This document shows, piece after piece, positions 1 to 64,000 of a stretch of DNA of 64,000 nt (positions within the stretch are counted from its first letter, which is position 1; the number at the start of each line of letters is the position of its first letter). Source of the DNA: Lachnospiraceae bacterium (lineage in GTDB: Bacteria; Bacillota; Clostridia; Lachnospirales; Lachnospiraceae); contig JAGAOO010000030.1 of assembly GCA_017623675.1 (NCBI GenBank), positions 1-64,000 of the forward strand, given 5' to 3'. The notes below the pieces were generated by a model. The model ran no database searches, was not told where the DNA came from, and saw nothing but the letters and a program-made list of their open reading frames with translations. The translations under genes and the position numbers were made by a program.

Positions 1-867
1 ATTGCTTGTCACTACTGCCGAACTGCTTGCAATCGGTGTATCAGAGGATATTTTCAGATATGTTCCGTTTGCATCTGCAACACCGGATGCGTTGCATCTG
101 GTAAAGGTAAGACCGGAACCGGACCAACTAAACTTACCAATCGTGCAGGTGGCATTGGTGTCCTGCAGAATGGTTTCATACTTTCCGGTTGCGGCATTAT
201 AGGTCAGCTTGTAGGTTGGAGCTGTACTCAATGTACTTGAAGTAAAGCTCGGAGTAATATAAATATTGTCTACAATACTTTTAATACGCTCACACTCTGC
301 CAAATTTCCCCATCCAGCTTCGCAGGTCTTTACGACACCATCCCAGCCGATACCATCATTGGTTCCCGGCGTGTAATACTTGTCGATATAATACCATATC
401 ATCAACTGGGTGGAATTATAAAGCCTCCAGTTTTCAAAGGTCACATCACCGCCATAATCATTAAAACTACCGTTATAACGAGGTGCCTGCACCCGCTGTG
501 CACAGCCTAAAACATAACCAATATATTTCTGTTGGTTTGAATTAAGTTTATCGTAATCCGAACTGGTTGCATATGAATTTCCGGTGTTCGCCGCTTTTCC
601 GTAATCAATACAAAAAAGTGAATATGAGTCCGCTGGGTCGCCGAACCACGCGTAAATGATTTGGGGTGCAGAAACACTTGTCGAGGCATTTTTCCATACC
701 GTCATACTGCCGTTTCCATGCCCTCCGGTGGAAGTCCAAAGATTTAGCGAATGCAGCACACTGTCTGCTGCAAACGTTTGTGTCTGTTCTGCTGGTACTA
801 ATAAGTATGACACCAACACCGTCACACTTAATAATACCGCCAGAATCCGTTTTGTTACTGTTTTCAT
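1..867 (-). CDS. Thioester-domain surface adhesin, N-terminal part (runs off the left edge)
   Basis: The frame is open from ATG at 867 to base 1 (289 residues, C-terminus outside the window). It begins with a signal peptide (MKTVTKRILAVLLSVTVLVS). Cys86 in SLFCIDYG and Gln154 in STQLMIW are the two residues that form the internal Cys-Gln thioester in TED adhesins of Gram-positive bacteria, which bind host surfaces covalently. A GGAGAG ribosome binding site lies just upstream. The missing part should contain Cna-B-type repeats and a sortase signal, as in the related gene at 23581-25545. Family assignment rests on the paired motifs and signal peptide; the ligand is unknown. Confidence 0.8.
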   Translation of the reverse strand, partial: MKTVTKRILAVLLSVTVLVSYLLVPAEQTQTFAADSVLHSLNLWTSTGGHGNGSMTVWKNASTSVSAPQIIYAWFGDPADSYSLFCIDYGKAANTGNSYATSSDYDKLNSNQQKYIGYVLGCAQRVQAPRYNGSFNDYGGDVTFENWRLYNSTQLMIWYYIDKYYTPGTNDGIGWDGVVKTCEAGWGNLAECERIKSIVDNIYITPSFTSSTLSTAPTYKLTYNAATGKYETILQDTNATCTIGKFSWSGSGLTFTRCNASGVADANGTYLKISSDTPIASSSAVVTSN

Positions 868-949
868 TTTTTTCTTCACTCTCCTTGTAAGTATTTTTAT
901 CTATATAAAAAGAAAACCGATAGGCTTCCCTGAATTTTTGACAATAAAC

Positions 950-981
950 AATAAAAAAGGAAGCCATGCTAATGACTTCCC
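950..981 (-). terminator. Intrinsic terminator of the small membrane gene
   Basis: On the minus strand a GGAAG...CTTCC hairpin (959-980) is followed by TTTTTTATT. It lies between the gene at 1017-1223 and the thioester adhesin, so the adhesin probably has its own promoter. Confidence 0.75.
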
Positions 982-1016
982 TTATCGCTTCATATTGGCT
1001 TTTACCATGAACACCT

Positions 1017-1223
1017 TTACTTCTTGTCTTTCCAGTATTCAATAATAAAACTTCGTACAATTATTAAACCCATTGAAATCAAACAAACAGCAAGACATAC
1101 GTTATCAAAATATGTATTGGCTGTACCAATGAATAAAACAATATATCCCCATATAGCAAAATTAATAAGCATACATAGAAACAAAATTATTTTACTAAAT
1201 TTAGATGTTATTATTTTTCTCAT
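1017..1223 (-). CDS. Small two-helix membrane protein, unknown function
   Basis: A 68-residue protein with two hydrophobic segments (about residues 10-33 and 40-60) and a basic C-terminus (YWKDKK). An AAGGAGAA ribosome binding site is well placed before ATG at 1223. It has its own terminator on each side and lies between a lipoprotein gene and the thioester adhesin. I do not recognise the family; a helper for the neighbouring surface proteins is possible but unproven. Confidence 0.6.
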   Translation of the reverse strand: MRKIITSKFSKIILFLCMLINFAIWGYIVLFIGTANTYFDNVCLAVCLISMGLIIVRSFIIEYWKDKK

Positions 1224-1251
1224 GCTCGTATTCTCCTTCCTTTTTAAATAT

Positions 1252-1279
1252 TAAAAAGGAAGCCACTAACGACTTCCTT
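1252..1279 (-). terminator. Intrinsic terminator of the lipoprotein gene
   Basis: On the minus strand a hairpin with GGAAG/CTTCC arms (1258-1277) is followed by TTTTTAAT. It closes the lipoprotein gene 1306-2286. Confidence 0.75.
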
Positions 1280-1305
1280 AATGTATTTATGAATTTAATA
1301 TTTTA

Positions 1306-2286
1306 TTAGCGATAACAAGTAAAATACGTTCTACGCGAACCATCCGATTCCACTGTAATTTTATCAATAAACATTCCAATTGCCATATAAGCATCACTTG
1401 GCACACCCTGTGCGTCTAAATCATGTTTTATTGAAGAATAGATGTTTTCTATCATAGATTCATTATTCCAATGTGTCCACTCTACACCATCTACATAATC
1501 ACCAGCAAACCATCCGGATTCATAATAAACACCATTATATGTAATACCTCTGGCAATAATTGCGTTTGGATAATCAGCTTTTAACCTTGCATTCACCTGA
1601 TCCTGAATATAATACCAATCCAAATAGTAATCCTCAGGATTAAATGCTGCTTCTGTGGTTGTTTCTGCAGATGTCGTGTTTCCTGAACCCGTCACCGTTC
1701 CGGATGCTGCATTGTTTCCAGAGGTTGTATTATTTCCAGTTGAAGTTCCGGCTCCGGCATTTGCAGTAGTGCTATTACCTGTGCTTTGACTGCCCTTTCC
1801 GGTTGTATTGGCAGTAATTCCACTTTCATTGGAAACTGTCTGTGTCTGCTCGGTACTGTCCGTTTCTTCTTCCGGTTCTTCCTCGGCAACCAGTGTTCTT
1901 ACTATTACATTGACTGTTCTCTTTGATTCTCCGGCAGTAACCGTCATGGTTGCTGTGCCATTTTTTACAGCTGTTACCTTTCCATTCTCATCAATGGTCG
2001 CCACTGAATCATCGCTGCTTGTATATTCAAGTTTACCTTCATAATCAGTATCAACCGCAAGGCTTTTACTCTCTCCGGCTTCGAGATAAAACGCTACGTT
2101 AAAACGTTCCTGTTCAATGCTGATTGTCACAGGGTTAGAAACTACTTCTTTATCTGCTTCCGTTGAAACCTTTGCTACTATATCCTCGGTTGTATCTTCC
2201 GGTTCTGTTTGACTACCACAGCCAACCGTCATAACTGCCATTGTCGTTATTAAAATTCCTGTTATGATTTTCTTTCCCATTCTCAT
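1306..2286 (-). CDS. Lipoprotein with BIG2 Ig-like domain and a C-terminal domain shared with 25665-26462
   Basis: A 326-residue secreted lipoprotein: signal peptide ending in the lipobox VGC (Cys about 23), an acidic stretch, a bacterial Ig-like (BIG2) domain at about 70-130 (SSDDSVATIDENGKVTAV), a long Thr/Asn/Gly-rich linker, and a C-terminal globular domain (about 220-326) starting DYYLDWYYI and ending RRTYFTCYR. The same C-terminal domain occurs in the lipoprotein at 25665-26462, and both lie just upstream of a thioester adhesin. GGAGG lies 7 bases before ATG 2286. Function is unknown; a surface partner of the adhesin is an inference from the repeated pairing. Confidence 0.7.
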   Translation of the reverse strand: MRMGKKIITGILITTMAVMTVGCGSQTEPEDTTEDIVAKVSTEADKEVVSNPVTISIEQERFNVAFYLEAGESKSLAVDTDYEGKLEYTSSDDSVATIDENGKVTAVKNGTATMTVTAGESKRTVNVIVRTLVAEEEPEEETDSTEQTQTVSNESGITANTTGKGSQSTGNSTTANAGAGTSTGNNTTSGNNAASGTVTGSGNTTSAETTTEAAFNPEDYYLDWYYIQDQVNARLKADYPNAIIARGITYNGVYYESGWFAGDYVDGVEWTHWNNESMIENIYSSIKHDLDAQGVPSDAYMAIGMFIDKITVESDGSRRTYFTCYR

Positions 2287-2304
2287 GATAATTCCTCCCT
2301 ATAG

Positions 2305-2321
2305 GTGTTCACCGTGAACAC
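2305..2321. promoter_or_regulatory. parS-like palindrome, copy 1
   Basis: GTGTTCACCGTGAACAC, the leftmost of eight copies of TGTTCACSGTGAACA. It overlaps the fic stop codon. It resembles the chromosomal parS consensus (TGTTNCACGTGAAACA) but has an odd length with a central S. A ParB and ParA pair is encoded in the same element. Confidence 0.65.
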
Positions 2322-2947
2322 TTTTTGGCATATTCTTTCCCTTTTTTCAGTTCTCCAGTCTTATAAACATCATACCCCTCGTATGAATAACTGGCATCAA
2401 TCCCTTTCATATAGACCTCGCGATCATTCACTCGTTCTGTTAATGCGTTTCGTAAAAGCAACTTGATTTCTGTATCTTTTACAGGACTCCGTTCCATTGC
2501 AAGAAGATAATCTTCTTTATTTACTTGAGACCAGTCAATCACATGATTGATTTCCTTTTTTAACATTAAATCTAACCAGATACGTGTACTTCTGCCATTA
2601 CCTTCCCGAAATGGATGTGCAACATTCATTTCAACATACTTTTCGATGATTTCATCAAAACTTGACTGTGGCATCTGTTCGATTTCTTGTAAAGCTGCAG
2701 ATAAATACATCACAGGCACGAACCGAAAACCGCCTTTGGCAATATTGACAGTCCGCACCTTCCCGGCAAAATCATATATATCATCAAACAGATATTTATG
2801 AATCTTGGAAAGAGTATCAAATGTACCTGCTTCAAAAGTATCCAATATTCCCTGTTCAAATAGTTCCAATGCTCTATTCTTACTAATCCTTTCCTCTTCT
2901 TTCATCAATTTGACGGATTCAGTAATTCCCAGCTTGTTTTTCAGCAT
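2309..2947 (-). CDS. Fic family protein (putative toxin AMP-transferase)
   Basis: A 212-residue Fic domain protein. The active-site motif HPFREGNGR is complete, so transfer of AMP or a related nucleotide part to a target protein is expected. I chose ATG 2947 (MLKNKL) because AGGAGG lies 7 bases upstream; an earlier ATG has no such site. Its start overlaps the stop of the DinJ-type gene (ATGCTGA), so the two are translationally coupled like a toxin-antitoxin pair. No Fic inhibitory motif ([S/T]xxxE[G/N]) is obvious at the N-terminus. The target is unknown. Confidence 0.85.
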   Translation of the reverse strand: MLKNKLGITESVKLMKEEERISKNRALELFEQGILDTFEAGTFDTLSKIHKYLFDDIYDFAGKVRTVNIAKGGFRFVPVMYLSAALQEIEQMPQSSFDEIIEKYVEMNVAHPFREGNGRSTRIWLDLMLKKEINHVIDWSQVNKEDYLLAMERSPVKDTEIKLLLRNALTERVNDREVYMKGIDASYSYEGYDVYKTGELKKGKEYAKKCSR

Positions 2948-3180
2948 GAACAGTCCTCCTTGCATATTTCACTCATTTTTTCTTTATACAGCATGAGTCT
3001 TTCCAGTTGCTGCTCTCTTCGCTCCTTGGACACATCAAATGGTATCGCCTGTTCCCTCACCATCTTCTTTGCGAACATGATAAATGCAGTTGTCAGATTA
3101 ATCCCTAAGTCCTCACAAAGAACTTCCATATCCTTCTTAAGTTTATCATCCATGCGGATACTGACTGTTGTTTGTGCCAT
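2941..3180 (-). CDS. RelB/DinJ family antitoxin
   Basis: About 79 residues with an N-terminal ribbon-helix-helix (TTVSIRMDDKLKKDMEVLCEDLGINLTTAF, split over two helices) typical of DinJ/RelB antitoxins that bind DNA and autorepress. ATG 3180 is preferred over 3186 because GGAGG (3188-3192) is then 7 bases away. The gene is followed by fic with overlapping start and stop, instead of the usual YafQ/RelE toxin. A perfect inverted repeat overlaps its promoter. Confidence 0.8.
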   Translation of the reverse strand: MAQTTVSIRMDDKLKKDMEVLCEDLGINLTTAFIMFAKKMVREQAIPFDVSKERREQQLERLMLYKEKMSEICKEDCSC

Positions 3181-3228
3181 ATCCATTCCTCCAATCTATA
3201 ATTATTCCTATTTATAAGATACTTCATT

Positions 3229-3258
3229 TTGAATACATTGTCAATACAACGTATTCAA
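3229..3258 (-). promoter_or_regulatory. Operator and promoter of the dinJ-fic operon
   Basis: A perfect 8-bp inverted repeat (TTGAATAC 3229-3236, GTATTCAA 3251-3258) covers the minus-strand -35 box TTGACA; 17 bases on is TATCTT. This is the layout expected for autoregulation by the RHH antitoxin. Confidence 0.55.
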
Positions 3259-3279
3259 AAATATCAAACAAGCTACTTT

Positions 3280-3789
3280 TCACAAGCACTTCATATTAAG
3301 TTTTCTTACATTTCCCATAAATGGACTCATTTCTCTTTGTTTTTGCAATGCTTCTTCTCTGGAGAACGAATAAAACTCTCTTGTGTTACTTCCAACTATG
3401 ATGTGGTCCACCATATGAATTCCTAATATATCACACCCTTTTTTAATCTGTTCCGTAATCCGAATATCGTTTTCCGACGGTTGGATGTTCCCTGACGGAT
3501 GATTATGCATAAGCATAATGTTTGGTGCGTTTGAAAGAATAGTCGACTTGAAAATATCTGCTGGATTTGCAAGCGATGTCTGAACCGCACCGACAGATGC
3601 AATACAAAAATTAATTGGTCGCATGTCTGCCTGTAGATTTAAAACAACAACACATTCCCTATCCATATCATTAAGCAATTCTTGTAACACAACTATGGCT
3701 TCCTCCGGAGTTTTAACATGCTTATCTGATGCAAGTTTACGTTCCTTGATTAGCCGAATAGAAACTTCCTGTAACCCCTTATTATTCAT
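3280..3789 (-). CDS. RadC-like JAB domain protein of mobile elements
   Basis: About 169 residues forming a single JAB/MPN metalloprotein domain. The metal motif HNHPSG(N)xxPSxxD is intact (HNHPSGNIQPSENDI). It lacks the N-terminal helix-hairpin-helix of full-length RadC, as is common for copies on plasmids and integrated elements. ATG 3789 follows a GAGGTG ribosome binding site. Its biological role is unknown. Confidence 0.85.
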   Translation of the reverse strand: MNNKGLQEVSIRLIKERKLASDKHVKTPEEAIVVLQELLNDMDRECVVVLNLQADMRPINFCIASVGAVQTSLANPADIFKSTILSNAPNIMLMHNHPSGNIQPSENDIRITEQIKKGCDILGIHMVDHIIVGSNTREFYSFSREEALQKQREMSPFMGNVRKLNMKCL

Positions 3790-3801
3790 TTTATACACCT
3801 C

Positions 3802-4155
3802 TTAGAAATTTACAGTCATAACAAATTCTTCATCCTGTGGTATTTGTTTAATTTCTTTGATAATTTCTTCAACAGAATTCTGTTCGCTGTGTACAGAATC
3901 TGCGTCCATATCAGCCATCAAAAAGTCCAGCAACTCTTTTTCTTCACTGGTTGCCTGTTCACCGTGAACAGCTTCCTCTTTTACCTCTGAATCATTATGA
4001 ATCAGCTCCTGGGTTAAATAATGCCGGTTATGATATTCTAATACCGCTGCTTTCACATATGCAGTTGCGTTACTAAAACCATCATGCCGGGATAGAATCT
4101 TTTCAATCTTTTTATCCTGCTCCGTAGTACCAATTCTCATAATGAAATTTTTCAT
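3802..4155 (-). CDS. Small ribbon-helix-helix-like protein with acidic tail
   Basis: About 117 residues. The N-terminal half (RIGTTEQDKKIEKILSR...FSNATAYVKAAVLEY) has the strand-helix-helix pattern of MetJ/Arc-type plasmid regulators, followed by a very acidic tail. The gene contains parS-like copy 2, read in frame as VHGEQ, and a degenerate copy read as VHSEQ (3881-3895). GAGGAGG lies upstream of ATG 4155; the spacing is long, so TTG 4167 remains possible. Function unknown. Confidence 0.55.
   Translation of the reverse strand: MKNFIMRIGTTEQDKKIEKILSRHDGFSNATAYVKAAVLEYHNRHYLTQELIHNDSEVKEEAVHGEQATSEEKELLDFLMADMDADSVHSEQNSVEEIIKEIKQIPQDEEFVMTVNF
3955..3971. promoter_or_regulatory. parS-like palindrome, copy 2 (inside a gene)
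   Basis: CTGTTCACCGTGAACAG, inside the coding sequence of the RHH-like gene. A degenerate version (TGTTCGCTGTGTACA) lies 60 bases away at 3881-3895. Confidence 0.6.
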
Positions 4156-4196
4156 ACTTCTAACCAACCTCCTCTAAATAAAAAAGAATATGCAGT

Positions 4197-4460
4197 CTAC
4201 ATTACCACACATTCACCAAATCCGGATAAATCCGTGTATCCACTCTCACATAGTTCATAACACTTCTGCCTGCAATCAAATTCTGTCACACCAGCAATAT
4301 AACAAAAAGCTCCACTCATATCTTCTAATAATATTCCCGATATTTTAGGTCTTTCCTTATCTCGCTCTGCTATTCCCAAGCCCAAAATGTTTTCATCATA
4401 GGATAAACTGATTATTTCCAACACCTTTATTTTTTTCTCTTCTGTTATCAATACCCTCAT
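4197..4460 (-). CDS. Hypothetical protein, 87 residues
   Basis: The small ORF starts MRVLITEEKK at 4460 with an AAAGGAATG ribosome binding site. It has three cysteines near the C-terminus (CRQKCYELC). A longer in-frame extension would run through a terminator hairpin, so the short form is chosen. I do not recognise the family. Confidence 0.5.
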   Translation of the reverse strand: MRVLITEEKKIKVLEIISLSYDENILGLGIAERDKERPKISGILLEDMSGAFCYIAGVTEFDCRQKCYELCESGYTDLSGFGECVVM

Positions 4461-4482
4461 TTTCTCATTCCTTTCACACAAT

Positions 4483-4518
4483 AAAAAAAAGAACAAAACG
4501 ACTGGTTTTGTTCTTTCT
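4483..4518 (-). terminator. Intrinsic terminator upstream of 4197-4460
   Basis: On the minus strand AGAACAAAAC pairs with GTTTTGTTCT and is followed by TTTTTTTT. It lies 23 bases before the gene start, so it may act as an attenuator for that gene. Confidence 0.55.
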
Positions 4519-4678
4519 CTTACATTTATATACACTTGTAGCAGTTTAATAATAACATATCTTCGTAGTATCTTCAAGTATCACCTTGCATTTTTATCGA
4601 CTTTTTTCAGTCCTGACATTTCGCATCGCCTTAATAATAAATGATAAATTATTTGAAATATCATTGAAACTGTGCTAC

Positions 4679-4768
4679 TATAATCATACAAGGTGGTACT
4701 AGGTTGCACCCCTTGGTGTTAACCGCAAAAATAATCCGCGACTTTACCAGAGGGGCGGATTATTTTTT
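4679..4768 (+). ncRNA. Candidate antitoxin RNA convergent with the holin-like toxin
   Basis: A plus-strand TATAAT (4679-4684, weak -35) precedes about 78 bases that end in a strong hairpin (AATAATCCGC...GCGGATTATT, 4730-4764) with a T-run on both strands. The toxin mRNA comes from the other side and its stop codon lies in the terminator stem, so the two 3' ends overlap. This is the layout of TxpA/RatA-type type I systems. Evidence is arrangement only. Confidence 0.5.
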
Positions 4769-4858
4769 GTTCTTCTTATCCGAACTTATCTTATAGACAA
4801 GACCTATGAGTGCCACTAAAAACAATCCAATCTGGATCAAGTTCTCATATGTAACCAT
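4760..4858 (-). CDS. Holin-like type I toxin, 32 residues
   Basis: The peptide MVTYENLIQIGLFLVALIGL plus a basic tail (DKKNKK) matches the short holin-like toxin family (M-TYE-x-L, one membrane helix, Lys-rich end). Start 4858 has GGGGG 8 bases upstream; ATG 4864 is also possible. A minus-strand promoter has TATAAT (4904-4909) with TTTTCA 17 bases before. Such peptides depolarise membranes and are silenced by an antisense RNA; the candidate RNA converges on it from the left. Confidence 0.65.
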   Translation of the reverse strand: MVTYENLIQIGLFLVALIGLVYKISSDKKNKK

Positions 4859-4951
4859 AGGCATCTCCCCCTTTCTCAAGGGGTCAACCGTTCCCACAGA
4901 TACATTATAGCAAAAGCTTCGCTCTATGAAAACAGAAAAACAAAACATTAG

Positions 4952-4976
4952 TAGGGTGTTCACGGTGAACACCCTA
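4952..4976. promoter_or_regulatory. parS-like palindrome, copy 3 (25-bp perfect palindrome)
   Basis: The core TGTTCACGGTGAACA (4957-4971) is extended by TAGGG/CCCTA arms into a 25-bp palindrome. It sits just upstream of the holin-like toxin promoter and downstream of the dam stop codon. Confidence 0.65.
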
Positions 4977-4994
4977 GATAACATTACCCTCTGT

Positions 4995-5777
4995 TCATTT
5001 AGCTGCCCTTAGTTCATAATTGCCCCATACAAATTCTCTTCGCTGGATGCCTCGTTCTGCTCTTGTAATTCTACTTTCCCAGTTCCAATTTTTCAACATT
5101 TGCTTATACAAATCACATTCATAGCCGGATATTAAAATTCGGCCAGGATGATTTACAATAACCTCTAATAATTCAACATGATCTTGATATGTAGCCTCAT
5201 GTACATATTGATACTTCTTACGAATTTCCGGTACATATGGTGGGTCTAAATATATAAAAACATCTTCTGTATTATACATTTCCAAAAGCTGTATTGCCGG
5301 GCGACATTCAATCTGTGCATTTTGCAGTCTTTGAGTCACGTATGGAATTACTGATATAAAGTCATTCCATTGTTTAGTAGTTGTTGGCGAACTGCTCTGT
5401 TGTGATGTACGGAATCCATTCTGGTATCGGTTACTGCAACCAAATCCCATCCAGCATCTTATAGCAAATTTTCTTGCTTTTTCTATTTCATCGTCCTTTT
5501 GAAAATTAATAAATGCATATTCATATTCTTTCCTTGCATAAGGAGTCAGTTTTAGCTGTTCCATAAATTTGTCGGGCTGTTCTCGAATTACACGAAAGAA
5601 GTTTACCACACTTTCATCCAAATCGTTTATAGTTTCAATCCTCGCCTGTGGTTTATTAAAAAACACTGCTCCGCTTCCAAAATACGGTTCAAGATATACT
5701 TCATGCTCTGGAATAAGAGAACATATCCATTCTGATAAACGGTTCTTTGCACCCGGATATTTTAAAACAGGTTTCAT
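4995..5777 (-). CDS. Orphan Dam-type DNA adenine N6-methyltransferase (D12 class)
   Basis: A 260-residue D12-class methyltransferase. The AdoMet-binding motif is YPGAKNRL with PYFGSGAVFF, and the catalytic motif IV is DPPY. No restriction enzyme is nearby, so it is an orphan, as usual on plasmids and phages, where it may protect the element or mark replication and partition. GAGGTG precedes ATG 5777/5780. The target sequence cannot be told from this alone, though GATC is usual for the class. Confidence 0.85.
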   Translation of the reverse strand: MKPVLKYPGAKNRLSEWICSLIPEHEVYLEPYFGSGAVFFNKPQARIETINDLDESVVNFFRVIREQPDKFMEQLKLTPYARKEYEYAFINFQKDDEIEKARKFAIRCWMGFGCSNRYQNGFRTSQQSSSPTTTKQWNDFISVIPYVTQRLQNAQIECRPAIQLLEMYNTEDVFIYLDPPYVPEIRKKYQYVHEATYQDHVELLEVIVNHPGRILISGYECDLYKQMLKNWNWESRITRAERGIQRREFVWGNYELRAAK

Positions 5778-5815
5778 CATTACTCACCTCAATATTGTCA
5801 TATAAAGAAAAAATG

Positions 5816-5843
5816 TTATAGAGGCGGTTGTCCGCCTCTATAG
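5816..5843 (-). terminator. Terminator of the parAB operon
   Basis: A perfect TATAGAGGCGG/CCGCCTCTATA hairpin directly follows the parB stop. On the minus strand it is followed by a T-rich stretch. Confidence 0.75.
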
Positions 5844-5845
5844 TT

Positions 5846-7261
5846 TTACCCAATCGCATCTACTTCATCTTCCAGCATAGCAATTAAACTCTTAATAATC
5901 TTTTTAGCGTCCTCTGCATTGCTCCACTGGATGGAATCTGCATTGCTTAATTCCTCTTCCAATTTGTAAATACGTTTTTCCAGGTCACTTTTTGATACTA
6001 CACCGGATGCTTCCTCTGATGTTTCAGTTTGTTTAGTCTTATCCAACTGAACTTGTTCAGAAAGTATATCAAGGAACATTGTCCAGGTAATCTCATCATA
6101 ATTGCTAATCACAATTCCTGTTTTGTTATGGCATATTATTTTAATTCCTCGCGGAGAGCAATCAAAACCTATCACCCCTGGACCACCAAAATAACTATAT
6201 GCCTTTCCATATTTTTCAATCAGATATTTCTTTAGCTTATAATAGTTTTTAATTTCACAGCCTATATGTTCATATACACGTAACACTTCATCAGAGGAAG
6301 GAATCTTAGATTGTTCACCGTGAACACTTTCTGCATCCTCAATTTGTTCATCCTCTTCTTCCTCTCCATAACACATATGCTCTCCATTCTCCGGGTGGCA
6401 TTCCCAGATACCTTCCTCTGGATTGTTATTTAACATACAATCCTCACATTCTTCCTGAACCGGTAATCTATCATATGCAGTCTTCATTTCATTATTGGTA
6501 TAATCTTCTATACTTAACTGACCGTCCAAAGGCTTTTTACTTAGTATTGAATTCATAAAGTCTTTCAATGCACGTTTTGTAACTGCTTCTCGTTCTTTTT
6601 CAGCAGCTTCACAAATCATTGTTGCCAATTGTTCCTGTTCTTCTTTTGAAAGCGTCTTTGCTGTATAAAGAAAAGACCAAGGTGCTTTCCGTTCCGCAAC
6701 TATTCTCTGCAGTTCCGGTTCCAGCTTCAAAAGGGATTCATATTTATATACCTGACTGGCAGATATCCGAAAATCAACCGCAATCTGTTCTCTGGTATCA
6801 CCCTTGAATCCTTCCTTTTCCAATGTTTCACGGTGATAATGAATCTGTCTGGCTACCAGTATTGGATTATCACTTTGAACCTTATTTCTGCCATACAGAT
6901 TTGCACCGAGCAACTGTCTTCTCTTAACTGTTTCTTCCGGCTCCGGTTCAATCAAGCATGGAATAGTATCTAAGCCAGCTTCTATTGCTGCATATTTCCG
7001 GATATGTCCGGAATACACTTCATAAGTACCATCCGGACAGGAATATACATTAATGGCACCCTTAAAACCATTTGCCTTTATTCCTAACGCGGTATGTTCA
7101 ATATCTGACTGTTCCATTCCAAATAAATACGCATTATCCGGATTATCCTTTAGTTCCTTAGTCGGAAGCTGTTTTACCACAGCTCCAGCCTTCATTAATG
7201 CACTTTTGCTTGCTACGCTTTGAAGTGTTTTATTGCCTTTTGCTTTACTAAAATCTGCCAT
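5846..7261 (-). CDS. parB: ParB-like partition protein
   Basis: A 471-residue ParB/Spo0J-family protein: an N-terminal ParB/sulfiredoxin-like CTPase fold (about 35-125, with YSGHIRKYAA where chromosomal ParB has GERRxRA), a helix-turn-helix (REQIAVDFRISASQVYKYE, about 165-185), and a long C-terminal extension with a Cys cluster (CEDCMLN...CYGEEEE) and a coiled coil at the end. ATG 7261 is chosen because AAAGGAG is then 6-7 bases away. It follows parA by 12 bases. The gene contains parS-like copy 4, so ParB may bind its own gene. Confidence 0.85.
   Translation of the reverse strand: MADFSKAKGNKTLQSVASKSALMKAGAVVKQLPTKELKDNPDNAYLFGMEQSDIEHTALGIKANGFKGAINVYSCPDGTYEVYSGHIRKYAAIEAGLDTIPCLIEPEPEETVKRRQLLGANLYGRNKVQSDNPILVARQIHYHRETLEKEGFKGDTREQIAVDFRISASQVYKYESLLKLEPELQRIVAERKAPWSFLYTAKTLSKEEQEQLATMICEAAEKEREAVTKRALKDFMNSILSKKPLDGQLSIEDYTNNEMKTAYDRLPVQEECEDCMLNNNPEEGIWECHPENGEHMCYGEEEEDEQIEDAESVHGEQSKIPSSDEVLRVYEHIGCEIKNYYKLKKYLIEKYGKAYSYFGGPGVIGFDCSPRGIKIICHNKTGIVISNYDEITWTMFLDILSEQVQLDKTKQTETSEEASGVVSKSDLEKRIYKLEEELSNADSIQWSNAEDAKKIIKSLIAMLEDEVDAIG
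6312..6326. promoter_or_regulatory. parS-like palindrome, copy 4 (inside parB)
   Basis: TGTTCACCGTGAACA within parB, read in frame as VHGEQ. Sites inside par genes are common for real parS sequences. Confidence 0.65.
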
Positions 7262-7273
7262 ATCCATTCTCCT

Positions 7274-8050
7274 TTACATTCTGTTTAACATTTCATCTAC
7301 AAGTGACTCATAATCATTTGCAACTGCTGATTTTGGCTTATAATAACAAAGTGGTCTGCCAAACAAGCGTGTCTGCTTTGCGTAAGTATGTCGCCGGATC
7401 GTCTGACTAAAGAAATAATCGCCACAGGTTTCTGCTGACTGCATTTTGATATATCTGTCAAAACTTTCCCGGTCTGTATAGATGGTAAGGAATACACCTA
7501 AGATATCCAAAGTAGGATTAATTCCCTCTGCCTGCAGAACAGAAACCGTATCAATTAATTCTCCATAGCCATCCAGTGAATCAGCATCCACCGTTGCAGG
7601 AACCAACACATAATCACTGGCTGCCAATATGTTCACCGTGAACTCCGACATATATGGTGGGCAGTCATAAATCACATAGTCATATTCCTTACGAACAGAG
7701 GCAATTGCTTCCTTTAATACATAATCGCTTGCCGGAGTAATCGTTGCCATAGTTCGATTCGTTGGAAGTATGTCAATGCCTATATCCTTTGGGTTGGCGT
7801 TACCTCTGGTACGGATTGGTGCAGTTACTATCACTTCGTTAATATCTGCTGTCTGATTCATCACTTCCACGATACTCTGCGTAGGTTCTTCATCCAACTC
7901 CATCAATAATGCTTTTGTCAGATTCGCCTGAGGGTCACAATCTACTACCAATAGCCTGTTACCTCTCTTGGCTAAACTCCCGGCAATATTGATTACACTC
8001 GTTGTCTTTGCACATCCACCTTTTTGATTGAACAATGCTATTTTCTTCAT
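7274..8050 (-). CDS. parA: ParA partition ATPase
   Basis: A 258-residue Walker-type ATPase: the deviant Walker A KGGCAKTT at residues 10-17, DCDPQANLT (Walker A'), and YDCPP (Walker B). It lacks an N-terminal HTH, so it is the short (type Ib-like) ParA, which normally needs a separate DNA-binding regulator; the divergent RHH gene at 8286 fits. Its promoter (TATAAT just downstream of operator copy 1) lies in the repeat-bearing region. The gene contains a one-mismatch parS-like site at 7630-7644. Confidence 0.92.
   Translation of the reverse strand: MKKIALFNQKGGCAKTTSVINIAGSLAKRGNRLLVVDCDPQANLTKALLMELDEEPTQSIVEVMNQTADINEVIVTAPIRTRGNANPKDIGIDILPTNRTMATITPASDYVLKEAIASVRKEYDYVIYDCPPYMSEFTVNILAASDYVLVPATVDADSLDGYGELIDTVSVLQAEGINPTLDILGVFLTIYTDRESFDRYIKMQSAETCGDYFFSQTIRRHTYAKQTRLFGRPLCYYKPKSAVANDYESLVDEMLNRM
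7630..7644. promoter_or_regulatory. parS-like palindrome, copy 5 (one mismatch, inside parA)
   Basis: TGTTCACCGTGAACT, which differs from the consensus in the last base. Confidence 0.5.
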
Positions 8051-8101
8051 ATTTATACTCCTTTCATAAGTACCTTTATTATTTTGTTATCTTTATTATA
8101 T

Positions 8102-8246
8102 ACTATGCCCCCATAGTTTTCTATTGACATACTATATAACTATGCCCCCATAGTTTTATTTATTTTGCTATGCCCCCATAGTTTTTATTGTTATTATGCA
8201 CAACTATGCCCCCATAGATTTGTTCATTTTACTATGTGGACATAGT
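8102..8246. promoter_or_regulatory. Five operator repeats between parA and the RHH gene
   Basis: Four copies of CTATGCCCCCATAG and one variant (CTATGTGGACATAG) start at 8102, 8139, about 8166, 8203 and 8231. Spacing alternates 37, 27, 37 and 28 bases. Each is a short dyad (CTATG...CATAG). They lie between divergent parA and a ribbon-helix-helix gene, and copy 1 sits right against the parA -10 box. This fits a centromere and operator array bound by the RHH protein; a replication iteron role is an alternative. Confidence 0.7.
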
Positions 8247-8285
8247 TCAATTTTATGTTATGATAATCATGAATAATCATGAAAG

Positions 8286-8525
8286 GTGGTGGGTGTCACG
8301 AAAAAAACTTCCGAACGACAACTGGCTTATGCAAAAGCATACCTTGATAAACTGGAATCCATTAAGGTTCGAGTTCCTGAAGGGCATCGGGATATTTACA
8401 AACAATTTGCAGCTTCCCAAAATTCCAGCTTAAATGCATTAATCATCAAGTTACTGAATCAGGATATGGTTGCACATGGTTTCGAACCTCCGGCTTCGGG
8501 TGTTCCCCTATCGAAGAAAGACTGA
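8286..8525 (+). CDS. Ribbon-helix-helix DNA-binding protein (partition regulator)
   Basis: About 79 residues with a basic N-terminus and an RHH core (KVRVPEGHRDIYKQFAAS..., NALIIKLLNQD). It reads away from parA across the five-repeat array. The start is a GTG (8286 or 8289) next to AAAGGTGG; the exact start is uncertain. Small RHH proteins of this kind bind repeats next to parA and act as partner, centromere binder or repressor. The Pro/Ser-rich C-terminus is unusual. Confidence 0.75.
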   Translation: MVGVTKKTSERQLAYAKAYLDKLESIKVRVPEGHRDIYKQFAASQNSSLNALIIKLLNQDMVAHGFEPPASGVPLSKKD

Positions 8526-8581
8526 ATTTCGTGCGGAGCATAATTTTTCTTTATCCAGACAGTCTTTCTTCTCCCCCCCCC

Positions 8582-9070
8582 TGTTATTTACCTAGGCATC
8601 TGCTTGTCCACTTTTATGTACTAGAAAAAGGCAATATCGCCATATGGCTATTGCTAGATATCTAGGTAAATAACAAGAGGTATAGGCTTCATATGTAAAA
8701 CGGTCAAGGTCCGCGTCTAAAACACCGCCAGGAATCACCTGTCGCCTACTGCCCCCTCTTTGAGTTTCCTGCAGACCACCACATCTGCAGCCTTATCAAA
8801 GCCGCGGAACAGTCACATCCAAAGTGTTCACGGTGAACACTTTATCTTCTTTAGATTTTGTTTCTGGTATCTCACCACCGCAGATTCGTAACTACGGACT
8901 ATCGTGCGGTTATTTAAACTTATCCCGTCGCTCTCTGACAGGGTTCTATCGTAGCTTGTTGGTGATGAAATCCAAGTCCACCACGATACCGTTGTTTTAA
9001 GGTGATTGCCGGCTCAACACCCCTATATCTTCCTCTCCGGGTTTAAGCCTGCTTATTTTATTGTTTTTCG
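8582..9070. other. GC-rich structured region without a gene: candidate large ncRNA or origin
   Basis: About 490 bases without a convincing ORF, clearly more GC-rich than its surroundings. A perfect 14-bp inverted repeat (TGTTATTTACCTAG 8582-8595, its complement 8662-8675) encloses an inner stem (GCAATA...TATTGC). Further pairs are TCCGCG/CGCGGA, CTGCAGA/TCTGCAG and CCGCA/TGCGG. parS-like copy 6 lies inside. It may be an ornate noncoding RNA, as seen on phages and plasmids, or a replication or transfer origin. Strand and ends are not determined. Confidence 0.45.
8821..8843. promoter_or_regulatory. parS-like palindrome, copy 6 (23-bp perfect palindrome)
   Basis: The core TGTTCACGGTGAACA (8825-8839) has AAAG/CTTT arms. 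It lies in the structured noncoding region, close to parA. Confidence 0.65.
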
Positions 9071-9114
9071 TGTATATTTCATTTTTTGATGCACTCTCCT
9101 ATTTCATGTAATAT

Positions 9115-9714
9115 TTAAACCAATAAATCCTTTAACTTTTGCGGAACTGGTTCTAAAACTGTATGATATATCACAACAGATTTATCCAACCGTGTCGGAG
9201 TATCTAATTCAACAACATATCGTTCTTTAAGCTTAGAGATTGAAGCTACGTTATTTGTCCAAGCAGTTCCGTGCCAGCCAATACCACTTTCATCCTTCCA
9301 ATAAGAATGAAACACAAAGTTCATTTTATCAAATGACAACTTCATAGATAGTGCACAGACAGGCTTGTCTTGTGTCAATGTTACATGAATAGGAAAAACA
9401 ATAGTTATGTAATCATCCTTTAATCCAATCTTAATTGTTAGAAGAATATCCTGCTGGGTATTCAGTTCTACAAAATATGGATATCCCAGTTTGCTGAGTT
9501 TACGTCCAACCTTCTTCGATATAGTTACATATCCATGATTTGGATATCTGTGATTTAACTTAATATCTGTCAACTGTTCTTCGCCAACTTGAAAGTCAAA
9601 ATACAAATCTTCCTGATTCGCATATGGGAAATAACAGCTAAGGTCAAACACGATACACCCTTTCCCTTTTGACACTTCGTCTTTTAATTCTAATTCAACA
9701 ATTTCACCATGCAT
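9115..9714 (-). CDS. Hypothetical protein, 199 residues
   Basis: A soluble, beta-rich protein without a signal peptide or obvious catalytic motif. It is the last gene of a compact group transcribed leftward (9984-10187, 9733-9987, then this one, 18 bases apart). I do not recognise the family. Confidence 0.6.
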   Translation of the reverse strand: MHGEIVELELKDEVSKGKGCIVFDLSCYFPYANQEDLYFDFQVGEEQLTDIKLNHRYPNHGYVTISKKVGRKLSKLGYPYFVELNTQQDILLTIKIGLKDDYITIVFPIHVTLTQDKPVCALSMKLSFDKMNFVFHSYWKDESGIGWHGTAWTNNVASISKLKERYVVELDTPTRLDKSVVIYHTVLEPVPQKLKDLLV

Positions 9715-9732
9715 AAACCATTCATCCCTTTC

Positions 9733-9987
9733 CTAAATTTCAAACAGTTTTCCAAACATTTTTTCTAATTTCTCATATTCCATCTCAAGAACAGAATACT
9801 TTTTCAGATATGATAAATTCGTAAAATCAAGTTTTTTTTGCTTATCTAAAATCATATTCATTTCCTTAATATAATGCTCTTGTGCTGCCCCCTTAATTTT
9901 CTCCATAAAAACTTCATCATTAATATCTAGAATAATATTGACTAATACCTTTTTAGGTAATACATTCAGAAATTCAAAATCTGTCAT
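9733..9987 (-). CDS. Hypothetical helical protein, 84 residues
   Basis: Almost entirely alpha-helical and charged. Its ATG overlaps the stop of the upstream membrane gene (TTATGA), showing translational coupling. No family recognised. Confidence 0.6.
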   Translation of the reverse strand: MTDFEFLNVLPKKVLVNIILDINDEVFMEKIKGAAQEHYIKEMNMILDKQKKLDFTNLSYLKKYSVLEMEYEKLEKMFGKLFEI

Positions 9988-10187
9988 AATTTCTCTCCAC
10001 CGTTACCTTTCTCCTCTTTTTTTGATTCACCTTCGCTTAGTCTCTTATCCTTTTCTTCATCTGAAACAAAAATATGATACAATCCATACGCTAATATGCT
10101 TACCCAAGCAATCATGTAGCAAATCAAAAAACAATAACCAGTATAGTATTCAATTGGATATTTCATAAATTCACTTAATGTTTCCAT
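9984..10187 (-). CDS. Small single-pass membrane protein
   Basis: 67 residues starting METLSEFMKYPIEYYTGY with AAGGAGA upstream. It has one hydrophobic helix (about 17-40) and a highly charged Lys/Glu-rich C-terminal tail. It is the first gene of the 9115-10187 group. Function unknown. Confidence 0.6.
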   Translation of the reverse strand: METLSEFMKYPIEYYTGYCFLICYMIAWVSILAYGLYHIFVSDEEKDKRLSEGESKKEEKGNGGEKL

Positions 10188-10218
10188 TTTCTCATTCTCC
10201 TTATTTTCATCTTCCTTT

Positions 10219-10650
10219 TTAATGTTTCTTTGTTTCAGACAGGCTTTCAGGTTCATCCCATAGCTCATAACTGTACTCATCTGAACTGTCTAAGCAGGCA
10301 ATATACAGCTCCGCTTCTTCCACCGTATCAAAAAACGTATTAAGAGTTTCCCAGTCTCCGGCTTCCGGGTCAATGCAATGCTGCAGCACAATCTTTTTGC
10401 CTTTTATAATTTCTTCATAATATTCTTCCGTAATCGGTGAACCATGCCAAAAATGTTTGGCGGTATACCCATCCACAAACAGTCTCGGTTTTGCTCCATG
10501 ATATGGAGTGGAACCGCTATATTTAATTCCGTTTACTTCAAAACGTACAAACCACAATCCACATACTTCCGGCTTTTCAATTAATTCTTTCTGGAATCCA
10601 TAATCTCTTGATATGATTTCCTGCAATTCTTCCTTTGAATAACGTTTCAT
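10219..10650 (-). CDS. Hypothetical protein, 143 residues
   Basis: Starts MKRYSKEEL at 10650 after a strong GGAGG. It is acidic, soluble and rich in Tyr, Trp and Glu. No known motif. It probably belongs with the downstream 9115-10187 group, 31 bases away. Confidence 0.6.
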   Translation of the reverse strand: MKRYSKEELQEIISRDYGFQKELIEKPEVCGLWFVRFEVNGIKYSGSTPYHGAKPRLFVDGYTAKHFWHGSPITEEYYEEIIKGKKIVLQHCIDPEAGDWETLNTFFDTVEEAELYIACLDSSDEYSYELWDEPESLSETKKH

Positions 10651-10775
10651 TGTCTTTCCTCCTTTTTTCCGGGAAGGACCGTAGCCCTTCCCTTTATCAT
10701 CCCCTTTATTACAGCCAGAATAAGAATGCGTGTGAGACATTACATAATCCATTCCGGCAGTGCAATCATTTTGGC

Positions 10776-10975
10776 TTGCATTACACATTTTTGTGTGATA
10801 TGATGCAAGTATGGCAGAATTTTATATCTTACATGGCATAAGTCATGGTGGCTGATAAACCAAAAACCGGAAAACCGGTATTGGCGTGGCACACTGGGAT
10901 GTATGATTCGGGCGGGGTGTTTGGTCGACACTTTTTTTGAAAGAAGAGAACTTTGCAAAGTTTTCTTCTTTTTTT
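10776..10975 (+). ncRNA. Candidate plus-strand small RNA with its own promoter and terminator
   Basis: A good promoter (TTGCAT 10776-10781, exactly 17 bases, TATGAT 10799-10804) is followed by about 165 bases without a gene. They contain a CCAA-ACCGG/CCGGT-TTGG hairpin and end in a strong palindromic terminator (AGAAGAGAACTTTGCAAAG..., 10943-10966) with TTTTTTT. It is antisense to nothing obvious and converges on the gene at 10974-11618, whose 3' end it touches. Confidence 0.5.
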
Positions 10976-11618
10976 ATTTCCGCCTGTCATACTCCCAATA
11001 TTCCTTTCGATTAATTAAGTTCATTTCTTCTTTTGTCAGAAATTGCTCTGGAACAGCCACCACTTCATCCAAAGTCATTCCCTTTTCATTGATTCTATTC
11101 TCAAATGTTCTCTGAATATCCGCATGAAATCCGGATATAGCATATAATATTGCAATAAGCCTTAATTCCTTCCGTTCTAACGCTTTGATGTTGTTCCGGT
11201 GTATATGGAACATGGATACAATCACATCATATTTCATCCCATCGCACAGCTTGGCACTCACAATCTGATAGCCTCTAGGATTTATCAATTTTGAAATTGC
11301 AAAGCATAAATCAATCCGATTAATGTAGTATCGCATTTCAAACAAAGGCTGTAACTGTTCAATTGCCTCTGTTAACTGATTCGTTTCGTTCATGTATACT
11401 TCATCCACGACACGTTGCAAATCATGCACTTCATTTGTAAAGCACGGTATCTGATCGTACTGAACCGCCTTGGCAGATACAGCTTTGATTTGGGAAGTAT
11501 GCGTTTCTATACCGGAAAACACTTGCAGAATAGTAGAATCTAAATGTTGTCGATATGGCGTTGACAACACTTCTACGATGTCTGAAATTTTAATTTTCTT
11601 ATGTACTCTCTGCATCAT
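10974..11618 (-). CDS. Hypothetical protein, 214 residues
   Basis: A helical soluble protein; GAAAGGAACC precedes a double ATG. The middle part (about 130-160: LCDGMKYDVIVSMFHIHRNNIKALERKELRL) may be helix-turn-helix-like, but I cannot name a family. It follows the 11628-11801 gene by 9 bases, so the two are likely cotranscribed. Confidence 0.6.
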   Translation of the reverse strand: MMQRVHKKIKISDIVEVLSTPYRQHLDSTILQVFSGIETHTSQIKAVSAKAVQYDQIPCFTNEVHDLQRVVDEVYMNETNQLTEAIEQLQPLFEMRYYINRIDLCFAISKLINPRGYQIVSAKLCDGMKYDVIVSMFHIHRNNIKALERKELRLIAILYAISGFHADIQRTFENRINEKGMTLDEVVAVPEQFLTKEEMNLINRKEYWEYDRRK

Positions 11619-11627
11619 GGTTCCTTT

Positions 11628-11801
11628 CTAATCATAATCTATTCCCAGTTGTCTCATTGCTACCTTGGTAGCCAGGTAATCTACCGTGTCCTGTATTCGC
11701 TTTCTACGGGCTGCAAGTTCCTCCGGTGTAGCATCCCGATACGCATCGTCATGAATCCGAATAATCGTATTGCCCGATTGAATTGTTTTAACAACCGCCA
11801 T
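11628..11801 (-). CDS. Small hypothetical protein of mobile elements, 57 residues
   Basis: Starts MAVVKTIQSGNTIIRIHDD; ATG 11801 is preferred because AAGGAG is then well spaced. The second half is a basic helix (EELAARRKRIQDTV). Short proteins of this pattern are frequent near recombinases in Firmicutes elements. Function unknown. Confidence 0.6.
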   Translation of the reverse strand: MAVVKTIQSGNTIIRIHDDAYRDATPEELAARRKRIQDTVDYLATKVAMRQLGIDYD

Positions 11802-11889
11802 TCGAATCATCTCCTTTTTTCTTCATGTTTCAATCTTATTCCTCTTAGTTTTACACTATGTTATGAATTGTACTTATAGTTCATTTTCT

Positions 11890-12069
11890 TTATAAAATTT
11901 CATCTAACGACACTTTCAAAGCCTTTGCTATAGCCTGAGCAGTTTTTAGTGATGGCGTTTTCTGCCCATTTTCAATAAATCGAATATATCTCTCAGAAAC
12001 ACCGCTACTTCTTGATAATTCTAATATTGAAATTCCTTTTCTAATTCTTACATCTTTTAGTTTCTCCAT
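11890..12069 (-). CDS. XRE-family helix-turn-helix protein, 59 residues
   Basis: A complete small repressor-like protein: MEKLKDVRIRKGISILELSR, then SSGVSERYIRFIENGQKTPS, ending LKVSLDEIL. The Cro/C1-type HTH is complete. AAGGAGG lies 6 bases before ATG 12069. It diverges from a second XRE gene (12177), the layout of a phage-like genetic switch. Confidence 0.8.
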   Translation of the reverse strand: MEKLKDVRIRKGISILELSRSSGVSERYIRFIENGQKTPSLKTAQAIAKALKVSLDEIL

Positions 12070-12093
12070 GGTTAACCTCCTTAATATACTTTT

Positions 12094-12137
12094 AGTTCTT
12101 ATGTACTAATAGTACAGTACCTATTCTTCTATGTCAA
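12094..12137 (-). promoter_or_regulatory. Divergent promoter and operator between two XRE genes
   Basis: Minus-strand TTGACA (12132-12137), 17 bases, TACTAT (12109-12114). The imperfect dyad AATAGTAC-A-GTACCTATT covers the -10 region and is a likely repressor site. A plus-strand TATAAT-like box (GTTATAATTT, about 12148-12157) serves the other gene. Confidence 0.6.
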
Positions 12138-12176
12138 CTACTTTTTTGTTATAATTTTTTAAGGAGTGTGAGAATA

Positions 12177-12545
12177 ATGCAAATCGGAAACAGAATCAAA
12201 TCATTAAGAATGCAATCAAATATGACACAAAAAGACTTGGCATTAAAAATTGGTTTAACACCAAAAATGATATCTTTTTATGAAAATTCAGAACGTATTC
12301 CGCCTATGGATATAGTTATTAAATTTGTAGAAATTTTTAATGTATCTTCAGATTATCTTTTAGGCTTAACCTCTGCTCCTGATGCAAAAGAAATAATACA
12401 TGGTGAAGTACTTACAAAGGACGAAAAAAAATTAATAGAAACCTACCGTTCTTTAGATTCTGATGAAAAATTGGCTATTCTTGGAAAAGCAATAGATTTC
12501 AAGCTAAATTCTGCTTCTCCAAACAAGAAAAAAGACATTGGATAG
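12177..12545 (+). CDS. XRE-family transcriptional repressor
   Basis: About 122 residues: an N-terminal HTH (IGNRIKSLRMQSNMTQKDLA...YENSERIPP) and a C-terminal helical part (TKDEKKLIETYRSLDSDEKL) typical of element immunity repressors without a peptidase domain. AAGGAG at 12161-12166; ATG 12177 is taken rather than GTG 12168. Its last codons (KKDIG) form the start of a 48-bp direct repeat. Confidence 0.85.
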   Translation: MQIGNRIKSLRMQSNMTQKDLALKIGLTPKMISFYENSERIPPMDIVIKFVEIFNVSSDYLLGLTSAPDAKEIIHGEVLTKDEKKLIETYRSLDSDEKLAILGKAIDFKLNSASPNKKKDIG

Positions 12546-12582
12546 AAAGAGATAATATTATTAATGTGGACTGGGAATGAAC
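12535..12582 (+). repeat. 48-bp direct repeat, left copy
   Basis: Begins inside the end of the XRE gene (ACATTGGATAG...) and runs to ...GGGAATGAAC. A perfect copy lies at 13354-13401. The 771 bases between hold one membrane protein gene and parS-like copy 7. Confidence 0.85.
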
Positions 12583-12643
12583 TATTGATATTTAATTCTT
12601 ACATCCATTATAATATTATAAATTTCTTAAGGGGGCGAAAGCT

Positions 12644-13339
12644 ATGAATTTAAGTGAAATGAATCGAGAGCAGCTCATGCAATTTTTATCTATAGCTCAA
12701 CCTGATATGTACGAACTCGAAAAACTTAACAGTGAATTAAATCAAGAGAGAAAAAATTGTATTATGCGGAATGCACACGTCTCATCGATGCCAAAGCATA
12801 TTACTGTTGGAAGGGTTGTGGGTGCTATCTTTGCCAGTTTCGGCATAGCAATTCTTTTTTATATTGTGGCTACTTATATTAAGTTGAAAGCATTTGCCTT
12901 AGGCTTTGACACTACGGAATATATTAAAGCCCTTGCAATGAATAGTTCATCTCCATTCAAATTATTGCCATCCTTATCTGATATTTTTGCATCAAGCTTT
13001 TGGTTTCTGATACCCTTTTTAGTCTCTTTAACTATTATAATCGTCATTACCAATATGTTAGTAATAAAAAAGAGAAAAAGAGCTTTGCTAAACTTCGAAA
13101 AAGAAAAAGAGATTTTTAAAGAGGTAAATGATTATTATAAAAACAAGATGTCTGCCATACATTCTAATCACCCAGAATGGAGAATGATTCCAGAAGCATA
13201 TCAGAGTGCCGAAGTATTATATGGTATTTATAATTACTTAAGAGATATGCGGGCAAACAATTGGAAAGAAGCCGCTAACTTATATGAGTTTGAACATCCA
13301 GGGCGAACATTACCTAATTATAAATTTCAGATTTATTAA
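12644..13339 (+). CDS. Membrane protein with two helices, unknown function
   Basis: 231 residues: a helical N-terminal part (1-50), two transmembrane segments (about 57-80 and 118-140), then a basic, helical cytoplasmic part ending in YKFQIY. GGGGGCG lies upstream of ATG. It sits between two perfect 48-bp direct repeats, as a cassette inserted behind the repressor. No family recognised. Confidence 0.65.
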   Translation: MNLSEMNREQLMQFLSIAQPDMYELEKLNSELNQERKNCIMRNAHVSSMPKHITVGRVVGAIFASFGIAILFYIVATYIKLKAFALGFDTTEYIKALAMNSSSPFKLLPSLSDIFASSFWFLIPFLVSLTIIIVITNMLVIKKRKRALLNFEKEKEIFKEVNDYYKNKMSAIHSNHPEWRMIPEAYQSAEVLYGIYNYLRDMRANNWKEAANLYEFEHPGRTLPNYKFQIY

Positions 13340-13341
13340 AG

Positions 13342-13356
13342 TGTTCACCGTGAACA
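13342..13356. promoter_or_regulatory. parS-like palindrome, copy 7
   Basis: TGTTCACCGTGAACA, overlapping the first bases of the right 48-bp direct repeat. Confidence 0.65.
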
Positions 13357-13401
13357 TTGGATAGAAAGAGATAATATTATTAATGTGGACTGGGAATGAA
13401 C
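13354..13401 (+). repeat. 48-bp direct repeat, right copy
   Basis: Identical to 12535-12582. The left copy is the natural end of the XRE gene, so this copy is likely the duplicate made when the membrane-gene cassette arrived. Confidence 0.85.
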
Positions 13402-13447
13402 ATGAAATTTAAATAAGTCAGCCGGGGTTTTATGTCATTTTGGCATA

Positions 13448-13556
13448 TTGCGTTACAATTTTGCATATGTTATAATGGCGTTAGCTAAGAAAAGAAATAA
13501 GTGCCAGAATGGACACAAAACGAAACCCCACGAGTTCGCACCTCGTGGGGTTTCTT
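13448..13556 (+). ncRNA. Candidate antitoxin RNA of an Fst/par-like type I locus
   Basis: Promoter TTGCGT (13448-13453), 17 bases, TATAAT (13471-13476). The RNA (from about 13483) contains AAGAAAAGAAATAAGTGCCA near its 5' end and stops at a GAAACCCCACGAG/CTCGTGGGGTTTC terminator (13522-13554) that also works on the other strand. Its 5' part is nearly the exact complement of the toxin initiation region at 13660-13690, i.e. a direct repeat as in the pAD1 par system. Confidence 0.65.
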
Positions 13557-13596
13557 CTCTCTTTGGACGGTTGAGCATCCGTTAGGCTAATTGTCG

Positions 13597-13683
13597 CTAT
13601 TCGTCACCGTCTAGCCATTTGCAAATATAGTAGCCAACCATACTTGCCATAACGGAAACCAAGAAAGAAATAAGTACAGCCAA
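13597..13683 (-). CDS. Fst-like type I toxin peptide, 28 residues
   Basis: Reads LAVLISFLVSVMASMVGYYI then CKWLDGDE: one membrane helix followed by a short charged tail with WLD, like Fst-family toxins. No ATG is present; TTG 13683 lies 7 bases after a GGGGGGG ribosome binding site (ATT 13686 is an alternative). The mRNA converges on the bidirectional terminator at 13522-13554. Too short for routine annotation. Confidence 0.6.
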   Translation of the reverse strand: MAVLISFLVSVMASMVGYYICKWLDGDE

Positions 13684-13774
13684 AATGAACCCCCCCCTTT
13701 CTGTTGCCAGAATGGGTGCGACAACACAGGAATTATACTCTATATCTATTGCATAAATCAAGAAAGGGAAACAC

Positions 13775-15313
13775 ATGAACCACTACTGTATGTATCTAAG
13801 AAAATCAAGACGCGACATAGAAGCAGAAACCTATGGCTCCGGAGAAACATTTTCCAGCCATGAAAAGCAGCTCACAGAGCTTGCGAACCGTCTTGGAATT
13901 CGTGTTGATAAAATATATAAAGAGATAGTATCCGGCGACACAATTGCTGCCAGACCGCAGATGCAGCAGTTGCTTCAGGATATTGAAAATGGCATGTGGC
14001 AGGGTGTACTTGTAACAGAAGTAGAGCGACTTGCACGTGGTGCCACAATCGATCAGGGTATAATCAGCCAGGTATTTTCTCTCTCCCATTGCAAAATAAT
14101 AACATTATCAAAAACTTATGACCCGGATAATGAGTTCGATGAGGAGTTTTTTGAGTACGGTTTATTTCAATCCAGACGGGAGTATAAGGCAATCAACCGC
14201 AGACAGCAGCGTGGTATCCAACAGTCAGTCAGAGATGGCAAATGGGTTTATAACAAAGTACCTTTCGGCTATCGGAGAATTAAACTGGAAAACCAGAAGG
14301 GCTATACTTTGGAAGTCGTTCCGGAAGAAGCGGAACTTGTGAAATTCATATATGATACCTATGAACAGAAAAAAGCCGGATATACTGTCATTGCAGAAAA
14401 ACTTACCGAAATGGGCGTACCGGCACGGTATAACGACCACTGGAGTTTGTCAACTGTAAAAGACATTCTTACCAACCCTGTCTACATCGGTCAGGTACGC
14501 CGGGGATACAAAAAGACCGAAAAGCGGACGCAAAACGGAGAATTAATCTCTTCCCGTCCAAGACGCTCCTATGGCGATTATGATGTTTTTCCCGGACTGC
14601 ACCAGGCGATCATTTCAGAGGAACAATTTTTGCGGGTGCAGGAAATGTTTGCAAGTCATCCATCCCATCCGGTAGGCAAGAAATTAGAAATCAAATTTCC
14701 GGCCGCCGGACTGGTATACTGCAAACTCTGTGGTTCAAAAATGGTTCGCAGACCCCATGCTAAAGCTGCCACTTTGATTATGTGTCGAAACAAACAATGT
14801 CCTAATATTGCCGGTGATGAGGAAGCAATCGTTAATAAAATTCTCGAATCCCTGCGTGACTATCTGGAGGAACTCAAGGCAAATAATATAACCGTCGAGC
14901 AGACTACCAAAACATCTTCTCTGGAAAAGTCACTTGAGAAACTCAAAGCAGAGCAGGAAAAACTTACCCAGCAGCTTGACCGGGCATATGATCTTGTCGA
15001 GCAAGGAGTTTATACCATTGAACTTTTTCAGGAACGCAGTGAAAAGATCAAGGCGGACATCCTTTCTGTAAACGATAAGATATCTGCACTGCAGGCAGAA
15101 ATAGATAAAGAAAATAAATTAGTAGAATTACGGGAATCCTATATCCCCCGTTTGGAAAACGTTCTCGATATATGGGATACGGTTTCTCCTGCAGAGCAAA
15201 ATAAACTGTTATATGATGTAGTAGACCGAATTGAGTATCTGAAAACGGAGCGTTCTAAACGAGGACCTAAGGATAATTTTGAACTGGATATCAGCCCTCG
15301 GATTCCATTGTAA
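13775..15313 (+). CDS. Large serine recombinase (integrase of the element)
   Basis: 512 residues: an N-terminal resolvase domain with catalytic Ser in MYLRKSRRD (Ser11) and the LARG-type helix (ERLARGATIDQG), a recombinase domain (about 160-290), a zinc ribbon (CKLCGSKM...CRNKQC, about 318-345) and a long C-terminal coiled coil (about 385-460). These enzymes integrate and excise elements between short att sites. It is the last gene of the element and ends 32 bases before the disrupted manganese catalase gene, the expected place for an att junction. Confidence 0.93.
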   Translation: MNHYCMYLRKSRRDIEAETYGSGETFSSHEKQLTELANRLGIRVDKIYKEIVSGDTIAARPQMQQLLQDIENGMWQGVLVTEVERLARGATIDQGIISQVFSLSHCKIITLSKTYDPDNEFDEEFFEYGLFQSRREYKAINRRQQRGIQQSVRDGKWVYNKVPFGYRRIKLENQKGYTLEVVPEEAELVKFIYDTYEQKKAGYTVIAEKLTEMGVPARYNDHWSLSTVKDILTNPVYIGQVRRGYKKTEKRTQNGELISSRPRRSYGDYDVFPGLHQAIISEEQFLRVQEMFASHPSHPVGKKLEIKFPAAGLVYCKLCGSKMVRRPHAKAATLIMCRNKQCPNIAGDEEAIVNKILESLRDYLEELKANNITVEQTTKTSSLEKSLEKLKAEQEKLTQQLDRAYDLVEQGVYTIELFQERSEKIKADILSVNDKISALQAEIDKENKLVELRESYIPRLENVLDIWDTVSPAEQNKLLYDVVDRIEYLKTERSKRGPKDNFELDISPRIPL

Positions 15314-15335
15314 GGTGTTCACGGTGAACACCTTA
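15311..15335. promoter_or_regulatory. parS-like palindrome, copy 8 (25-bp perfect palindrome)
   Basis: The core TGTTCACGGTGAACA (15316-15330) has TAAGG/CCTTA arms. It overlaps the recombinase stop codon and is the last copy before host sequence begins. Confidence 0.65.
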
Positions 15336-15344
15336 CAACTGTTT

Positions 15345-15825
15345 TTATAGATACCTTCTTGGCACAGAGGAACTTGGACACGGCGAAATGATTTGTGCGA
15401 TTGTTCATCAGTTGACCCGTAATTTATCTATGGATGAAATTGAAAAATCCGGTTTTGATAAATATTACACCGACCACACCTTAGGTATCTGGCCACAGGC
15501 TGCCGGTGGTGTACCCTTCAATGCATGTGAATTCGCAGTAAAGGGCGACCCAATAACAGACTTGCATGAAGATATGGCGGCAGAACAAAAGGCAAGGACC
15601 ACTTACGACAACCTGCTTCGGCTTTCCAAGGATCACCCTGATGTTTATGCAGTCTTGAAATTCCTCCGTGCAAGAGAAGTCGTGCACTTCCAACGGTTTG
15701 GCGAAAGTCTTCGTATGGTACAGGATGACTTAGACGCAAAGAATTTCTATGCATTTAACCCGGATTTTGACACTTCGGCACCTTGCGTAGATAAGAAAAA
15801 TGATTGCGACTGTAAAGGAAAATAG
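15345..15825 (+). pseudogene. 3' part of a manganese catalase / CotJC-type gene, truncated by element integration
   Basis: In frame from about 15345: LLGTEELGHGEMICAIVHQL, and on to FQRFGESLRM...FYAFNPDFD. This is the C-terminal two thirds of a Mn-catalase (ferritin-like, metal ligands in TEELGH and VHFQ). The N-terminal helices are missing because the sequence before about 15345 belongs to the mobile element. No ribosome binding site precedes the first ATG (15388). The other half should lie at the far end of the element. A Cys-rich tail (CVDKKNDCDCKGK) follows. Confidence 0.8.
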
Positions 15826-15833
15826 AAGTTATA

Positions 15834-15872
15834 AAACAAAGCAGATGGAGCATTCCTATCTGCTTTGTTTCT
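15834..15872 (+). terminator. Terminator after the manganese catalase gene
   Basis: AAACAAAGCAGAT pairs with ATCTGCTTTGTTT, followed by a T-rich stretch. Confidence 0.75.
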
Positions 15873-15940
15873 TAATAAATCTGTATGAATATTGGCAAAA
15901 AATAATCAGAAATATCTATTGCCATTTTCTTAAAAAATGG

Positions 15941-15960
15941 TTACACTGTTAATAGTGTAA
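15941..15960. promoter_or_regulatory. Perfect dyad upstream of the HD gene
   Basis: TTACACT-GTTAAT-AGTGTAA lies 28 bases before the HD-protein start. It is likely a repressor site or a short hairpin in its leader; no cognate regulator is evident. Confidence 0.4.
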
Positions 15961-15987
15961 TTGAGAAACATTTTATGAGGTAATAGC

Positions 15988-16473
15988 ATGAATCGAGCAA
16001 AATTAGAGGAAGGAATCCGTATTTTACACGAAGAAATTCGAGCATTAAAAACTACTCGTTTTGTTGAAAATAAGGATTTCGTACAACATGGCAATACCAG
16101 CCTGTATCAGCACTGCATTTCCGTTGCTTATCGAAGCATCATTATTGCAGTTAAATTCAATTTGAATATTGATATGCGTTCCATGGTACGTGGTTCCTTA
16201 TTACATGATTATTACCTGTACGACTGGCATAATAAGGAAATACGGGAGCTTCATGGCTTTCATCATCCAAGAATTGCCTGTGAGAATGCAACGAGAGACT
16301 TTCAGTTGAATCCTGTTGAGCAGGATATCATCCGAAAGCACATGTTCCCGTTAACCCCTAAGCCTCCTATGCATAAGGAAGGCTGGATTATCTGTATTGC
16401 AGACAAACTGTGTTCTACTCAGGAAACATTAAAAATGGGAACCTCTTTTTGGAAGCCTGTTGAATTCTTCTAA
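15988..16473 (+). CDS. HD-domain phosphohydrolase family protein
   Basis: 161 residues of an HD-domain fold: the first metal His in YQHCISVAY, the HD pair in GSLLHDYYLYDWH, then HHPRIACENA and IIRKHMFP. These metal-dependent hydrolases act on phosphate esters such as nucleotides; the substrate here is unknown. The gene converges on the metal ATPase operon with 4 bases between stop codons. Confidence 0.75.
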   Translation: MNRAKLEEGIRILHEEIRALKTTRFVENKDFVQHGNTSLYQHCISVAYRSIIIAVKFNLNIDMRSMVRGSLLHDYYLYDWHNKEIRELHGFHHPRIACENATRDFQLNPVEQDIIRKHMFPLTPKPPMHKEGWIICIADKLCSTQETLKMGTSFWKPVEFF

Positions 16474-16477
16474 CTGT

Positions 16478-18385
16478 TTATGCTGCCAACCGCTTCGTAT
16501 ATAATGCTCTGGTAGCATTTAGGACTGCAAGCACCATTACTCCTACATCTGCCAAAATTGCAAGCCACATACCAAGACCTGCAAATGCAATCAAAAGCAG
16601 GCAGATGATTTTTACTGCTAAAGCAAATACAATATTCTGATATACAATACCCAATGTCTTTCTGGATATCTTCATAGCCAAAGCAATCTTGGCAGGGTCA
16701 TCATCCATTAATACAACATCTGCAGCTTCAATTGCCGCATCCGAACCCATTGCCCCCATAGCAATACCAATATCTGCTCTGGATAAAACCGGTGCATCAT
16801 TGATACCATCACCTACAAAAGCAAGCTTTTCAGCATCGTCCTTCTTAGCAAGCAAGGCTTCCACCTGCTCCACCTTGTCTGCCGGAAGCAATTCACTGTA
16901 TACCTCGTCAACGTTCAATTCTTTTGCTATAGACTCTGCCACCGGACGGCTGTCTCCTGTCAGCATAACTGTTTTCTTAACGCCTGCTGACTTCAATCCG
17001 GCAATGGCTTTCTTGGAATTCTCTTTTACTACATCATTAATCAGAATATATCCTGCATACTGACCGTCAACTGCCACATATACAACGGTTCCAACCTGTT
17101 GCGGTTCTGAATATTCCAATTGTAACTGCTTCATCAGCTTTTGATTACCTGCTGCCACCTTCATTCCATTTACACAGGCAGTTACCCCATGTCCACTGAT
17201 TTCCTCCACATCAGATATCTGACTGTTATCTATTTCTTTTCCATATGCTTCCCGCAGACTCCGGCTGATTGGATGGTTGGAATAGCTCTCTACCTGTGCT
17301 GCATAGGATAGCAAATCCTCTTGTGTCATGCTTCCGACGGGGCAAATCTCTGTTACCTGAAATACGCCCTGAGTCAGAGTTCCGGTCTTGTCAAATACCA
17401 TGTATTTTACCTTTGCCAGGGTTTCCAGATAATTAGAGCCTTTAATCAAAATTCCACGGGCAGATGCACCACCGATACCACCAAAAAAACTAAGTGGTAC
17501 GGAAATCACCAATGCACACGGGCAACTAACAACCAAAAAGCTTAACGCATTCTGAATCCAATTCTCCCATGCCGGTGCCTGATGCAAAATAAACTGATTT
17601 ACTACCGGCGGTAAAACTGCCACCGCCACCGCTGCAAAGCAGACCAGTGGTGTATATACCTTTGCAAACTTCGAAATGAAGTTCTCAGACTTAGCTTTCT
17701 TCATGCTGGAATTTTCCACCAAATCCAGTATCTTAGATACTGTAGATTCTCCGAATTCCTTGGTGGTTTTCACCTTTAACAAACCACTCATATTGACACA
17801 GCCACTGATGACCTCATCCCCAGCCTTCACTTCTCTTGGCAGACTTTCTCCCGTTAGGGCACTGGTATTCAATGTAGATACACCTTCTACAATTGTTCCG
17901 TCAATAGGAACCTTTTCTCCCGGTTGTACAATAATTACAGTGCCAACTTCCACATCCTCAGGGTCAACCTGTTCCAATCCATTTTCGCCTTCAACATTGG
18001 CATAATCCGGTCGTATATCCATCAACGCAGTAATATTCTTCCGGCTCTTTCCAACCGCACAAGACTGGAATAACTCACCAATCTGATAGAACAGCATAAC
18101 CGCTACACTTTCTTCAAAATCTCCGGTTTTCCAGACGCCAAGCACCAATGCACCTACCGTCGCAACTGCCATTAGAAAATTCTCATCAAAAACTTCCCGA
18201 TGGTAAATTCCAAGTGCTGCTTTCCTCAAAATATCATAACCAATAATCATATACGGAACCAAATAAAGCACCAGCAAAATCCATTTATTCTCTATTCCAA
18301 TGCGTGGAGTTAGAATCATAAGACCTGCCAGCAGCACTGCTGAAATAATAATTCGATATAGGACCTTTTTCTGCTTTTTTGTCAT
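16478..18385 (-). CDS. Heavy-metal P1B-type ATPase (Zn/Cd/Co exporter type)
   Basis: 635 residues. The transmembrane CPC motif (SCPCAL), phosphorylation site DKTGT, TGES in the actuator domain and GDGINDAP hinge identify a P1B-ATPase; CPC with a K in the last helices fits the Zn/Cd/Pb group. It lacks the N-terminal metal-binding domain, which is supplied as a separate 72-residue protein just upstream. The operon arsR - HMA protein - ATPase runs leftward and is probably derepressed by metal. Confidence 0.92.
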   Translation of the reverse strand: MTKKQKKVLYRIIISAVLLAGLMILTPRIGIENKWILLVLYLVPYMIIGYDILRKAALGIYHREVFDENFLMAVATVGALVLGVWKTGDFEESVAVMLFYQIGELFQSCAVGKSRKNITALMDIRPDYANVEGENGLEQVDPEDVEVGTVIIVQPGEKVPIDGTIVEGVSTLNTSALTGESLPREVKAGDEVISGCVNMSGLLKVKTTKEFGESTVSKILDLVENSSMKKAKSENFISKFAKVYTPLVCFAAVAVAVLPPVVNQFILHQAPAWENWIQNALSFLVVSCPCALVISVPLSFFGGIGGASARGILIKGSNYLETLAKVKYMVFDKTGTLTQGVFQVTEICPVGSMTQEDLLSYAAQVESYSNHPISRSLREAYGKEIDNSQISDVEEISGHGVTACVNGMKVAAGNQKLMKQLQLEYSEPQQVGTVVYVAVDGQYAGYILINDVVKENSKKAIAGLKSAGVKKTVMLTGDSRPVAESIAKELNVDEVYSELLPADKVEQVEALLAKKDDAEKLAFVGDGINDAPVLSRADIGIAMGAMGSDAAIEAADVVLMDDDPAKIALAMKISRKTLGIVYQNIVFALAVKIICLLLIAFAGLGMWLAILADVGVMVLAVLNATRALYTKRLAA

Positions 18386-18406
18386 GTTCTGTTCCTCTTT
18401 TCTACT

Positions 18407-18625
18407 TTATAGAAATACCTCGCAGTCCGGCTCCACCTTCTTACAAGCCTTCGCAACTGCTTTCATAACAGTGTCAACATCTGCACCCTCATCAAATTCC
18501 ACCTTCATCTTCTGTGTCATAAAGCTTACGGTTGCATCCGCAACACCTGCTGTTGCTTTTGCTGCATCCTCCATCTTCAAAGCACAGTTTGCACAATCTA
18601 CTTCAATCTTATATGTCTTTTTCAT
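18407..18625 (-). CDS. Separate HMA metal-binding protein
   Basis: 72 residues with the ferredoxin-like HMA fold and the metal site DCANC (canonical GMxCxxC is altered to DCANCA). It lies 21 bases upstream of the ATPase gene and probably acts as the metal-binding domain that the ATPase lacks. AGGAG precedes the ATG. Confidence 0.88.
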   Translation of the reverse strand: MKKTYKIEVDCANCALKMEDAAKATAGVADATVSFMTQKMKVEFDEGADVDTVMKAVAKACKKVEPDCEVFL

Positions 18626-18676
18626 AACATTTCTCCTTATCTATTTTCTCATTTTGTTTCCTAACCAATGCGATAC

Positions 18677-19024
18677 CTATTCTTCCACATGCTCCATACC
18701 CATTTCCATAATATGATATACATGGTCATCATCTAATGCATAAAAGATACTTTTCCCTTCCCGGCGAAATTTCACCAGTTTTGCATCTTTCAGAATTCGT
18801 AATTGATGGCTGACAGAGGACTGGCTCATACTCAAAACCTCTGCTATATCTCCTACACATAATTCATTACCAAATAGTGCATATAAAATACGGATTCTGG
18901 TAGAATCACCAAATACTTTAAATAGCTCTGCTACTTCATATAGAACTTCTTCCGGGGGCTGGTTATTCACCAGTTTTTCCAACATCTCGGAATTCAATTT
19001 ATTCTGTTCCTGACTTGATTCCAT
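18677..19024 (-). CDS. ArsR/SmtB-family metal-responsive repressor
   Basis: 115 residues, winged helix (VGDIAEVLSMSQSSVSHQLR). The alpha-3 site has only one Cys (ELCVGD), but the alpha-5 pattern D-x-H...H-x-x-E (DDHVYH...EHVEE) of CzrA/SmtB-type zinc/cobalt sensors is complete. ATG 19024 follows AAGGAGGACATT. It should repress its own operon through the dyad at 19053-19076. Confidence 0.88.
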   Translation of the reverse strand: MESSQEQNKLNSEMLEKLVNNQPPEEVLYEVAELFKVFGDSTRIRILYALFGNELCVGDIAEVLSMSQSSVSHQLRILKDAKLVKFRREGKSIFYALDDDHVYHIMEMGMEHVEE

Positions 19025-19052
19025 AATGTCCTCCTTCACAATGTTTATTTTA

Positions 19053-19076
19053 TCATATGTTCATTCGTTCATATGA
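19053..19076. promoter_or_regulatory. Operator of the metal efflux operon
   Basis: TCATATG and CATATGA arms, 10 bases apart, just upstream of the arsR start; this AT-rich imperfect palindrome resembles ArsR/SmtB operators. Confidence 0.6.
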
Positions 19077-19115
19077 ATAATAACGCATATGTTTGCAGTT
19101 GTCAATATGTATTTT

Positions 19116-19805
19116 TTAGACAGGATCTGGAGTATCAAACTCCAAATTTGCTATATAATCTTCATTTATAGTTGGTTCTGCTAATAGAATTTGTTTCTTA
19201 GTATATCGAGGATGTCTGTATATATTATTGCGAACACCGTTTATCGTCTTGTCCTTTAACATTACATATTGATAAATACCACCATATTCAACATTCTTCT
19301 TTACACCAAACGAAATTATCCTACAGGGAGAATCTTTTCCTGCTCTGTGTATTAGAAATATAAATACTGTCTGGTTACGTGATTTCAACTGACTTTTTAT
19401 AATATAATCACAAGGTATTATTGAATTTTTGTAAGGTGAATCTTTGGGGGAATAAATATAGACAATATTTTCCTCATCTAGATATTCTTCCAGGAATCGA
19501 AATTCAGATATTCTAAGTTGAACATCTCGTTCTTCGTTTGGTTTTCCTTTATAATTACTGTCTTTAGATAAATACTCATCTGTTATAGGATTTGTCTTAT
19601 CTAATACCCAATGGATTGTTTTCTTTACATTTCTCGGAATATCAATATCGGTAAGGTACTGTAATCCTATCGCGTGATGAAAGTCACTTATTTTAAAATC
19701 AATATCAAATACAGATATTTTTTTGTTCAAAGATGTATGAAAAGTATATGTAGTTGTTTCAGTTAATTTCTTAAAATTTTTAGCACACTCTTGAATTATT
19801 TCCAT
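19116..19805 (-). CDS. PBECR4-like putative nuclease-domain protein
   Basis: 229 residues. The pattern FDIDFKISDFHHAIGLQYLT with a later IYRHPRYTKK resembles the PBECR4 family (phage Barnase-EndoU-colicin-RelE-like nucleases), predicted RNases of phages and mobile elements. I chose ATG 19805 because AAAGGAG is 4-5 bases upstream. A terminator-like hairpin and a long structured leader precede it, suggesting tight control. Family call is from memory of motifs and is moderate. Confidence 0.5.
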   Translation of the reverse strand: MEIIQECAKNFKKLTETTTYTFHTSLNKKISVFDIDFKISDFHHAIGLQYLTDIDIPRNVKKTIHWVLDKTNPITDEYLSKDSNYKGKPNEERDVQLRISEFRFLEEYLDEENIVYIYSPKDSPYKNSIIPCDYIIKSQLKSRNQTVFIFLIHRAGKDSPCRIISFGVKKNVEYGGIYQYVMLKDKTINGVRNNIYRHPRYTKKQILLAEPTINEDYIANLEFDTPDPV

Positions 19806-20030
19806 ATTACTCCTTTGCATAACAAAAGCCTTGCAAAAAAAATGCAAGGCCTTGTTATCTCCTGTAATGCAACTTTCTTTCGCAAAAGCTAAGATGGATT
19901 ATGGTAAGTTGCCACCTTTGTGAGCCTCAGTGTTCACCGCTCTCCATCACAGCGTTCACATCATAGGCGAAACACATTTTAACGAGTGTGTAGCTCGTAA
20001 AGGTTTCCCTTTAATCATTATAATACGCTA
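19806..20030 (-). promoter_or_regulatory. Structured leader with terminator hairpin before the PBECR4-like gene
   Basis: On the minus strand the hairpin AAGGCCTTGCA...TGCAAGGC plus TTTTG (19825-19852) lies directly before the gene. Further upstream are GCAACTT/AAGTTGC arms, an ACGAG/CTCGT hairpin and a GC-rich segment. There is no ORF here. The arrangement suggests an attenuator or unclassified cis-regulatory RNA. Confidence 0.45.
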
Positions 20031-20041
20031 AAGCCTTATAA

Positions 20042-20188
20042 TTGTCAATTATTCATTTCTTCGGTATAATAGTTTCACTAACACTCTTTCTATAATATTA
20101 ATACCTTATGTAAAAATAAAAGGGATAATTTATGAAAGTAAATAGATTAAGGGCATTATCGCTCTGAACAAATTTTGATAATGCTCTT
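20042..20188 (+). promoter_or_regulatory. Promoter, 11-residue leader peptide and attenuator-like hairpin without a downstream gene
   Basis: TTGTCA (20042-20047), 17 bases, TATAAT (20065-20070). At 20132-20167 is a short ORF (MKVNRLRALSL) with AAAGGG upstream, and its end forms a hairpin with 20177-20188 (AAGGGCATTATC/GATAATGCTCTT). This looks like a translation-attenuation leader, but no plus-strand gene follows; probably a remnant. Confidence 0.35.
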
Positions 20189-20448
20189 GATAAACAACGG
20201 TACAGATGTACCAAACCATTACATATTTAGTCCGTTCACTATATTAATCTTAAAAACCTTGATTGTCAAGTTTCTTATCAGTATCCATACCGGAAATAGA
20301 TGGCACCAAAAATCATCACCAACTCCATTAAGAAGTCAGTGCTGATAATCTTGCCAAAAAATTAATATCTTGTCACATCCCGTCTCAAAATAATGTACGT
20401 CATTTTTTGATGAAATTTCAATTAATAATCAAGAACAAGAACTCATAT

Positions 20449-20583
20449 ATAACTCATAGTACCATTACCATCTGAATCATACCAAAGACATGCGGTTCCG
20501 CCTTGTGTATAAAGATAGTCGCTCATTGCAGGACCATGTGTACCTGAAGCCATCCATGCACTACTTACATTAGATGTCCCTAA
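20449..20583 (-). pseudogene. Remnant of a secreted-type protein C-terminus
   Basis: Open minus-strand frame reading GTSNVSSAWMASGTHGPAMS then DYLYTQGGTACLWYDSDGNG and TMSYI-stop. It has no start and abuts the end of the ATPase gene in another frame. Composition is that of an extracellular protein tail. The remaining sequence between 20190 and 20449 shows nothing I can interpret beyond short open stretches. Confidence 0.35.
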
Positions 20584-21914
20584 TCCCATTCTTTCAAAAA
20601 TGCTTTCATCATAAAAGCACAAAAATATGGAAATGTATATATGTCGTTTGAACGACCGATATTAAAATCCCCAAACTTTATTCCATGCCTAATATCACTA
20701 TAGTTATCATTCTTTATTAAGGCAGTTAATGACTTTGAATTGTTATTATTTGATTTCACCTCAACCGGAATCAATTCATCTTTGCTCCTTACAAAGAAGT
20801 CTTCTTCCAGTGTTGAATTATCCTTTTTATAATAGAACAGACCTAACCCTTGCTTAACAAAGGCTTCCGCAATGAAATTCTCATACAACGCCCCTTTATA
20901 AACACCAAGATTCTTATTTACCCGTAGATCTTCCTGGGCTTCTTCATCTAATGAGGAAACTAATAATCCTGTGTCCGGATAATATAGTTTATATTTTTTT
21001 ACGTCTGCATTTCCCTTAAGTGGTAACTCTGGATAGCATAGGCAATTACATTCCGTTATTACTCCTGCATCTATTAACCATTCAATGCATCCGGTATATT
21101 CTCTTGAACGTGCATTTTTTTCTATTTTGTTAAATTGAAATTTCTTATTTTCTTTTGCCAGTTGTGCAGGTATGCTTCTATATACGCTGATTATTTTTGT
21201 CTGATCAAGACCTTCTGCATATTTTCTAACATCCTCTTCATAATCAAGTCGAATTTGCTGTTGAATCGCTAATGAATTTGAAAATGTTCCGGTTTCTACA
21301 TAGCCCTTAACAACATCCGGCATTCCACCCAAAATGCAATAATCCATAAATAAAGATTTATACACTTTCATTTCTATTTCACTAAACGGCTTCCCATCTA
21401 CCATATGCTTTAAGATATCTGCTATCTGCTTCGCTTGATATCCTTTTGCCCAAAGAAATTCTTCAAAATCCATGGAAAACATTTCATAGTCAACTTTATA
21501 TCCAACACTATTACTGTGTATTTTTTTGTAATTAATTCCAAGCATAGATCCACTACAAATAACATCATATCTTCCATCCATACGAAAAGCTTTTAAAGTA
21601 GTCGCTACATCAGGATATTCTTGAATTTCGTCAAAAATTATGATGGTTTCTCCCGGTATAAATTGAATGGAAGGATTTACTAAAGTTATATTTTTCAACA
21701 CCGTTTCAACATCATAGCCATCACTGACTATTGCACTGTATTTCTTTTCCAATGCAAAATTAATATATATTATATTTTCATATTGTTCATTTGCAAAATG
21801 GAGTATTGACTCTGTTTTTCCAATTTGTCTGGCCCCCTTAACGATTAAGGGCTTGCGTGCAGGATCTTTCTTCCATTGAAGTAAAAAATCATCAACTTTT
21901 CTCTTAAAATACAT
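20580..21914 (-). CDS. AAA-family ATPase with DUF4143 domain
   Basis: 444 residues: Walker A GARQIGKT (about 32-39), Walker B IIIFDEIQ (about 95-102), sensor-like ICSGSMLG, and a C-terminal DUF4143 domain with the nuclease-like pattern (ENFIAEAF...YYKKDNSTLEEDFFVRSKDELIPVEVK, in pieces). This family is very common in gut Firmicutes and Bacteroidetes, and its role is unknown. ATG 21914 follows GGAGG. It appears to be a single-gene transcript. Confidence 0.88.
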   Translation of the reverse strand: MYFKRKVDDFLLQWKKDPARKPLIVKGARQIGKTESILHFANEQYENIIYINFALEKKYSAIVSDGYDVETVLKNITLVNPSIQFIPGETIIIFDEIQEYPDVATTLKAFRMDGRYDVICSGSMLGINYKKIHSNSVGYKVDYEMFSMDFEEFLWAKGYQAKQIADILKHMVDGKPFSEIEMKVYKSLFMDYCILGGMPDVVKGYVETGTFSNSLAIQQQIRLDYEEDVRKYAEGLDQTKIISVYRSIPAQLAKENKKFQFNKIEKNARSREYTGCIEWLIDAGVITECNCLCYPELPLKGNADVKKYKLYYPDTGLLVSSLDEEAQEDLRVNKNLGVYKGALYENFIAEAFVKQGLGLFYYKKDNSTLEEDFFVRSKDELIPVEVKSNNNNSKSLTALIKNDNYSDIRHGIKFGDFNIGRSNDIYTFPYFCAFMMKAFLKEWD

Positions 21915-22050
21915 AGGATTCACCTCCATATAGAAAGTTTATCACAAAACAATAGCCTGTTCAAACATTATTATCACATTTTATGAGCCAGTTTATGCAA
22001 TTATTTCACCTTTTTGTAGCAGTCAAGAAAAGTAGACATCTAAATTTGCA

Positions 22051-22536
22051 CTAATAATCTTCATATTCTTCGCCTTTAGAAGCAGCAATTTTCTCTGCAC
22101 ACTCCAACATACTACCATATAAATCCACTACCTTACCACATTTCACGCACTGTAATATCTCTTGTTCCGGATATTTGAAGTGGTACGGTTTGTTTATATA
22201 TTCTTCCAGTCCCGGCACTCTCGAAGCCATATACGCATCCACGCCGTCCGGATAAAAATCCTCGTCCAACCAGCCCACGTTCTTTGTATGGCAATATGGA
22301 CAACGCATGTCTTTCACCTGCTTAAACTTACGGATAGGGAGTTTGGGTGAAACCCGGTCAAGTGTCTGAACGGTCACCACAATACTGTCTAACTTATTCA
22401 AAATACGTGAAAACAGTTTGTCTTTTCCTTCCTGATTCACAGACGGTGTATTCTGTGTTTCCACCTGCTCCATATACTCTTGCTTGGATATTCCATTTTC
22501 GATCTTCTCTTTGTAATCTTGGATATTGATAACCAT
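22051..22536 (-). CDS. Zinc-ribbon hypothetical protein
   Basis: 161 residues with two CxxC pairs (CPYC at about 83 and CVKC at about 137) forming one zinc ribbon around a long insert; the N-terminal third is helical. GAGGTG before ATG 22536. I cannot name a family or partner. Confidence 0.6.
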   Translation of the reverse strand: MVINIQDYKEKIENGISKQEYMEQVETQNTPSVNQEGKDKLFSRILNKLDSIVVTVQTLDRVSPKLPIRKFKQVKDMRCPYCHTKNVGWLDEDFYPDGVDAYMASRVPGLEEYINKPYHFKYPEQEILQCVKCGKVVDLYGSMLECAEKIAASKGEEYEDY

Positions 22537-22721
22537 ATTGCACCTCATGTTTATCTTGGTTCTTTCAACTTTGTTTCGTAATTATAAATCTTAATAGAAA
22601 TTCATTTCTAATAAATATTTTGATAATCTTATTGTAACAGAAACTAAATTTTCTGATTTCCTTATACCTAGCGGAGAATAGTATCAAACAAATCCTCAAA
22701 TATTCGTATTCAAGATTTGGT

Positions 22722-22996
22722 TCAACTGCATGTCCCTCCATATTCAAGCATCTTTTCAAGAGTTCTTACATCTTCCTCAACTTCTTGAGGTGTCAAATCG
22801 AAATATGGCAAACCTAAATCGTCATACCAACTTATTAAGTCATATTTACTAATGCCTAATAATTCAGCAACTTTACCATGAGAAAGTGTTCCGTTTTTAT
22901 TTGTGGATATAGCAACAACGCCAACCCTTTGGATGATGTTTCAACATACTTGGCAACTTCTTCTTGAACGTCATACACTATTTTAACAGTATTCAT
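22722..22996 (-). pseudogene. UPF0175 family gene with a frameshift in a run of five A
   Basis: Frame 1 from ATG 22996 reads MNTVKIVYDVQEEVAKYVET...ALLLYPQIK; the homology continues in another frame as NGTLSHGKVAELLGISKYDL and DLGLPYFDLTPQEVEED to stop at 22722. One missing base in the A5 run (22894-22898) splits the gene. UPF0175 proteins are small HTH antitoxin-like proteins. The transcript carries the shared leader RNA (23094-23220). Confidence 0.7.
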
Positions 22997-23093
22997 CAAT
23001 TCTCCTCCTTCTGGCTTTCTTTTTTTCCAAACATAATACAAACATTCTCTTCTTTCCTCCTTTGTTCTCATTATTTTATATAAAGAGAGCAAA

Positions 23094-23220
23094 GTCCTTA
23101 TTTCTGCTCTCTAAATACCTTCATTTAGAAAGCAGATATCTACCTTATTATATTGTTCCTTTATTCACTCAAACCTCTCATGGAGGATTTTATTTAAGCC
23201 AGTGCTTCGTAGCACCAAAT
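23094..23220 (-). promoter_or_regulatory. Shared switch-like leader RNA, copy 1 (before UPF0175)
   Basis: Three hairpins in order on the minus strand: GTGCTACGAAGCAC (about 23202-23215), AATCCTCC/GAGGTTT (23171-23190), CTGCTTTCTAAAT/ATTTAGAGAGCAG (23104-23135). The right arm of the last can instead pair with GCTCTCT (23094-23100), giving two exclusive folds close to the ribosome binding site. Near-identical copies precede the genes at 27541 and 30905. Confidence 0.65.
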
Positions 23221-23414
23221 TATGGTCAACTACCCACGGCCTAAGGTCCACGTGCTTGTAACCACAATAGCATTCCCATCATTACTGTATTCTTTCTTAA
23301 TATTCTAACATAAAGAGGATATCCTGCAAGGAAAACACAAAAAATAATTTGCAACTGATATTGCGATTTTGCATCTTAATTTATTTGAAATCACACACAA
23401 ATTGTTTTCCAAAC

Positions 23415-23475
23415 TGGTGTAAACTCATACCATTTGTGTGTAAAACGGTGCAAACATATACCATTTGTGTGCAAT
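23415..23475. repeat. Two tandem copies of a 25-31-base repeat
   Basis: GGTGTAAACTCATACCATTT and GGTGCAAACATATACCATTT, each followed by GTGTG, repeat with a 31-base period downstream of the adhesin terminator. They may be regulator sites; nothing else is seen between 23221 and 23495. Confidence 0.45.
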
Positions 23476-23494
23476 TTTTTCTGGAAAAAATTCG

Positions 23495-23528
23495 GTCCGC
23501 GAGCTTCCTAACAAGGAACCTCGCGGAC
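23495..23528 (-). terminator. Terminator of the second thioester adhesin
   Basis: GTCCGCGAG and CTCGCGGAC arms with a T-run on the minus strand (about 23484-23489). Confidence 0.8.
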
Positions 23529-23564
23529 TCTGTCTAAGATTTTGTATCCGAATATTTATAATAA

Positions 23565-23583
23565 ATGAAACTGAAAAACTTCA
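23565..23583 (+). repeat. 19-bp inverted repeat, left arm
   Basis: ATGAAACTGAAAAACTTCA, identical to the first 19 bases of the adhesin coding sequence but on the opposite strand. It includes the adhesin stop codon. The partner is at 25527-25545. Confidence 0.9.
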
Positions 23584-25545
23584 CAACTCTTTCACCGGCT
23601 CGCTGCTGTTCGCCGTGTAGGTTACGTTGACCTCATGTTTGGTATCGTCTACCACAAAACCTTCCGGTGCCGAAATTTCCTGTACATAATACTTTCCGGC
23701 TACTACCGCTTCTTCAATCACGCACACGCCCTTTGCATCGGTCTTGCCGATGGCTACCAGCGTGTCCTTTGCAATCGTTCCGTTGGCTGCCTGGATTTCC
23801 TCGCCTGTGTACAGTCCGTAGTATACGCCTTCAATCGGCTTCTTGCCGTAGGTGATGGTGCCGTCTTCTTCCACGTTCGGAAGTACCAGCTCCCCTTCCT
23901 TGTATACCGAAATTTTTACACCCGTCACGCCGTTATCCAGTGTAACAGGTGCCACGTAGGTATTGTTGGTGTTGTCAAATGCAATCGTGATCGGAATCTG
24001 TGCATCCTCCATCACCGCTCCGGCAGGTGTTCCCACTTCCTTCATGTAGTAGGTTTCCCCCTGTCCGCATGGCAGTAAATCACTGGTTGCATATCCCGTC
24101 GCATCCGTGGTGATGGTTGCCACCAACGCATTCGTCCGGGCATTGTAGATATCAAAGGATACGTTTGCAAATGCCTCCGCACTGAAGTCCATGCGGTTTA
24201 CCGTTACCTGTTTCCCGCCCGCATTTACCGGGTAGGCCGTGGTGCCGGTCAGCATCGGTCCGGTCTTGTACACACGCACAACCCCGTGCAGTTCGTTATA
24301 CATGGTTACCTGCTGTCCCACCGTTCCGGTGTAGACAAACTCCACGTCGTTTGCCACCGCATAATTTGCCGGTGCAATCGTCTCACTGAGCACGTATTCC
24401 CGTCCCGGTGTCATGGCTGCCACGTTGGCTACCTGGTGTGGTGCCGTAGAACTGGTCCAGCTCTCAATCACCGCTCCCGTCAGTTTGTCCTTTAACACAA
24501 GGCTTGCTCCCGGAAGCTCCGTGCCCGTGGTCACGTCCTGCTTGCTGATGGTCAGTGGTGAATCGTCGGAGTATACCGCAAAGTACACATAAACCGGGTC
24601 ATGGTCACGGTCACCGATAGAAAGACAGTTCTGGTGTCCCGCCGTTCCGTTATACAGTGCCACGCAGTTGTTGGAAATCGGACAATACGCATCCTTCTTC
24701 GTCTGGTACGCAACCACAGGGCTTGTCACCGGCTGGGTCGATACAATCTGGATATAATCCCCGGTTGCACTTGGGTTTCCGCTCGCATCACACTGGGTAA
24801 AGGTGATGTTCGGATTGCTGCACACCATGGAATTCATCCGCTGTCCCCGGGTCATGCCCGTGGTGTCATGGATAATCGTCCGGTACGTGCCCGTGTTCGC
24901 ATCAAAGTTCAGCTTGTACGTATGGCTGGCATCTACCAAATCTGCCCGTGCAACACCGAAACTTGGTCTACTGTCGTACTCATCCATCAGTCCCCGGATT
25001 CTCGTATAATCCCCCGGCGAACCGACATTGTACGTGGTTGAATTCTTGGTACGGGTCTGGGTTAAGACCGCCATCGCCTGTTCATCCGTCATGTATCCTG
25101 CATAGTGCCAGATCAGACACTGGTACGTCCAGTAGTAACTGTGGGTGGAGATATCCGGTGTAACGTTGACATCCTGGTCAAAGAACCCGACCACTCGTCG
25201 GATATCGGTTCTCTGCTGAGGTGTCAGCTGCGAATACCCCGTCTGAAAGTCCACCGCATTCAGGACATCCCCGGAGCTGATGGTCGTACCCGGCTGGATG
25301 CAGTAGATGTGTCCGCCCCACGCACCGCCGGCATAAGTAAAGTCCAGAAACTCCGCACTGGAGAATGCCCCGATATTGGTAGTTCCGGTAACCGGCTGTC
25401 CGTAAACCGGATCGTAAGCCCCGACGGTTCCCGACGCTCCGCTTCCAATCATGGCACCACTGGCACTGGTAATCAGCGTGCCAAAACTAAGCACGCCCGC
25501 AAGAACAAACGCTCCCGCTTTCCGTATGAAGTTTTTCAGTTTCAT
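23581..25545 (-). CDS. Thioester-domain surface adhesin with Cna-B repeats, no cell-wall anchor
   Basis: 654 residues: signal peptide (1-30), thioester domain with Cys82 (IYCIQPG) and Gln142 (TYQCLIW), then three Cna-B/SpaA-type domains (from about 325: KQDVTTGTELPGASLVLKD, ...DIYNARTNALVATI..., ...GVYYGLYTGEE...). It ends ...SSEPVKEL without LPxTG, membrane helix or basic tail, so as written it cannot be sortase anchored. The stop lies inside an inverted copy of its own first 19 bases. AAGGAGG precedes the ATG; the promoter is at 25591-25619. Confidence 0.85.
   Translation of the reverse strand: MKLKNFIRKAGAFVLAGVLSFGTLITSASGAMIGSGASGTVGAYDPVYGQPVTGTTNIGAFSSAEFLDFTYAGGAWGGHIYCIQPGTTISSGDVLNAVDFQTGYSQLTPQQRTDIRRVVGFFDQDVNVTPDISTHSYYWTYQCLIWHYAGYMTDEQAMAVLTQTRTKNSTTYNVGSPGDYTRIRGLMDEYDSRPSFGVARADLVDASHTYKLNFDANTGTYRTIIHDTTGMTRGQRMNSMVCSNPNITFTQCDASGNPSATGDYIQIVSTQPVTSPVVAYQTKKDAYCPISNNCVALYNGTAGHQNCLSIGDRDHDPVYVYFAVYSDDSPLTISKQDVTTGTELPGASLVLKDKLTGAVIESWTSSTAPHQVANVAAMTPGREYVLSETIAPANYAVANDVEFVYTGTVGQQVTMYNELHGVVRVYKTGPMLTGTTAYPVNAGGKQVTVNRMDFSAEAFANVSFDIYNARTNALVATITTDATGYATSDLLPCGQGETYYMKEVGTPAGAVMEDAQIPITIAFDNTNNTYVAPVTLDNGVTGVKISVYKEGELVLPNVEEDGTITYGKKPIEGVYYGLYTGEEIQAANGTIAKDTLVAIGKTDAKGVCVIEEAVVAGKYYVQEISAPEGFVVDDTKHEVNVTYTANSSEPVKEL
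25527..25545 (-). repeat. 19-bp inverted repeat, right arm
   Basis: First 19 bases of the adhesin coding sequence (MKLKNF). The segment between the two arms is 1943 bp and equals almost the whole ORF. Confidence 0.9.
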
Positions 25546-25590
25546 TAGATAAATCTTCCTCCTTTTCCATGTTTTTCTGATACAGAACCT

Positions 25591-25619
25591 ATTGTAACCT
25601 CATTGTCAAAATTTGTCAA
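25591..25619 (-). promoter_or_regulatory. Promoter of the second thioester adhesin
   Basis: TTGACA (25614-25619), 17 bases, TACAAT (25591-25596) on the minus strand, between the lipoprotein terminator and the adhesin. Confidence 0.75.
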
Positions 25620-25637
25620 AAAAAATACAAAAAAAAG

Positions 25638-25664
25638 AAAAGGCAGAGTGTGTTCTGCCTTTTC
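25638..25664 (-). terminator. Terminator of the lipoprotein gene
   Basis: AAAAGGCAGA/TCTGCCTTTT hairpin and a long T-run, directly after the lipoprotein stop at 25665. Confidence 0.8.
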
Positions 25665-26462
25665 CTATTTATAATAGATAAGTACGACTGTCCTTCGGTT
25701 TGGATGCCGTTCATAACCGGTTTCCGTAATACTCTGGATAAATACCCCGGTGGCTACCGGCACATCACTGCCAAGAGGAACGCCACCGTTTACCAGACTG
25801 TTGGCAATACACTCATACATACCCTGCGCATAGGCTTCGTCGTCGTAAGCCAGCGGAATGGATAACCCGTCGTAGTCCGTCAGCGTCTGATAACTAGGTG
25901 CCGGTTCAATGACCGCCCCCGGAAAGTTCTGTTGCAGAAGTTCATTGGTTCGCCGGCAGATGTAGTCCCAGTCCCGATAATATGCTACGGTAGCCTCGGT
26001 GGTAGCCTCGGTTGCCGGTGCTTCGGTTGCCGGAGCCTCGGTTGCCGGTGGGTTGGTGTTGCCACTATTGGTATTACTATTGGTATTACTGTTGGTATTA
26101 CTGTTAGTGTTGGAAGTATTACCGCCTGTGGTGGTGCCGGCATTGGAAGTGCCTGTATTTCCTGTGGAAGTTCCGGTGCTACCCGTGTTGCTCTTACCTG
26201 TGGTGGAAGTGTTCCCATTCGTGGTATTGGAAGCGGTTTCCGTAGACGTCCCGGCGGAGGATTCCGTGGTCGACTCGGCATCCTCGGTGGTTGCCTTTGC
26301 ACGTTCCTCGGTGGTTGCCTTGGCATCCTTGCGGTCAGTGGCTGGGGATTCCTCGGTTACTGCGGTGGAAGCCTCGGTGGAATTATTACAGCCTGTAACT
26401 CCAGAAAGAACAAGCCCGCCAACTGTCAAGAATACCAACATCTTTTTTATTGTTTTTATCAT
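25665..26462 (-). CDS. Lipoprotein with low-complexity linker and the C-terminal domain shared with 1306-2286
   Basis: 265 residues: signal peptide with lipobox GVTGC (Cys25), a long Thr/Ser/Glu/Ala linker with repeats (NTNS several times, ATEAP three times), and a C-terminal domain from about 160 (AYYRDWDYI...GVFIQSITETG...NRRTVVLIYYK). That domain is homologous to the C-terminus of the lipoprotein at 1306-2286. A TTGACA box is at 26630-26635. It is followed by the thioester adhesin in both loci. Function unknown. Confidence 0.75.
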   Translation of the reverse strand: MIKTIKKMLVFLTVGGLVLSGVTGCNNSTEASTAVTEESPATDRKDAKATTEERAKATTEDAESTTESSAGTSTETASNTTNGNTSTTGKSNTGSTGTSTGNTGTSNAGTTTGGNTSNTNSNTNSNTNSNTNSGNTNPPATEAPATEAPATEATTEATVAYYRDWDYICRRTNELLQQNFPGAVIEPAPSYQTLTDYDGLSIPLAYDDEAYAQGMYECIANSLVNGGVPLGSDVPVATGVFIQSITETGYERHPNRRTVVLIYYK

Positions 26463-26684
26463 CTGTTATCACTCCTCAGTAAATATAATCACATTGTACT
26501 TATTTATACTCTGTGACACTGTTTTCAACCTAGATATATTTCTAATTTTTTCCATATTCTGTTGAATCTACGTACAAAAGAAATAATAATTTCCCCTTAT
26601 ACATTATATAACACACACCAATTGTGAAATGTCAACATTTTTCTCCACATAGAAATATATTGATTCTTTCATTATTAGTTCAAA

Positions 26685-26718
26685 AAGCAAAAGCCACCTC
26701 AACGGGTGGTTTCTGCTT
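26685..26718 (-). terminator. Terminator of the 26889-27161 gene
   Basis: AAGCAGAAACCACC/GGTGGCTTTTGCTT hairpin with TTTTT on the minus strand. The rest of 26463-26888 holds the lipoprotein promoter region and nothing else I can identify. Confidence 0.7.
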
Positions 26719-26888
26719 CATAAATATTAGTTTCATATACTCATGCATTAATTCATAACAGGCAATGATGTTTTTTGTTCTACGATAGTAGAAATTTATT
26801 TTACTATATCATTCAATTCTATTGGCCCCAACAATTTTTATGAGCTCCGTTTCAGACTGTTTTTGTTTTTGCAAATGCACTTTTACAA

Positions 26889-27161
26889 TTATAATGTTAC
26901 AAATTCTATCTCACCATTAGCTTTATAAACATTACATCCAGCACTATAAGGAAAACCTTTTACATTTGATAACACTAATTTCCCAGGATTTGGTTCATAA
27001 TGAGCTTTGTCATCAATTCCAACAAAGCAAAAAACCTTATCTTCTTCATCACTATAAGAAGTGCAAGCATTTTCCTGATTTTTTAAGCAGAATTCAAAAC
27101 CGATTCGTTCCATGCATGCCCTGATTCCTTTTTTTCTAGCCTCTTCTAAAGACAACATCAT
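26889..27161 (-). CDS. Hypothetical protein, 90 residues
   Basis: A soluble small protein with six cysteines (CMERIGFEFC, ACTSYSDEE, FCFVGID, AGCNVY). GGAGG is 7 bases before ATG. It directly follows the JAB-domain frame (15 bases), so the two likely form one unit, perhaps protease and substrate or partner. Family not recognised. Confidence 0.5.
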   Translation of the reverse strand: MMLSLEEARKKGIRACMERIGFEFCLKNQENACTSYSDEEDKVFCFVGIDDKAHYEPNPGKLVLSNVKGFPYSAGCNVYKANGEIEFVTL

Positions 27162-27176
27162 AAAAACACCTCCTTC

Positions 27177-27541
27177 TTAAATATCGAATCGATTACTCGT
27201 AAAAGAAGCCACTCGACCCGTTTTCCAAGAAATGATAACACTACTTTCTTGACGAATTGTTCTTAAAAAATCCCTATCATCATTTGATGGAATTATCTGA
27301 TTTTCATCAGGGTGAGAATGTGCTATCAATCTTAGTTTTCCAGAAACAAGCAAATCATACAACTCGTCATCAAAATTACACTTATAATGTGTTCCATGAA
27401 ACAATATGTCATGTTTTTTTCCACGCATTAGAGCATATTCATGACCAGTGTATGCAGACAAAAAAGCCAAGTCCTTTATTTCAATAGAGCTTGTAACGAT
27501 ACAGCCAACGAATGACTCGATGACAAACTAACATCCTTCAT
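27177..27541 (-). pseudogene. JAB/MPN-domain protein gene with an early frameshift
   Basis: The main frame (from TTG 27470) carries the JAB metal motif AHSHPDENQIIPSNDDRDF. Homology-like sequence continues upstream (GCIVTSSIEIKDLAFLSAYT) with no start codon. The good start, ATG 27541 with AGGAGG, reads MKDVSLSSSHSLAVSLQALL then stops. A one-base difference near 27525-27535 would join the two. Either a pseudogene, internal start or recoding. Leader RNA copy 2 precedes it. Confidence 0.55.
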
Positions 27542-27576
27542 TTTTCTTTCCTCCTTTGCTCTCGTCATATATATAA

Positions 27577-27782
27577 AGAGAGCAAAGTACATTCCTGCTC
27601 TCTAAATACCTTCATTTAGAAAGCAGTTCTTCTTGCCTTCTTGCTTAGTTTCCATAACTCATTATATAACTCTTACTCCAAGTAGAAGTTTTTGTTTACT
27701 ACAGTGTCTTATGACACACAATACAACGAAATGAAATAAATATTTATATATTTAGTATATACTATATCCTGTTCCTGTGCAA
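27577..27782 (-). promoter_or_regulatory. Shared switch-like leader RNA, copy 2, with promoter (before the JAB gene)
   Basis: Promoter TTGCAC (27777-27782), 17 bases, TATACT (27754-27759). The 3' hairpin (27595-27626) is identical to copies 1 and 3, with the alternative partner at 27577-27583. The 5' hairpins differ in sequence but keep pairing (GTGTCATAAGACAC here, GTGCTACGAAGCAC there), which supports a real RNA fold. Nothing else was found in 27783-27923. Confidence 0.6.
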
Positions 27783-27923
27783 TACGTTTATTGTTCTGTT
27801 TCAGACAGTATTTGACATACTGTTTTCGTTGCTAAAACTGGTACTCATTGAAAAATTGGAAGATAACCACCAAAATCTAATTTTTTCACTAAGGCACTTT
27901 AAGTTCCTCACGTTCTTTCAAAT

Positions 27924-28958
27924 TTACAGCAATTGTTCAACAAGCTCAATTAATCGTTTACTTCTTTCATCTTGATCTGCCTGTACATATTGTTCATCCA
28001 CAGATGTTAGTTCTGTCAACTCTTCCATAAATCGCCGAAACATTACAGATACTTCAAAATTTTCTTCTATTCGTTTTCTTCCTTCTTCATTGCTCCACTC
28101 TTCGTGAAAGACTTCCAGAATTCCTTGCATTTTTCCATATATAAACCATCTCGTTTTCCAACCATATAAATCTGTATCTTTATATATAGATTGACATATC
28201 AATTCCTGTACGGACGACGGAAAAATATAGAACAACTTTTGATATATTAATTGGCATCCTTCCAGAGCATCTATCACATTTCTTCTGGCTTTATTCTTAA
28301 TTTCAGATAAACTACTACTTTCGCTATTGATATGTGCTATGCATTTTCCTAACGAATAGTCTGTTATCTTTCCTTTACAATATTTATAGTACTCATAGAA
28401 CTCTTTTGCTGCATCTTCCTGCAATTCTTTCAAGCCAAGTTTACATTTTAATTCACTAATACTCTTTACATCATCATACTTACCATTATAAACATATATA
28501 ATATGGCATTCCGTCTCCGTTAAGAGACGCATCAGTTCTTCAAACAACTTGGCACGATCAAATGTCTTCTCCATGCAACGTTCCTTCAATTTCTCTTGCA
28601 GATGAAATGCTTTGTAAAACTTTAAAGCATTATTCTTCAAACGGCTTTCTGCAACCAGAATTTCATAATCCAACGAATCTAGTTTCGACTCTGCATTACT
28701 CAAATATTCCGTTGCTTCAAGAAATTGTATTGCAATCTGTCTGCAATATAGCAAAAATTCCTTTGCCGGTTTTAATGGTTCAATATCTTCCGGCATATTC
28801 GGTATTAATTTGTGATAATCCACCTCTGTTCCTTCCGGTAATTCCTGCCGTAACAATTCCATAACCACATCTTCTTTTGAAGACTTCCACGATAAAATAT
28901 CACCAACGGCATCCTCTATCACATTTTCCATATCAATACTTCCAAATTCATGTTTCAT
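27924..28958 (-). CDS. Hypothetical helical protein in the SOS-type PIN operon
   Basis: 344 residues, soluble and strongly helical, with long charged coiled-coil-like stretches; no motif I recognise. ATG 28958 is preceded by GGAGAA and the gene begins 34 bases after the PIN-type nuclease, so they form an operon. The longer frame to 29117 overlaps the nuclease gene and is rejected. It may be the nuclease's partner, immunity protein or effector. Confidence 0.6.
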   Translation of the reverse strand: MKHEFGSIDMENVIEDAVGDILSWKSSKEDVVMELLRQELPEGTEVDYHKLIPNMPEDIEPLKPAKEFLLYCRQIAIQFLEATEYLSNAESKLDSLDYEILVAESRLKNNALKFYKAFHLQEKLKERCMEKTFDRAKLFEELMRLLTETECHIIYVYNGKYDDVKSISELKCKLGLKELQEDAAKEFYEYYKYCKGKITDYSLGKCIAHINSESSSLSEIKNKARRNVIDALEGCQLIYQKLFYIFPSSVQELICQSIYKDTDLYGWKTRWFIYGKMQGILEVFHEEWSNEEGRKRIEENFEVSVMFRRFMEELTELTSVDEQYVQADQDERSKRLIELVEQLL

Positions 28959-28992
28959 AAACAATTCTCCTTGTATTACCGGCACACTTCTC

Positions 28993-29655
28993 TTAAAAAC
29001 TAATAACATCCCGTAACAAACCATAGATGGCATTCCCATCATTTCTGCCAAATACATGCAGTGCTCCGGTATAAATACTTTTCTTAGATTTCCCCTCCAT
29101 GTAATCCAAGAAATCAATTACTTTGTCTACTTTCTTTTCATACTTCGTATCTGTAAACACAGATTCTACTTGTTTCTTTCTCTCGTTTCTGTTTTGAATA
29201 CGATTAAATTCCTGTTCCAAATTCACTTTTTTCATCCTATACTGCAAAGCTTTTCTTCTTTCTGTTTCTGAAGGACCACCAATCTTGCTTAATGCTATCT
29301 GAATCTTAGGAGAAATGACGATCTGCACAGTCTCAAATGCATCGGACACATAATCCTTGATTGATTCAAATCCCTTATCATTGGTTATAATCGCAATCTG
29401 TGTTTCGCCTTTCTCACACAAACTGCCAACCTTCGCTGCAATATAGAAATCCAGTGCATTTTTTCGTATCTTCTTCAATTTAACAATTTCAAATTCGCAC
29501 CCCGATTGCTCAATACAATCCAAATTTTCTTGGGAGATGTTTTTGCATGAATCACTAAAAAAAATAATAAGCTTATCGTTTTTAGTTAAATCCGAAACAC
29601 CATTCAATCCGTCCGAGCCATATACATTCTCATAATCCACCAATATTGTCAGCAT
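28993..29655 (-). CDS. PIN/NYN-like nuclease domain protein
   Basis: 220 residues. The N-terminal 130 residues have the PIN/NYN acidic pattern: LVDYENV (Asp6), FFSDS, LDFYIAAKVG (Asp about 67) and ITNDKGF (Asp about 92), the usual RNA-cleaving set. The C-terminal part is basic and helical. GGAGG before ATG 29655. The promoter carries a LexA-like box, so expression after DNA damage is likely. Confidence 0.7.
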   Translation of the reverse strand: MLTILVDYENVYGSDGLNGVSDLTKNDKLIIFFSDSCKNISQENLDCIEQSGCEFEIVKLKKIRKNALDFYIAAKVGSLCEKGETQIAIITNDKGFESIKDYVSDAFETVQIVISPKIQIALSKIGGPSETERRKALQYRMKKVNLEQEFNRIQNRNERKKQVESVFTDTKYEKKVDKVIDFLDYMEGKSKKSIYTGALHVFGRNDGNAIYGLLRDVISF

Positions 29656-29711
29656 ATAATCTCCTCCCTATGTCGCATGTACATTATTGTCATCTTTATA
29701 TTCGCAGGATT

Positions 29712-29786
29712 CTACACAAATGGCTTGTACACCTTCACATTATTCAGTCCAAACACCTTGCTCTCAGAACTAGTCCCCGGCTCCAT
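29712..29786 (-). CDS. Possible 24-residue ORF in the SOS leader
   Basis: MEPGTSSESKVFGLNNVKVY then KPFV-stop, 27 bases downstream of the predicted transcription start. No clear ribosome binding site. It may be a leader peptide or a chance ORF. Confidence 0.25.
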   Translation of the reverse strand: MEPGTSSESKVFGLNNVKVYKPFV

Positions 29787-29819
29787 TGTTTATAATCTGT
29801 CAGTTTTCTTTATGTTTTC

Positions 29820-29848
29820 ATAATAGAACATATGTTTGTTTTTGTCAA
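29820..29848 (-). promoter_or_regulatory. Promoter with LexA/DinR-like box (PIN nuclease operon)
   Basis: TTGACA (29843-29848), 17 bases, TATTAT (29820-29825). The spacer holds CAAACATATGTTCT, very close to the Gram-positive SOS box CGAACATATGTTCG, placed to block RNA polymerase. Confidence 0.7.
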
Positions 29849-29950
29849 TAGATCAAGCAACTTTCGTTTTGCCTGTTATTTTTTAAAGTAAATGCAAATT
29901 ATCGAAGCATATTTGCATTTAGTCTGAGAAACCAACAGAAATTAAAAAAA

Positions 29951-29984
29951 TCAGCATCAACTCCCGATTGGAAGTTGGTGCTGA
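29951..29984 (-). terminator. Terminator of the Rpn gene
   Basis: TCAGCACCAACT...AGTTGATGCTGA hairpin followed by TTTTTTT on the minus strand. Between here and the SOS promoter nothing else is seen. Confidence 0.75.
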
Positions 29985-30059
29985 CCGTCCTCATAAACTT
30001 AATTGTTTATACAGCTTGGAATCTTTAATTGATCTGACAAAACTTCAATTATAACGTCT

Positions 30060-30905
30060 TCAACTTGACACATGAGATGCAAGAATGTTCTGCACTTCCT
30101 CCACAGAAATGCCAACCTCGTTTGCTATCTGTTCTGCTGAAAAACCTGCTTTATTAAAGGCAATAACCATACCTTTAATCTCTCCTCTAGCTTCTCCTCT
30201 AGCCTCTGCTCTGTCTAATACTTCGCACATGTTCGTGGCACCTCCTTTTCCTAAATAATTCTGGGACTCTTCAAATCTGGAATCATCCGTCAAAACAGAA
30301 AGAAGTTTTAAGACTTCATCTACATGTATAAATGTTTCTTTTGACGGCTGATAATCATTGTTTGTTCTCATCTGAACAAAATAATCTGCAACAATTCTAA
30401 AATCACTTTTAAACTTTGCAACCTGTTCCGGCTCTAAAAATGCAATCTCAAAAAGATTAATTTTATAATTATTGACAAACGGTTTCCATTCATCGCTAAT
30501 TTCAAGCGCATCAAACAATGATGTTGCCTTGTTCCATCTTTTTGTTCCAAAATAAAGAACCAGAGTTACAACCGGATATCGTTCCCTTTGTCCATTCAGT
30601 AATTGACTTCTGTAAGATGCTCCGTCATATCCTAAAACACGAAACACTTCATCAGCATCTACATTCGTCTGATGTTCCAGTCCCAACATAGCAATGCGTA
30701 TGTTATGCCTCTTAAATACCTTTGAAACATCACGTTCCTCCTCATGGATTTGTGAAGCAGCTTTATACTGGCTCTTATCCTTCACATTCTCAAGAGAATC
30801 CGCTCCAATTACCTGCTTGCCATCAAATAATAATACATTTACAATATCAGCAAATACATCATTGTAGTCGGCAAGCATCTTTTCAGTAATATCCTTCTGC
30901 CCCAT
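30060..30905 (-). CDS. Rpn-family recombination-promoting nuclease / putative transposase
   Basis: 281 residues of the Rpn (PD-(D/E)xK nuclease) family: N-terminal YNDVFADIVNVLLFDG, nuclease core around IAMLGLEHQTNVD (E-x-Q form), VVTLVLYFGTKRW, and a C-terminal EARGEARGE...EQIANEVGISVEEV repeat-like tail. These DNases promote RecA-independent recombination and are frequent in gut Clostridia. ATG 30905 follows AAAGGAGG; the longer frame covers leader RNA. The intact member of the three genes sharing the leader. Confidence 0.85.
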   Translation of the reverse strand: MGQKDITEKMLADYNDVFADIVNVLLFDGKQVIGADSLENVKDKSQYKAASQIHEEERDVSKVFKRHNIRIAMLGLEHQTNVDADEVFRVLGYDGASYRSQLLNGQRERYPVVTLVLYFGTKRWNKATSLFDALEISDEWKPFVNNYKINLFEIAFLEPEQVAKFKSDFRIVADYFVQMRTNNDYQPSKETFIHVDEVLKLLSVLTDDSRFEESQNYLGKGGATNMCEVLDRAEARGEARGEIKGMVIAFNKAGFSAEQIANEVGISVEEVQNILASHVSS

Positions 30906-30941
30906 TCTTTTACCTCCTTTACTCTCATTATATTTATATAA

Positions 30942-31142
30942 AGAGAGCAAAGTCCTTATCCCTGCTCTCTAAATACCTTCATTTAGAAAGCAGATACCTA
31001 CCTTCTTATCCTATTGTTCCTTCGTTCACTCAAACCTCTCACGGAGGATTTTCTTTACAGCCAGTGCTTCGTAGCACCAAATTATGAAAAATGAAATATA
31101 TATTTATATACTTAGTATATACCACTTTCTATATTGGTGCAA
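30942..31142 (-). promoter_or_regulatory. Shared switch-like leader RNA, copy 3, with promoter (before Rpn)
   Basis: Promoter TTGCAC (31137-31142), 17 bases, TATACT (31114-31119), nearly identical to copy 2. Hairpins: 31064-31077, 31032-31051 and 30962-30993; alternative partner AGAGAGC at 30942-30948. The stretch 31143-31621 has no credible gene, only a TTCTG/CAGAA hairpin near 31358-31371. Confidence 0.65.
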
Positions 31143-31621
31143 TAAATTTATCCCATTAGATAAGGCAATATTTGACAAAACCCCAAAAACACAATACCAT
31201 GAGATTACCATATATTTACAAGAGAAAAACAAAGAGAAAAAGAATGAAGAATTTATGAGTGAGACACAGACATGGATTAAGGCATATGGACAGACGGCAT
31301 CATTCTGTTTTCATACACCATGTACTGTAAGAGAAAACGGATGAGGGCTTCGTGTCTGTTCTGCCGACAGAACCGAAACCCGCTATGCATGGCACAGAAT
31401 GGTACCTAATCTGTCCCAGTGCGGTGTAAATAGAAAGCTGTCAGTATACGGACAGTCAAGAAAAATAAGCATTTCGTTTTACCTGTTTTTTTACAAATTA
31501 AACGAACCACCCTTGTCCTATCTGCTAACCGTTCTATTTTCCTTATCATGCAAAAATAATGTCATGTGAACTCTCAGCTTCATAATGAAGTAATTGTATT
31601 TCATGTTTTACTGAATAATAT

Positions 31622-31831
31622 TTATTTAAACATATGTAATATTTCTTCCTTTGTAAGAGGCTTATCCTCTTGCATATACTTTTCTTTTGTATAATCACCA
31701 GTTCCACCATTATCAAATTGTTCCAAAAATCTAAGGGTATCTATTACACCTAAACTATCTTTTAATGCATTGATACCATTAACTAAGATTTGGTTGTCTG
31801 GGACTACATTCATTTTAATTTCCATTTCCAT
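31622..31831 (-). CDS. Hypothetical protein, 69 residues
   Basis: MEMEIKMNVVPDNQILVNGI and on to KPLTKEEILHMFK, with GGAGGTG well placed. Acidic and small, like many antitoxin-type or regulatory proteins, but I do not recognise it and no partner gene is adjacent. 31832-32066 appears empty. Confidence 0.5.
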   Translation of the reverse strand: MEMEIKMNVVPDNQILVNGINALKDSLGVIDTLRFLEQFDNGGTGDYTKEKYMQEDKPLTKEEILHMFK

Positions 31832-32066
31832 ACAACACCTCCATTAACCATTCAGAATGTTGCTTTTCTACAGATTCATCTGATTGAGTTTTCCTATGCT
31901 ACTTTCAAATAAATATATCCTTCTGGTCAGTATTTTAAAATCATTAGTGAATTTACTCGTTCCTATTCATATTTTGTAGATGCATTTTATAGCACTGACT
32001 TCTCTGATCAAAAGGAGATAAAACGGTTAATCAACTTTCTTGACAACCAAAAAGCTCTCGATATAC

Positions 32067-32717
32067 CTATCCAAAATACTCCAACAACCCCATCAGGCTA
32101 TCCACCTTCCAGGTCAGCATCTTCTCCACTTCATCATCCGGCTGGGTCTGATCCGGTATCATAATGACCTTACAGCCTGCCCGATATGCCGACAGTACTC
32201 CATTGGGAGAATCCTCCACAGCATATGCATCCGGAGGTTCTACCCCTAATTCCCTGCAGGCATACAGATAAATGTCCGGTGCCGGTTTTCCTTGTTCTAC
32301 CATGGTTGCACAAATCAAATGTTCAAAGTATTCCAGTAGACCGGTTTCCTGTAAATAAGCCTTTGTTCGTTCCAAATCAGTCGCCGTTGCAATTGCAAGA
32401 CAATGCCCCCGTTGTTTCAATTCTTTTAAAACTTCCTTTGCACCGGCTTTCACCGGAATTCCCTCTGCCTGTAGCCGCAGGTTCATTAGTTCTATCCGCC
32501 GATTTCGAATTCTTGTATAAGCCTCTGCATCTCCAAAATAACGTTCTATCTGTTGTGCCGCAAATGGGCGCCCCATACTCCGCATAGAAAGTGCCTGTTC
32601 ATCCGTCATCGGATAGCCGCAGTCTTCTGCTGCCATTTTCCAATATTTGCGGTAATATTTCTCTGTATCTAAAATGGTTCCGTCCATATCAAAAATAATG
32701 GTCTGTTTCTTTTCCAT
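32067..32717 (-). CDS. HAD-superfamily phosphatase (beta-phosphoglucomutase-like)
   Basis: 216 residues with FDMDGTILDT (nucleophile Asp), SMRSMGRP cap region, TATD (motif II), KPAPDIYLYA (Lys, motif III) and VEDSPNGV (motif IV). Acts on a phosphorylated sugar or related small molecule. ATG 32717 follows AGGAGGAG. It is 4 bases from the upstream FliB-like gene, so they are cotranscribed. Confidence 0.85.
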   Translation of the reverse strand: MEKKQTIIFDMDGTILDTEKYYRKYWKMAAEDCGYPMTDEQALSMRSMGRPFAAQQIERYFGDAEAYTRIRNRRIELMNLRLQAEGIPVKAGAKEVLKELKQRGHCLAIATATDLERTKAYLQETGLLEYFEHLICATMVEQGKPAPDIYLYACRELGVEPPDAYAVEDSPNGVLSAYRAGCKVIMIPDQTQPDDEVEKMLTWKVDSLMGLLEYFG

Positions 32718-32721
32718 ATGA

Positions 32722-33993
32722 TTACTCCTCCTTTCTGCCCTCACACATTCGAAGTACATTGGTCAGACTTTCCACCGACATACATTCCTCCTGCCAGCAT
32801 AACTTTCCAAAGCATTCCATATTCTCTGTGCAATACTCGATTTCCTTTGAATACTGTTTTGCATTCTGAATCCGGCTCCATAAGGTAAAGATAGCTTCTC
32901 TTTGATATGTATCCAAATCCATCATCAAAAGAACCAAGTAGCTTACCACCACGAACTTTACCTTACCCAGAATATCTCCATCAAACAATGCTTCCATAAA
33001 ATAACGATATAATAAATATACTGTAAAATGCTCGTATTCATATCCTGCATTTGGATATTCCTGCTGAAAACGACTCTGGCTCTGTAACAGTTCTTCTATA
33101 TTCTGTTCCAGCCCTTTCATTCGCTCCTGCCAACTACCATCCAAGGATTCCATATTCTCATATAGCTTTAATAATCTACTTATATTTTTAAGGGAACTAA
33201 TATTGACATCTTTATTCCAATTCCTATCCTCCCAGGTATCTGCATCATCTTCACTGATTACCTGTTCCCGCACCTGTTGACAGAATATCTGCTGCGTCTT
33301 GTTCCATGCAGAAGCCATTGCTTTCTGATTCTGATAGACACGCACCAGAAAACGAACCGATTCAAAATCTTCTACATCCCATGCCTCCTGCAATTCTTCT
33401 CCATATTGAAGGAGAAGTATCAAGCGTTCTGCCAGCTTTATCTCCCTATTCTGAACAATTGTATACGCCGTTCCCCTGGCAGACAGCAACAAATCAATAT
33501 ACGCCTGTTCTTCCTCTTCTTCTGAAGGAATGGATTGTGAATCTGTCTTATCACCTTCTGTTTCCCTGTCTTCTTCGGAAACCTCTAAACATATGAATTC
33601 CAGTTTTTCCGGCGACTGGAACAACAGACGTCCTGCCTCCTCGCAGCAAAGCCCTAAACCAACCTCTGTATACTCTCCAAACCATTGATAATGTCTTGGA
33701 TGTTCTCTGCAAATATCACACAGAAATTCTTCCCCACACTCCTGTATCAAATCACACAGATTCTCCTGATTCAAAAAAGGACACCGTTTTCCCTCTTGAA
33801 GATTAAAATAAATCTCTTCTTCCGTTTCCGTTATACTGTCTCTTAAACGTTTTCCAATTGCTCCGTCTACGGAATGATAACATTCTGCAGTTTCTTCATC
33901 GATTTCAATTTCCCAGCCGGCACAACAGGTATCCTGACAGGCAGAACCGATACACTTAAATTCATCATAGTACATGGGCTTTCTTATTTTCAT
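32722..33993 (-). CDS. FliB-like Cys-cluster protein (putative lysine-N-methylase)
   Basis: 423 residues. The N-terminal cluster FKCIGSACQDTCCAGW, then CPFL...CDLIQECG...LCDICREHPRH and GLGLCCEEA, is that of FliB/YkgJ-type proteins, annotated as flagellin lysine-N-methylases with an Fe-S cluster. No flagellar gene is nearby, so another substrate is possible. Confidence 0.75.
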   Translation of the reverse strand: MKIRKPMYYDEFKCIGSACQDTCCAGWEIEIDEETAECYHSVDGAIGKRLRDSITETEEEIYFNLQEGKRCPFLNQENLCDLIQECGEEFLCDICREHPRHYQWFGEYTEVGLGLCCEEAGRLLFQSPEKLEFICLEVSEEDRETEGDKTDSQSIPSEEEEEQAYIDLLLSARGTAYTIVQNREIKLAERLILLLQYGEELQEAWDVEDFESVRFLVRVYQNQKAMASAWNKTQQIFCQQVREQVISEDDADTWEDRNWNKDVNISSLKNISRLLKLYENMESLDGSWQERMKGLEQNIEELLQSQSRFQQEYPNAGYEYEHFTVYLLYRYFMEALFDGDILGKVKFVVVSYLVLLMMDLDTYQREAIFTLWSRIQNAKQYSKEIEYCTENMECFGKLCWQEECMSVESLTNVLRMCEGRKEE

Positions 33994-34021
33994 GAATGAC
34001 TACACTCCTTCAAATAAGTTT

Positions 34022-35218
34022 TTATGACTCTTTTTCATTGGAATGTGGGATTGCTGCATAGCTCCTATCCACCGTTATAACACACTGATAGCCCGGGTAT
34101 TCCTCTGACACCAAGTTCTGAATCCGTTCCTTTACTTCCATATCTGTCAAATGAAATTCATATGGCACCACACAATCAAAAATCATATTGGTATGACTGA
34201 TGCCGGGCACCATTCGCAAATCGTGAATCGTCAACTCTTCATCAATGGTCTTTACCTGTCTGCTTAACCATTTCCGCAAATCTCCTACTGCTTCATCACT
34301 GGTAACAATAGGGTCATAGTGAATAATCATATTCAAATTATCATTTTCCAGAAAATCCTTCTCAATATTGTCAATAATATCATGGCATTTTAATACGTCC
34401 TCTTCTGCCGCCATTTCCACATGTACACTGGCAAACAAACGTCCCGGACCATAATCATGAACCATCAAATCATGGGTGCCAAGCACCCCATCATAAGACA
34501 TAATCTTTTTCTGAATCATATCCACAAGAGCCGGGTCCGGTGCCTTTCCAAGCAATGGGTCTAAGGTATCCTTTACCAAACCAAAGCCACTGTATAGGAT
34601 GAACAATGCAACCAGAATTCCCATCCAGCCATCCAGATTAAGACTGGTATAACGAGACACAATTGCAGCAATCAAAACAGCTCCGGTGCTAATCACATCA
34701 TTCCGACTGTCTGCTGCTGTTGCTATCAGAGTTTCAGAAGAAATGGTTTTTCCAACCTTACGATTAAACACAGCCATCCATAATTTTACCAGTATAGACC
34801 CAACCAGAATTCCCACCATAAGCCAGCTGAATTGTACCGGTTCCGGATTCCGTACCTTCTGAACACTGGTGCTTAACAATTCCACACCAATGACCATAAT
34901 CAGCACAGCAACCAAAAGCCCTGCCAGATATTCATATCGGGCATGACCATAGGGATGATCCTTGTCTGCCGGTTTACTTCCCATCTTAAAACCTAACAGA
35001 CTGATAATATTTGAAGATGCATCTGAAAGGTTATTAATTGCATCTGCCGAAATGGATACACTACCGGAAATCATACCAATAAAAAACTTACTAAGAAACA
35101 GCAGTATATTACAGAAAATTCCTACCCAGCCTGCCATTTTTCCATAGCCACTGCGCACCTTCAAGTCTTGTACATTTTTATAATCCTTTACGAACCAACG
35201 TATTAATAATTTTGTCAT
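34022..35218 (-). CDS. Cation diffusion facilitator family transporter
   Basis: 398 residues: six transmembrane helices with the metal-site motifs DAINNLSDASSN and HPYGHARYEY, then a C-terminal cytoplasmic ferredoxin-like dimer domain, with an extra C-terminal repeat. Exports Zn2+, Mn2+ or Fe2+ in exchange for protons; metal choice not deducible. Confidence 0.9.
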   Translation of the reverse strand: MTKLLIRWFVKDYKNVQDLKVRSGYGKMAGWVGIFCNILLFLSKFFIGMISGSVSISADAINNLSDASSNIISLLGFKMGSKPADKDHPYGHARYEYLAGLLVAVLIMVIGVELLSTSVQKVRNPEPVQFSWLMVGILVGSILVKLWMAVFNRKVGKTISSETLIATAADSRNDVISTGAVLIAAIVSRYTSLNLDGWMGILVALFILYSGFGLVKDTLDPLLGKAPDPALVDMIQKKIMSYDGVLGTHDLMVHDYGPGRLFASVHVEMAAEEDVLKCHDIIDNIEKDFLENDNLNMIIHYDPIVTSDEAVGDLRKWLSRQVKTIDEELTIHDLRMVPGISHTNMIFDCVVPYEFHLTDMEVKERIQNLVSEEYPGYQCVITVDRSYAAIPHSNEKES

Positions 35219-35346
35219 TCCCCGAATACCCCTTACGAAAAAATTGTAGTCTTATCATAATATACCAATTCCTATCGGGGTGCAACATTTTCCATTTCTA
35301 ATTTTTGTTCGTCTATCCAAACTTCATTTCGACAAACTTCCACATA

Positions 35347-37902
35347 TTATACCAACACACTTCCGTACTTCACTTTTACACGTTCAATCCTTCGAAGCAT
35401 AATTTTCGCTCCCAGTAGCAAGAATAAAACGGTGGCCCCTCCATGCGTCAAGTCAAAGGGAAAACCGGACAGATAATACGCTGCTACCACCTCGCGGCTT
35501 AAGGGCACACCGGCCAGAATTGCAGTTGACAAGTTCATGACTCCTCCATAGAGCAACACCGTCGCAAGGAAACCATAGATGCATAACTTGATTACAAACC
35601 CATTTTCTTTCTTTTTATCCTTCCACTGATACTTCTTTTTCTGATGGAACAACAATCCTGCTAAAAAGCCAATCATGCCCATGGCAAACATCTGCCAGGG
35701 AGTCCACGGTCCCTGTCCGAACAGCATATTCGATACCAGCATAGTAATGGCTCCTACCAGAAAGCCTGTCTCACCTCCAAAGGCTACACCGGCAATAATC
35801 GTCAATGCTGTTACCGGTTTAAAGGAGGGTAGCATGGCAAATATTCCCCGTCCGGCTACTCCCAAGGCACAAAATACAGAAAGGAGCACCAAATCTCTCG
35901 CCGGAGGTCTCCGTCCTTCAAATACGAGAACAAAAGGCAGCATAGCTTCCACTAGTATTAACAAAGAAATAAACAGATACTTTTCATCATGTAAGAATTG
36001 ATTACCCACATAAATCGTAACCGGAATTGTCAGCAAGGGAATCCCAATGGCAAGTTTTTTTTGAATTGAATTGTGTGTCTCACTAATTTCTGTTGCACTA
36101 ATTTCCATTGACTGCGAATCTTTTACATCAGGTTTTCTTTTTTTAGATTCATTTTTATCCGAATTCTGATTCCTATTTTCTCTATCTATTATATGCTGTT
36201 CCGTTTTTCCTCCACACGCTTTTATTACCTGTGAGACAGTCACAGCCGTTGGCAGAATCTGACGCACCATTCGATTAGTATTCGTAGTATAAAAATAATT
36301 TCCGGAAAAGAAACGTGTCGGCGTATCCTCTGCTACCATCTGTCCATCAAACATTAACATACAACGGTCAGCATATTCTGCACAAAAGTCCACATCATGG
36401 CTAACCATGAGTATTGTGACTCCCTGTGACGTCAATTGTTTCAATATACCTGCAAAGATTTCTTTATATCCCACATCAAAGCCCTTGGTCGGCTCGTCCA
36501 ACAGTAAGATATCCGGTTGGGTCAACAGTATTTTTGCCAATGCAAGGCGCTGTTGCTCCCCACCGGACAGATCATAAGGATGTCGTTCCAAAAGTCCTTC
36601 TAATTGACACAGCCGAATGACTTCTTCTATTTCCTTTCGAAATTCTTCTGTGGATTTCTTATCATCTGCCTGACAGTCCCACATATCCTCCAATTCCTCT
36701 TTGACACATTCCTCTGTAAACAGTAACTGGGGATTCTGTGGCAGACTAATCACCCGTTGCTTTCTTTCCTGTGGGAAACGAACACTACCTCTCTGTGGTT
36801 TATAACCACCATGAATCATAGAAAGCAAAGTTGTTTTTCCACAACCATTTCCTCCTAATATGGCTAATAATTCTCCTTCATGCCCTTCCAGAGAAGCTCC
36901 CTTTAAAATATCAGTCCCCTTTTTATCATAACGGAACCAAATATCCTTTACTACAAGAGTGCAAGTACGTTTCTGCCGGGATAACCGATTCTTTTCTATC
37001 TCTTCTTTTCCAGAACCCTCTGCTTTCATTTCCAGCCCGTCCTTATGTTGCGAAACTTTATCTGCATGAGTATCAGCCCAATTCTGAAACCAGGTTCTTC
37101 CCTCCTGCACCGTCATAGGGCATTCCTGCTTTTCTGTTTCTATTCCATTCCAGATACGCATAGGTGCCGGCATTGCAGAAAACAATGATAACTCTCCCTC
37201 CCGCATAACTTCTGCCACTTCTTCCGCTTTGCCATCAATGGTGATTGTTCCTTCCTCCATGACTAAAAGACGGGTACAGATTGGGATAACATCATCCAGT
37301 CGATGCTCTGTCATCAAAATGGTAGTACCCAGTTCCCGATGAATTCGTCCCAAGGTGGCAATGAAATCCGATGCTGCAATTGGATCTAACTGGCTGGTTG
37401 GTTCGTCTAACAGAAGAATTTCCGGTTGCATCACCATAACCGCAGCCAGATTCAAAAGCTGCTTCTGTCCACCGGATAGTTGTGCTGTATCCTGATGAAA
37501 CCATTCCTGAATTCCAAAAAAATGACTCATTTCTGCCACTCGTTTCTGAATTATGGAATTCTCCATTCCCATACTTTCCAGTCCAAATGCCAACTCATGC
37601 CAGACCTTATCTGTGACAATCTGCTCCTCCGGATTCTGACTGACGAAACCAATGCCACTGGTCTGAGTTTTCAAATCTATCTCCTGTAAAGGAGTTCCAT
37701 GAAAGTAGATTCTTCCTTCCAATCGTCCCTGTGCTGCAATTGCCGGTTTTAGCTGTCGAAGCAGGGTTGTTTTTCCACAGCCGGAGGCACCACAAAGCAC
37801 CAGAAACTCTCCGCTTTGAATCTGTAAGGCCACATCATGTAACACTCTTTGATTGCTATCGGCATACTGAAAGCCGAACTCTTCCAAACGAACTAATTCC
37901 AT
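35347..37902 (-). CDS. ECF transporter fusion: two ATPases plus S-component
   Basis: 851 residues from ATG 37902. First ABC ATPase about 1-270 (Walker A GASGCGKTT, LSGGQ, LLLDEPTSQLDP), second about 315-540 (GGNGCGKTT, DLSGGEQQRLALA, LLLDEPTKGFD), a linker, then six or so helices (about 610-851, with FGQGPWTPWQMFAMG) typical of ECF substrate-binding subunits. EcfA, EcfA' and S are usually separate. Its start overlaps the ecfT stop by 10 bases. The cobalamin riboswitch upstream suggests vitamin B12 or a precursor as substrate. Confidence 0.88.
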   Translation of the reverse strand: MELVRLEEFGFQYADSNQRVLHDVALQIQSGEFLVLCGASGCGKTTLLRQLKPAIAAQGRLEGRIYFHGTPLQEIDLKTQTSGIGFVSQNPEEQIVTDKVWHELAFGLESMGMENSIIQKRVAEMSHFFGIQEWFHQDTAQLSGGQKQLLNLAAVMVMQPEILLLDEPTSQLDPIAASDFIATLGRIHRELGTTILMTEHRLDDVIPICTRLLVMEEGTITIDGKAEEVAEVMREGELSLFSAMPAPMRIWNGIETEKQECPMTVQEGRTWFQNWADTHADKVSQHKDGLEMKAEGSGKEEIEKNRLSRQKRTCTLVVKDIWFRYDKKGTDILKGASLEGHEGELLAILGGNGCGKTTLLSMIHGGYKPQRGSVRFPQERKQRVISLPQNPQLLFTEECVKEELEDMWDCQADDKKSTEEFRKEIEEVIRLCQLEGLLERHPYDLSGGEQQRLALAKILLTQPDILLLDEPTKGFDVGYKEIFAGILKQLTSQGVTILMVSHDVDFCAEYADRCMLMFDGQMVAEDTPTRFFSGNYFYTTNTNRMVRQILPTAVTVSQVIKACGGKTEQHIIDRENRNQNSDKNESKKRKPDVKDSQSMEISATEISETHNSIQKKLAIGIPLLTIPVTIYVGNQFLHDEKYLFISLLILVEAMLPFVLVFEGRRPPARDLVLLSVFCALGVAGRGIFAMLPSFKPVTALTIIAGVAFGGETGFLVGAITMLVSNMLFGQGPWTPWQMFAMGMIGFLAGLLFHQKKKYQWKDKKKENGFVIKLCIYGFLATVLLYGGVMNLSTAILAGVPLSREVVAAYYLSGFPFDLTHGGATVLFLLLGAKIMLRRIERVKVKYGSVLV

Positions 37903-38759
37903 TTTACTGCCTCCTTTCCCAGCACTATCATAGGCAATGCCATCAATGCACCGTATGCCAGATAAATTCCAATGGTCCAACCGTCCATATCTGCATATAT
38001 TATCATAGGAAAACATACCCAATATAATTTCCCCAGCAACACTCCTGCTAATACAATTCCATCTAAAGTCAAAATCACAACAAGCAATATTGTGTCTCTC
38101 GGGCTCCAACGAAAGAGAGAAAATGCGGTTCTGCCCGACAATCCATATCCTCGTCCTTTCATAGAATTTGCAGTATCTATCCCATGCTCCATGGTCCATG
38201 TCAGCATGATGGATAGAACCCGGATTCCCGTTCGAAATCTGGAGCCTAAGTTTCCCTTCTTCATGCTTTTTCCTAACTGCCTTTGTGCTTCTGTCACAGC
38301 ACGAAATTGCTTTCCATATTGAGGCACGAATCGCAAAATCATCGAAAGCACCAGACTAAGTACCGGTATCATTCTTCCAAACAAATAAAGCCATTTTTCT
38401 GTATTAATTACTTTATGAAAACAAGAAAACCATAAGATAACCGCAGTTAATATTCCTGCCGCCACCATTCCATAGATAATCGATTCTAATGTAAAAGGGT
38501 TCCCACTGGGAAAATAACCAAGAATTGTCACTCCCTGATGATTCACAAGAGGATTGATAAAAATAATCAAAAGTGCCATAGGCAACAGAAATAAGAATTG
38601 TCTGTATTTCCTGTCGTACAGCCAAAAGCTGTATGCCCCGGCAAAAATTATGGCAATAGCCAAGCAGACCGGTTGCCGTAAGAACATGGCAAATCCGGTC
38701 ACACTTAGAAAAAATAACATATTTATAATTGGATGGTAATCTGAAAAGGTATCTCTCAT
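37893..38759 (-). CDS. EcfT transmembrane energy-coupling protein
   Basis: 288 residues with five to six helices and the coupling motif SMKGRGYG (Ala-Arg-Gly-type helix that touches the ATPases). It completes the ECF transporter with the fused gene downstream. A cobalamin-type operon. Confidence 0.88.
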   Translation of the reverse strand: MRDTFSDYHPIINMLFFLSVTGFAMFLRQPVCLAIAIIFAGAYSFWLYDRKYRQFLFLLPMALLIIFINPLVNHQGVTILGYFPSGNPFTLESIIYGMVAAGILTAVILWFSCFHKVINTEKWLYLFGRMIPVLSLVLSMILRFVPQYGKQFRAVTEAQRQLGKSMKKGNLGSRFRTGIRVLSIMLTWTMEHGIDTANSMKGRGYGLSGRTAFSLFRWSPRDTILLVVILTLDGIVLAGVLLGKLYWVCFPMIIYADMDGWTIGIYLAYGALMALPMIVLGKEAVKWN

Positions 38760-38797
38760 TCTGCTTCCTCATTCCATCCTGCAGCGTTCTTTCTTCC

Positions 38798-39547
38798 CTA
38801 CTCGCTGCAAGAATAATTCCACTGAATACTATCGCCTTCTTTTAATACATAAGACGCAGCACCATAATTCGGATAAACTCCATTCACACAGTACATCCAG
38901 CCGGAATAGGTTCCGCAGTCGCGTTCATAAAGATTCTGAATTCCCCGTACATATCCTGATGAGGCATCTAAGGGAATTCCTGCATTGGTACAAGTTCTCC
39001 GTAACACATCATAAACCGTTTCTCCTTCTGTTACTGTTACGGTAGTACTTAGTATCGTTCCATCGGATGGTACTAAACCAGCCTTTTCCGGTTTCAATGA
39101 ATCCATATGACTTAAGATTTCTGCACAAGAAATAGTCAATGTGCATTGAAAGGTTACAGCTTGTGTATTCACCGCTTCCGCTGTGCTTTCTGTTGCGGTT
39201 GTGGTTTCCGTTGCAGATGCACTTTCTGCTGTAGTTGTAGTTTCTGTTACAGGTGTATCATCAGAAACCGTTGTCTCCTTCTTCGTTGCTGTGGTTGTAG
39301 CTGAACCGGTTTCTATCTGATTCCTGCTCTCTGCATCATTTCCTTCCGGTCTTCCCTCTTCCGAAGTTTTACTCGCATCGGAATTCGAAATTGTTGTCTT
39401 ATTTTCCTGTGTTGCTTCCGTTGCAGCCGTTTCATTATCGGTAGAACCGGAAGGCTTCGTTCCTCCCAGAAAGAAGGCCGCCACTAATACAATGACAGTA
39501 ATACTTCCGGCAATGATTATGTTCTTATGTGCTTTTATCCATTGCAT
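38798..39547 (-). CDS. Secreted DUF4430 protein (transcobalamin beta-domain-like)
   Basis: 249 residues: N-terminal membrane anchor (about 9-29), a Thr/Glu-rich spacer, and a C-terminal DUF4430 domain (about 135-249: TVTEGETVYDVLRR...GWMYCVNGVYPNYGAASYVL). DUF4430 matches the small C-terminal domain of animal cobalamin carriers. The adjacent upstream gene supplies the other half. Confidence 0.82.
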   Translation of the reverse strand: MQWIKAHKNIIIAGSITVIVLVAAFFLGGTKPSGSTDNETAATEATQENKTTISNSDASKTSEEGRPEGNDAESRNQIETGSATTTATKKETTVSDDTPVTETTTTAESASATETTTATESTAEAVNTQAVTFQCTLTISCAEILSHMDSLKPEKAGLVPSDGTILSTTVTVTEGETVYDVLRRTCTNAGIPLDASSGYVRGIQNLYERDCGTYSGWMYCVNGVYPNYGAASYVLKEGDSIQWNYSCSE

Positions 39548-39600
39548 TGATGTGGTTCTCCTTCCTCAAGCATTATCTCTTCCATTCACTTTCACATTTC

Positions 39601-40779
39601 TTACTGCATATTCTTCTTACGACTCAGATATACAGCACCACTGGCTGCGAACAGTGCCATACCTGCCAATAATACAACCGGCATAGTATCTCCGGTCTTT
39701 GGCGTATCATCCTTCTTTGCTGCAGTGGTTGCTTCCGTAGAAGCTTCTGTTGCACTTGTGCTTTGCTCTGATGAAGGGTCATTGATTGGTGTTGCATCTG
39801 ACATATTATAAAATGCGGTCTTTCCTGCAACCAACCGTTGATATGCATTCAAACCATATGTTCCTTGTGCAGTTGATAAAGCATTTACAATTTCACCAGT
39901 TGCACTAACACGAAAACCGCTTCCTTCATTATAGAATCCATGTAACGCATCCAAAATAGTTTTGTCACCTTTAATAAATCTTGCATCTGTCTGAGCATCA
40001 ATTCCTAACGTTGATAATGCAATCAGAACTTGTATGGTAGTTCCTGTGTTACTGACATTATAATAACTATCATTAAAGCTACCATCAGCATTCTGTGCTA
40101 ATGACAAAGCAATCAAAGCATTGTCAACTGCTGTTTTTACATTGGCATTCGAATTATAATATGGTGCCAGAGCCTGAATTGCCATCGCAGTTTCATCTGC
40201 ATCCATAGTTGTTCCATCCCAACTCCAACCACCGGTTGCCACAACATCCGTTGTCAAAATATTTTGAATTAAAGCTTCTCTCGTTGTTTTATTTGCTACC
40301 GATACATCTGGAATTGTATAATTCTTAGTATCTAATGCTACTAAAGCATTCATTGAGCCATACATTGTATTATAGCCATTTGCAGTTACATAATCTAAGT
40401 CTCCTAATGGTTCTAGTAAGTTATATCCAGCTACACTGGTTGGATCTTTCCCAATTGCAACAACTGCCAATATCTCACGTGTAGACATATACGTTGGATC
40501 AAATTTACTACTACCATTTTCTCTTACCTTAGCTTCCAGACTTGCATAATACTGCTCCGCCTTCTCATAGCTTAATTTTCCTGCTCTTGCAAGTGTAATA
40601 ACCTGCCATTCATTACCATACCCGCATTCAGAATTCAATGCTGTATCAATCAGAGTTAATCCACCTTGATACATATTGTCCAATGCCGCAGTATCTAATG
40701 CAAATACCTCTGTTTGCATAATACCAGCCACCATAAATGCTGCTAACAGCACCGCCAACATCCTTTTCCATTTTTTCAT
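39601..40779 (-). CDS. Secreted alpha/alpha-toroid protein (transcobalamin/intrinsic factor alpha-domain-like) with sortase-type tail
   Basis: 392 residues: signal peptide (1-27), an alpha/alpha-barrel of squalene-cyclase-like repeats (about 40-330, e.g. GGWSWDGTTMDADETAMAIQ, NADGSFNDSYYN), a Ser/Thr linker, and a C-terminal PKTGD motif, membrane helix and basic end (LSRKKNMQ), a variant LPxTG sorting signal. First gene after the cobalamin riboswitch. With the DUF4430 protein it would make a split cobalamin-binding pair. Confidence 0.8.
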   Translation of the reverse strand: MKKWKRMLAVLLAAFMVAGIMQTEVFALDTAALDNMYQGGLTLIDTALNSECGYGNEWQVITLARAGKLSYEKAEQYYASLEAKVRENGSSKFDPTYMSTREILAVVAIGKDPTSVAGYNLLEPLGDLDYVTANGYNTMYGSMNALVALDTKNYTIPDVSVANKTTREALIQNILTTDVVATGGWSWDGTTMDADETAMAIQALAPYYNSNANVKTAVDNALIALSLAQNADGSFNDSYYNVSNTGTTIQVLIALSTLGIDAQTDARFIKGDKTILDALHGFYNEGSGFRVSATGEIVNALSTAQGTYGLNAYQRLVAGKTAFYNMSDATPINDPSSEQSTSATEASTEATTAAKKDDTPKTGDTMPVVLLAGMALFAASGAVYLSRKKNMQ

Positions 40780-40935
40780 TTCTTACACGCTCCTTTTCAT
40801 CACTTGAAATCTTATTGATAAATGTCTTATTCCGGGCTGAAATGAAAATAGATACCATTATGTTCATCAGCCATGTTATGGCAACAAAAATAAACATCTT
40901 CTTGCCTAAAGATATTTACAAGTATTCCCTCTTTA

Positions 40936-41103
40936 CGTATTGTGTTCCGACTCTGGTTCCTCCTACTTGAATCGCCTTCCCAAAGCGCAGGCTTCAGTGA
41001 CATAATGATTCGTTCGTCCCCATTACGGCTGGGATAACAGTCCGGCCTTTCACCGAGTTCCTTTAAACGGACCAAGCTATCGCTCTGTCCGACCGTAAAG
41101 TTC
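40936..41103 (-). promoter_or_regulatory. Cobalamin riboswitch
   Basis: Minus-strand sequence contains the class hallmarks: AAAGGAACTCGGTGAAAGGC, GACTGTTATCCCAGCCGTAA, ATGTCACTGAAG, TTTGGGAAGGCG, AAGTAGGAGGAACC and GAGTCGGAA. It lies in the 5' UTR of the transcobalamin-like gene and should repress the operon when cobalamin is plentiful. Confidence 0.9.
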
Positions 41104-41131
41104 ACAGAATTATGACGTTTTCAACGGTTCT

Positions 41132-41160
41132 ATTGTATGCGTTTCAAATAAGAATGTCAA
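41132..41160 (-). promoter_or_regulatory. Promoter of the cobalamin operon
   Basis: TTGACA (41155-41160), 17 bases, TACAAT (41132-41137), starting transcription just upstream of the riboswitch. Confidence 0.8.
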
Positions 41161-41249
41161 TGCCTCGCACACAAACGCATTTTTTAACTGGAAAAACAAA
41201 AGCAATTCCAAAGCTTGTCAGATGTTCAGCCTTAATTTTATCAACGGCT

Positions 41250-44200
41250 CTACAACCGCTTCAAAATCATCCGTGCAGTTTCATAATCCAAATGATCTAA
41301 TGCTTCTATTGCCTGTACTAAATTTCTTCTGTTTTCCTCAGAAATCTCTTCTTTCAATAAATTACCAAGCATTGCACATGCAGGATCTGCTTCAAAATCC
41401 TCCACAAAGGAAATACTGTTTTCTATTACCATCCGCTGCTCTGCGGTCAAATCTGACGGGTTTTCTTCCACAGCAACCGCCACTTCATTTAATTCCATTG
41501 TATCTTCGCCAATATAGTTTAGAATTCCATTTACTACACAACTCCATTCTAAACACAATTCCTCCCAGTGGCTCTGCACATAACTCCAGTTTCCGGCTCT
41601 GGATTGCTGTTCATGTTCCCATGCCAATTGATTTAACTGCTTTGCACCAATCCCTTTTGCATTTGACTTTAATGCATGCACCTCTATGGTGTACATCTCT
41701 ACATTCTTTTCCTCATAGAATTGCGATAATTTCCGATACTTTTCTCCAAAGCTTTGGGCAAACAACATAATCATCCAATGAAATTGTCCCATAGAATTGC
41801 CTGCAAAATGATAGCCTTCTTCCACTTGAATATGAGCCTGTTTCAGCAAATCAGCCAATTCATGCATACAGTCATCCGCTGTAACGTTTTTTTCCTCTTT
41901 TCTCTTACCACCGGATTCATCCTGTTCTAATCGGTCAATAACTGTCTGTACATCCTCTTCTGCCGGTATAATGTACTCTTTTGGTAATAACTGCAGTAAA
42001 ACCTGCTCCAGCTTTTCTCCTTCAATCGGCTTTGTCAAATATTCATGAAAACCCTCTTGTAAATAGAATTCCTTTGAACCCTTAATAGCATTTGCAGTCA
42101 GGGCTATCACAATTGTATACTGATTCTGATTTCCTTCCTCCCTCCGCAAACGGCGTAAGGTTTCTACTCCATCCATCTCCGGCATCAAATGATCCATAAA
42201 AATCAAATCATACTTATTCTGGCGTGTTAAATCCAGACAACCGACTCCACTGTCTGCAGTATCAATCTGAATCTTTGTCTTCTTTAACAATCCTTTTGCT
42301 ACTGACAAATTCATAATGTTATCATCTACAAATAATATCCGCGCCTGGGGTGCTGTAAATAATTCCCGATAAGGTGCCTGACTCCGCAAATCCTTCCGAT
42401 AATCATTCTGGTAATTACCAATTGGGGTTTCATCCCGAATTTCCTGAGGAATCAGAATACGGAAATCAGAACCCTTGCCATATGTACTGTAAATCTGTAG
42501 TTTACCACCCATACGCTTTATCAAACCGGCAACAATACTCATGCCCAGACCGGTACCCTCAATGCTTCGATTCCGTTGTAAATCAAACCGTTGAAAAGAC
42601 TCCGTAATCTTACTGATATTTTCCGGTTCAATTCCCATTCCGGTATCTGCAACAGAAATCCGCAAGCGTCCTTTGTTGCCACCTAATTTATCATAATTGA
42701 CACTTAAGGTTACACTTCCACTTTCCGTATATTTCACTGCATTATTCAGCACATTTGTCAAAATCTGCTTTACCCGAAGTTCATCTCCATACAGCTTCCG
42801 TGGAATATCTTTTCCGATAAAAATATCAAAAGATAAACCCTTTTCCTGTGCTTTCACATTGGTCATATTAATAACATCCGTCAACATACTGCTGGTTTTA
42901 TATTCTTCTTCAATGATTTCCATTTTTCCGGATTCCACCTTGGAAAAATCCAAAATATCATTAATCAGCGATAACAGATTGGCTCCTGCCTTTTTAATAT
43001 TGGTTGCATAATCAATAATTCGTTCATCCGTTTCTTCCCGCAAAATCATTTCATCAAATCCTAGCATGGCATTAATCGGAGTTCGGATTTCATGGGACAT
43101 ATTTGCAAGGAAATCCGATTTTGTCTCATTGGCTTTAATGGCAAGCTCCTGTTCCTGCTTTTGCTTCAACATACTGGTAATAGCAGAAATTCCCATAATT
43201 ATCATGAACAAAATCAATCCTAAACTAATAAAATTCCTACTAATCAGAATTGTAGTAGAATTAGCAAAACTCCACATCTGCAAAAAGATACACACCATAA
43301 TTAACAGAATTCCAACCAACAACCGCCACTGATGAATTCCATGCAACCAATCACAGATGATAGTGTAAATAATCAATAGACCGCTGCCAACAATAATAAT
43401 CCATCCTATTTTATACATGTCAAAAAAGTCATAGACATTGACAAATTCAAGTATTACCATAACCAGATTCATGGTTAGTCCTAAAGCTACCCCAGTGACA
43501 TAAATTTTGGTATATCTACGATCTTGTAACCGATTCACATAAAATAACAACGGAATAGGAGATAAGAACAATGCCTCCCAGAAAATAATTTCCCCTGTTC
43601 CCAAATCCCCATAGTAAAACTGCTTTAATCCGCTTTCTCCCAACATCCAGATTGCCGTGCAGACAGCAGTTATACCAAGATAAATAATATTCATATTTGG
43701 ATTTTCCTGACTTCCAAATCGTAATACTAAACCAAATAATGCAATTACCAAGCCGGTATATAACAGTAAAATTGCAAAAATCACATCACTTCCATAGGTT
43801 TGAATTAACCAAAAGAGCAAGCCCATTTCCGTGCCAATTCGAATCTCACTAATCTGCCCGGCTACTTCCGGCTCCGGTGCTGAATATGTAATTTCAATCG
43901 TCTTTCCTTTATCTTCCGAATTCAGAGGAACCATAACATATCCCGATGGTGTATGTAAGCCAAATCGTCTGGTTTCTGAATTATCTAATTCCCCCACCAC
44001 ATTTCCATCAATCCGCACAACAATACTCTGATGCAATCCACTAATCATAATTGTAGTCCGGTCATCAATACCTTCCGGAATTGTATTCTGTATTCTTACT
44101 TCTGTCTCTTCTCCTCCTATCTTTCCCGGAACAGTGACAGGTGTGTTTGTATCTTCGCTCAGTACCCAGCCCTGATGAAAGCTCTGACTATTCTGATTAA

Positions 44201-44333
44201 AAAAGCTATAATCCTCTTTCGAATCAATTAACAGCCAAATACTGATTCCGGTCCAAATACTCACAAAAACCCAAAAGATAATCTTTATACATAGCAGGGA
44301 TTTTCTTACCGAGCTTTTCTCCTTCTGTTCCAT
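41250..44333 (-). CDS. Hybrid sensor histidine kinase with receiver and Hpt domains
   Basis: About 1027 residues: N-terminal helix and an extracellular beta domain (to about 185), seven transmembrane helices (about 185-385, 7TMR-DISM-like), HisKA with phospho-His in NMSHEIRTPINAM, HATPase (DTGMGIEP, GTGLGMSIV), receiver domain (LFVDDN, FMDHLMPEMDG) and a C-terminal Hpt-like domain (EVHALKSNAKGIGA). A self-contained phosphorelay; output unknown. Start 44333 follows GGGGAGG. Confidence 0.9.
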   Translation of the reverse strand: MEQKEKSSVRKSLLCIKIIFWVFVSIWTGISIWLLIDSKEDYSFFNQNSQSFHQGWVLSEDTNTPVTVPGKIGGEETEVRIQNTIPEGIDDRTTIMISGLHQSIVVRIDGNVVGELDNSETRRFGLHTPSGYVMVPLNSEDKGKTIEITYSAPEPEVAGQISEIRIGTEMGLLFWLIQTYGSDVIFAILLLYTGLVIALFGLVLRFGSQENPNMNIIYLGITAVCTAIWMLGESGLKQFYYGDLGTGEIIFWEALFLSPIPLLFYVNRLQDRRYTKIYVTGVALGLTMNLVMVILEFVNVYDFFDMYKIGWIIIVGSGLLIIYTIICDWLHGIHQWRLLVGILLIMVCIFLQMWSFANSTTILISRNFISLGLILFMIIMGISAITSMLKQKQEQELAIKANETKSDFLANMSHEIRTPINAMLGFDEMILREETDERIIDYATNIKKAGANLLSLINDILDFSKVESGKMEIIEEEYKTSSMLTDVINMTNVKAQEKGLSFDIFIGKDIPRKLYGDELRVKQILTNVLNNAVKYTESGSVTLSVNYDKLGGNKGRLRISVADTGMGIEPENISKITESFQRFDLQRNRSIEGTGLGMSIVAGLIKRMGGKLQIYSTYGKGSDFRILIPQEIRDETPIGNYQNDYRKDLRSQAPYRELFTAPQARILFVDDNIMNLSVAKGLLKKTKIQIDTADSGVGCLDLTRQNKYDLIFMDHLMPEMDGVETLRRLRREEGNQNQYTIVIALTANAIKGSKEFYLQEGFHEYLTKPIEGEKLEQVLLQLLPKEYIIPAEEDVQTVIDRLEQDESGGKRKEEKNVTADDCMHELADLLKQAHIQVEEGYHFAGNSMGQFHWMIMLFAQSFGEKYRKLSQFYEEKNVEMYTIEVHALKSNAKGIGAKQLNQLAWEHEQQSRAGNWSYVQSHWEELCLEWSCVVNGILNYIGEDTMELNEVAVAVEENPSDLTAEQRMVIENSISFVEDFEADPACAMLGNLLKEEISEENRRNLVQAIEALDHLDYETARMILKRL

Positions 44334-44462
44334 ATCTGTTTTCCTCCCCAAGTTTCTATACTATTATCAATTTCATTAATACACATGTACCCTCAAAATC
44401 TTTATCAATACGTAATATTTTCTAATATTATATCATAGCTCCGGACTATCATGCAAAATAGT

Positions 44463-44491
44463 TTGACAAACAGGATAAGTTGCATGATAAT
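44463..44491 (+). promoter_or_regulatory. Promoter of the 44525 gene
   Basis: TTGACA (44463-44468), 17 bases, GATAAT (44486-44491), then AGGAGGAG before the ATG. Confidence 0.7.
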
Positions 44492-44524
44492 ATACACAAA
44501 GTATTCTAAGAGGAGGAGTTACAA

Positions 44525-45253
44525 ATGGAATTTAAATTAGGTGACGAGGAAAATAGCACATCTACTCAGCAAAAACAAACCACATATCCAATAGACGAAG
44601 TGGGAAATGATGGCAAATACTATTATCATGCACCACAGCCAACACCAGTAGTTGCACCACCCCAGAAAAAAAATGTTGGGATACCAAAAATTGTATTTTT
44701 TATTCCAGTAATTGTTATAATCGCTGTCGTACTTAGTATTATTCCTTGGAATCGAAAGACCAGTCTGGATGCCATTGCTGAAGCACCACAGGACCAGATA
44801 GAATCCACTCTCGGAATTTCCCTTACGGAAAATCCGGAATACCTAACCAAATTAAGTATTGCCAATGGCGATTCATCCGGTTTCCGGGTATGCACAACCC
44901 CACAGGCAGACTTTGGAGTCATTTATTATAATCAGATACAGTATGGCATTTGCTTTAACAATCCAAAATATTCACTGTTTGGTTTTAAAATTGGTGATCC
45001 GGAGTATAAGATTTTCAACGAAGAGAATACCGATTCTCATTACTTGACCGTTGAAGAAGGAAAGGGTTATGCTTATTCACGATATATCAATATGATTGAT
45101 GACATGAGTGGTGGCCAAAGTACCGCACAATATATGATAGGCGAAGACGGAAGTCTTCTGGTTCTGGTAATCAATAATAATACCAAACGAGTAGTAAATG
45201 TGATTTATTATTATGATTACGAACGCGTCTTTGAGGGAGTTGATGTTTTCTAA
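44525..45253 (+). CDS. Membrane-anchored hypothetical protein
   Basis: 242 residues: Gln/Pro-rich cytoplasmic N-terminus (YYHAPQPTPVVAPPQ), one membrane helix (about 56-76) and an extracytoplasmic beta-rich domain. The DAIAEAPQDQIESTLGI segment and later repeats resemble small stress or envelope proteins of Clostridia, but no family is certain. Single gene with its own promoter and terminator. Confidence 0.6.
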   Translation: MEFKLGDEENSTSTQQKQTTYPIDEVGNDGKYYYHAPQPTPVVAPPQKKNVGIPKIVFFIPVIVIIAVVLSIIPWNRKTSLDAIAEAPQDQIESTLGISLTENPEYLTKLSIANGDSSGFRVCTTPQADFGVIYYNQIQYGICFNNPKYSLFGFKIGDPEYKIFNEENTDSHYLTVEEGKGYAYSRYINMIDDMSGGQSTAQYMIGEDGSLLVLVINNNTKRVVNVIYYYDYERVFEGVDVF

Positions 45254-45262
45254 CTCTCTTTT

Positions 45263-45333
45263 TCAAAAAAAGTACCGATTTCTGATATGTGCCCGGGATT
45301 CTGGGTACATATCAAAATCGGTACTTTTTATAT
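45263..45333. terminator. Bidirectional terminator between 44525 gene and metY
   Basis: AAAAAAGTACCGATTT...AAATCGGTACTTTTT, with extended TGATATGT/ACATATCA pairing; T-runs on both strands. Confidence 0.85.
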
Positions 45334-45351
45334 ACTATAATTGATATTTCA

Positions 45352-46629
45352 CTATATCTGGCTCAGTGCCTGTTCCAAATCAGCAATGATATCTTCTACA
45401 TTTTCAATACCAACCGATAAACGAATCAAGTCCGGTGCCACACCGGCTTCCAACAATTGCTCCTCCGTCATCTGGCGATGGGTATGACTTGCCGGATGTA
45501 ATAAACATGTCTTACTATCTGCAACATGGGTTACAATAGATGCCAACTGCAATTTGTCCATGAAGGAAATGGATGTTTCCCGACCACCCTTTAAGCCGAA
45601 TGCCAGCACACCACAGGAACCATTTGGCATATATTTTTCTGCCAAAGCATGATATTGGTTGCTCTCCAAATCCGGATAATTTACCCAAGCCACCTTATCA
45701 TTGCTCTCTAAATATTTGGCAACTGCCAATGCATTACTGCAATGCTGTTTCATACGCAAAGGCAAAGTTTCCAAGCCCAGATTCAGATAAAATGCATTCT
45801 GTGGCGATTGAATGGAACCTAAATCCCGCATTAACTGAGAGGTTGCCTTGGTGATATAAGCTGCTTTTCCAAACCGTTCTGCATATACAATTCCATGATA
45901 AGATTCATCCGGTGTGGTTAAGCCCGGATATTTTTCTTTCTGCGCCATCCAGTCAAAATTACCACTGTCTACGATACAGCCACCGACTGCAACTGCATGT
46001 CCATCCATATATTTGGTTGTAGAATGTGTAACAATATCAGCTCCCCACTCAAATGGACGACAGTTTACAGGTGTTGCAAATGTATTATCTACAATCAATG
46101 GCACGCCATGCTTATGTGCCAGTCTTGCAAATTTCTCAATATCCAATACAGAAACCGTTGGATTGGTAATTGTCTCTCCAAAGACCGCCTTAGTATTCGG
46201 TTTAAAGTATTGCTCCAACTCTTCTTCCGGCAAATCCTGGTCAACAAAGGTACATTCAATTCCCATTTTCTTCATGGTTGTACCAAACAGATTATATGTA
46301 CCACCGTATATGGAGCTGGATGCAATAAAATGATCCCCTGCTTCACAGATATTAAACATGGCATAAAAATTGGCTGCCTGTCCGGATGCGGTCAACATTG
46401 CTGCCACACCGCCCTCTAAAGAACAGATTCTGGCTGCCACTGCATCATTGGTTGGGTTCTGTAAACGGGTATAGAAATAACCATCTGCTTCCAAATCAAA
46501 CAGCTTTCCCATTTCATCACTGGTATCGTACTTGAAGGTAGTACTCTGAATAATCGGCATCTGTCTTGGTTCACCTTTGGTTGGTTTGTAGCCCTCCTGA
46601 ATACATTTTGTCTCAATTCTTGTTTCCAT
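45352..46629 (-). CDS. metY: O-acetylhomoserine sulfhydrylase (MetY-type)
   Basis: 425 residues of the Cys/Met-metabolism PLP family. The PLP lysine is in THSTTKYMDGH, with YTRLQNPTND and SGQAANF cofactor regions. It makes homocysteine from O-acetylhomoserine and sulfide. Length and the MPIIQSTTF N-terminus fit MetY better than MetB; methionine gamma-lyase is an alternative. Promoter: GTGACA (46696-46701), TATAAT (46672-46677). Confidence 0.85.
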   Translation of the reverse strand: METRIETKCIQEGYKPTKGEPRQMPIIQSTTFKYDTSDEMGKLFDLEADGYFYTRLQNPTNDAVAARICSLEGGVAAMLTASGQAANFYAMFNICEAGDHFIASSSIYGGTYNLFGTTMKKMGIECTFVDQDLPEEELEQYFKPNTKAVFGETITNPTVSVLDIEKFARLAHKHGVPLIVDNTFATPVNCRPFEWGADIVTHSTTKYMDGHAVAVGGCIVDSGNFDWMAQKEKYPGLTTPDESYHGIVYAERFGKAAYITKATSQLMRDLGSIQSPQNAFYLNLGLETLPLRMKQHCSNALAVAKYLESNDKVAWVNYPDLESNQYHALAEKYMPNGSCGVLAFGLKGGRETSISFMDKLQLASIVTHVADSKTCLLHPASHTHRQMTEEQLLEAGVAPDLIRLSVGIENVEDIIADLEQALSQI

Positions 46630-46716
46630 CGTAGTTCATTTCTCCTTTATCTGTCAGATAATACTGTGCTTATTATACACCAAGAGCGATGGAATTGTCA
46701 CCCTGTATTTGACCAC

Positions 46717-48855
46717 CTACAAATATAATCGTTCCAAACGATCTCCCAACCGGCTCAATAATTCATTGGTAATGGTATCCGATTCCATCGCTACCGATTC
46801 CGCATGGATACGTTTATGCATATCCTCACCAATTATGGTGACAACATCTCCTACCTTTACTTTGTTTACATCTGTTATGTCTATCATCAGCTGATCCATA
46901 CAAATTCTTCCTACAATTTCAACCTCTGTTCCATGTACCAGCACTGTACCCCTTCCACAGGACAATTCTCTTGGTATTCCGTCTGCATAGCCAATGGTTA
47001 CAACAGCTATCCGCTTATCCTCTTCTGCCAGATAGGCACGCCCATAGCCCACAGTTTCTCCTGCTTTCACACATTTGATAGCTGCAATCTTTGACTTTAC
47101 CGTTAATACCGGTCTTAAATCAACCGACATCTTTACGTCATCTAATTTACTCAGTACCCCATACATGGCAATTCCGATTCTGGCATAATCACAGGTCAGC
47201 TCCGGATAATTCAACACACCATAGCTACTTTGGATATGTGTCTTTCCCGGCTCAATACCCTTACGCTTCAAATAATCAATGGCATCATAGTAATGGCGAA
47301 TCTGCTGACGGGTAAACGCCACATCCTCCGGCTCCATGCTGTCAGCCACACATAAATGAGTATAAATTCCCTCTACCTGAAGATATTTTAGGCGATACAA
47401 TTTGACTAAATGCTCCAAATCATCGTAGCTTTCTCCCAGCCGATGCATGCCGGTATCTAATTTAATATGAACATGAATCCGGCGTTTGTATGCCTCCAGT
47501 TTCATTCCGTACTCATAATCCGTGACGGTCTGAGTCAGTCGATACCGTTCAATTTCCCGAATCCGTTCCGGCTCTGTGTAACCTAAAATAAGAATCATAC
47601 CCCGGATTCCGTTTTTCCGAAGATGAATGCCTTCCTCTAAGGTTGCAACTGCAAAAGCATCTATCCCCATTTTATTCAAATGACCTGCAATACGAATATC
47701 ACCGCTGCCATATCCATTGGCTTTTACTACTGCCATGAACTTCGTCTGAGGTGAAAGCACCCCTTGAATCTCTCTGACATTATGCCGGAGATTATCAATG
47801 GATATCTCCGTCCATGCCCGTTTATGCATTTCCTGTTTTTCTTTTTTATTCCAGCGAAACATTGTTAAAATATATGCGGCAATTAAAGAGCCAATGGTTA
47901 CCAGTATAAAATGTACCAGACTTTGCTCTACAACTATATGCGTCAGTCCCGTCAACTTTCCTGCCAGACGTACTGCTACAATCATAGCCGGATGTATAAT
48001 ATACACAATCATTGCCATGCGGCTGAGCCGCCTGCCGCTTCCTCCTTTCCAATGTAATACCCATGAAAATAAGAACACCATCACGATTGGGAGTGTCAGA
48101 TACATACTGTCATGCCTCTGCCAGTCATGCGTATGAAGAATCAGTCCTTCTCCCAACATCAAACTGATACTGCAAAGGCAGCCGATAACTGCCAACCGTT
48201 TTGACATCTGCCTGCCACGTTCCATCTCCTTTCCCAACGCATACCCCAGAATAAGAAAAACAGGGGCAAAAAACAATCCATTCCTGGTATATTCCGAAAT
48301 CATAAATATACCGTCATAACACTTTTTTAACCAGTCTATCTTCTCTGTGAGTCCATAATAGCTGTCACCCAAAAGACCAATGAAATACAATAGTATACTT
48401 AATATGACTGCCACCCGTTCCTTCCCATAACGAAGAAGTATCCCAACCAGAAATACCCCTGTAATAGCTGCCGGAAGATACCAAAGGTGATAAAAGGTTC
48501 CGTTTATCAGAATATCCTTTAAGAATCCAATAATGGTAAAGTCCTCTCCAAAGTATCCACTGTAAATCATAATAGGCACATATAGAAGAAATGACACACC
48601 ATACAGAATTCCCAATTTACCTAACTGCCGGTGCCACTTTTTTCTGCCATCCCCATTCCATTGCAAATCCTGTAATACAAAGAACCCGGTTACCATGAAG
48701 AAGAAAGGAACTGCAACTCTGGCAAGGATACGGGTCAGAATAAAATCCGGCAGTTCCCCAAAACAAAGCAGGGGAGAGGTATGAATGGTAATCACTAAAA
48801 TTGCACCAATCATCCGAAACCAATTCAGTCCGCCATAACATTTATTCTTATCCAT
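46717..48855 (-). CDS. vanT: VanT-like membrane serine/alanine racemase
   Basis: 712 residues: an acyltransferase-3-type membrane domain (about 1-335, ten helices) fused to a PLP alanine racemase domain (about 345-712; PLP Lys in AVVKANGYG, second catalytic Tyr in TIGYADG). This is the architecture of VanT, which makes D-Ser for VanC/E/G-type resistance. It follows a VanG-like ligase by 13 bases. Confidence 0.88.
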   Translation of the reverse strand: MDKNKCYGGLNWFRMIGAILVITIHTSPLLCFGELPDFILTRILARVAVPFFFMVTGFFVLQDLQWNGDGRKKWHRQLGKLGILYGVSFLLYVPIMIYSGYFGEDFTIIGFLKDILINGTFYHLWYLPAAITGVFLVGILLRYGKERVAVILSILLYFIGLLGDSYYGLTEKIDWLKKCYDGIFMISEYTRNGLFFAPVFLILGYALGKEMERGRQMSKRLAVIGCLCSISLMLGEGLILHTHDWQRHDSMYLTLPIVMVFLFSWVLHWKGGSGRRLSRMAMIVYIIHPAMIVAVRLAGKLTGLTHIVVEQSLVHFILVTIGSLIAAYILTMFRWNKKEKQEMHKRAWTEISIDNLRHNVREIQGVLSPQTKFMAVVKANGYGSGDIRIAGHLNKMGIDAFAVATLEEGIHLRKNGIRGMILILGYTEPERIREIERYRLTQTVTDYEYGMKLEAYKRRIHVHIKLDTGMHRLGESYDDLEHLVKLYRLKYLQVEGIYTHLCVADSMEPEDVAFTRQQIRHYYDAIDYLKRKGIEPGKTHIQSSYGVLNYPELTCDYARIGIAMYGVLSKLDDVKMSVDLRPVLTVKSKIAAIKCVKAGETVGYGRAYLAEEDKRIAVVTIGYADGIPRELSCGRGTVLVHGTEVEIVGRICMDQLMIDITDVNKVKVGDVVTIIGEDMHKRIHAESVAMESDTITNELLSRLGDRLERLYL

Positions 48856-48868
48856 CGTAGTTCCTCCC

Positions 48869-49909
48869 CTATGCCTCTTCTATCAACCGCTCCAAAACCT
48901 CTTGAAACTGAATTCCATGTGCCTTCATCATATTCGGATACCGGCTGTGAGAGGTAAATCCCGGAATCGTATTGATTTCGTTGAATACAATCTCATTTTC
49001 CGGCGTCAGGAACATATCCACTCTTGCCATGCCCTGACACTCTAAAGCACGATACAAGACCTTTGCGGTGTCTTTTATACGCTCTGCTGTTTCTTTATCA
49101 ATACGTGCCGGTACATGAATGCTAGATGTTTCCAAGGTATACTTTTCATGGAAATCAAACACACCGGTATGTAATTCAATTTCATCCACTTCTCCAACGG
49201 TTAATTCCTGATTGCCAAGGACGGCACAGCCTACCTCGAACCCGGGAATCATCGCTTCAATTACCACCTTGGTGTCATGACGAAAGGCTTCCTCAATGGC
49301 TGCTGCCAAATCCTCCGGTTGTTCTACCCTTGTAATTCCATAAGAGGACCCTGCTCTTGCCGGTTTCACGAACACAGGATATTGCAGATTTTTACATTTT
49401 TCTGCCTGTTCCTCTTGTGTCATATAAGACTGCAATACTATGAACTCCGGTACTGCAACCCCTGCTGCCTTTGCTACTACATGGGCGATATCCTTGTCCA
49501 TGCAGAGAGCGGAACTTAAGGTCCCACAGCCTACATATGGAATTCCTGCCAAATCACACAATCCCTGTACCGTTCCGTCTTCTCCATTTTTTCCATGAAG
49601 CACCGGAAAAACTACATCTACATATTGCGTTTCAAAGCTTCCATCCTCCCTCATTATAACGATGCCGTGAATATCCTTGCTTGGTACAATCCATGCCGGA
49701 CAACAGGCCCCTTCCTGCCAGGTATCCTCCGGTATCCGGCTTAAGTCTCCTTCATAACGAAGCCATTTTCCTTCCTTGGTAATACCCATCGGTATCACCT
49801 GATATTTCTCCTGATTCAATCCCTCCATAACAGCATATGCGGATTGCAGAGATACACTATATTCCGATGAACAGCCACCGAATAATACTACTACCTTTCG
49901 TTGTTCCAT
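48869..49909 (-). CDS. vanG: VanG-like D-Ala-D-Ser ligase
   Basis: 346 residues of the D-Ala-D-X ligase family: LFGGCSSEYSVSLQSA at the N-terminus, the ATP loop KPARAGSSYGI, omega-loop FHEKYTLETS, and metal site EINTIPGFT. The EKY omega-loop and the partner VanT indicate D-Ser as second substrate, but a D-Ala-D-Ala role cannot be excluded. I chose ATG 49909. No vanX/Y peptidase or VanRS pair is in the window. Confidence 0.8.
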   Translation of the reverse strand: MEQRKVVVLFGGCSSEYSVSLQSAYAVMEGLNQEKYQVIPMGITKEGKWLRYEGDLSRIPEDTWQEGACCPAWIVPSKDIHGIVIMREDGSFETQYVDVVFPVLHGKNGEDGTVQGLCDLAGIPYVGCGTLSSALCMDKDIAHVVAKAAGVAVPEFIVLQSYMTQEEQAEKCKNLQYPVFVKPARAGSSYGITRVEQPEDLAAAIEEAFRHDTKVVIEAMIPGFEVGCAVLGNQELTVGEVDEIELHTGVFDFHEKYTLETSSIHVPARIDKETAERIKDTAKVLYRALECQGMARVDMFLTPENEIVFNEINTIPGFTSHSRYPNMMKAHGIQFQEVLERLIEEA

Positions 49910-49951
49910 TCTTTCTCCTCCATAGTCAAACAGACTTTTGCAAACGAAATA

Positions 49952-49981
49952 AGACCAGATTCTCATTTTTGAATCTGGTCT
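49952..49981 (-). terminator. Terminator after the Tet-like gene
   Basis: AGACCAGATTC/GAATCTGGTCT hairpin followed by TTATTTCG on the minus strand; separates the fusion gene from vanG. Confidence 0.7.
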
Positions 49982-50065
49982 CATTATAGAGGAAAGAAAT
50001 GACATTCCCGTTGCTTTCTTCTGAATGTTCTCTGATATAATTCTTACGAAATTCCTACGTCTTCG

Positions 50066-52819
50066 TCATTTTTTCTTCAAAAATTGTATTCTGTCTTCGG
50101 AAAGTAAATCCTGAAAAGCATGATACTGTTCCTCCGGCTTCTTCTGGTTGTTCAAGTACCGCTCCCGCATTTCCTGTTGTGCCTGCTCAATTTCTTCTCT
50201 CAACCCTCTGGCAGATAACCGTCTGGCTCCGGCTCCCCATATAATCAACTGCTCCAATCCGTCAGAGGTGGCAACGGTAACATCATAGCCTTTATCCATC
50301 CGGTGAACTAATTTTTCAATATATTGGTCTGCGGTTTCTGCTTTCTTGGTATATACAACATGAATATTATGATATTCTATCATTTCTCCAACGTTTCCCG
50401 GCACCTTATATGCATCAAATACCAAAATCAAATGCATGTTCCGATATCCCTGATAGTTACACAAGATATCCATAAGCTTCTCTCTTGCTGCCTGCAGATT
50501 GGTCTTGGAAAGCTCGTTCAAATCCTCCCAAGCAAAAATAATGTTATAACCATCCACAATCAGGTATTGCTCTCTCGTTTTGTTAGCAGTTGGCTTTTTT
50601 TGATACTTCGTATCTCCTCCGGTCCTTTCTCCGGTTCCATCAGCCGTTTCGCCACCATCTGCCCCCAACTGATTTTGATACCCATAGTTTTCCCAACTTT
50701 CTTTGTTATAACGGTTCTCATACGGTCTTCGCAGACTGCTTCCATAGGTTCTTTGGAAAATGGCTTCCAGCTCGTCTTCATCTGCCACCGTTCCGGATAC
50801 AATAGTGGTTCTTCCTGAATAGCCGGTTTCCGGTTGTCTGCATTCTTCCCCAAGCCGGCAACCGGATTCCACATGCATATAATCTTCTACTTCACTCCAA
50901 GGCACAAGAAAACCTGCTCCATGACTACAGAACACAGAACCGGTTGGATTCTCCGTATCCTCCTCTGGATTGTACGGGCAATTATCCAGAATTTCTTCCG
51001 TATTATGGCATGGCATATAGCCCTTTAAGGAGCAGAATAATTTTCCCAGTCCGTGCGTATACGCATTCAACTCTGTCTGATACCCGGACATGGTCGCTAC
51101 CGGAGCTGTTCCGGTAATCACCGATATATCTCCCTCTGACTCAGGCAGTTCAAAGGTTCCGTTCATTTTCTGGATATCCGCCAATGCCCGACCGGAGTTC
51201 TCCATTGGCACTTCCAGTCGGAATTCATAATAAGGCTCCAGCAGAATGGATTTCGCTTTCCGAAGTCCCTGCCGGACTGCCCGATAGGTTGCCTGCCGAA
51301 AATCACCACCCTCGGTATGCTTGATGTGTGCTTTCCCTGCTATCAGGGTGATTTTCATATCCGTAATCTCGGAACCGGTCAGGACACCCGGATGTTTCCG
51401 CTCTTTTAAATGGGATAAAATCAATCTCTGCCAGTTCCGGCTTAACATATCTTCGCTACAATTGGCTTCAAACTGCAAGCCACTGCCCGGCTCCCCCGGT
51501 TCCAGTAACAAATGTACCTCTGCATAGTGCCGCAAAGGTTCAAAATGCCCGACTCCTTCCACCGGTGCTTCTATGGTTTCTTTGTAAACCAGACTGCCTT
51601 CTCCAAACGCAACCTCCAAATCAAATCGTTCTGAAATCATAGTTTTCAAGATATCCAATTCCACTTCGCCCATGACCTGTACATGAATTTCGCCACTCTG
51701 CTCCTGCCATCTCATTTGCAGCAATGGGTTCTCCTCCTCCAATTGTTGCAAATCCTTCCATGCCTGATGCACATCGCAGTCCTTCGGTAATAGCAATTGA
51801 TAACTTAAAACCGGCTCTAATACCGGCATTTTAGCATCCTTCTCGATTCCAAAGCCTTCTCCGCAATAACTCTCTTCTAAACCGGTCACTGCACAAATCA
51901 TGCCTGCTTTTGCTTCCGGGACTACTTGAAAACGGTCTCCGGAATAGATGCGGATTTGATTCACCTTCTCTTCCGGGCTTCCCTGCCGGTCAGAGTGTTC
52001 TTTATGCTGTAAGAGCGACTTTACCTTCAAGGTTCCACCGGTAATTTTCAAATGTGTCAAACGATTCCCCTGCTGGTCACGGGCAATCTTATAAACTCTG
52101 GCTCCGAATTCTTCTCCATACTGAGGTACTGTTGCATAGGTGGCAATCCCCTGTGTCAGTTCTTCCACGCCCTCCATCTTCAGCGCGGAACCAAAAAAAC
52201 AAGGAAATACCTTTCGATGCCGGATGGCTTTCTGAATCAATGAATCCGGAATACTACCTGTTTCTAAGTATGCTTCCATCATTGCTTCATCGCACATAGC
52301 CAGTGCATCAAAAAATAGTTCCTTTTCTAAATCCTGTTTCATATAATTGGAAAAATCCAGACAGCTATCGGATAACACTGTCTGCAATTCCGCTAACAAT
52401 TCATCGTGGTTTGTACCGGTCTGATCCATCTTATTCACAAACAGGAATACCGGTAACTCATACTGCTTTAATAATTTCCATAACGTTCTGGTATGCCCCT
52501 GTACACCATCCGCACCATTAATCACTAAAATGACATAATCCAGCACTTGCAAGGTCCGCTCCATTTCTGCGGAAAAATCCACGTGTCCCGGAGTATCCAG
52601 AAGCGTGACCGGAAAGCCCCCAATCGTAAGCTCTGCCTGCTTGGAAAAAATGGTTATCCCTCTTGCCCGTTCCATGGCATAGGTATCCAGGAATGCATCC
52701 TTGTGATCCACTCTACCTAAGGTACGAATGCTGCCTGTCTGATACAGCAAGCCTTCCGATAAGGTTGTTTTTCCGGCATCTACATGGGCTAGAATGCCTA
52801 TTACTAAATGTTGATTCAT
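50066..52819 (-). CDS. Tet(M/O/W)-like ribosomal GTPase fused to a NYN/YacP (Rae1-like) nuclease domain
   Basis: 917 residues. The first about 640 are an EF-G/Tet(M)-type GTPase (AHVDAGKTTL, DTPGHVDF, NKMDQTG, and EF-G domains II-V). The last about 170 are a NYN/YacP domain (YLIVDGYNIIFAW, LVFDAYKVPG, TADQYIEKL, TSDGLEQLI) with the acidic residues of PIN-like RNases; YacP/Rae1 of Bacillus cleaves mRNA in the ribosomal A site. The linker is Gly/Glu-rich. Tetracycline resistance is possible but not shown. Confidence 0.85.
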   Translation of the reverse strand: MNQHLVIGILAHVDAGKTTLSEGLLYQTGSIRTLGRVDHKDAFLDTYAMERARGITIFSKQAELTIGGFPVTLLDTPGHVDFSAEMERTLQVLDYVILVINGADGVQGHTRTLWKLLKQYELPVFLFVNKMDQTGTNHDELLAELQTVLSDSCLDFSNYMKQDLEKELFFDALAMCDEAMMEAYLETGSIPDSLIQKAIRHRKVFPCFFGSALKMEGVEELTQGIATYATVPQYGEEFGARVYKIARDQQGNRLTHLKITGGTLKVKSLLQHKEHSDRQGSPEEKVNQIRIYSGDRFQVVPEAKAGMICAVTGLEESYCGEGFGIEKDAKMPVLEPVLSYQLLLPKDCDVHQAWKDLQQLEEENPLLQMRWQEQSGEIHVQVMGEVELDILKTMISERFDLEVAFGEGSLVYKETIEAPVEGVGHFEPLRHYAEVHLLLEPGEPGSGLQFEANCSEDMLSRNWQRLILSHLKERKHPGVLTGSEITDMKITLIAGKAHIKHTEGGDFRQATYRAVRQGLRKAKSILLEPYYEFRLEVPMENSGRALADIQKMNGTFELPESEGDISVITGTAPVATMSGYQTELNAYTHGLGKLFCSLKGYMPCHNTEEILDNCPYNPEEDTENPTGSVFCSHGAGFLVPWSEVEDYMHVESGCRLGEECRQPETGYSGRTTIVSGTVADEDELEAIFQRTYGSSLRRPYENRYNKESWENYGYQNQLGADGGETADGTGERTGGDTKYQKKPTANKTREQYLIVDGYNIIFAWEDLNELSKTNLQAAREKLMDILCNYQGYRNMHLILVFDAYKVPGNVGEMIEYHNIHVVYTKKAETADQYIEKLVHRMDKGYDVTVATSDGLEQLIIWGAGARRLSARGLREEIEQAQQEMRERYLNNQKKPEEQYHAFQDLLSEDRIQFLKKK

Positions 52820-52840
52820 GATTTCTTCCTTGTGTGCGAC

Positions 52841-52878
52841 TTATTACAGTCTTGGTTATGTGCGTGGAAAGCATGATT
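52841..52878 (-). promoter_or_regulatory. Hairpin in the leader of the Tet-like fusion gene
   Basis: GTCTTGG and CCAAGAC arms flank about 24 bases, ending some 20 bases before the start codon. Leader hairpins control tet(M)-type genes; no clear leader peptide was found. Confidence 0.35.
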
Positions 52879-52892
52879 CCAAGACGAAGAAA

Positions 52893-52928
52893 TAACCGCC
52901 CATCGTCCTGAGAAGACATAAGCGGTTA
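52893..52928 (-). terminator. Terminator of the ptsHI-HAD operon
   Basis: TAACCGC/GCGGTTA arms with a following ATTTCTT on the minus strand, right after the HAD gene. Confidence 0.6.
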
Positions 52929-52948
52929 GTCGTGCAACAGTCCAAACT

Positions 52949-53764
52949 TTAAATCAGTTTCAAATGTTTTAATCCATTCCGGATGCCATCTTCGTTAATA
53001 TCTGTCGTGACAAAATCTGCCTTTTCTTTCAAAGCATCCAGTCCATTTCCCATAACAATTCCCTGATTGGCAAATGTTATCATCTCAAAATCGTTGGAAC
53101 CGTCTCCAAATGCTACGGAATCCTTCCTTGTCATGCCCATGGCTTCCAACAAACGTTGCATACCGGTGGCCTTATTCACACCTTTTTTGGTGATTTCACC
53201 GGAATAGGTAACATCCTGTCCAAAGCTGCAGCCGGTCAATCGAAAATAACCATCGGTTGCTTCATCCACCTCTGCCTGCAACTCCTCAACCGTCAAATCC
53301 GCCTGAAAGTACACACCGCATTCCAAATTCGCTACTTGTTCCGGTGCCTCGCAAATCGTCATTCCTTTACGAAGTTCATCCGCACTTTTTCCACCGGACA
53401 GTACCTGATACATTTTCTCTTCATTTTTCTGATTCAGAAACCGCCCCGGATACCCCTGTAGAAAATAAGCTGCACCATGCTGTTGCAGTATCTCTGCTAA
53501 TTTAGTCAGCGGTTCCTCTTCCAATACACTGTGATATATTACTTCGTTTCCACAAGTGATATAGGCACCGGCAGAAGCTACTACTCCATCAAAATTCATA
53601 TCCAATAAAAAGGGATAAATGTTGGTATACGGTCTGCCCGTGCAAATGGCAATCTTATGTCCATTTGCACGAACCAGATTTAAGGCTTCTATGGTACTTT
53701 CCGGTATATGCATGGAATAATCCACTAAGGTTCCATCAATATCAAAAAAGATTAGTTTACTCAT
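52949..53764 (-). CDS. Cof-type HAD hydrolase
   Basis: 271 residues: FFDIDGTLVD (motif I), CTGRP (motif II), Lys in TKKGVNKATG (motif III), FGDGSNDFEM (motif IV), with a large Cof-type cap. Sugar-phosphate or flavin-type phosphatase. It follows ptsI by 2 bases and is cotranscribed, suggesting a carbohydrate-linked substrate. Confidence 0.88.
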   Translation of the reverse strand: MSKLIFFDIDGTLVDYSMHIPESTIEALNLVRANGHKIAICTGRPYTNIYPFLLDMNFDGVVASAGAYITCGNEVIYHSVLEEEPLTKLAEILQQHGAAYFLQGYPGRFLNQKNEEKMYQVLSGGKSADELRKGMTICEAPEQVANLECGVYFQADLTVEELQAEVDEATDGYFRLTGCSFGQDVTYSGEITKKGVNKATGMQRLLEAMGMTRKDSVAFGDGSNDFEMITFANQGIVMGNGLDALKEKADFVTTDINEDGIRNGLKHLKLI

Positions 53765-53766
53765 TC

Positions 53767-55380
53767 TTATTTCACATCCCGAATAATTTTACGGATTGGA
53801 AGAACACAACCCGGAGAAACAGACAATTCATCTATTCCCATTTCCAGGAAGGTTTCCGTCAATTCCATATCTGCTCCTAACTCTCCGCAGATACCTGCCC
53901 AGATGCCAGCCTCATGTGCATTTTTCGCCACCATACGAATCAATCGCAGAATTGCTTCATGGTGTGCATTATAAAATGGGTCTAACCGTGGATTCTGACG
54001 GTCAATTGCCAATGTATACTGGGTCAGGTCGTTGGTTCCAATACTAAAGAAATCAACTTCCTTTGCAAGCAAATCACTGATGATTGCTGCTGCCGGTGTT
54101 TCAATCATAATTCCTTCTTCTACTTCACCAATCGGAATCCCCGCTTCCTGCAATTCTGCCTTGATTGCAGAAGAAATTTCCTTTATCTGACGCACCTCTT
54201 CCACAGAAGTAATCATTGGATACATAATGGCGATATTACCAAAGGCACTTGCCCGGAACAATGCCCGAAGCTGAGTCTTGAATACCTCCGGTCTGGACAG
54301 GCAAATCCGAATGGCACGAAAACCAAGGGCAGGATTGTCCTCTTTCTCTAAATCAAAATAGTCAACCTGTTTATCTGCACCAATATCCAGAGTACGAATA
54401 ATAACTTTCTTGCCTGCCATGGTTTCTGCAACCCGCTTATATACCTGGAACTGTTCCTCCTCTGTTGGATAATCCTGAGATTCCAGATATAAGAACTCAC
54501 TTCGGAACAAACCGATTCCTTCCGCATCGTTCATGAGAACGGTTGCAAGGTCAGCAACATTACCGATATTGGCATACAAATGTACTTTTTGACCGGACTG
54601 GGTAATGGTTTCTTTTCCCTTTAAGGTCTGGTATAACTCATTTCGTTCTTCTTCCTCTTTTTTCCGCTTCCGGTATTCCATAATTGTGGTTTCGTCCGGG
54701 TCGACATAAAGGATTCCTTCTTTTCCGTCTACTATCGCCAGCTTGCCGTCCCACTCTTTCTGAATCTCAATACCAATTAATGCCGGTATTCCCATGGTTC
54801 TTGCTAAAATAGCAGTATGGGAATTGGTGGAACCAAGCTGTGTGACGAATGCCAACAGCTTCGACTTATCCATTTTGACGGTTTCACTTGGTGCCAAATC
54901 CTCTGCAACGATAATTACCGGTTCCTCGCCTAAGTCACCGTTGTTCCCTTTTCCTGTTAAAATGGATACCACCCGATCGGAAATATCCTTAATGTCTGCA
55001 GAACGTGCTTGGAAATACTCATCATCCATATTTGCAAACATTTCTGCAAAATGGTCACCGGTCATGGCTACTGCATATTCAGCATTGATTTCCTGCGTAG
55101 TAATCATGTTGGTTATTGAATCATTATAATCATCATCTTCCAATAACATGCTGTGAACTTCAAATATCTGTGCATTCACCTCTCCCACTTCCTGTACTGC
55201 TTTTTCATACAGTTCGCCAAGCTGCTCCACTGCCTTTGCCTTTGCTGCTTCGTAGCGGGAAAGTTCTGCATCTACATCATCCACGTGCCGCCGAACAACC
55301 TGTCCCTGTTCTTTGGAATAGAATAATATCGGCCCGATTGCAACCCCATTAAATACTTTCTTTCCTGTATACTTCTCCAT
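53767..55380 (-). CDS. ptsI: PTS enzyme I
   Basis: 537 residues, shorter than the usual 570. Phospho-His in GSTNSHTAILARTMGIPALIG (His about 190), PEP-binding ALGFRAIR and IGTNDLTQYTLA, plus CGELG active site. It starts the sugar phosphotransferase chain by passing phosphate from PEP to HPr. Part of the operon ptsH-ptsI-HAD. Confidence 0.93.
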   Translation of the reverse strand: MEKYTGKKVFNGVAIGPILFYSKEQGQVVRRHVDDVDAELSRYEAAKAKAVEQLGELYEKAVQEVGEVNAQIFEVHSMLLEDDDYNDSITNMITTQEINAEYAVAMTGDHFAEMFANMDDEYFQARSADIKDISDRVVSILTGKGNNGDLGEEPVIIVAEDLAPSETVKMDKSKLLAFVTQLGSTNSHTAILARTMGIPALIGIEIQKEWDGKLAIVDGKEGILYVDPDETTIMEYRKRKKEEEERNELYQTLKGKETITQSGQKVHLYANIGNVADLATVLMNDAEGIGLFRSEFLYLESQDYPTEEEQFQVYKRVAETMAGKKVIIRTLDIGADKQVDYFDLEKEDNPALGFRAIRICLSRPEVFKTQLRALFRASAFGNIAIMYPMITSVEEVRQIKEISSAIKAELQEAGIPIGEVEEGIMIETPAAAIISDLLAKEVDFFSIGTNDLTQYTLAIDRQNPRLDPFYNAHHEAILRLIRMVAKNAHEAGIWAGICGELGADMELTETFLEMGIDELSVSPGCVLPIRKIIRDVK

Positions 55381-55459
55381 AAGCTCCTTCTTTCCTCATG
55401 CCTGTTTACACTATAACTTCCATTGCATCACATCAGCGAATCTTCCATCCGCTATTGCA

Positions 55460-55717
55460 TTACAGATTAGCGCTAAAGAACTCTTGAAGGATTTTCGCTG
55501 TTTCTTCCTCGTTCTCACCACTAACTTCTACAGTTACTTCATCACCCTGCTTAACGCCTAAAGCCATAATTGCCAAAAGCTTTCTGGCATCTGCGCTTCC
55601 CTTTGCCGTCTTAAGAGTGATTGTTTCCGGATGCTTCTTAGCCTCCTGTACCAGCATACCTGCCGGACGTGCGTGAATTCCTACCTCATCTGTGATTGTG
55701 TAATTAAATGCTACCAT
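55460..55717 (-). CDS. ptsH: Phosphocarrier protein HPr without Ser46
   Basis: 85 residues. His15 in GIHARPAG is in place. Ungapped alignment with Bacillus HPr places Lys46 where Ser46 is expected (ADARKLLAIMALG), so regulatory phosphorylation by HPr kinase seems impossible. ATG 55717 follows AGGAG. The long leader holds an intrinsic terminator. Confidence 0.92.
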   Translation of the reverse strand: MVAFNYTITDEVGIHARPAGMLVQEAKKHPETITLKTAKGSADARKLLAIMALGVKQGDEVTVEVSGENEEETAKILQEFFSANL

Positions 55718-55793
55718 ACTGTTTTCTCCTTTCACATCTTTTAAATAGTTTGTATATTTTTTATGATTGAATACATGATTGAGAAATATTAAT

Positions 55794-55843
55794 AAAAAAA
55801 CCCGAACAAAATAAGAAATTCCCTGTTTCTTATCACGTCCGGG
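55794..55843 (-). terminator. Intrinsic terminator within the ptsH leader (attenuator candidate)
   Basis: CCCGGAC...ATAAGAAA/TTTCTTAT...GTTCGGG and TTTTTTT on the minus strand, about 80 bases before the ptsH start and about 55 bases after the predicted transcription start. No gene lies upstream on this strand. Confidence 0.7.
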
Positions 55844-55903
55844 TAATGCCAACTCAATGTTACACCCCAAATAGAGTATGTAGTTCAATCAATATTTGAT
55901 TTT

Positions 55904-55932
55904 ATTTTAATATGGTGGTCTGAATTTGTCAA
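55904..55932 (-). promoter_or_regulatory. Promoter of the ptsHI operon
   Basis: TTGACA (55927-55932), 17 bases, TAAAAT (55904-55909). Confidence 0.75.
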
Positions 55933-55993
55933 GTATTTCCTGCCCGGTCTTTTCTACGACTTTTTTTGGCAAACAGATATTTTGAAAATTCTC

Positions 55994-56022
55994 TTGCATT
56001 TCCTTCTATATACTAGTACAAT
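55994..56022 (+). promoter_or_regulatory. Promoter of the riboflavin operon
   Basis: TTGCAT (55994-55999), 17 bases, TACAAT (56017-56022), about 20 bases before the FMN riboswitch. Confidence 0.75.
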
Positions 56023-56041
56023 ATGCCCTAGTAAGTAAATA

Positions 56042-56148
56042 TTCTTCAGGGCAGGGTGCAATTCCCTACCGGCGGTACAGCCCGCGAGCCGCAAGGCATG
56101 ATTCGGTGTAATTCCGAAGCCGACAGTATAGTCTGGATGAGAGAAGAA
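56042..56148 (+). promoter_or_regulatory. FMN riboswitch (RFN element)
   Basis: Contains the RFN landmarks CAGGGCAGGGTGCAATTCCC, ACCGGCGGTACAGCCCGCGA, GATTCGGTGTAATTCCGAAG, CCGACAGTATAGTCTGGATG and AGAGAAGA. A terminator follows (56164-56189). Confidence 0.97.
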
Positions 56149-56163
56149 GGTAGAATGAATGCT

Positions 56164-56232
56164 CTGGAATCCCTGTATTCCAGTTTTTTGTTTTCCATGC
56201 AGCTTTGCCCTGATTTTCAATCAGGGCTTTTA
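56164..56232 (+). terminator. Riboswitch-controlled terminator and second hairpin
   Basis: CTGGAAT/ATTCCAG with TTTTTT (56164-56189), then GCCCTGAT/ATCAGGGC with TTTT (about 56207-56234). The first is the likely expression platform; the second may add a further stop or RNA end. Confidence 0.8.
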
Positions 56233-56256
56233 TATATTCAGAAGGGAGCATGTCAC

Positions 56257-56826
56257 ATGAAATTAGCTGTTATTTTTCCGGGAATCGGTTACCATACTGA
56301 TAAACCCCTTTTATATTACGGAAAAAAACTAGCAAAGGAATATGGTTTTGAAATCGTGGAAGTAACCTACGGTCCCTTTGATAATAATGTCAAGGGTTCG
56401 CCGGAGAAAATGAAGGAAGCCTTCCAAAAAGCCCTGTCCCAGACGGAGGACTGCTTGAAAGATATTGATTTTACCCAATACAATAATATTCTTTTCCTTT
56501 GCAAAAGCGTAGGGACTGCTGTTGCTTCTGCTTTTGCAAAAAATCATCAACTAATGACTTACAATGTATATTACACCCCCGTGGCCGGTTCCTTTGATTT
56601 CATGGGAACCGAAGGCATAGTTTTTACCGGAACCAATGACCCATGGGTTGAAACTGACGCAATCAAACAGGGCTGTACGGAGCATGGTCTTCCTCTTTAT
56701 ATTACAGAGGACGGAAATCACTCCTTAGAAACCGGCGATGTCTTAAAGGATGTAGCTAATTTATCCGTCATTATGACACACACAAGAGATTATATAGAAT
56801 CTATTGCCCGGGAGGTGCAGTCATGA
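56257..56826 (+). CDS. Alpha/beta-hydrolase family protein in the riboflavin operon
   Basis: 189 residues. Fold signs: parallel strands, nucleophile elbow LFLCKSVGTA (Ser, first Gly of GxSxG replaced by Cys), acid in TGTNDPWV, and His in EDGNHSLE, a full Ser-Asp-His set. GGGAG before the start. It is the first gene after the FMN riboswitch and overlaps ribD by 4 bases. The ribulosyl-type phosphatase step has no dedicated enzyme in this operon, but alpha/beta hydrolases are rarely phosphatases. Confidence 0.75.
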   Translation: MKLAVIFPGIGYHTDKPLLYYGKKLAKEYGFEIVEVTYGPFDNNVKGSPEKMKEAFQKALSQTEDCLKDIDFTQYNNILFLCKSVGTAVASAFAKNHQLMTYNVYYTPVAGSFDFMGTEGIVFTGTNDPWVETDAIKQGCTEHGLPLYITEDGNHSLETGDVLKDVANLSVIMTHTRDYIESIAREVQS

Positions 56827-57911
56827 ACGATGAAGCATACATGAGACGTGCCATAGAGCTTGCAGTGCTGGCTGTGGGCAAGACCAATCCCAATCCTATG
56901 GTTGGGGCTGTCGTTGTAAAAAATGGAACTATTATCGGAGAAGGCTATCACCAATATATCGGCGGTCTTCATGCAGAGCGCAATGCACTGGCAAATTGCA
57001 AAGAATCCGCTGAAGGTGCCACTATCTATGTAACCTTAGAGCCATGCTGTCATTATGGGAAAACCCCTCCATGCACGGAGGCAATTATCGAACACAAACT
57101 GGCAAAGGTAGTTATCGGTTCCCGAGACCCCAATCCAAAGGTAGCGGGAAAAGGTGTTTCTATCTTACGTGAAGCAGGAATCGAAGTTGTAGAAGACTTT
57201 CTGCGTGATGAATGTGATGCATTGAACCCGGTCTTTTTCCATTATATTCGGAAGAAGGAGCCCTATGTGGCACTGAAATACGCCATGACCGCAGACGGCA
57301 AGATAGCAGTCAATTCCGGTGAGTCCCAATGGATTACAGGAGAAACTGCAAGGAATCATGTCCATGAACTTCGGAATTATTACAAAGGAATTCTGGTTGG
57401 AATCGGAACGGTATTACAGGACAATCCCCTGTTAACCTGCCGTATTCCGAATGGGAGAAATCCGATTCGAATCGTATGCGACACTCATTTACGAATACCT
57501 CTGGACTGCCAATTATGCAACACCACCAATCAAGCACCTGTCATTGTTGCCTGTGTGGATGACCCACAGAATAAGCAGTCTGCTCTGGAATCCAAAGGAG
57601 TACAGGTACTATTTGTAAAAGAAAAAAATGGAACCATTGATGTTATAGATTTATTGCAGAAATTAGGTCAGATGGATATTGACGGCATCCTGGTAGAAGG
57701 CGGTGGTACCATCAATGCTGCTTTTATAGCAGCCAAACAGGTACACCATGTATACGCCTATGTGGGTGCACAGATTTTCGGCGGTATCAATCGTTTTACT
57801 CCCGTCAGTGGTGTTGGTATCCAAAGGGTTGCAGACAGTTTCCGGCTCACCCATCCGAAGGTTCAGACCTTTGGAAAGGATGTTTTGGTGGAATACGACT
57901 GTGGGTGCTAG
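56823..57911 (+). CDS. ribD: Bifunctional riboflavin deaminase/reductase RibD
   Basis: 362 residues: N-terminal deaminase with HAE (GGLHAERNAL) and PCC...PPC zinc site (EPCCHYGKTPPC), C-terminal reductase (ALKYAMTADGKIA, LVEGGGTINAAF). It carries out the second and third steps of the pyrimidine branch. Start overlaps the hydrolase stop (ATGA). Confidence 0.95.
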   Translation: MNDEAYMRRAIELAVLAVGKTNPNPMVGAVVVKNGTIIGEGYHQYIGGLHAERNALANCKESAEGATIYVTLEPCCHYGKTPPCTEAIIEHKLAKVVIGSRDPNPKVAGKGVSILREAGIEVVEDFLRDECDALNPVFFHYIRKKEPYVALKYAMTADGKIAVNSGESQWITGETARNHVHELRNYYKGILVGIGTVLQDNPLLTCRIPNGRNPIRIVCDTHLRIPLDCQLCNTTNQAPVIVACVDDPQNKQSALESKGVQVLFVKEKNGTIDVIDLLQKLGQMDIDGILVEGGGTINAAFIAAKQVHHVYAYVGAQIFGGINRFTPVSGVGIQRVADSFRLTHPKVQTFGKDVLVEYDCGC

Positions 57912-57973
57912 TCCTTCAAGCCCTTTGTGCCAGAAACAGATTTTTATTTTTGAAGAAAGGAGACTGTTCCATT

Positions 57974-58681
57974 ATGTTTACAGGTATTATAGAAGAAACG
58001 GGAACTGTAAAGAAAATCATTGGTCATCAGACCTCCGGCTTTATTGAAATCAAAGCAAAAAAGGTACTGGAGGGTACAAATATCGGCGACAGTATTGCGG
58101 TAAACGGGGTCTGCCTTACGGTAACAAAGCTACAAAGTGACAGCTTTGTGGCAGATGTCATGGCAGAAACCCTGCGCAAAACGAATCTGGGCAGTCTTCC
58201 CATTGGTGCCAATGTGAATCTGGAACGTGCCATGGCAGCAGGAGGACGCTTTGGCGGACATATTGTAAGCGGACACATTGACGGTACGGGAACCATTCAG
58301 TGCTTGAAACCGGAGGGAAATGCGGTGTGGGTAACCATTCAGGCACCGGCTTCTATCCTGCGACTGATTGTAAATAAAGGCTCCATTGCCATAGATGGCA
58401 TCAGCCTTACCGTTGCCTATGTAGACGACTCCGTATTCAAGGTGTCAATCATTCCCCATACCGGAGAAGAAACTACCCTTTTGAAACGAAAACCCGGAGA
58501 TATCGTCAATCTGGAAAATGATGTGATTGGTAAGTATGTAGAAAAACTGCTGCTCCCTTATACCGGAGCATCTGCTTTGGCCGAGAATCCTACTATCCCA
58601 CAGGCTACCGATTCTTACACCACAGCTTCGCAGACTTCCGGTGGTATTACCATGGATTTTCTACGGGAGCATGGATTTTAA
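57974..58681 (+). CDS. ribE: Riboflavin synthase alpha chain RibE
   Basis: 235 residues made of two lumazine-synthase-like barrels. MFTGIIEETGTV at the N-terminus, GVCLTV and GISLTV in the two halves. It converts two lumazine molecules to riboflavin. The C-terminal tail is longer than usual. Confidence 0.95.
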   Translation: MFTGIIEETGTVKKIIGHQTSGFIEIKAKKVLEGTNIGDSIAVNGVCLTVTKLQSDSFVADVMAETLRKTNLGSLPIGANVNLERAMAAGGRFGGHIVSGHIDGTGTIQCLKPEGNAVWVTIQAPASILRLIVNKGSIAIDGISLTVAYVDDSVFKVSIIPHTGEETTLLKRKPGDIVNLENDVIGKYVEKLLLPYTGASALAENPTIPQATDSYTTASQTSGGITMDFLREHGF

Positions 58682-58727
58682 CTCATTTTATTTTATATAA
58701 TCTATTCTTAATTAGGAGGAACTTGCT

Positions 58728-59939
58728 ATGGAATTCGAATTTTCAACCATAGAACACGCACTTGATGAACTGCGTGCCGGAAAGATTATTCTCTGTACCG
58801 ATGACCCGGACCGAGAAAATGAAGGCGACTTTATCTGTGCAGCAGAATTTGCCACCGGCGAAAACATCAACTTTATGGCAGTTCATGGGAAAGGCTTAAT
58901 CTGTATGCCAATGTCAAAGGAACTGGCAGACAAACTGAATGTACCACAGATGGTTTCTGAAAATACGGACAATCACTGTACCGCATTTACCGTCAGCATC
59001 GATCATGTAGATACTACAACCGGTATCTCTGCTTATGAGCGCTCCATTACTGCAATGAAAGCAGTTGCCGATGATGCCAAGCCAAATGATTTCCGCCGTC
59101 CGGGACATATGTTCCCTCTGGTAGCCAGAACCGGAGGCGTTCTGGTTCGTAACGGTCACACGGAAGCAACGGTAGATTTAATGCGTCTGGCTGGCCTTAA
59201 ACCTTGTGGTCTTTGCTGTGAAATCATGGCAGAGGACGGACACATGATGCGGACACCGGAATTAATTGAAATTGCAAAAGAATATAATATTGCATTTATT
59301 ACCATTAAAGACTTACAGGATTACTGCCGTCTTCATGAAAAGCATGTCAGCCGGGAAGCCGAGGTTAACCTGCCAACCGAATATGGAACCTTCAAGGCAT
59401 ATGGCTATGTCAGTGACATTACCGGCGAGCATCACATTGCTTTGGTCAAAGGTGACATCGGAGATGGCATGGATGTGCTCTGTCGTGTTCATTCCGAATG
59501 TTTAACCGGAGATGTCTTTGGTTCCCTTCGCTGTGACTGTGGGCAGCAGCTGGCAAATGCCCTGTGTCAGATTGAAAAAGAGGGTCGGGGTGTTCTTCTG
59601 TATATGCGGCAGGAGGGCCGGGGCATTGGATTAATCAATAAATTAAAAGCCTATGAACTTCAGGAAAGAGGTCGGGATACCGTAGAAGCCAACTTAGACT
59701 TAGGCTTTGCTCCGGACCTGCGGGAATACTGGGTAGGTGCCCAGATTCTTCGGGACTTGGGAATCAAGGAACTGCGTCTGCTAACCAACAATCCAAGTAA
59801 GATATATGGACTGGACGGTTATGGCTTAAAGATTAAAGAGCGTGTGCCGATTGAAGTACCGGTGCAGAAATATGATGCATTTTATATGAAGACGAAGGAA
59901 GAAAAAATGGGACACATCTTTACACACTTAAATAAATAA
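58728..59939 (+). CDS. ribBA: RibBA: DHBP synthase / GTP cyclohydrolase II
   Basis: 403 residues: RibB half ([27 protein letters not shown]) and RibA half with zinc Cys set ([18 protein letters not shown]) and RQEGRGIGL. It supplies both precursors of riboflavin. Confidence 0.96.
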
Positions 59940-59952
59940 GGAGGATTAAATT

Positions 59953-60414
59953 ATGAACACATTAGAAGGAAAATTAGTTGCACAGGACATGAAGGTAGGA
60001 ATCGTTGCATCTCGTTTCAACGAATTCATTACCAGCAAGTTATTAGGCGGTGCCATTGACGGTTTGGTTCGTCATGGTGTAAAGGAAGAAGACATTACCA
60101 CTGCCTGGGTTCCGGGTGCCTTTGAGATTCCATTAATTGCAGGAAAGATGGCAAAGTCCGGCAAGTATGATGCTGTCATCTGCGTAGGTGCTGTGATTCG
60201 TGGAGCTACCAGTCATTATGATTATGTATGTAACGAGGTATCTAAGGGAATTGCACAGGTTTCTCTGCAATCAGAAGTTCCGGTATTGTTCGGTGTTGTA
60301 ACCACAGATAGCATCGAACAGGCAATTGAGCGTGCCGGTACCAAAGCCGGAAATAAGGGTTATGACTGTGCTTTGTCTGCTATTGAAATGGTGAACTTAA
60401 TTAAACAGATTTAA
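59953..60414 (+). CDS. ribH: Lumazine synthase RibH
   Basis: 153 residues: [33 protein letters not shown] (catalytic His) and [17 protein letters not shown]. Forms the icosahedral or pentameric lumazine synthase. Last gene of the operon. Confidence 0.96.
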
Positions 60415-60421
60415 AAATCGA

Positions 60422-60447
60422 GGTGCCACTCTAACCAGAGTGGCACC
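60422..60447 (+). terminator. Terminator of the riboflavin operon
   Basis: GGTGCCACTCT/AGAGTGGCACC hairpin right after ribH. The following T-run is weak. Confidence 0.6.
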
Positions 60448-60584
60448 CTTCAAAATGTAGACAAAACTATATATTAAATTTATATCAATATTATGGTTTA
60501 TCGACATCTCAATAAATAGGAATTTACCAAATCGACAAATTACCATTTGTCAAACTCAAAATGACAATTCTATCTGTAACATTC

Positions 60585-61004
60585 TTATTTCTCCAACTCA
60601 GAAGTACAATGTGGACATCTGGTTGCATCAATAGCAATCTCGCTCTTGCAGTATGGACATTTCTTTGTGGTTGGTTTCTCTTCTTTTTTCTTCTTGAACT
60701 TATCACCAACACCGTTAATCACCTTAATCATACAGAAAATTACGAATGCCGTAATCAGAAAGTTAATAACTGCTGTAATGAAATTACCATATGTCAGTAC
60801 AGGTGCCAAATCTCCTGTACCAAGCTTTACAGTCAGATTCGAAAAATCTATTCCTCCAAAAATTGCAAGAATCGGTGTAATAATATCTGCATTTAAAGAA
60901 TTTACAATCGAAGTAAATGCACCACCGATGATAACACCCACTGCCAAATCTAAGGCATTGCCTTTCATAATAAACTTCTTAAATTCTTCCAAAAACTTTT
61001 TCAT
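60585..61004 (-). CDS. mscL: Large-conductance mechanosensitive channel with C-terminal zinc ribbon
   Basis: 139 residues: MscL core (FIMKGNALDLAVGVIIGGAF, pore helix; GIDFSNL; second helix AVINFLITAFVIF) and a C-terminal zinc ribbon (CPYCKSEIAIDATRCPHC) replacing the usual helical bundle end. It releases solutes on osmotic down-shock. Confidence 0.92.
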   Translation of the reverse strand: MKKFLEEFKKFIMKGNALDLAVGVIIGGAFTSIVNSLNADIITPILAIFGGIDFSNLTVKLGTGDLAPVLTYGNFITAVINFLITAFVIFCMIKVINGVGDKFKKKKEEKPTTKKCPYCKSEIAIDATRCPHCTSELEK

Positions 61005-61125
61005 TGGTGAATCCTTCCTTTCTCTTTCTAATGTTTCATTTTCATGTTTCTTTTTCATGTTTCATTTATATATTCCATTTATAAAAATTTATCATAGAAT
61101 ACCATACATGATAGCACTCCTTTTT

Positions 61126-61992
61126 TCAAGCACAAAGTAACAATAATGTTCCGGCTACGATTCCGACTAAGCCGATACCGGATTTTAAGTTCAGTTTTTC
61201 TTTAAACACCAGCCATGAGAAAAGTATGGTAATCAATATGCTTAATTTATCAATAGGCACAACTACACTGGCAGGACCTGTTTGCAATGCACGATAATAG
61301 CAAAGCCACGAAGCACCGGTTGCCAAACCTGACAACAGTAGAAATATCCAGTTTCTTTTATCCAAATCCCGAATGGTACTCTGTGTTTTTGTGACAAATA
61401 CTACCACCCATGCCATAACCAATACCACAATTGTGCGAATGGCAGTTCCCAGAGTGGAATCTATATTTTCCATGCCAACTTTTCCAAGAATAGAAGTCAG
61501 ACTGGCAAATACAGCAGAAGCAATGGCATAGAAAAACCAACTTTTTGAAGTTATTCCTTCTTTTACAATCGTTTCTTTCTTCTCTATCATCAGATAGGTT
61601 CCAATACCAATGAACAGCATGGAAATAATCTTTATTATGGTTATCTCTTCATGTAAAAACAACATTGCCAGCAACATGGTAAGAATCGTACTGGATTTAT
61701 CAATGGGGGTTACTTTATTCACATCCCCCAGTTGCAATGCCCGAAAGTAACACAGCCATGAAGCACCGGTTGCCAGACCGGAAAGTATCAAGAACAGGAA
61801 TGTCCGCCCGTCAATAGTTCCGATTGTACTTTGCGTACCTTTTATAAATACCAGCAGCCAGGAAAACAATAGCACTACAATGGTTCGAAGTGCAGTTGCT
61901 ACATTTGAATTCACATTCTTCATCCCACACTTTGCCAGAATGGATGTTATACCTGCAAAAAGTGCGGAACCAAATGCACATATGATCCACAT
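61126..61992 (-). CDS. EamA/DMT-family transporter
   Basis: 288 residues, ten helices in two repeated halves; the phrase SGLATGASWLCYFRALQLGD recurs as SGLATGASWLCYYRALQTGP. Drug/metabolite transporter superfamily; substrate unknown. ATG 61992 follows GAAGGGG. Confidence 0.88.
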   Translation of the reverse strand: MWIICAFGSALFAGITSILAKCGMKNVNSNVATALRTIVVLLFSWLLVFIKGTQSTIGTIDGRTFLFLILSGLATGASWLCYFRALQLGDVNKVTPIDKSSTILTMLLAMLFLHEEITIIKIISMLFIGIGTYLMIEKKETIVKEGITSKSWFFYAIASAVFASLTSILGKVGMENIDSTLGTAIRTIVVLVMAWVVVFVTKTQSTIRDLDKRNWIFLLLSGLATGASWLCYYRALQTGPASVVVPIDKLSILITILFSWLVFKEKLNLKSGIGLVGIVAGTLLLLCA

Positions 61993-62186
61993 ATGAACCC
62001 CTTCTTTCAAATTTCACCAATTTTTCATATAAATCCCTTAAAAAACATCCTCTATATGTCGATATTAGTAAAACCAATAGTAAAATACAACATTATATTA
62101 TAATTTTTGTTAAAGATTTACAATGAAAAATGAGATAAAAAGTATTATATTATAGAAAGCAAAAGTTTTAGGTCGAGGTTGGAAGT

Positions 62187-62573
62187 ATGCAGAAGTATTA
62201 TAAATATCAATATCGGTTTAATGCTTCACACAGCTTTGATTATATAAAGGAGCATGAGCATCAGCATACATTTACTATTACTCTCTATGTGAGCAAAGTA
62301 AACCAATCAGAACAGATTATGTTCTTTGACTTTGATAAGGTGGTAAATGAATACCTGAAACAATATGAGTATTCTGTATTAAATGAAGTACCGGTATTTG
62401 CTCATTTAGTACCCAACATTGAGAATATGGGAAATGTCTTTTATGACGACCTGAAATTCCTTCTTAAAAAGCTGGATATTAACCTTTACCAGTTGGATAT
62501 TTCAGAGAACCCGTTAAGCACTTATCAGATATCCAGTCGCATTCATTTGCCGACTGCATATCACGATTCATAA
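62187..62573 (+). CDS. 6-pyruvoyl-tetrahydropterin-synthase-related protein of the XrtG locus
   Basis: 128 residues with the PTPS fold. RFNASHSF, HEHQHTF and later Glu (DISENPLSTY) keep much of the zinc/substrate set of QueD/PTPS. This short version is known to accompany Firmicutes XrtG loci (TIGR03112 type). Its role there is unproven. Confidence 0.75.
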   Translation: MQKYYKYQYRFNASHSFDYIKEHEHQHTFTITLYVSKVNQSEQIMFFDFDKVVNEYLKQYEYSVLNEVPVFAHLVPNIENMGNVFYDDLKFLLKKLDINLYQLDISENPLSTYQISSRIHLPTAYHDS

Positions 62574-62638
62574 ACACAAAGAAACCAACCGTTTTGATGT
62601 GTATTTTGTAACCATGTGAAAACAAAGGAGTGATTGTT

Positions 62639-63415
62639 ATGAAGCATCAAAAAAGAAATACCTTAATTTCATATTTTCTTGGTTTTGTATCAATGATAAG
62701 CATCTTGTCCCCATCCATACCTGTATCAGCGGCAGAGCGGACTTCCCCGGTCAATGGTGAAGCCTCCATGCTGGAGCTTTCCTCTGATATCCAAATAGAT
62801 GGATACTATGATGACTGGAATTCCTACCCTGTTACGAATCTTACATATACCTCCAATAATGCGGAGAGTATTCATAAAGGACAGATTTATACGGACGGAG
62901 AAATGATTTATGTACACTTTGCTATGAATGATTTGTATACCAATCAAATCCAGATGCAACAGATGTCAATTACCATTAATGGGGAATCCCATGCCATTGG
63001 TCTGTATCCTGTTTTTGCAGATGGAAGCATAGATTGGAACTTCTTCAATAATGAAATGCATTCTCTTTCCGAGGGAAGCCACTTTAATTTCGGTATTATT
63101 GTTGACTACACAAAATACTGCTCCAGTCAGGGCGTAATTACCATTTATGACTCCACTCACCAAAGCACTACAAAGGGTGATGAGGTAGAATTCGCATTTA
63201 GTGTAGCGGATTTTGCCCGGGTAACCGGTATGAATCTTTCTCAGGTAAGCTCCGTCACCATTGTGAATCCTAATATTGGACCTCAAGGCTTATCCTGGAT
63301 GGGTACTTCCACCGGACCTTGGCTTGGTGTCTTTGCTGCATTTTTATTGTGTGGTGCCGGTCTTTATTCCTATAAGAAAAAGAAGGGTAAGACAGTATGT
63401 TTAACTGGATTATAA
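62639..63415 (+). CDS. Secreted protein with Firmicu-CTERM-type sorting tail (XrtG substrate candidate)
   Basis: 258 residues: signal peptide (to about 34, AAERTSP), an extracellular beta domain, and a C-terminal signal (STGPWLGVFAAFLLCGAGL then YSYKKKKGK): short motif, membrane helix, basic cluster. ATG 62639 follows AGGAG. It overlaps xrtG by 19 bases, so it is likely the exosortase's own client. Confidence 0.78.
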   Translation: MKHQKRNTLISYFLGFVSMISILSPSIPVSAAERTSPVNGEASMLELSSDIQIDGYYDDWNSYPVTNLTYTSNNAESIHKGQIYTDGEMIYVHFAMNDLYTNQIQMQQMSITINGESHAIGLYPVFADGSIDWNFFNNEMHSLSEGSHFNFGIIVDYTKYCSSQGVITIYDSTHQSTTKGDEVEFAFSVADFARVTGMNLSQVSSVTIVNPNIGPQGLSWMGTSTGPWLGVFAAFLLCGAGLYSYKKKKGKTVCLTGL

Positions 63416-63993
63416 TTGTGGCAATTGCCATTTGGGTGTATGCCATTACAGTATTAAAACGGGCTAAATTGGATTTCTGGTACTTCACTCTTGGAAGTGC
63501 CGGATTATTTACGGCTGCAATTATTACATTGCAGCCGATTCTTCTTATGCCTATGCAGAATGCTATAGCCGCCGTGTCCGGTCTTTTGGGAGAATTAACC
63601 GGAACGTATTCTTCTTATTTTGAAAAAGGACTATTATTCATCTCTCATGGAGCTACCAACTTGTCCTTATATATTGATTTCGAATGTTCCGGCATCATCG
63701 AAACCTTTGCTTTTCTTGCCTTATTATGGTTTTTCCCTGCCTATCAGTATTATGAAAAAATTGCAGTCAGCATTATTGGCATAATCAGCATATTTATGGC
63801 AAATGTTCTCCGCATATTCATTATTTGTCAAATGATATACTGGGGTGGCGAGAATATGTATTTTCTTGCTCATTCCATTGTTGGCAGACTGGTATTCTAT
63901 GCTTGTACCATAGCCTTGTATTTCTATGTATTCACCAAGGCACAGGTTGTCCGACAGAAAGTAGGTGCATTCCGCTATGACAGTCATTCGTGA
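63397..63993 (+). CDS. xrtG: Exosortase family protein XrtG
   Basis: 198 residues with about six membrane helices. Proposed catalytic triad: Cys97 (DFECSGIIE), Arg139 (ANVLRIF), His159 (FLAHSIVGR), as in exosortases and archaeosortases. It should cut and transfer proteins bearing the Firmicu-CTERM tail. Confidence 0.85.
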   Translation: MFNWIIIVAIAIWVYAITVLKRAKLDFWYFTLGSAGLFTAAIITLQPILLMPMQNAIAAVSGLLGELTGTYSSYFEKGLLFISHGATNLSLYIDFECSGIIETFAFLALLWFFPAYQYYEKIAVSIIGIISIFMANVLRIFIICQMIYWGGENMYFLAHSIVGRLVFYACTIALYFYVFTKAQVVRQKVGAFRYDSHS

Positions 63994-64000
63994 TTTACTC
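63977..64000 (+). CDS. Start of the next gene of the XrtG locus (glycosyltransferase expected)
   Basis: ATG 63977 opens a frame MTVIRDLL that overlaps the xrtG stop by 17 bases and runs off the window. XrtG loci usually carry a dedicated family-2 glycosyltransferase (TIGR03111 type) next; identity is a guess. Confidence 0.4.

Follow-up and report, generated by a model that had tools for sequence, protein, structure and literature searches.

The window, as we call the whole 64,000-nucleotide stretch of Lachnospiraceae DNA analysed here, begins within a mobile element of about 42 kb whose right part occupies positions 1..15363 and whose left part lies on a second contig (C4:22330-49061), the two contigs overlapping by 14 bp. 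The first-pass annotation had described an integrated plasmid-like element; integrated it is, but the presence of a relaxase, VirD4, VirB4, and a large serine recombinase of its own (13775..15313, plus strand), together with defined ends, makes it an integrative conjugative element rather than something merely plasmid-like. The repeat ACAGAGGAA is common to both ends (15364..15372 and C4:22330-22338), and the right junction falls inside a manganese catalase gene. ArdC-type genes accompany the relaxase, VirD4, and VirB4 genes, a set shared with conjugative elements of the Tn1549-like class; it differs from them in that neither ParA nor ParB was detected for 17 of 20 VirB4 relatives (ranks 3-22 of the listed places) within the 28-40 kb around VirB4, although ParAB could lie outside those stretches. 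The TopB-, PrgI-, and TrbL-like gene names used for the element were assigned by eye.

As in ParABS partition systems, parA (7274..8050, minus strand; a Walker ATPase of 258 aa) and parB (5846..7267, minus strand; 473 aa, the putative binder of the palindromes described below) are adjacent, and parB is adjoined by a D12-class adenine DNA methyltransferase gene (4995..5780, minus strand). The window ParB consists of an N-terminal ParB domain which scores just below the Pfam cut-off, a helix-turn-helix region, a variable linker containing a palindrome, and an extra C-terminal region; the alignment reveals G-H-x-R and N-x-x-x-R stretches, candidates for the nucleotide-binding motifs of CTP-gated ParB clamps. 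A single-sequence structure model of the protein was unusable (mean pLDDT 39.6). No close ParB relatives were confirmed in the contig collection, and the longer form of the palindrome had no match in the genome and viral contig collections, scans which may omit the window's own genome; phage records gave one weak ParB match. Upstream of parA, a five-copy dyad array (8103-8245) adjoins a small 78-codon ORF (8289-8525), and an HTH_3 regulator is encoded at 12168-12545. The small ORF and its dyads could belong to the true partner of ParA; the array was not found upstream of parA in either sister element described below (G106 and G401).

The palindrome itself is a 15-mer, TGTTCACSGTGAACA, with odd symmetry (7-1-7). 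All eight positions given by the first-pass annotation are correct, seven being exact matches and 7630 having one mismatch. Site 1 (2306..2320, TGTTCACCGTGAACA) overlaps the end of a Fic gene upstream of a Big_2-domain gene and has a homologous place in G106; site 2 (3956..3970, exact) lies within a 121-aa ORF, where it encodes AVHGEQ; site 3 (4957..4971, exact) is just 3′ of the D12 methyltransferase gene; and site 4 (6312..6326, exact) encodes SVHGEQ in the parB linker. Site 5 (7630..7644) lies within parA and encodes EFTVN, so that the sites reported inside parB and parA are indeed there; site 6 (8825..8839, exact) lies upstream of parA in non-coding DNA that is conserved; site 7 (13342..13356, exact) is directly 3′ of a 231-aa ORF; and site 8 (15316..15330, exact) comes after the stop codon of the recombinase gene and before the element's right end, at the center of a perfect odd palindrome of 31 bp. 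Three sites (4957, 8825, and 15316) do have longer perfect arms as described, extended on each side by 5, 4, and 8 bp respectively, and the claim that no copies follow 15335 holds except for one 3-mismatch match at 17767.

With up to three mismatches allowed, the window contains 11 matches, whereas 100 dinucleotide shuffles averaged 1.34 and never gave more than 5. The whole assembly (2.81 Mb in 84 contigs, 93.8% complete) contains 19 copies, 16 exact and 3 with one mismatch, and every one lies within the element, at C4:25086-47424 (11 copies, 9 exact and 2 with one mismatch) or C36:2306-15330 (the eight in the window); a reversed control pattern had no match anywhere in the assembly. This one-mismatch genome search also answers the suggestion that site density be compared in and outside the element, and it shows that the original description of eight sites over 13 kb was too small. 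A chance origin of the array is ruled out by the shuffles and the whole-assembly count.

Two relatives of the same genus carry diverged elements inserted in the same catalase gene. The element on contig C18 of G106, whose ParB is 50% identical to the window ParB, keeps the same palindrome word: C18 holds every one of the 8 exact copies in the G106 genome, and the element has 10 sites (8 exact, 1 with one mismatch, and 1 with two), 9 of them at places homologous to window-element sites. Identity across these nine shared sites is 92% in the core versus 56% in the 60-bp flanks, shuffled flanks giving about 53%. Five sites were seen in the G401 element, whose ParB is 40% identical, and by our reading of gene order and flanks these too are at homologous places. 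Four of the five are altered in both arms, to TGTTCATNATGAACA, symmetry being kept after the base change; three are exact copies of TGTTCATSATGAACA, one has an A center, and one is altered in a single arm only. The parB linker site encodes VVHGEQ in G106 and VVHDEQ in G401, so that VHGEQ reads VHDEQ where the palindrome differs, and selection would therefore appear to act on the DNA. In G106, however, a CATCATG site occurs at 9582 and a mixed site at 4653, and because this element carries both forms the G401 change could reflect drift at a position that tolerates either base instead of coevolution with ParB. Subject to that caveat (two G106 sites have all or half of the alternative form), the proposed association with ParB and ParA is borne out: the sites are confined to the element, accompany both genes, and, as in ParABS systems, constitute a repeated cis palindrome whose sequence varies with that of ParB from one relative to another.

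Nine of the 19 sites in the window element are in ORFs and 10 are not fully inside any ORF. For two of the nine, the true start codon may be located after the site. Several intergenic copies have longer arms flanked by A and T runs, as might be expected if the palindromes were transcription terminators, RNA hairpins, or mobile palindromes of the REP or MITE kind, but this explanation seems very unlikely: in eight of the nine copies within ORFs the arms extend by no more than 1 bp, window positions 1-16000 have no Rfam match at the gathering threshold, the 15-mer holds its homologous places while the flanks diverge, and four of five G401 sites stay symmetric despite the base change.

Sites in the window element, about 1 per 2.2 kb, are spaced more evenly than chance (P 0.011 under a uniform null and 0.002 under an ORF-aware null), as are those of G106 (P 0.0008) and of pOBV01 (P<5e-5 under gene-aware nulls), a 60.6-kb conjugative plasmid with 27 sites of its own odd palindrome, TMCTCACSGTGAGKA, over 60.6 kb and a ParB with about 29% identity over 47% of the query. 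No regular spacing was found in four other elements (G528, G078, G598, and L121), and we reject even spacing as a general rule. These irregular arrays, the 4 of 27 pOBV01 sites that lie within a longer repeated block, and the several parS sites carried by many chromosomes would all suit an ordinary ParABS centromere whose copies were multiplied by drift or duplication and dispersed without function. We nonetheless consider such an origin improbable, given that sites are kept at homologous places in diverged elements, that both arms changed together in G401, and that spacing is even in three elements, in two of them after allowing for gene layout.

Other palindromes, again of odd length, are found with more distantly related ParBs. 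Palindrome discovery at 45 ParB-homologue loci, including the window element and G106, called 12 arrays, defined by an excess of at least 3 over the best of 6 or 8 length-matched first-order Markov shuffles per setting, and 33 loci were without such an array; 25 of the 45 were hand-picked from match lists, and a good number of these could simply be chromosomal ParB genes. The odd length remarked on by the first-pass annotation recurs in all 12 arrays, and the KorB operators of R751 are odd as well. None of 24 control stretches reached an excess of 2, although these were mostly 20 kb and shorter than some test loci. Three of the arrays (G629, G143, and G452) are only at threshold, and the G629 palindrome (excess 3, 7-3-7) is A/T-rich and may be due to chance. 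Settings with 6-bp arms, applied to part of the loci and to R751, were left out of the count; with them, G206 reached an excess of 3 at both gap 2 and gap 3. None of 17 VirB4-anchored loci without detectable ParAB reached an excess of 4, compared with one of two with ParAB (G083 did not); G012C5, also without detectable ParAB, has an even palindrome at an excess of 3.

All 12 arrays, and G078 as well, occur together with a ParB-group protein, and ParA was seen at every one of these loci where it was sought, namely all but L121; among these loci, only G078 was chosen otherwise than through ParB or as the window element. Because it was ParB that led to most of the positive loci, the link to ParB rests on the parallel divergence and on the small VirB4-anchored test. 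The sites might instead bind another protein of the element (the HTH_3 regulator, the small ORF upstream of parA, or the D12 methyltransferase) with ParB a bystander. In favor of this, the D12 methyltransferase is 75% (G106) and 78% (G401) identical, the highest among the genes compared and above ParB, and further small DNA-binding candidates are present; but tblastn did not detect D12 in pOBV01 or in the partial stretches of G528, G598, and G452, the small ORF has adjoining dyads of its own which were not found upstream of parA in the sisters, and, subject to the selection of loci just described, a ParB-group protein is present with every array. We regard a different binder as doubtful.

The closest known parallel is KorB and its operator OB on IncP plasmids (RK2/R751): there too a conjugative element encodes a ParB-family protein next to an ATPase of the ParA type, and many near-identical odd palindromes, each with a C or G (S) center, are scattered over it. 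As a yardstick, 50 of the 53.4 kb of R751 contain nine exact copies of the KorB operator consensus, TTTAGCSGCTAAA, and two with one mismatch; the 7-1-7 setting recovers the KorB operators, whereas with 6-bp arms other palindromes form clusters larger than the operator. OB differs in sequence and in its arms (6-1-6, versus 7-1-7 here), and its operators are sparser and irregular (about 1 per 4.6 kb; P 0.34 for even spacing); moreover, the window element is integrative, and the ParBs scanned from its group have no KorB domain match. The A2 ParB profile also matches Noc, ParB, and Spo0J structures, and the window half-site resembles the chromosomal parS consensus. Known Spo0J/ParB and Noc sites are even-length palindromes, and parS sites are few and near the origin, unlike the odd sites seen here, which occur throughout a mobile element and nowhere else. 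BisD, from integrative conjugative elements of Pseudomonas putida, is likewise a ParB-type CTP-dependent protein and is reported to regulate gene expression (PMC12704722).

Regulation in the manner of KorB, in which ParB would repress or tune transfer and maintenance genes from these sites, possibly at a distance, with coverage a by-product, is the most serious competitor but in our judgment unlikely. KorB (8qa8, E 2e-10) is among the matches to the A2 ParB profile, R751 operators share the odd symmetry and S center, and 10 of 19 window-element and 20 of 27 pOBV01 sites are not fully within an ORF or CDS; one report gives OB as a 16-bp sequence and describes KorB as a clamp that slides to promoters as far as 1.5 kb from it (PMC11790492). 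On the other hand, 9 of 19 and 7 of 27 sites are inside ORFs, the even spacing of three elements is not predicted by promoter operators, and KorB family models matched none of three group ParBs (Pfam E<=0.05; NCBIfam E<=0.001).

We think it probable, judging from sequence, that the palindromes are loading sites of the parS or KorB-operator type for the element's own ParB, spread along and covering the whole element of about 42 kb. Each site would load ParB dimers, which presumably act as sliding clamps gated by CTP, so that the entire element could be covered; ParA would then position and partition the covered element when excised or newly transferred, and coverage may in addition condense the element or dampen its transcription. 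Confinement, conservation on a diverged background, the joint arm change in a sister, the odd symmetry of the arrays found with this ParB group, and even spacing in three elements are established by sequence; ParB binding, its clamp nature, and the purpose of the covered state we infer. More tentatively, and with somewhat less than even confidence, we suggest that some Clostridia conjugative elements possess a distributed centromere, an evenly spaced lattice of ParB sites over their full length, extending even into long genes where no gene-free gap is available, which would turn the whole element, and not just a single locus, into one unbroken ParB-coated body serving partition, condensation, self-marking, or silencing.

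Partition sites are usually viewed as local and KorB operators as promoter-linked, whereas the array described here is element-wide and evenly spaced; the titles and opening abstracts among the literature matches listed contain no description of such arrays in Clostridial elements. An array that diverges along with ParB offers a natural setting for testing the reach of ParB spreading over transcribed DNA and bears on why an integrated element retains a partition system, and the sister elements, with their one-base arm shift, join the palindrome series across ParB relatives as a set for mapping ParB specificity. Two minor observations may be added: the 15-mer occurs once in G337, with no second copy in the 3-kb locus examined, and was taken as chance; and the G106 homologue of the 231-aa ORF lies elsewhere in its element, inverted, again with an adjoining site.

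The first-pass annotation had listed eight palindromes in the window and held that they were confined to the integrated element, and both claims are borne out: all eight are correctly placed and far above chance, one copy differing at one base and the other seven matching in full. A search of the assembly (84 contigs totalling 2.81 Mb, completeness 93.8%) for the odd 15-mer (7-1-7) with at most one mismatch found 19 places, 11 at C4:25086-47424 and 8 at C36:2306-15330 (the window being C36:1-64000), with none elsewhere. The final 14 bases of C4 are the first 14 bases of C36, and the joint reads as falling within one surface-protein frame. The element, an integrative conjugative element of ~42.1 kb between its ends, splits a manganese catalase gene (PF05067; cotJC-like): the piece on C4, which covers profile positions 29-67, stops at C4:22341, the one on C36, covering positions 62-196, starts at C36:15358, the outer parts (...VLTDIAT and ...GTEELGHGEM) read as in one frame, and ACAGAGGAA is common to both element ends. 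Pfam names VirD4, a MobA/VirD2-type relaxase, an ArdC-type protein, and VirB4 in the element, and by eye we would add TopB-, CHAP-, PrgI-, and TrbL-like proteins; the window part carries, in order, Fic, RadC, a D12 adenine methyltransferase, ParB, ParA, and a large serine recombinase. The array starts ~2.8 kb in from the left end of the element and stops just short of its right end.

The palindromes are real and under selection. Among 397 family genomes the exact 15-mer occurs only in the window's own genome, G106, and G337 (a single copy), and among 8 genus genomes in three, with 16 copies in the window's genome, 8 in G106, all on contig C18, and one in G398, on a 4.6-kb contig with a VirD4 fragment. 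G106 C18 is a diverged element at the same catalase position (ParB 50% identical by MAFFT and 43% by blastp, ParA 60%, D12 75%, recombinase 59%) with 10 sites (8 exact, one with one mismatch, one with two); 9 of the 10, paired by hand from scripted gene contexts, occupy the homologous place of a window-element site, among them the sites at the VirD4 C-terminus, in the parB linker, and upstream of parA, and one of the nine adjoins a moved and inverted gene. Across the nine pairs the 15-mers are 92% identical versus 56% for the 60-bp flanks and ~53% for shuffled sequence. The catalase gene of G401 holds a third element (ParB 40%, ParA 59%, D12 78%, recombinase 56%), which instead carries a CAT form, TGTTCATSATGAACA, found with at most one mismatch at five places in that genome, all on the two contigs holding element pieces (3 exact, one with an A centre, one altered in one arm only); as we read gene order and flanks, these sites appear to lie in homologous places. 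The parB linker is VHDEQ in G401 versus VHGEQ in the window element and G106, so that the protein sequence follows the DNA word and DNA is therefore what selection acts on. Since both a CAT site (9582) and a mixed site (4653) occur in G106 itself, the position is tolerant, and the G401 shift need not be strict co-evolution.

We judge from sequence that the palindromes are protein-binding DNA sites, most likely for ParB, whose profile matches structures of Noc, ParB, KorB, and Spo0J. Palindrome discovery at 45 ParB-homologue loci (window element and G106 included), clustering imperfect palindromes with 7- or 8-bp arms and gaps of 0-3 against 6 or 8 shuffles, gave an excess of at least 3 over the best shuffle at 12 loci (6/13, 5/25, and 1/7 in the three batches; G143, G452, and G629 only just at threshold), and every one of the 12 palindromes has an odd length, with a gap of 1 or 3, for example GTCTCATTGTGAGAC in G528, TGCTCATTATGAGCA in G598, TGGACATAATGTCCA in G604, and ACTTAACCGTTAAGT in G353. 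In 24 control stretches the excess over shuffles never reached 2; in the IncP plasmid R751 the KorB operator was recovered at the 7-1-7 setting (9 clustered versus a shuffle maximum of 3), and not at 6-bp-arm settings. Strongest of the relatives is the 60.6-kb conjugative plasmid pOBV01 from Oscillibacter valericigenes, with 27 sites, 26 matching NNCTCACSGTGAGNN and 24 TMCTCACSGTGAGKA exactly. Similar outer arms (ACTT...AAGT) surround different cores in L121, G028 (L076), G078, G598, G604, and G452, which hints at a subgroup whose outer contact is conserved and whose core varies.

Twenty family loci around VirB4 relatives were chosen independently of ParB. At 17 of them neither ParA nor ParB was detectable within the fetched stretch, and of these none had an excess of 4, one had 3 (an even palindrome), and two had 2; a second G106 conjugative element (C7), among the 17, had 1. 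Of the loci with both proteins, G078 carries TTGGACCATTGGTCCAA 10 times (excess 8), and G083 shows no array (excess 2); at one locus with ParB alone, four palindromes form a local cluster (excess 2). The comparison supports a link between array and ParB, in a small test.

Mean spacing is 2.21 kb in the window element, 2.24 kb in pOBV01, and 3.2 kb in G106, and gap variation is below random placement (P 0.011, <5e-5, and 0.0008, respectively), the sister elements not being mutually independent and pOBV01 being independent; nulls keeping coding and non-coding placement give P 0.002 for the window element and <5e-5 for pOBV01, where 6 of 7 coding sites lie in genes >1.7 kb. Arrays in G528, G078, G598, and L121 are not regular (P 0.21-0.80); nor, unlike those of the window element, G106, and pOBV01, are the KorB operators on R751 (P 0.34). 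The palindrome array is a new form of the ParB/KorB theme. KorB is reported to be a CTP-dependent sliding clamp that can reach a promoter as far as 1.5 kb from its site (PMC11790492). By analogy, with a site every ~2 kb, ParB would be able to coat the element from end to end in spite of transcription and other obstacles, and once the element is excised or has newly arrived, ParA could keep it in place or move it; the sites may also regulate promoters, possibly alongside such coverage.

Upstream of parA, CTATGCCCCCATAG occurs four times exactly and once with two mismatches (8103-8245), in the gap that separates parA from a divergent 78-codon ORF (8289-8525), which looks ribbon-helix-helix-like by eye; this array, not found upstream of parA in G106 or G401, may be a local operator or second centromere. 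A non-coding stretch upstream of parA (window 8690-9010; L030:5060-5360 in G106; L180:3860-4160 in G401) has 75% mean column identity across the three elements and carries the 15-bp palindrome, degenerate in G401. In the window, Rfam gives no hit to it at gathering threshold; the stretch could serve as an origin or transfer origin or encode a structured RNA. In the G106 element a second relaxase-like ORF, a short one (L030:5932-6489), lies between the parA and recombinase genes.

Two different serine-recombinase elements (~7.3 and ~42 kb) break the catalase gene at two positions in this genome (pieces at window 15358-15825, C4:14799-14909, and C4:22228-22341), an arrangement that resembles skin and other elements that interrupt sporulation genes. 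The gene is likewise broken at two positions in G401, and among the 8 genus genomes is one match only in G399. A ~46-bp direct repeat (window 12537-12582 and 13356-13401) flanks a 231-aa ORF and its palindrome, as if the two had been inserted together.
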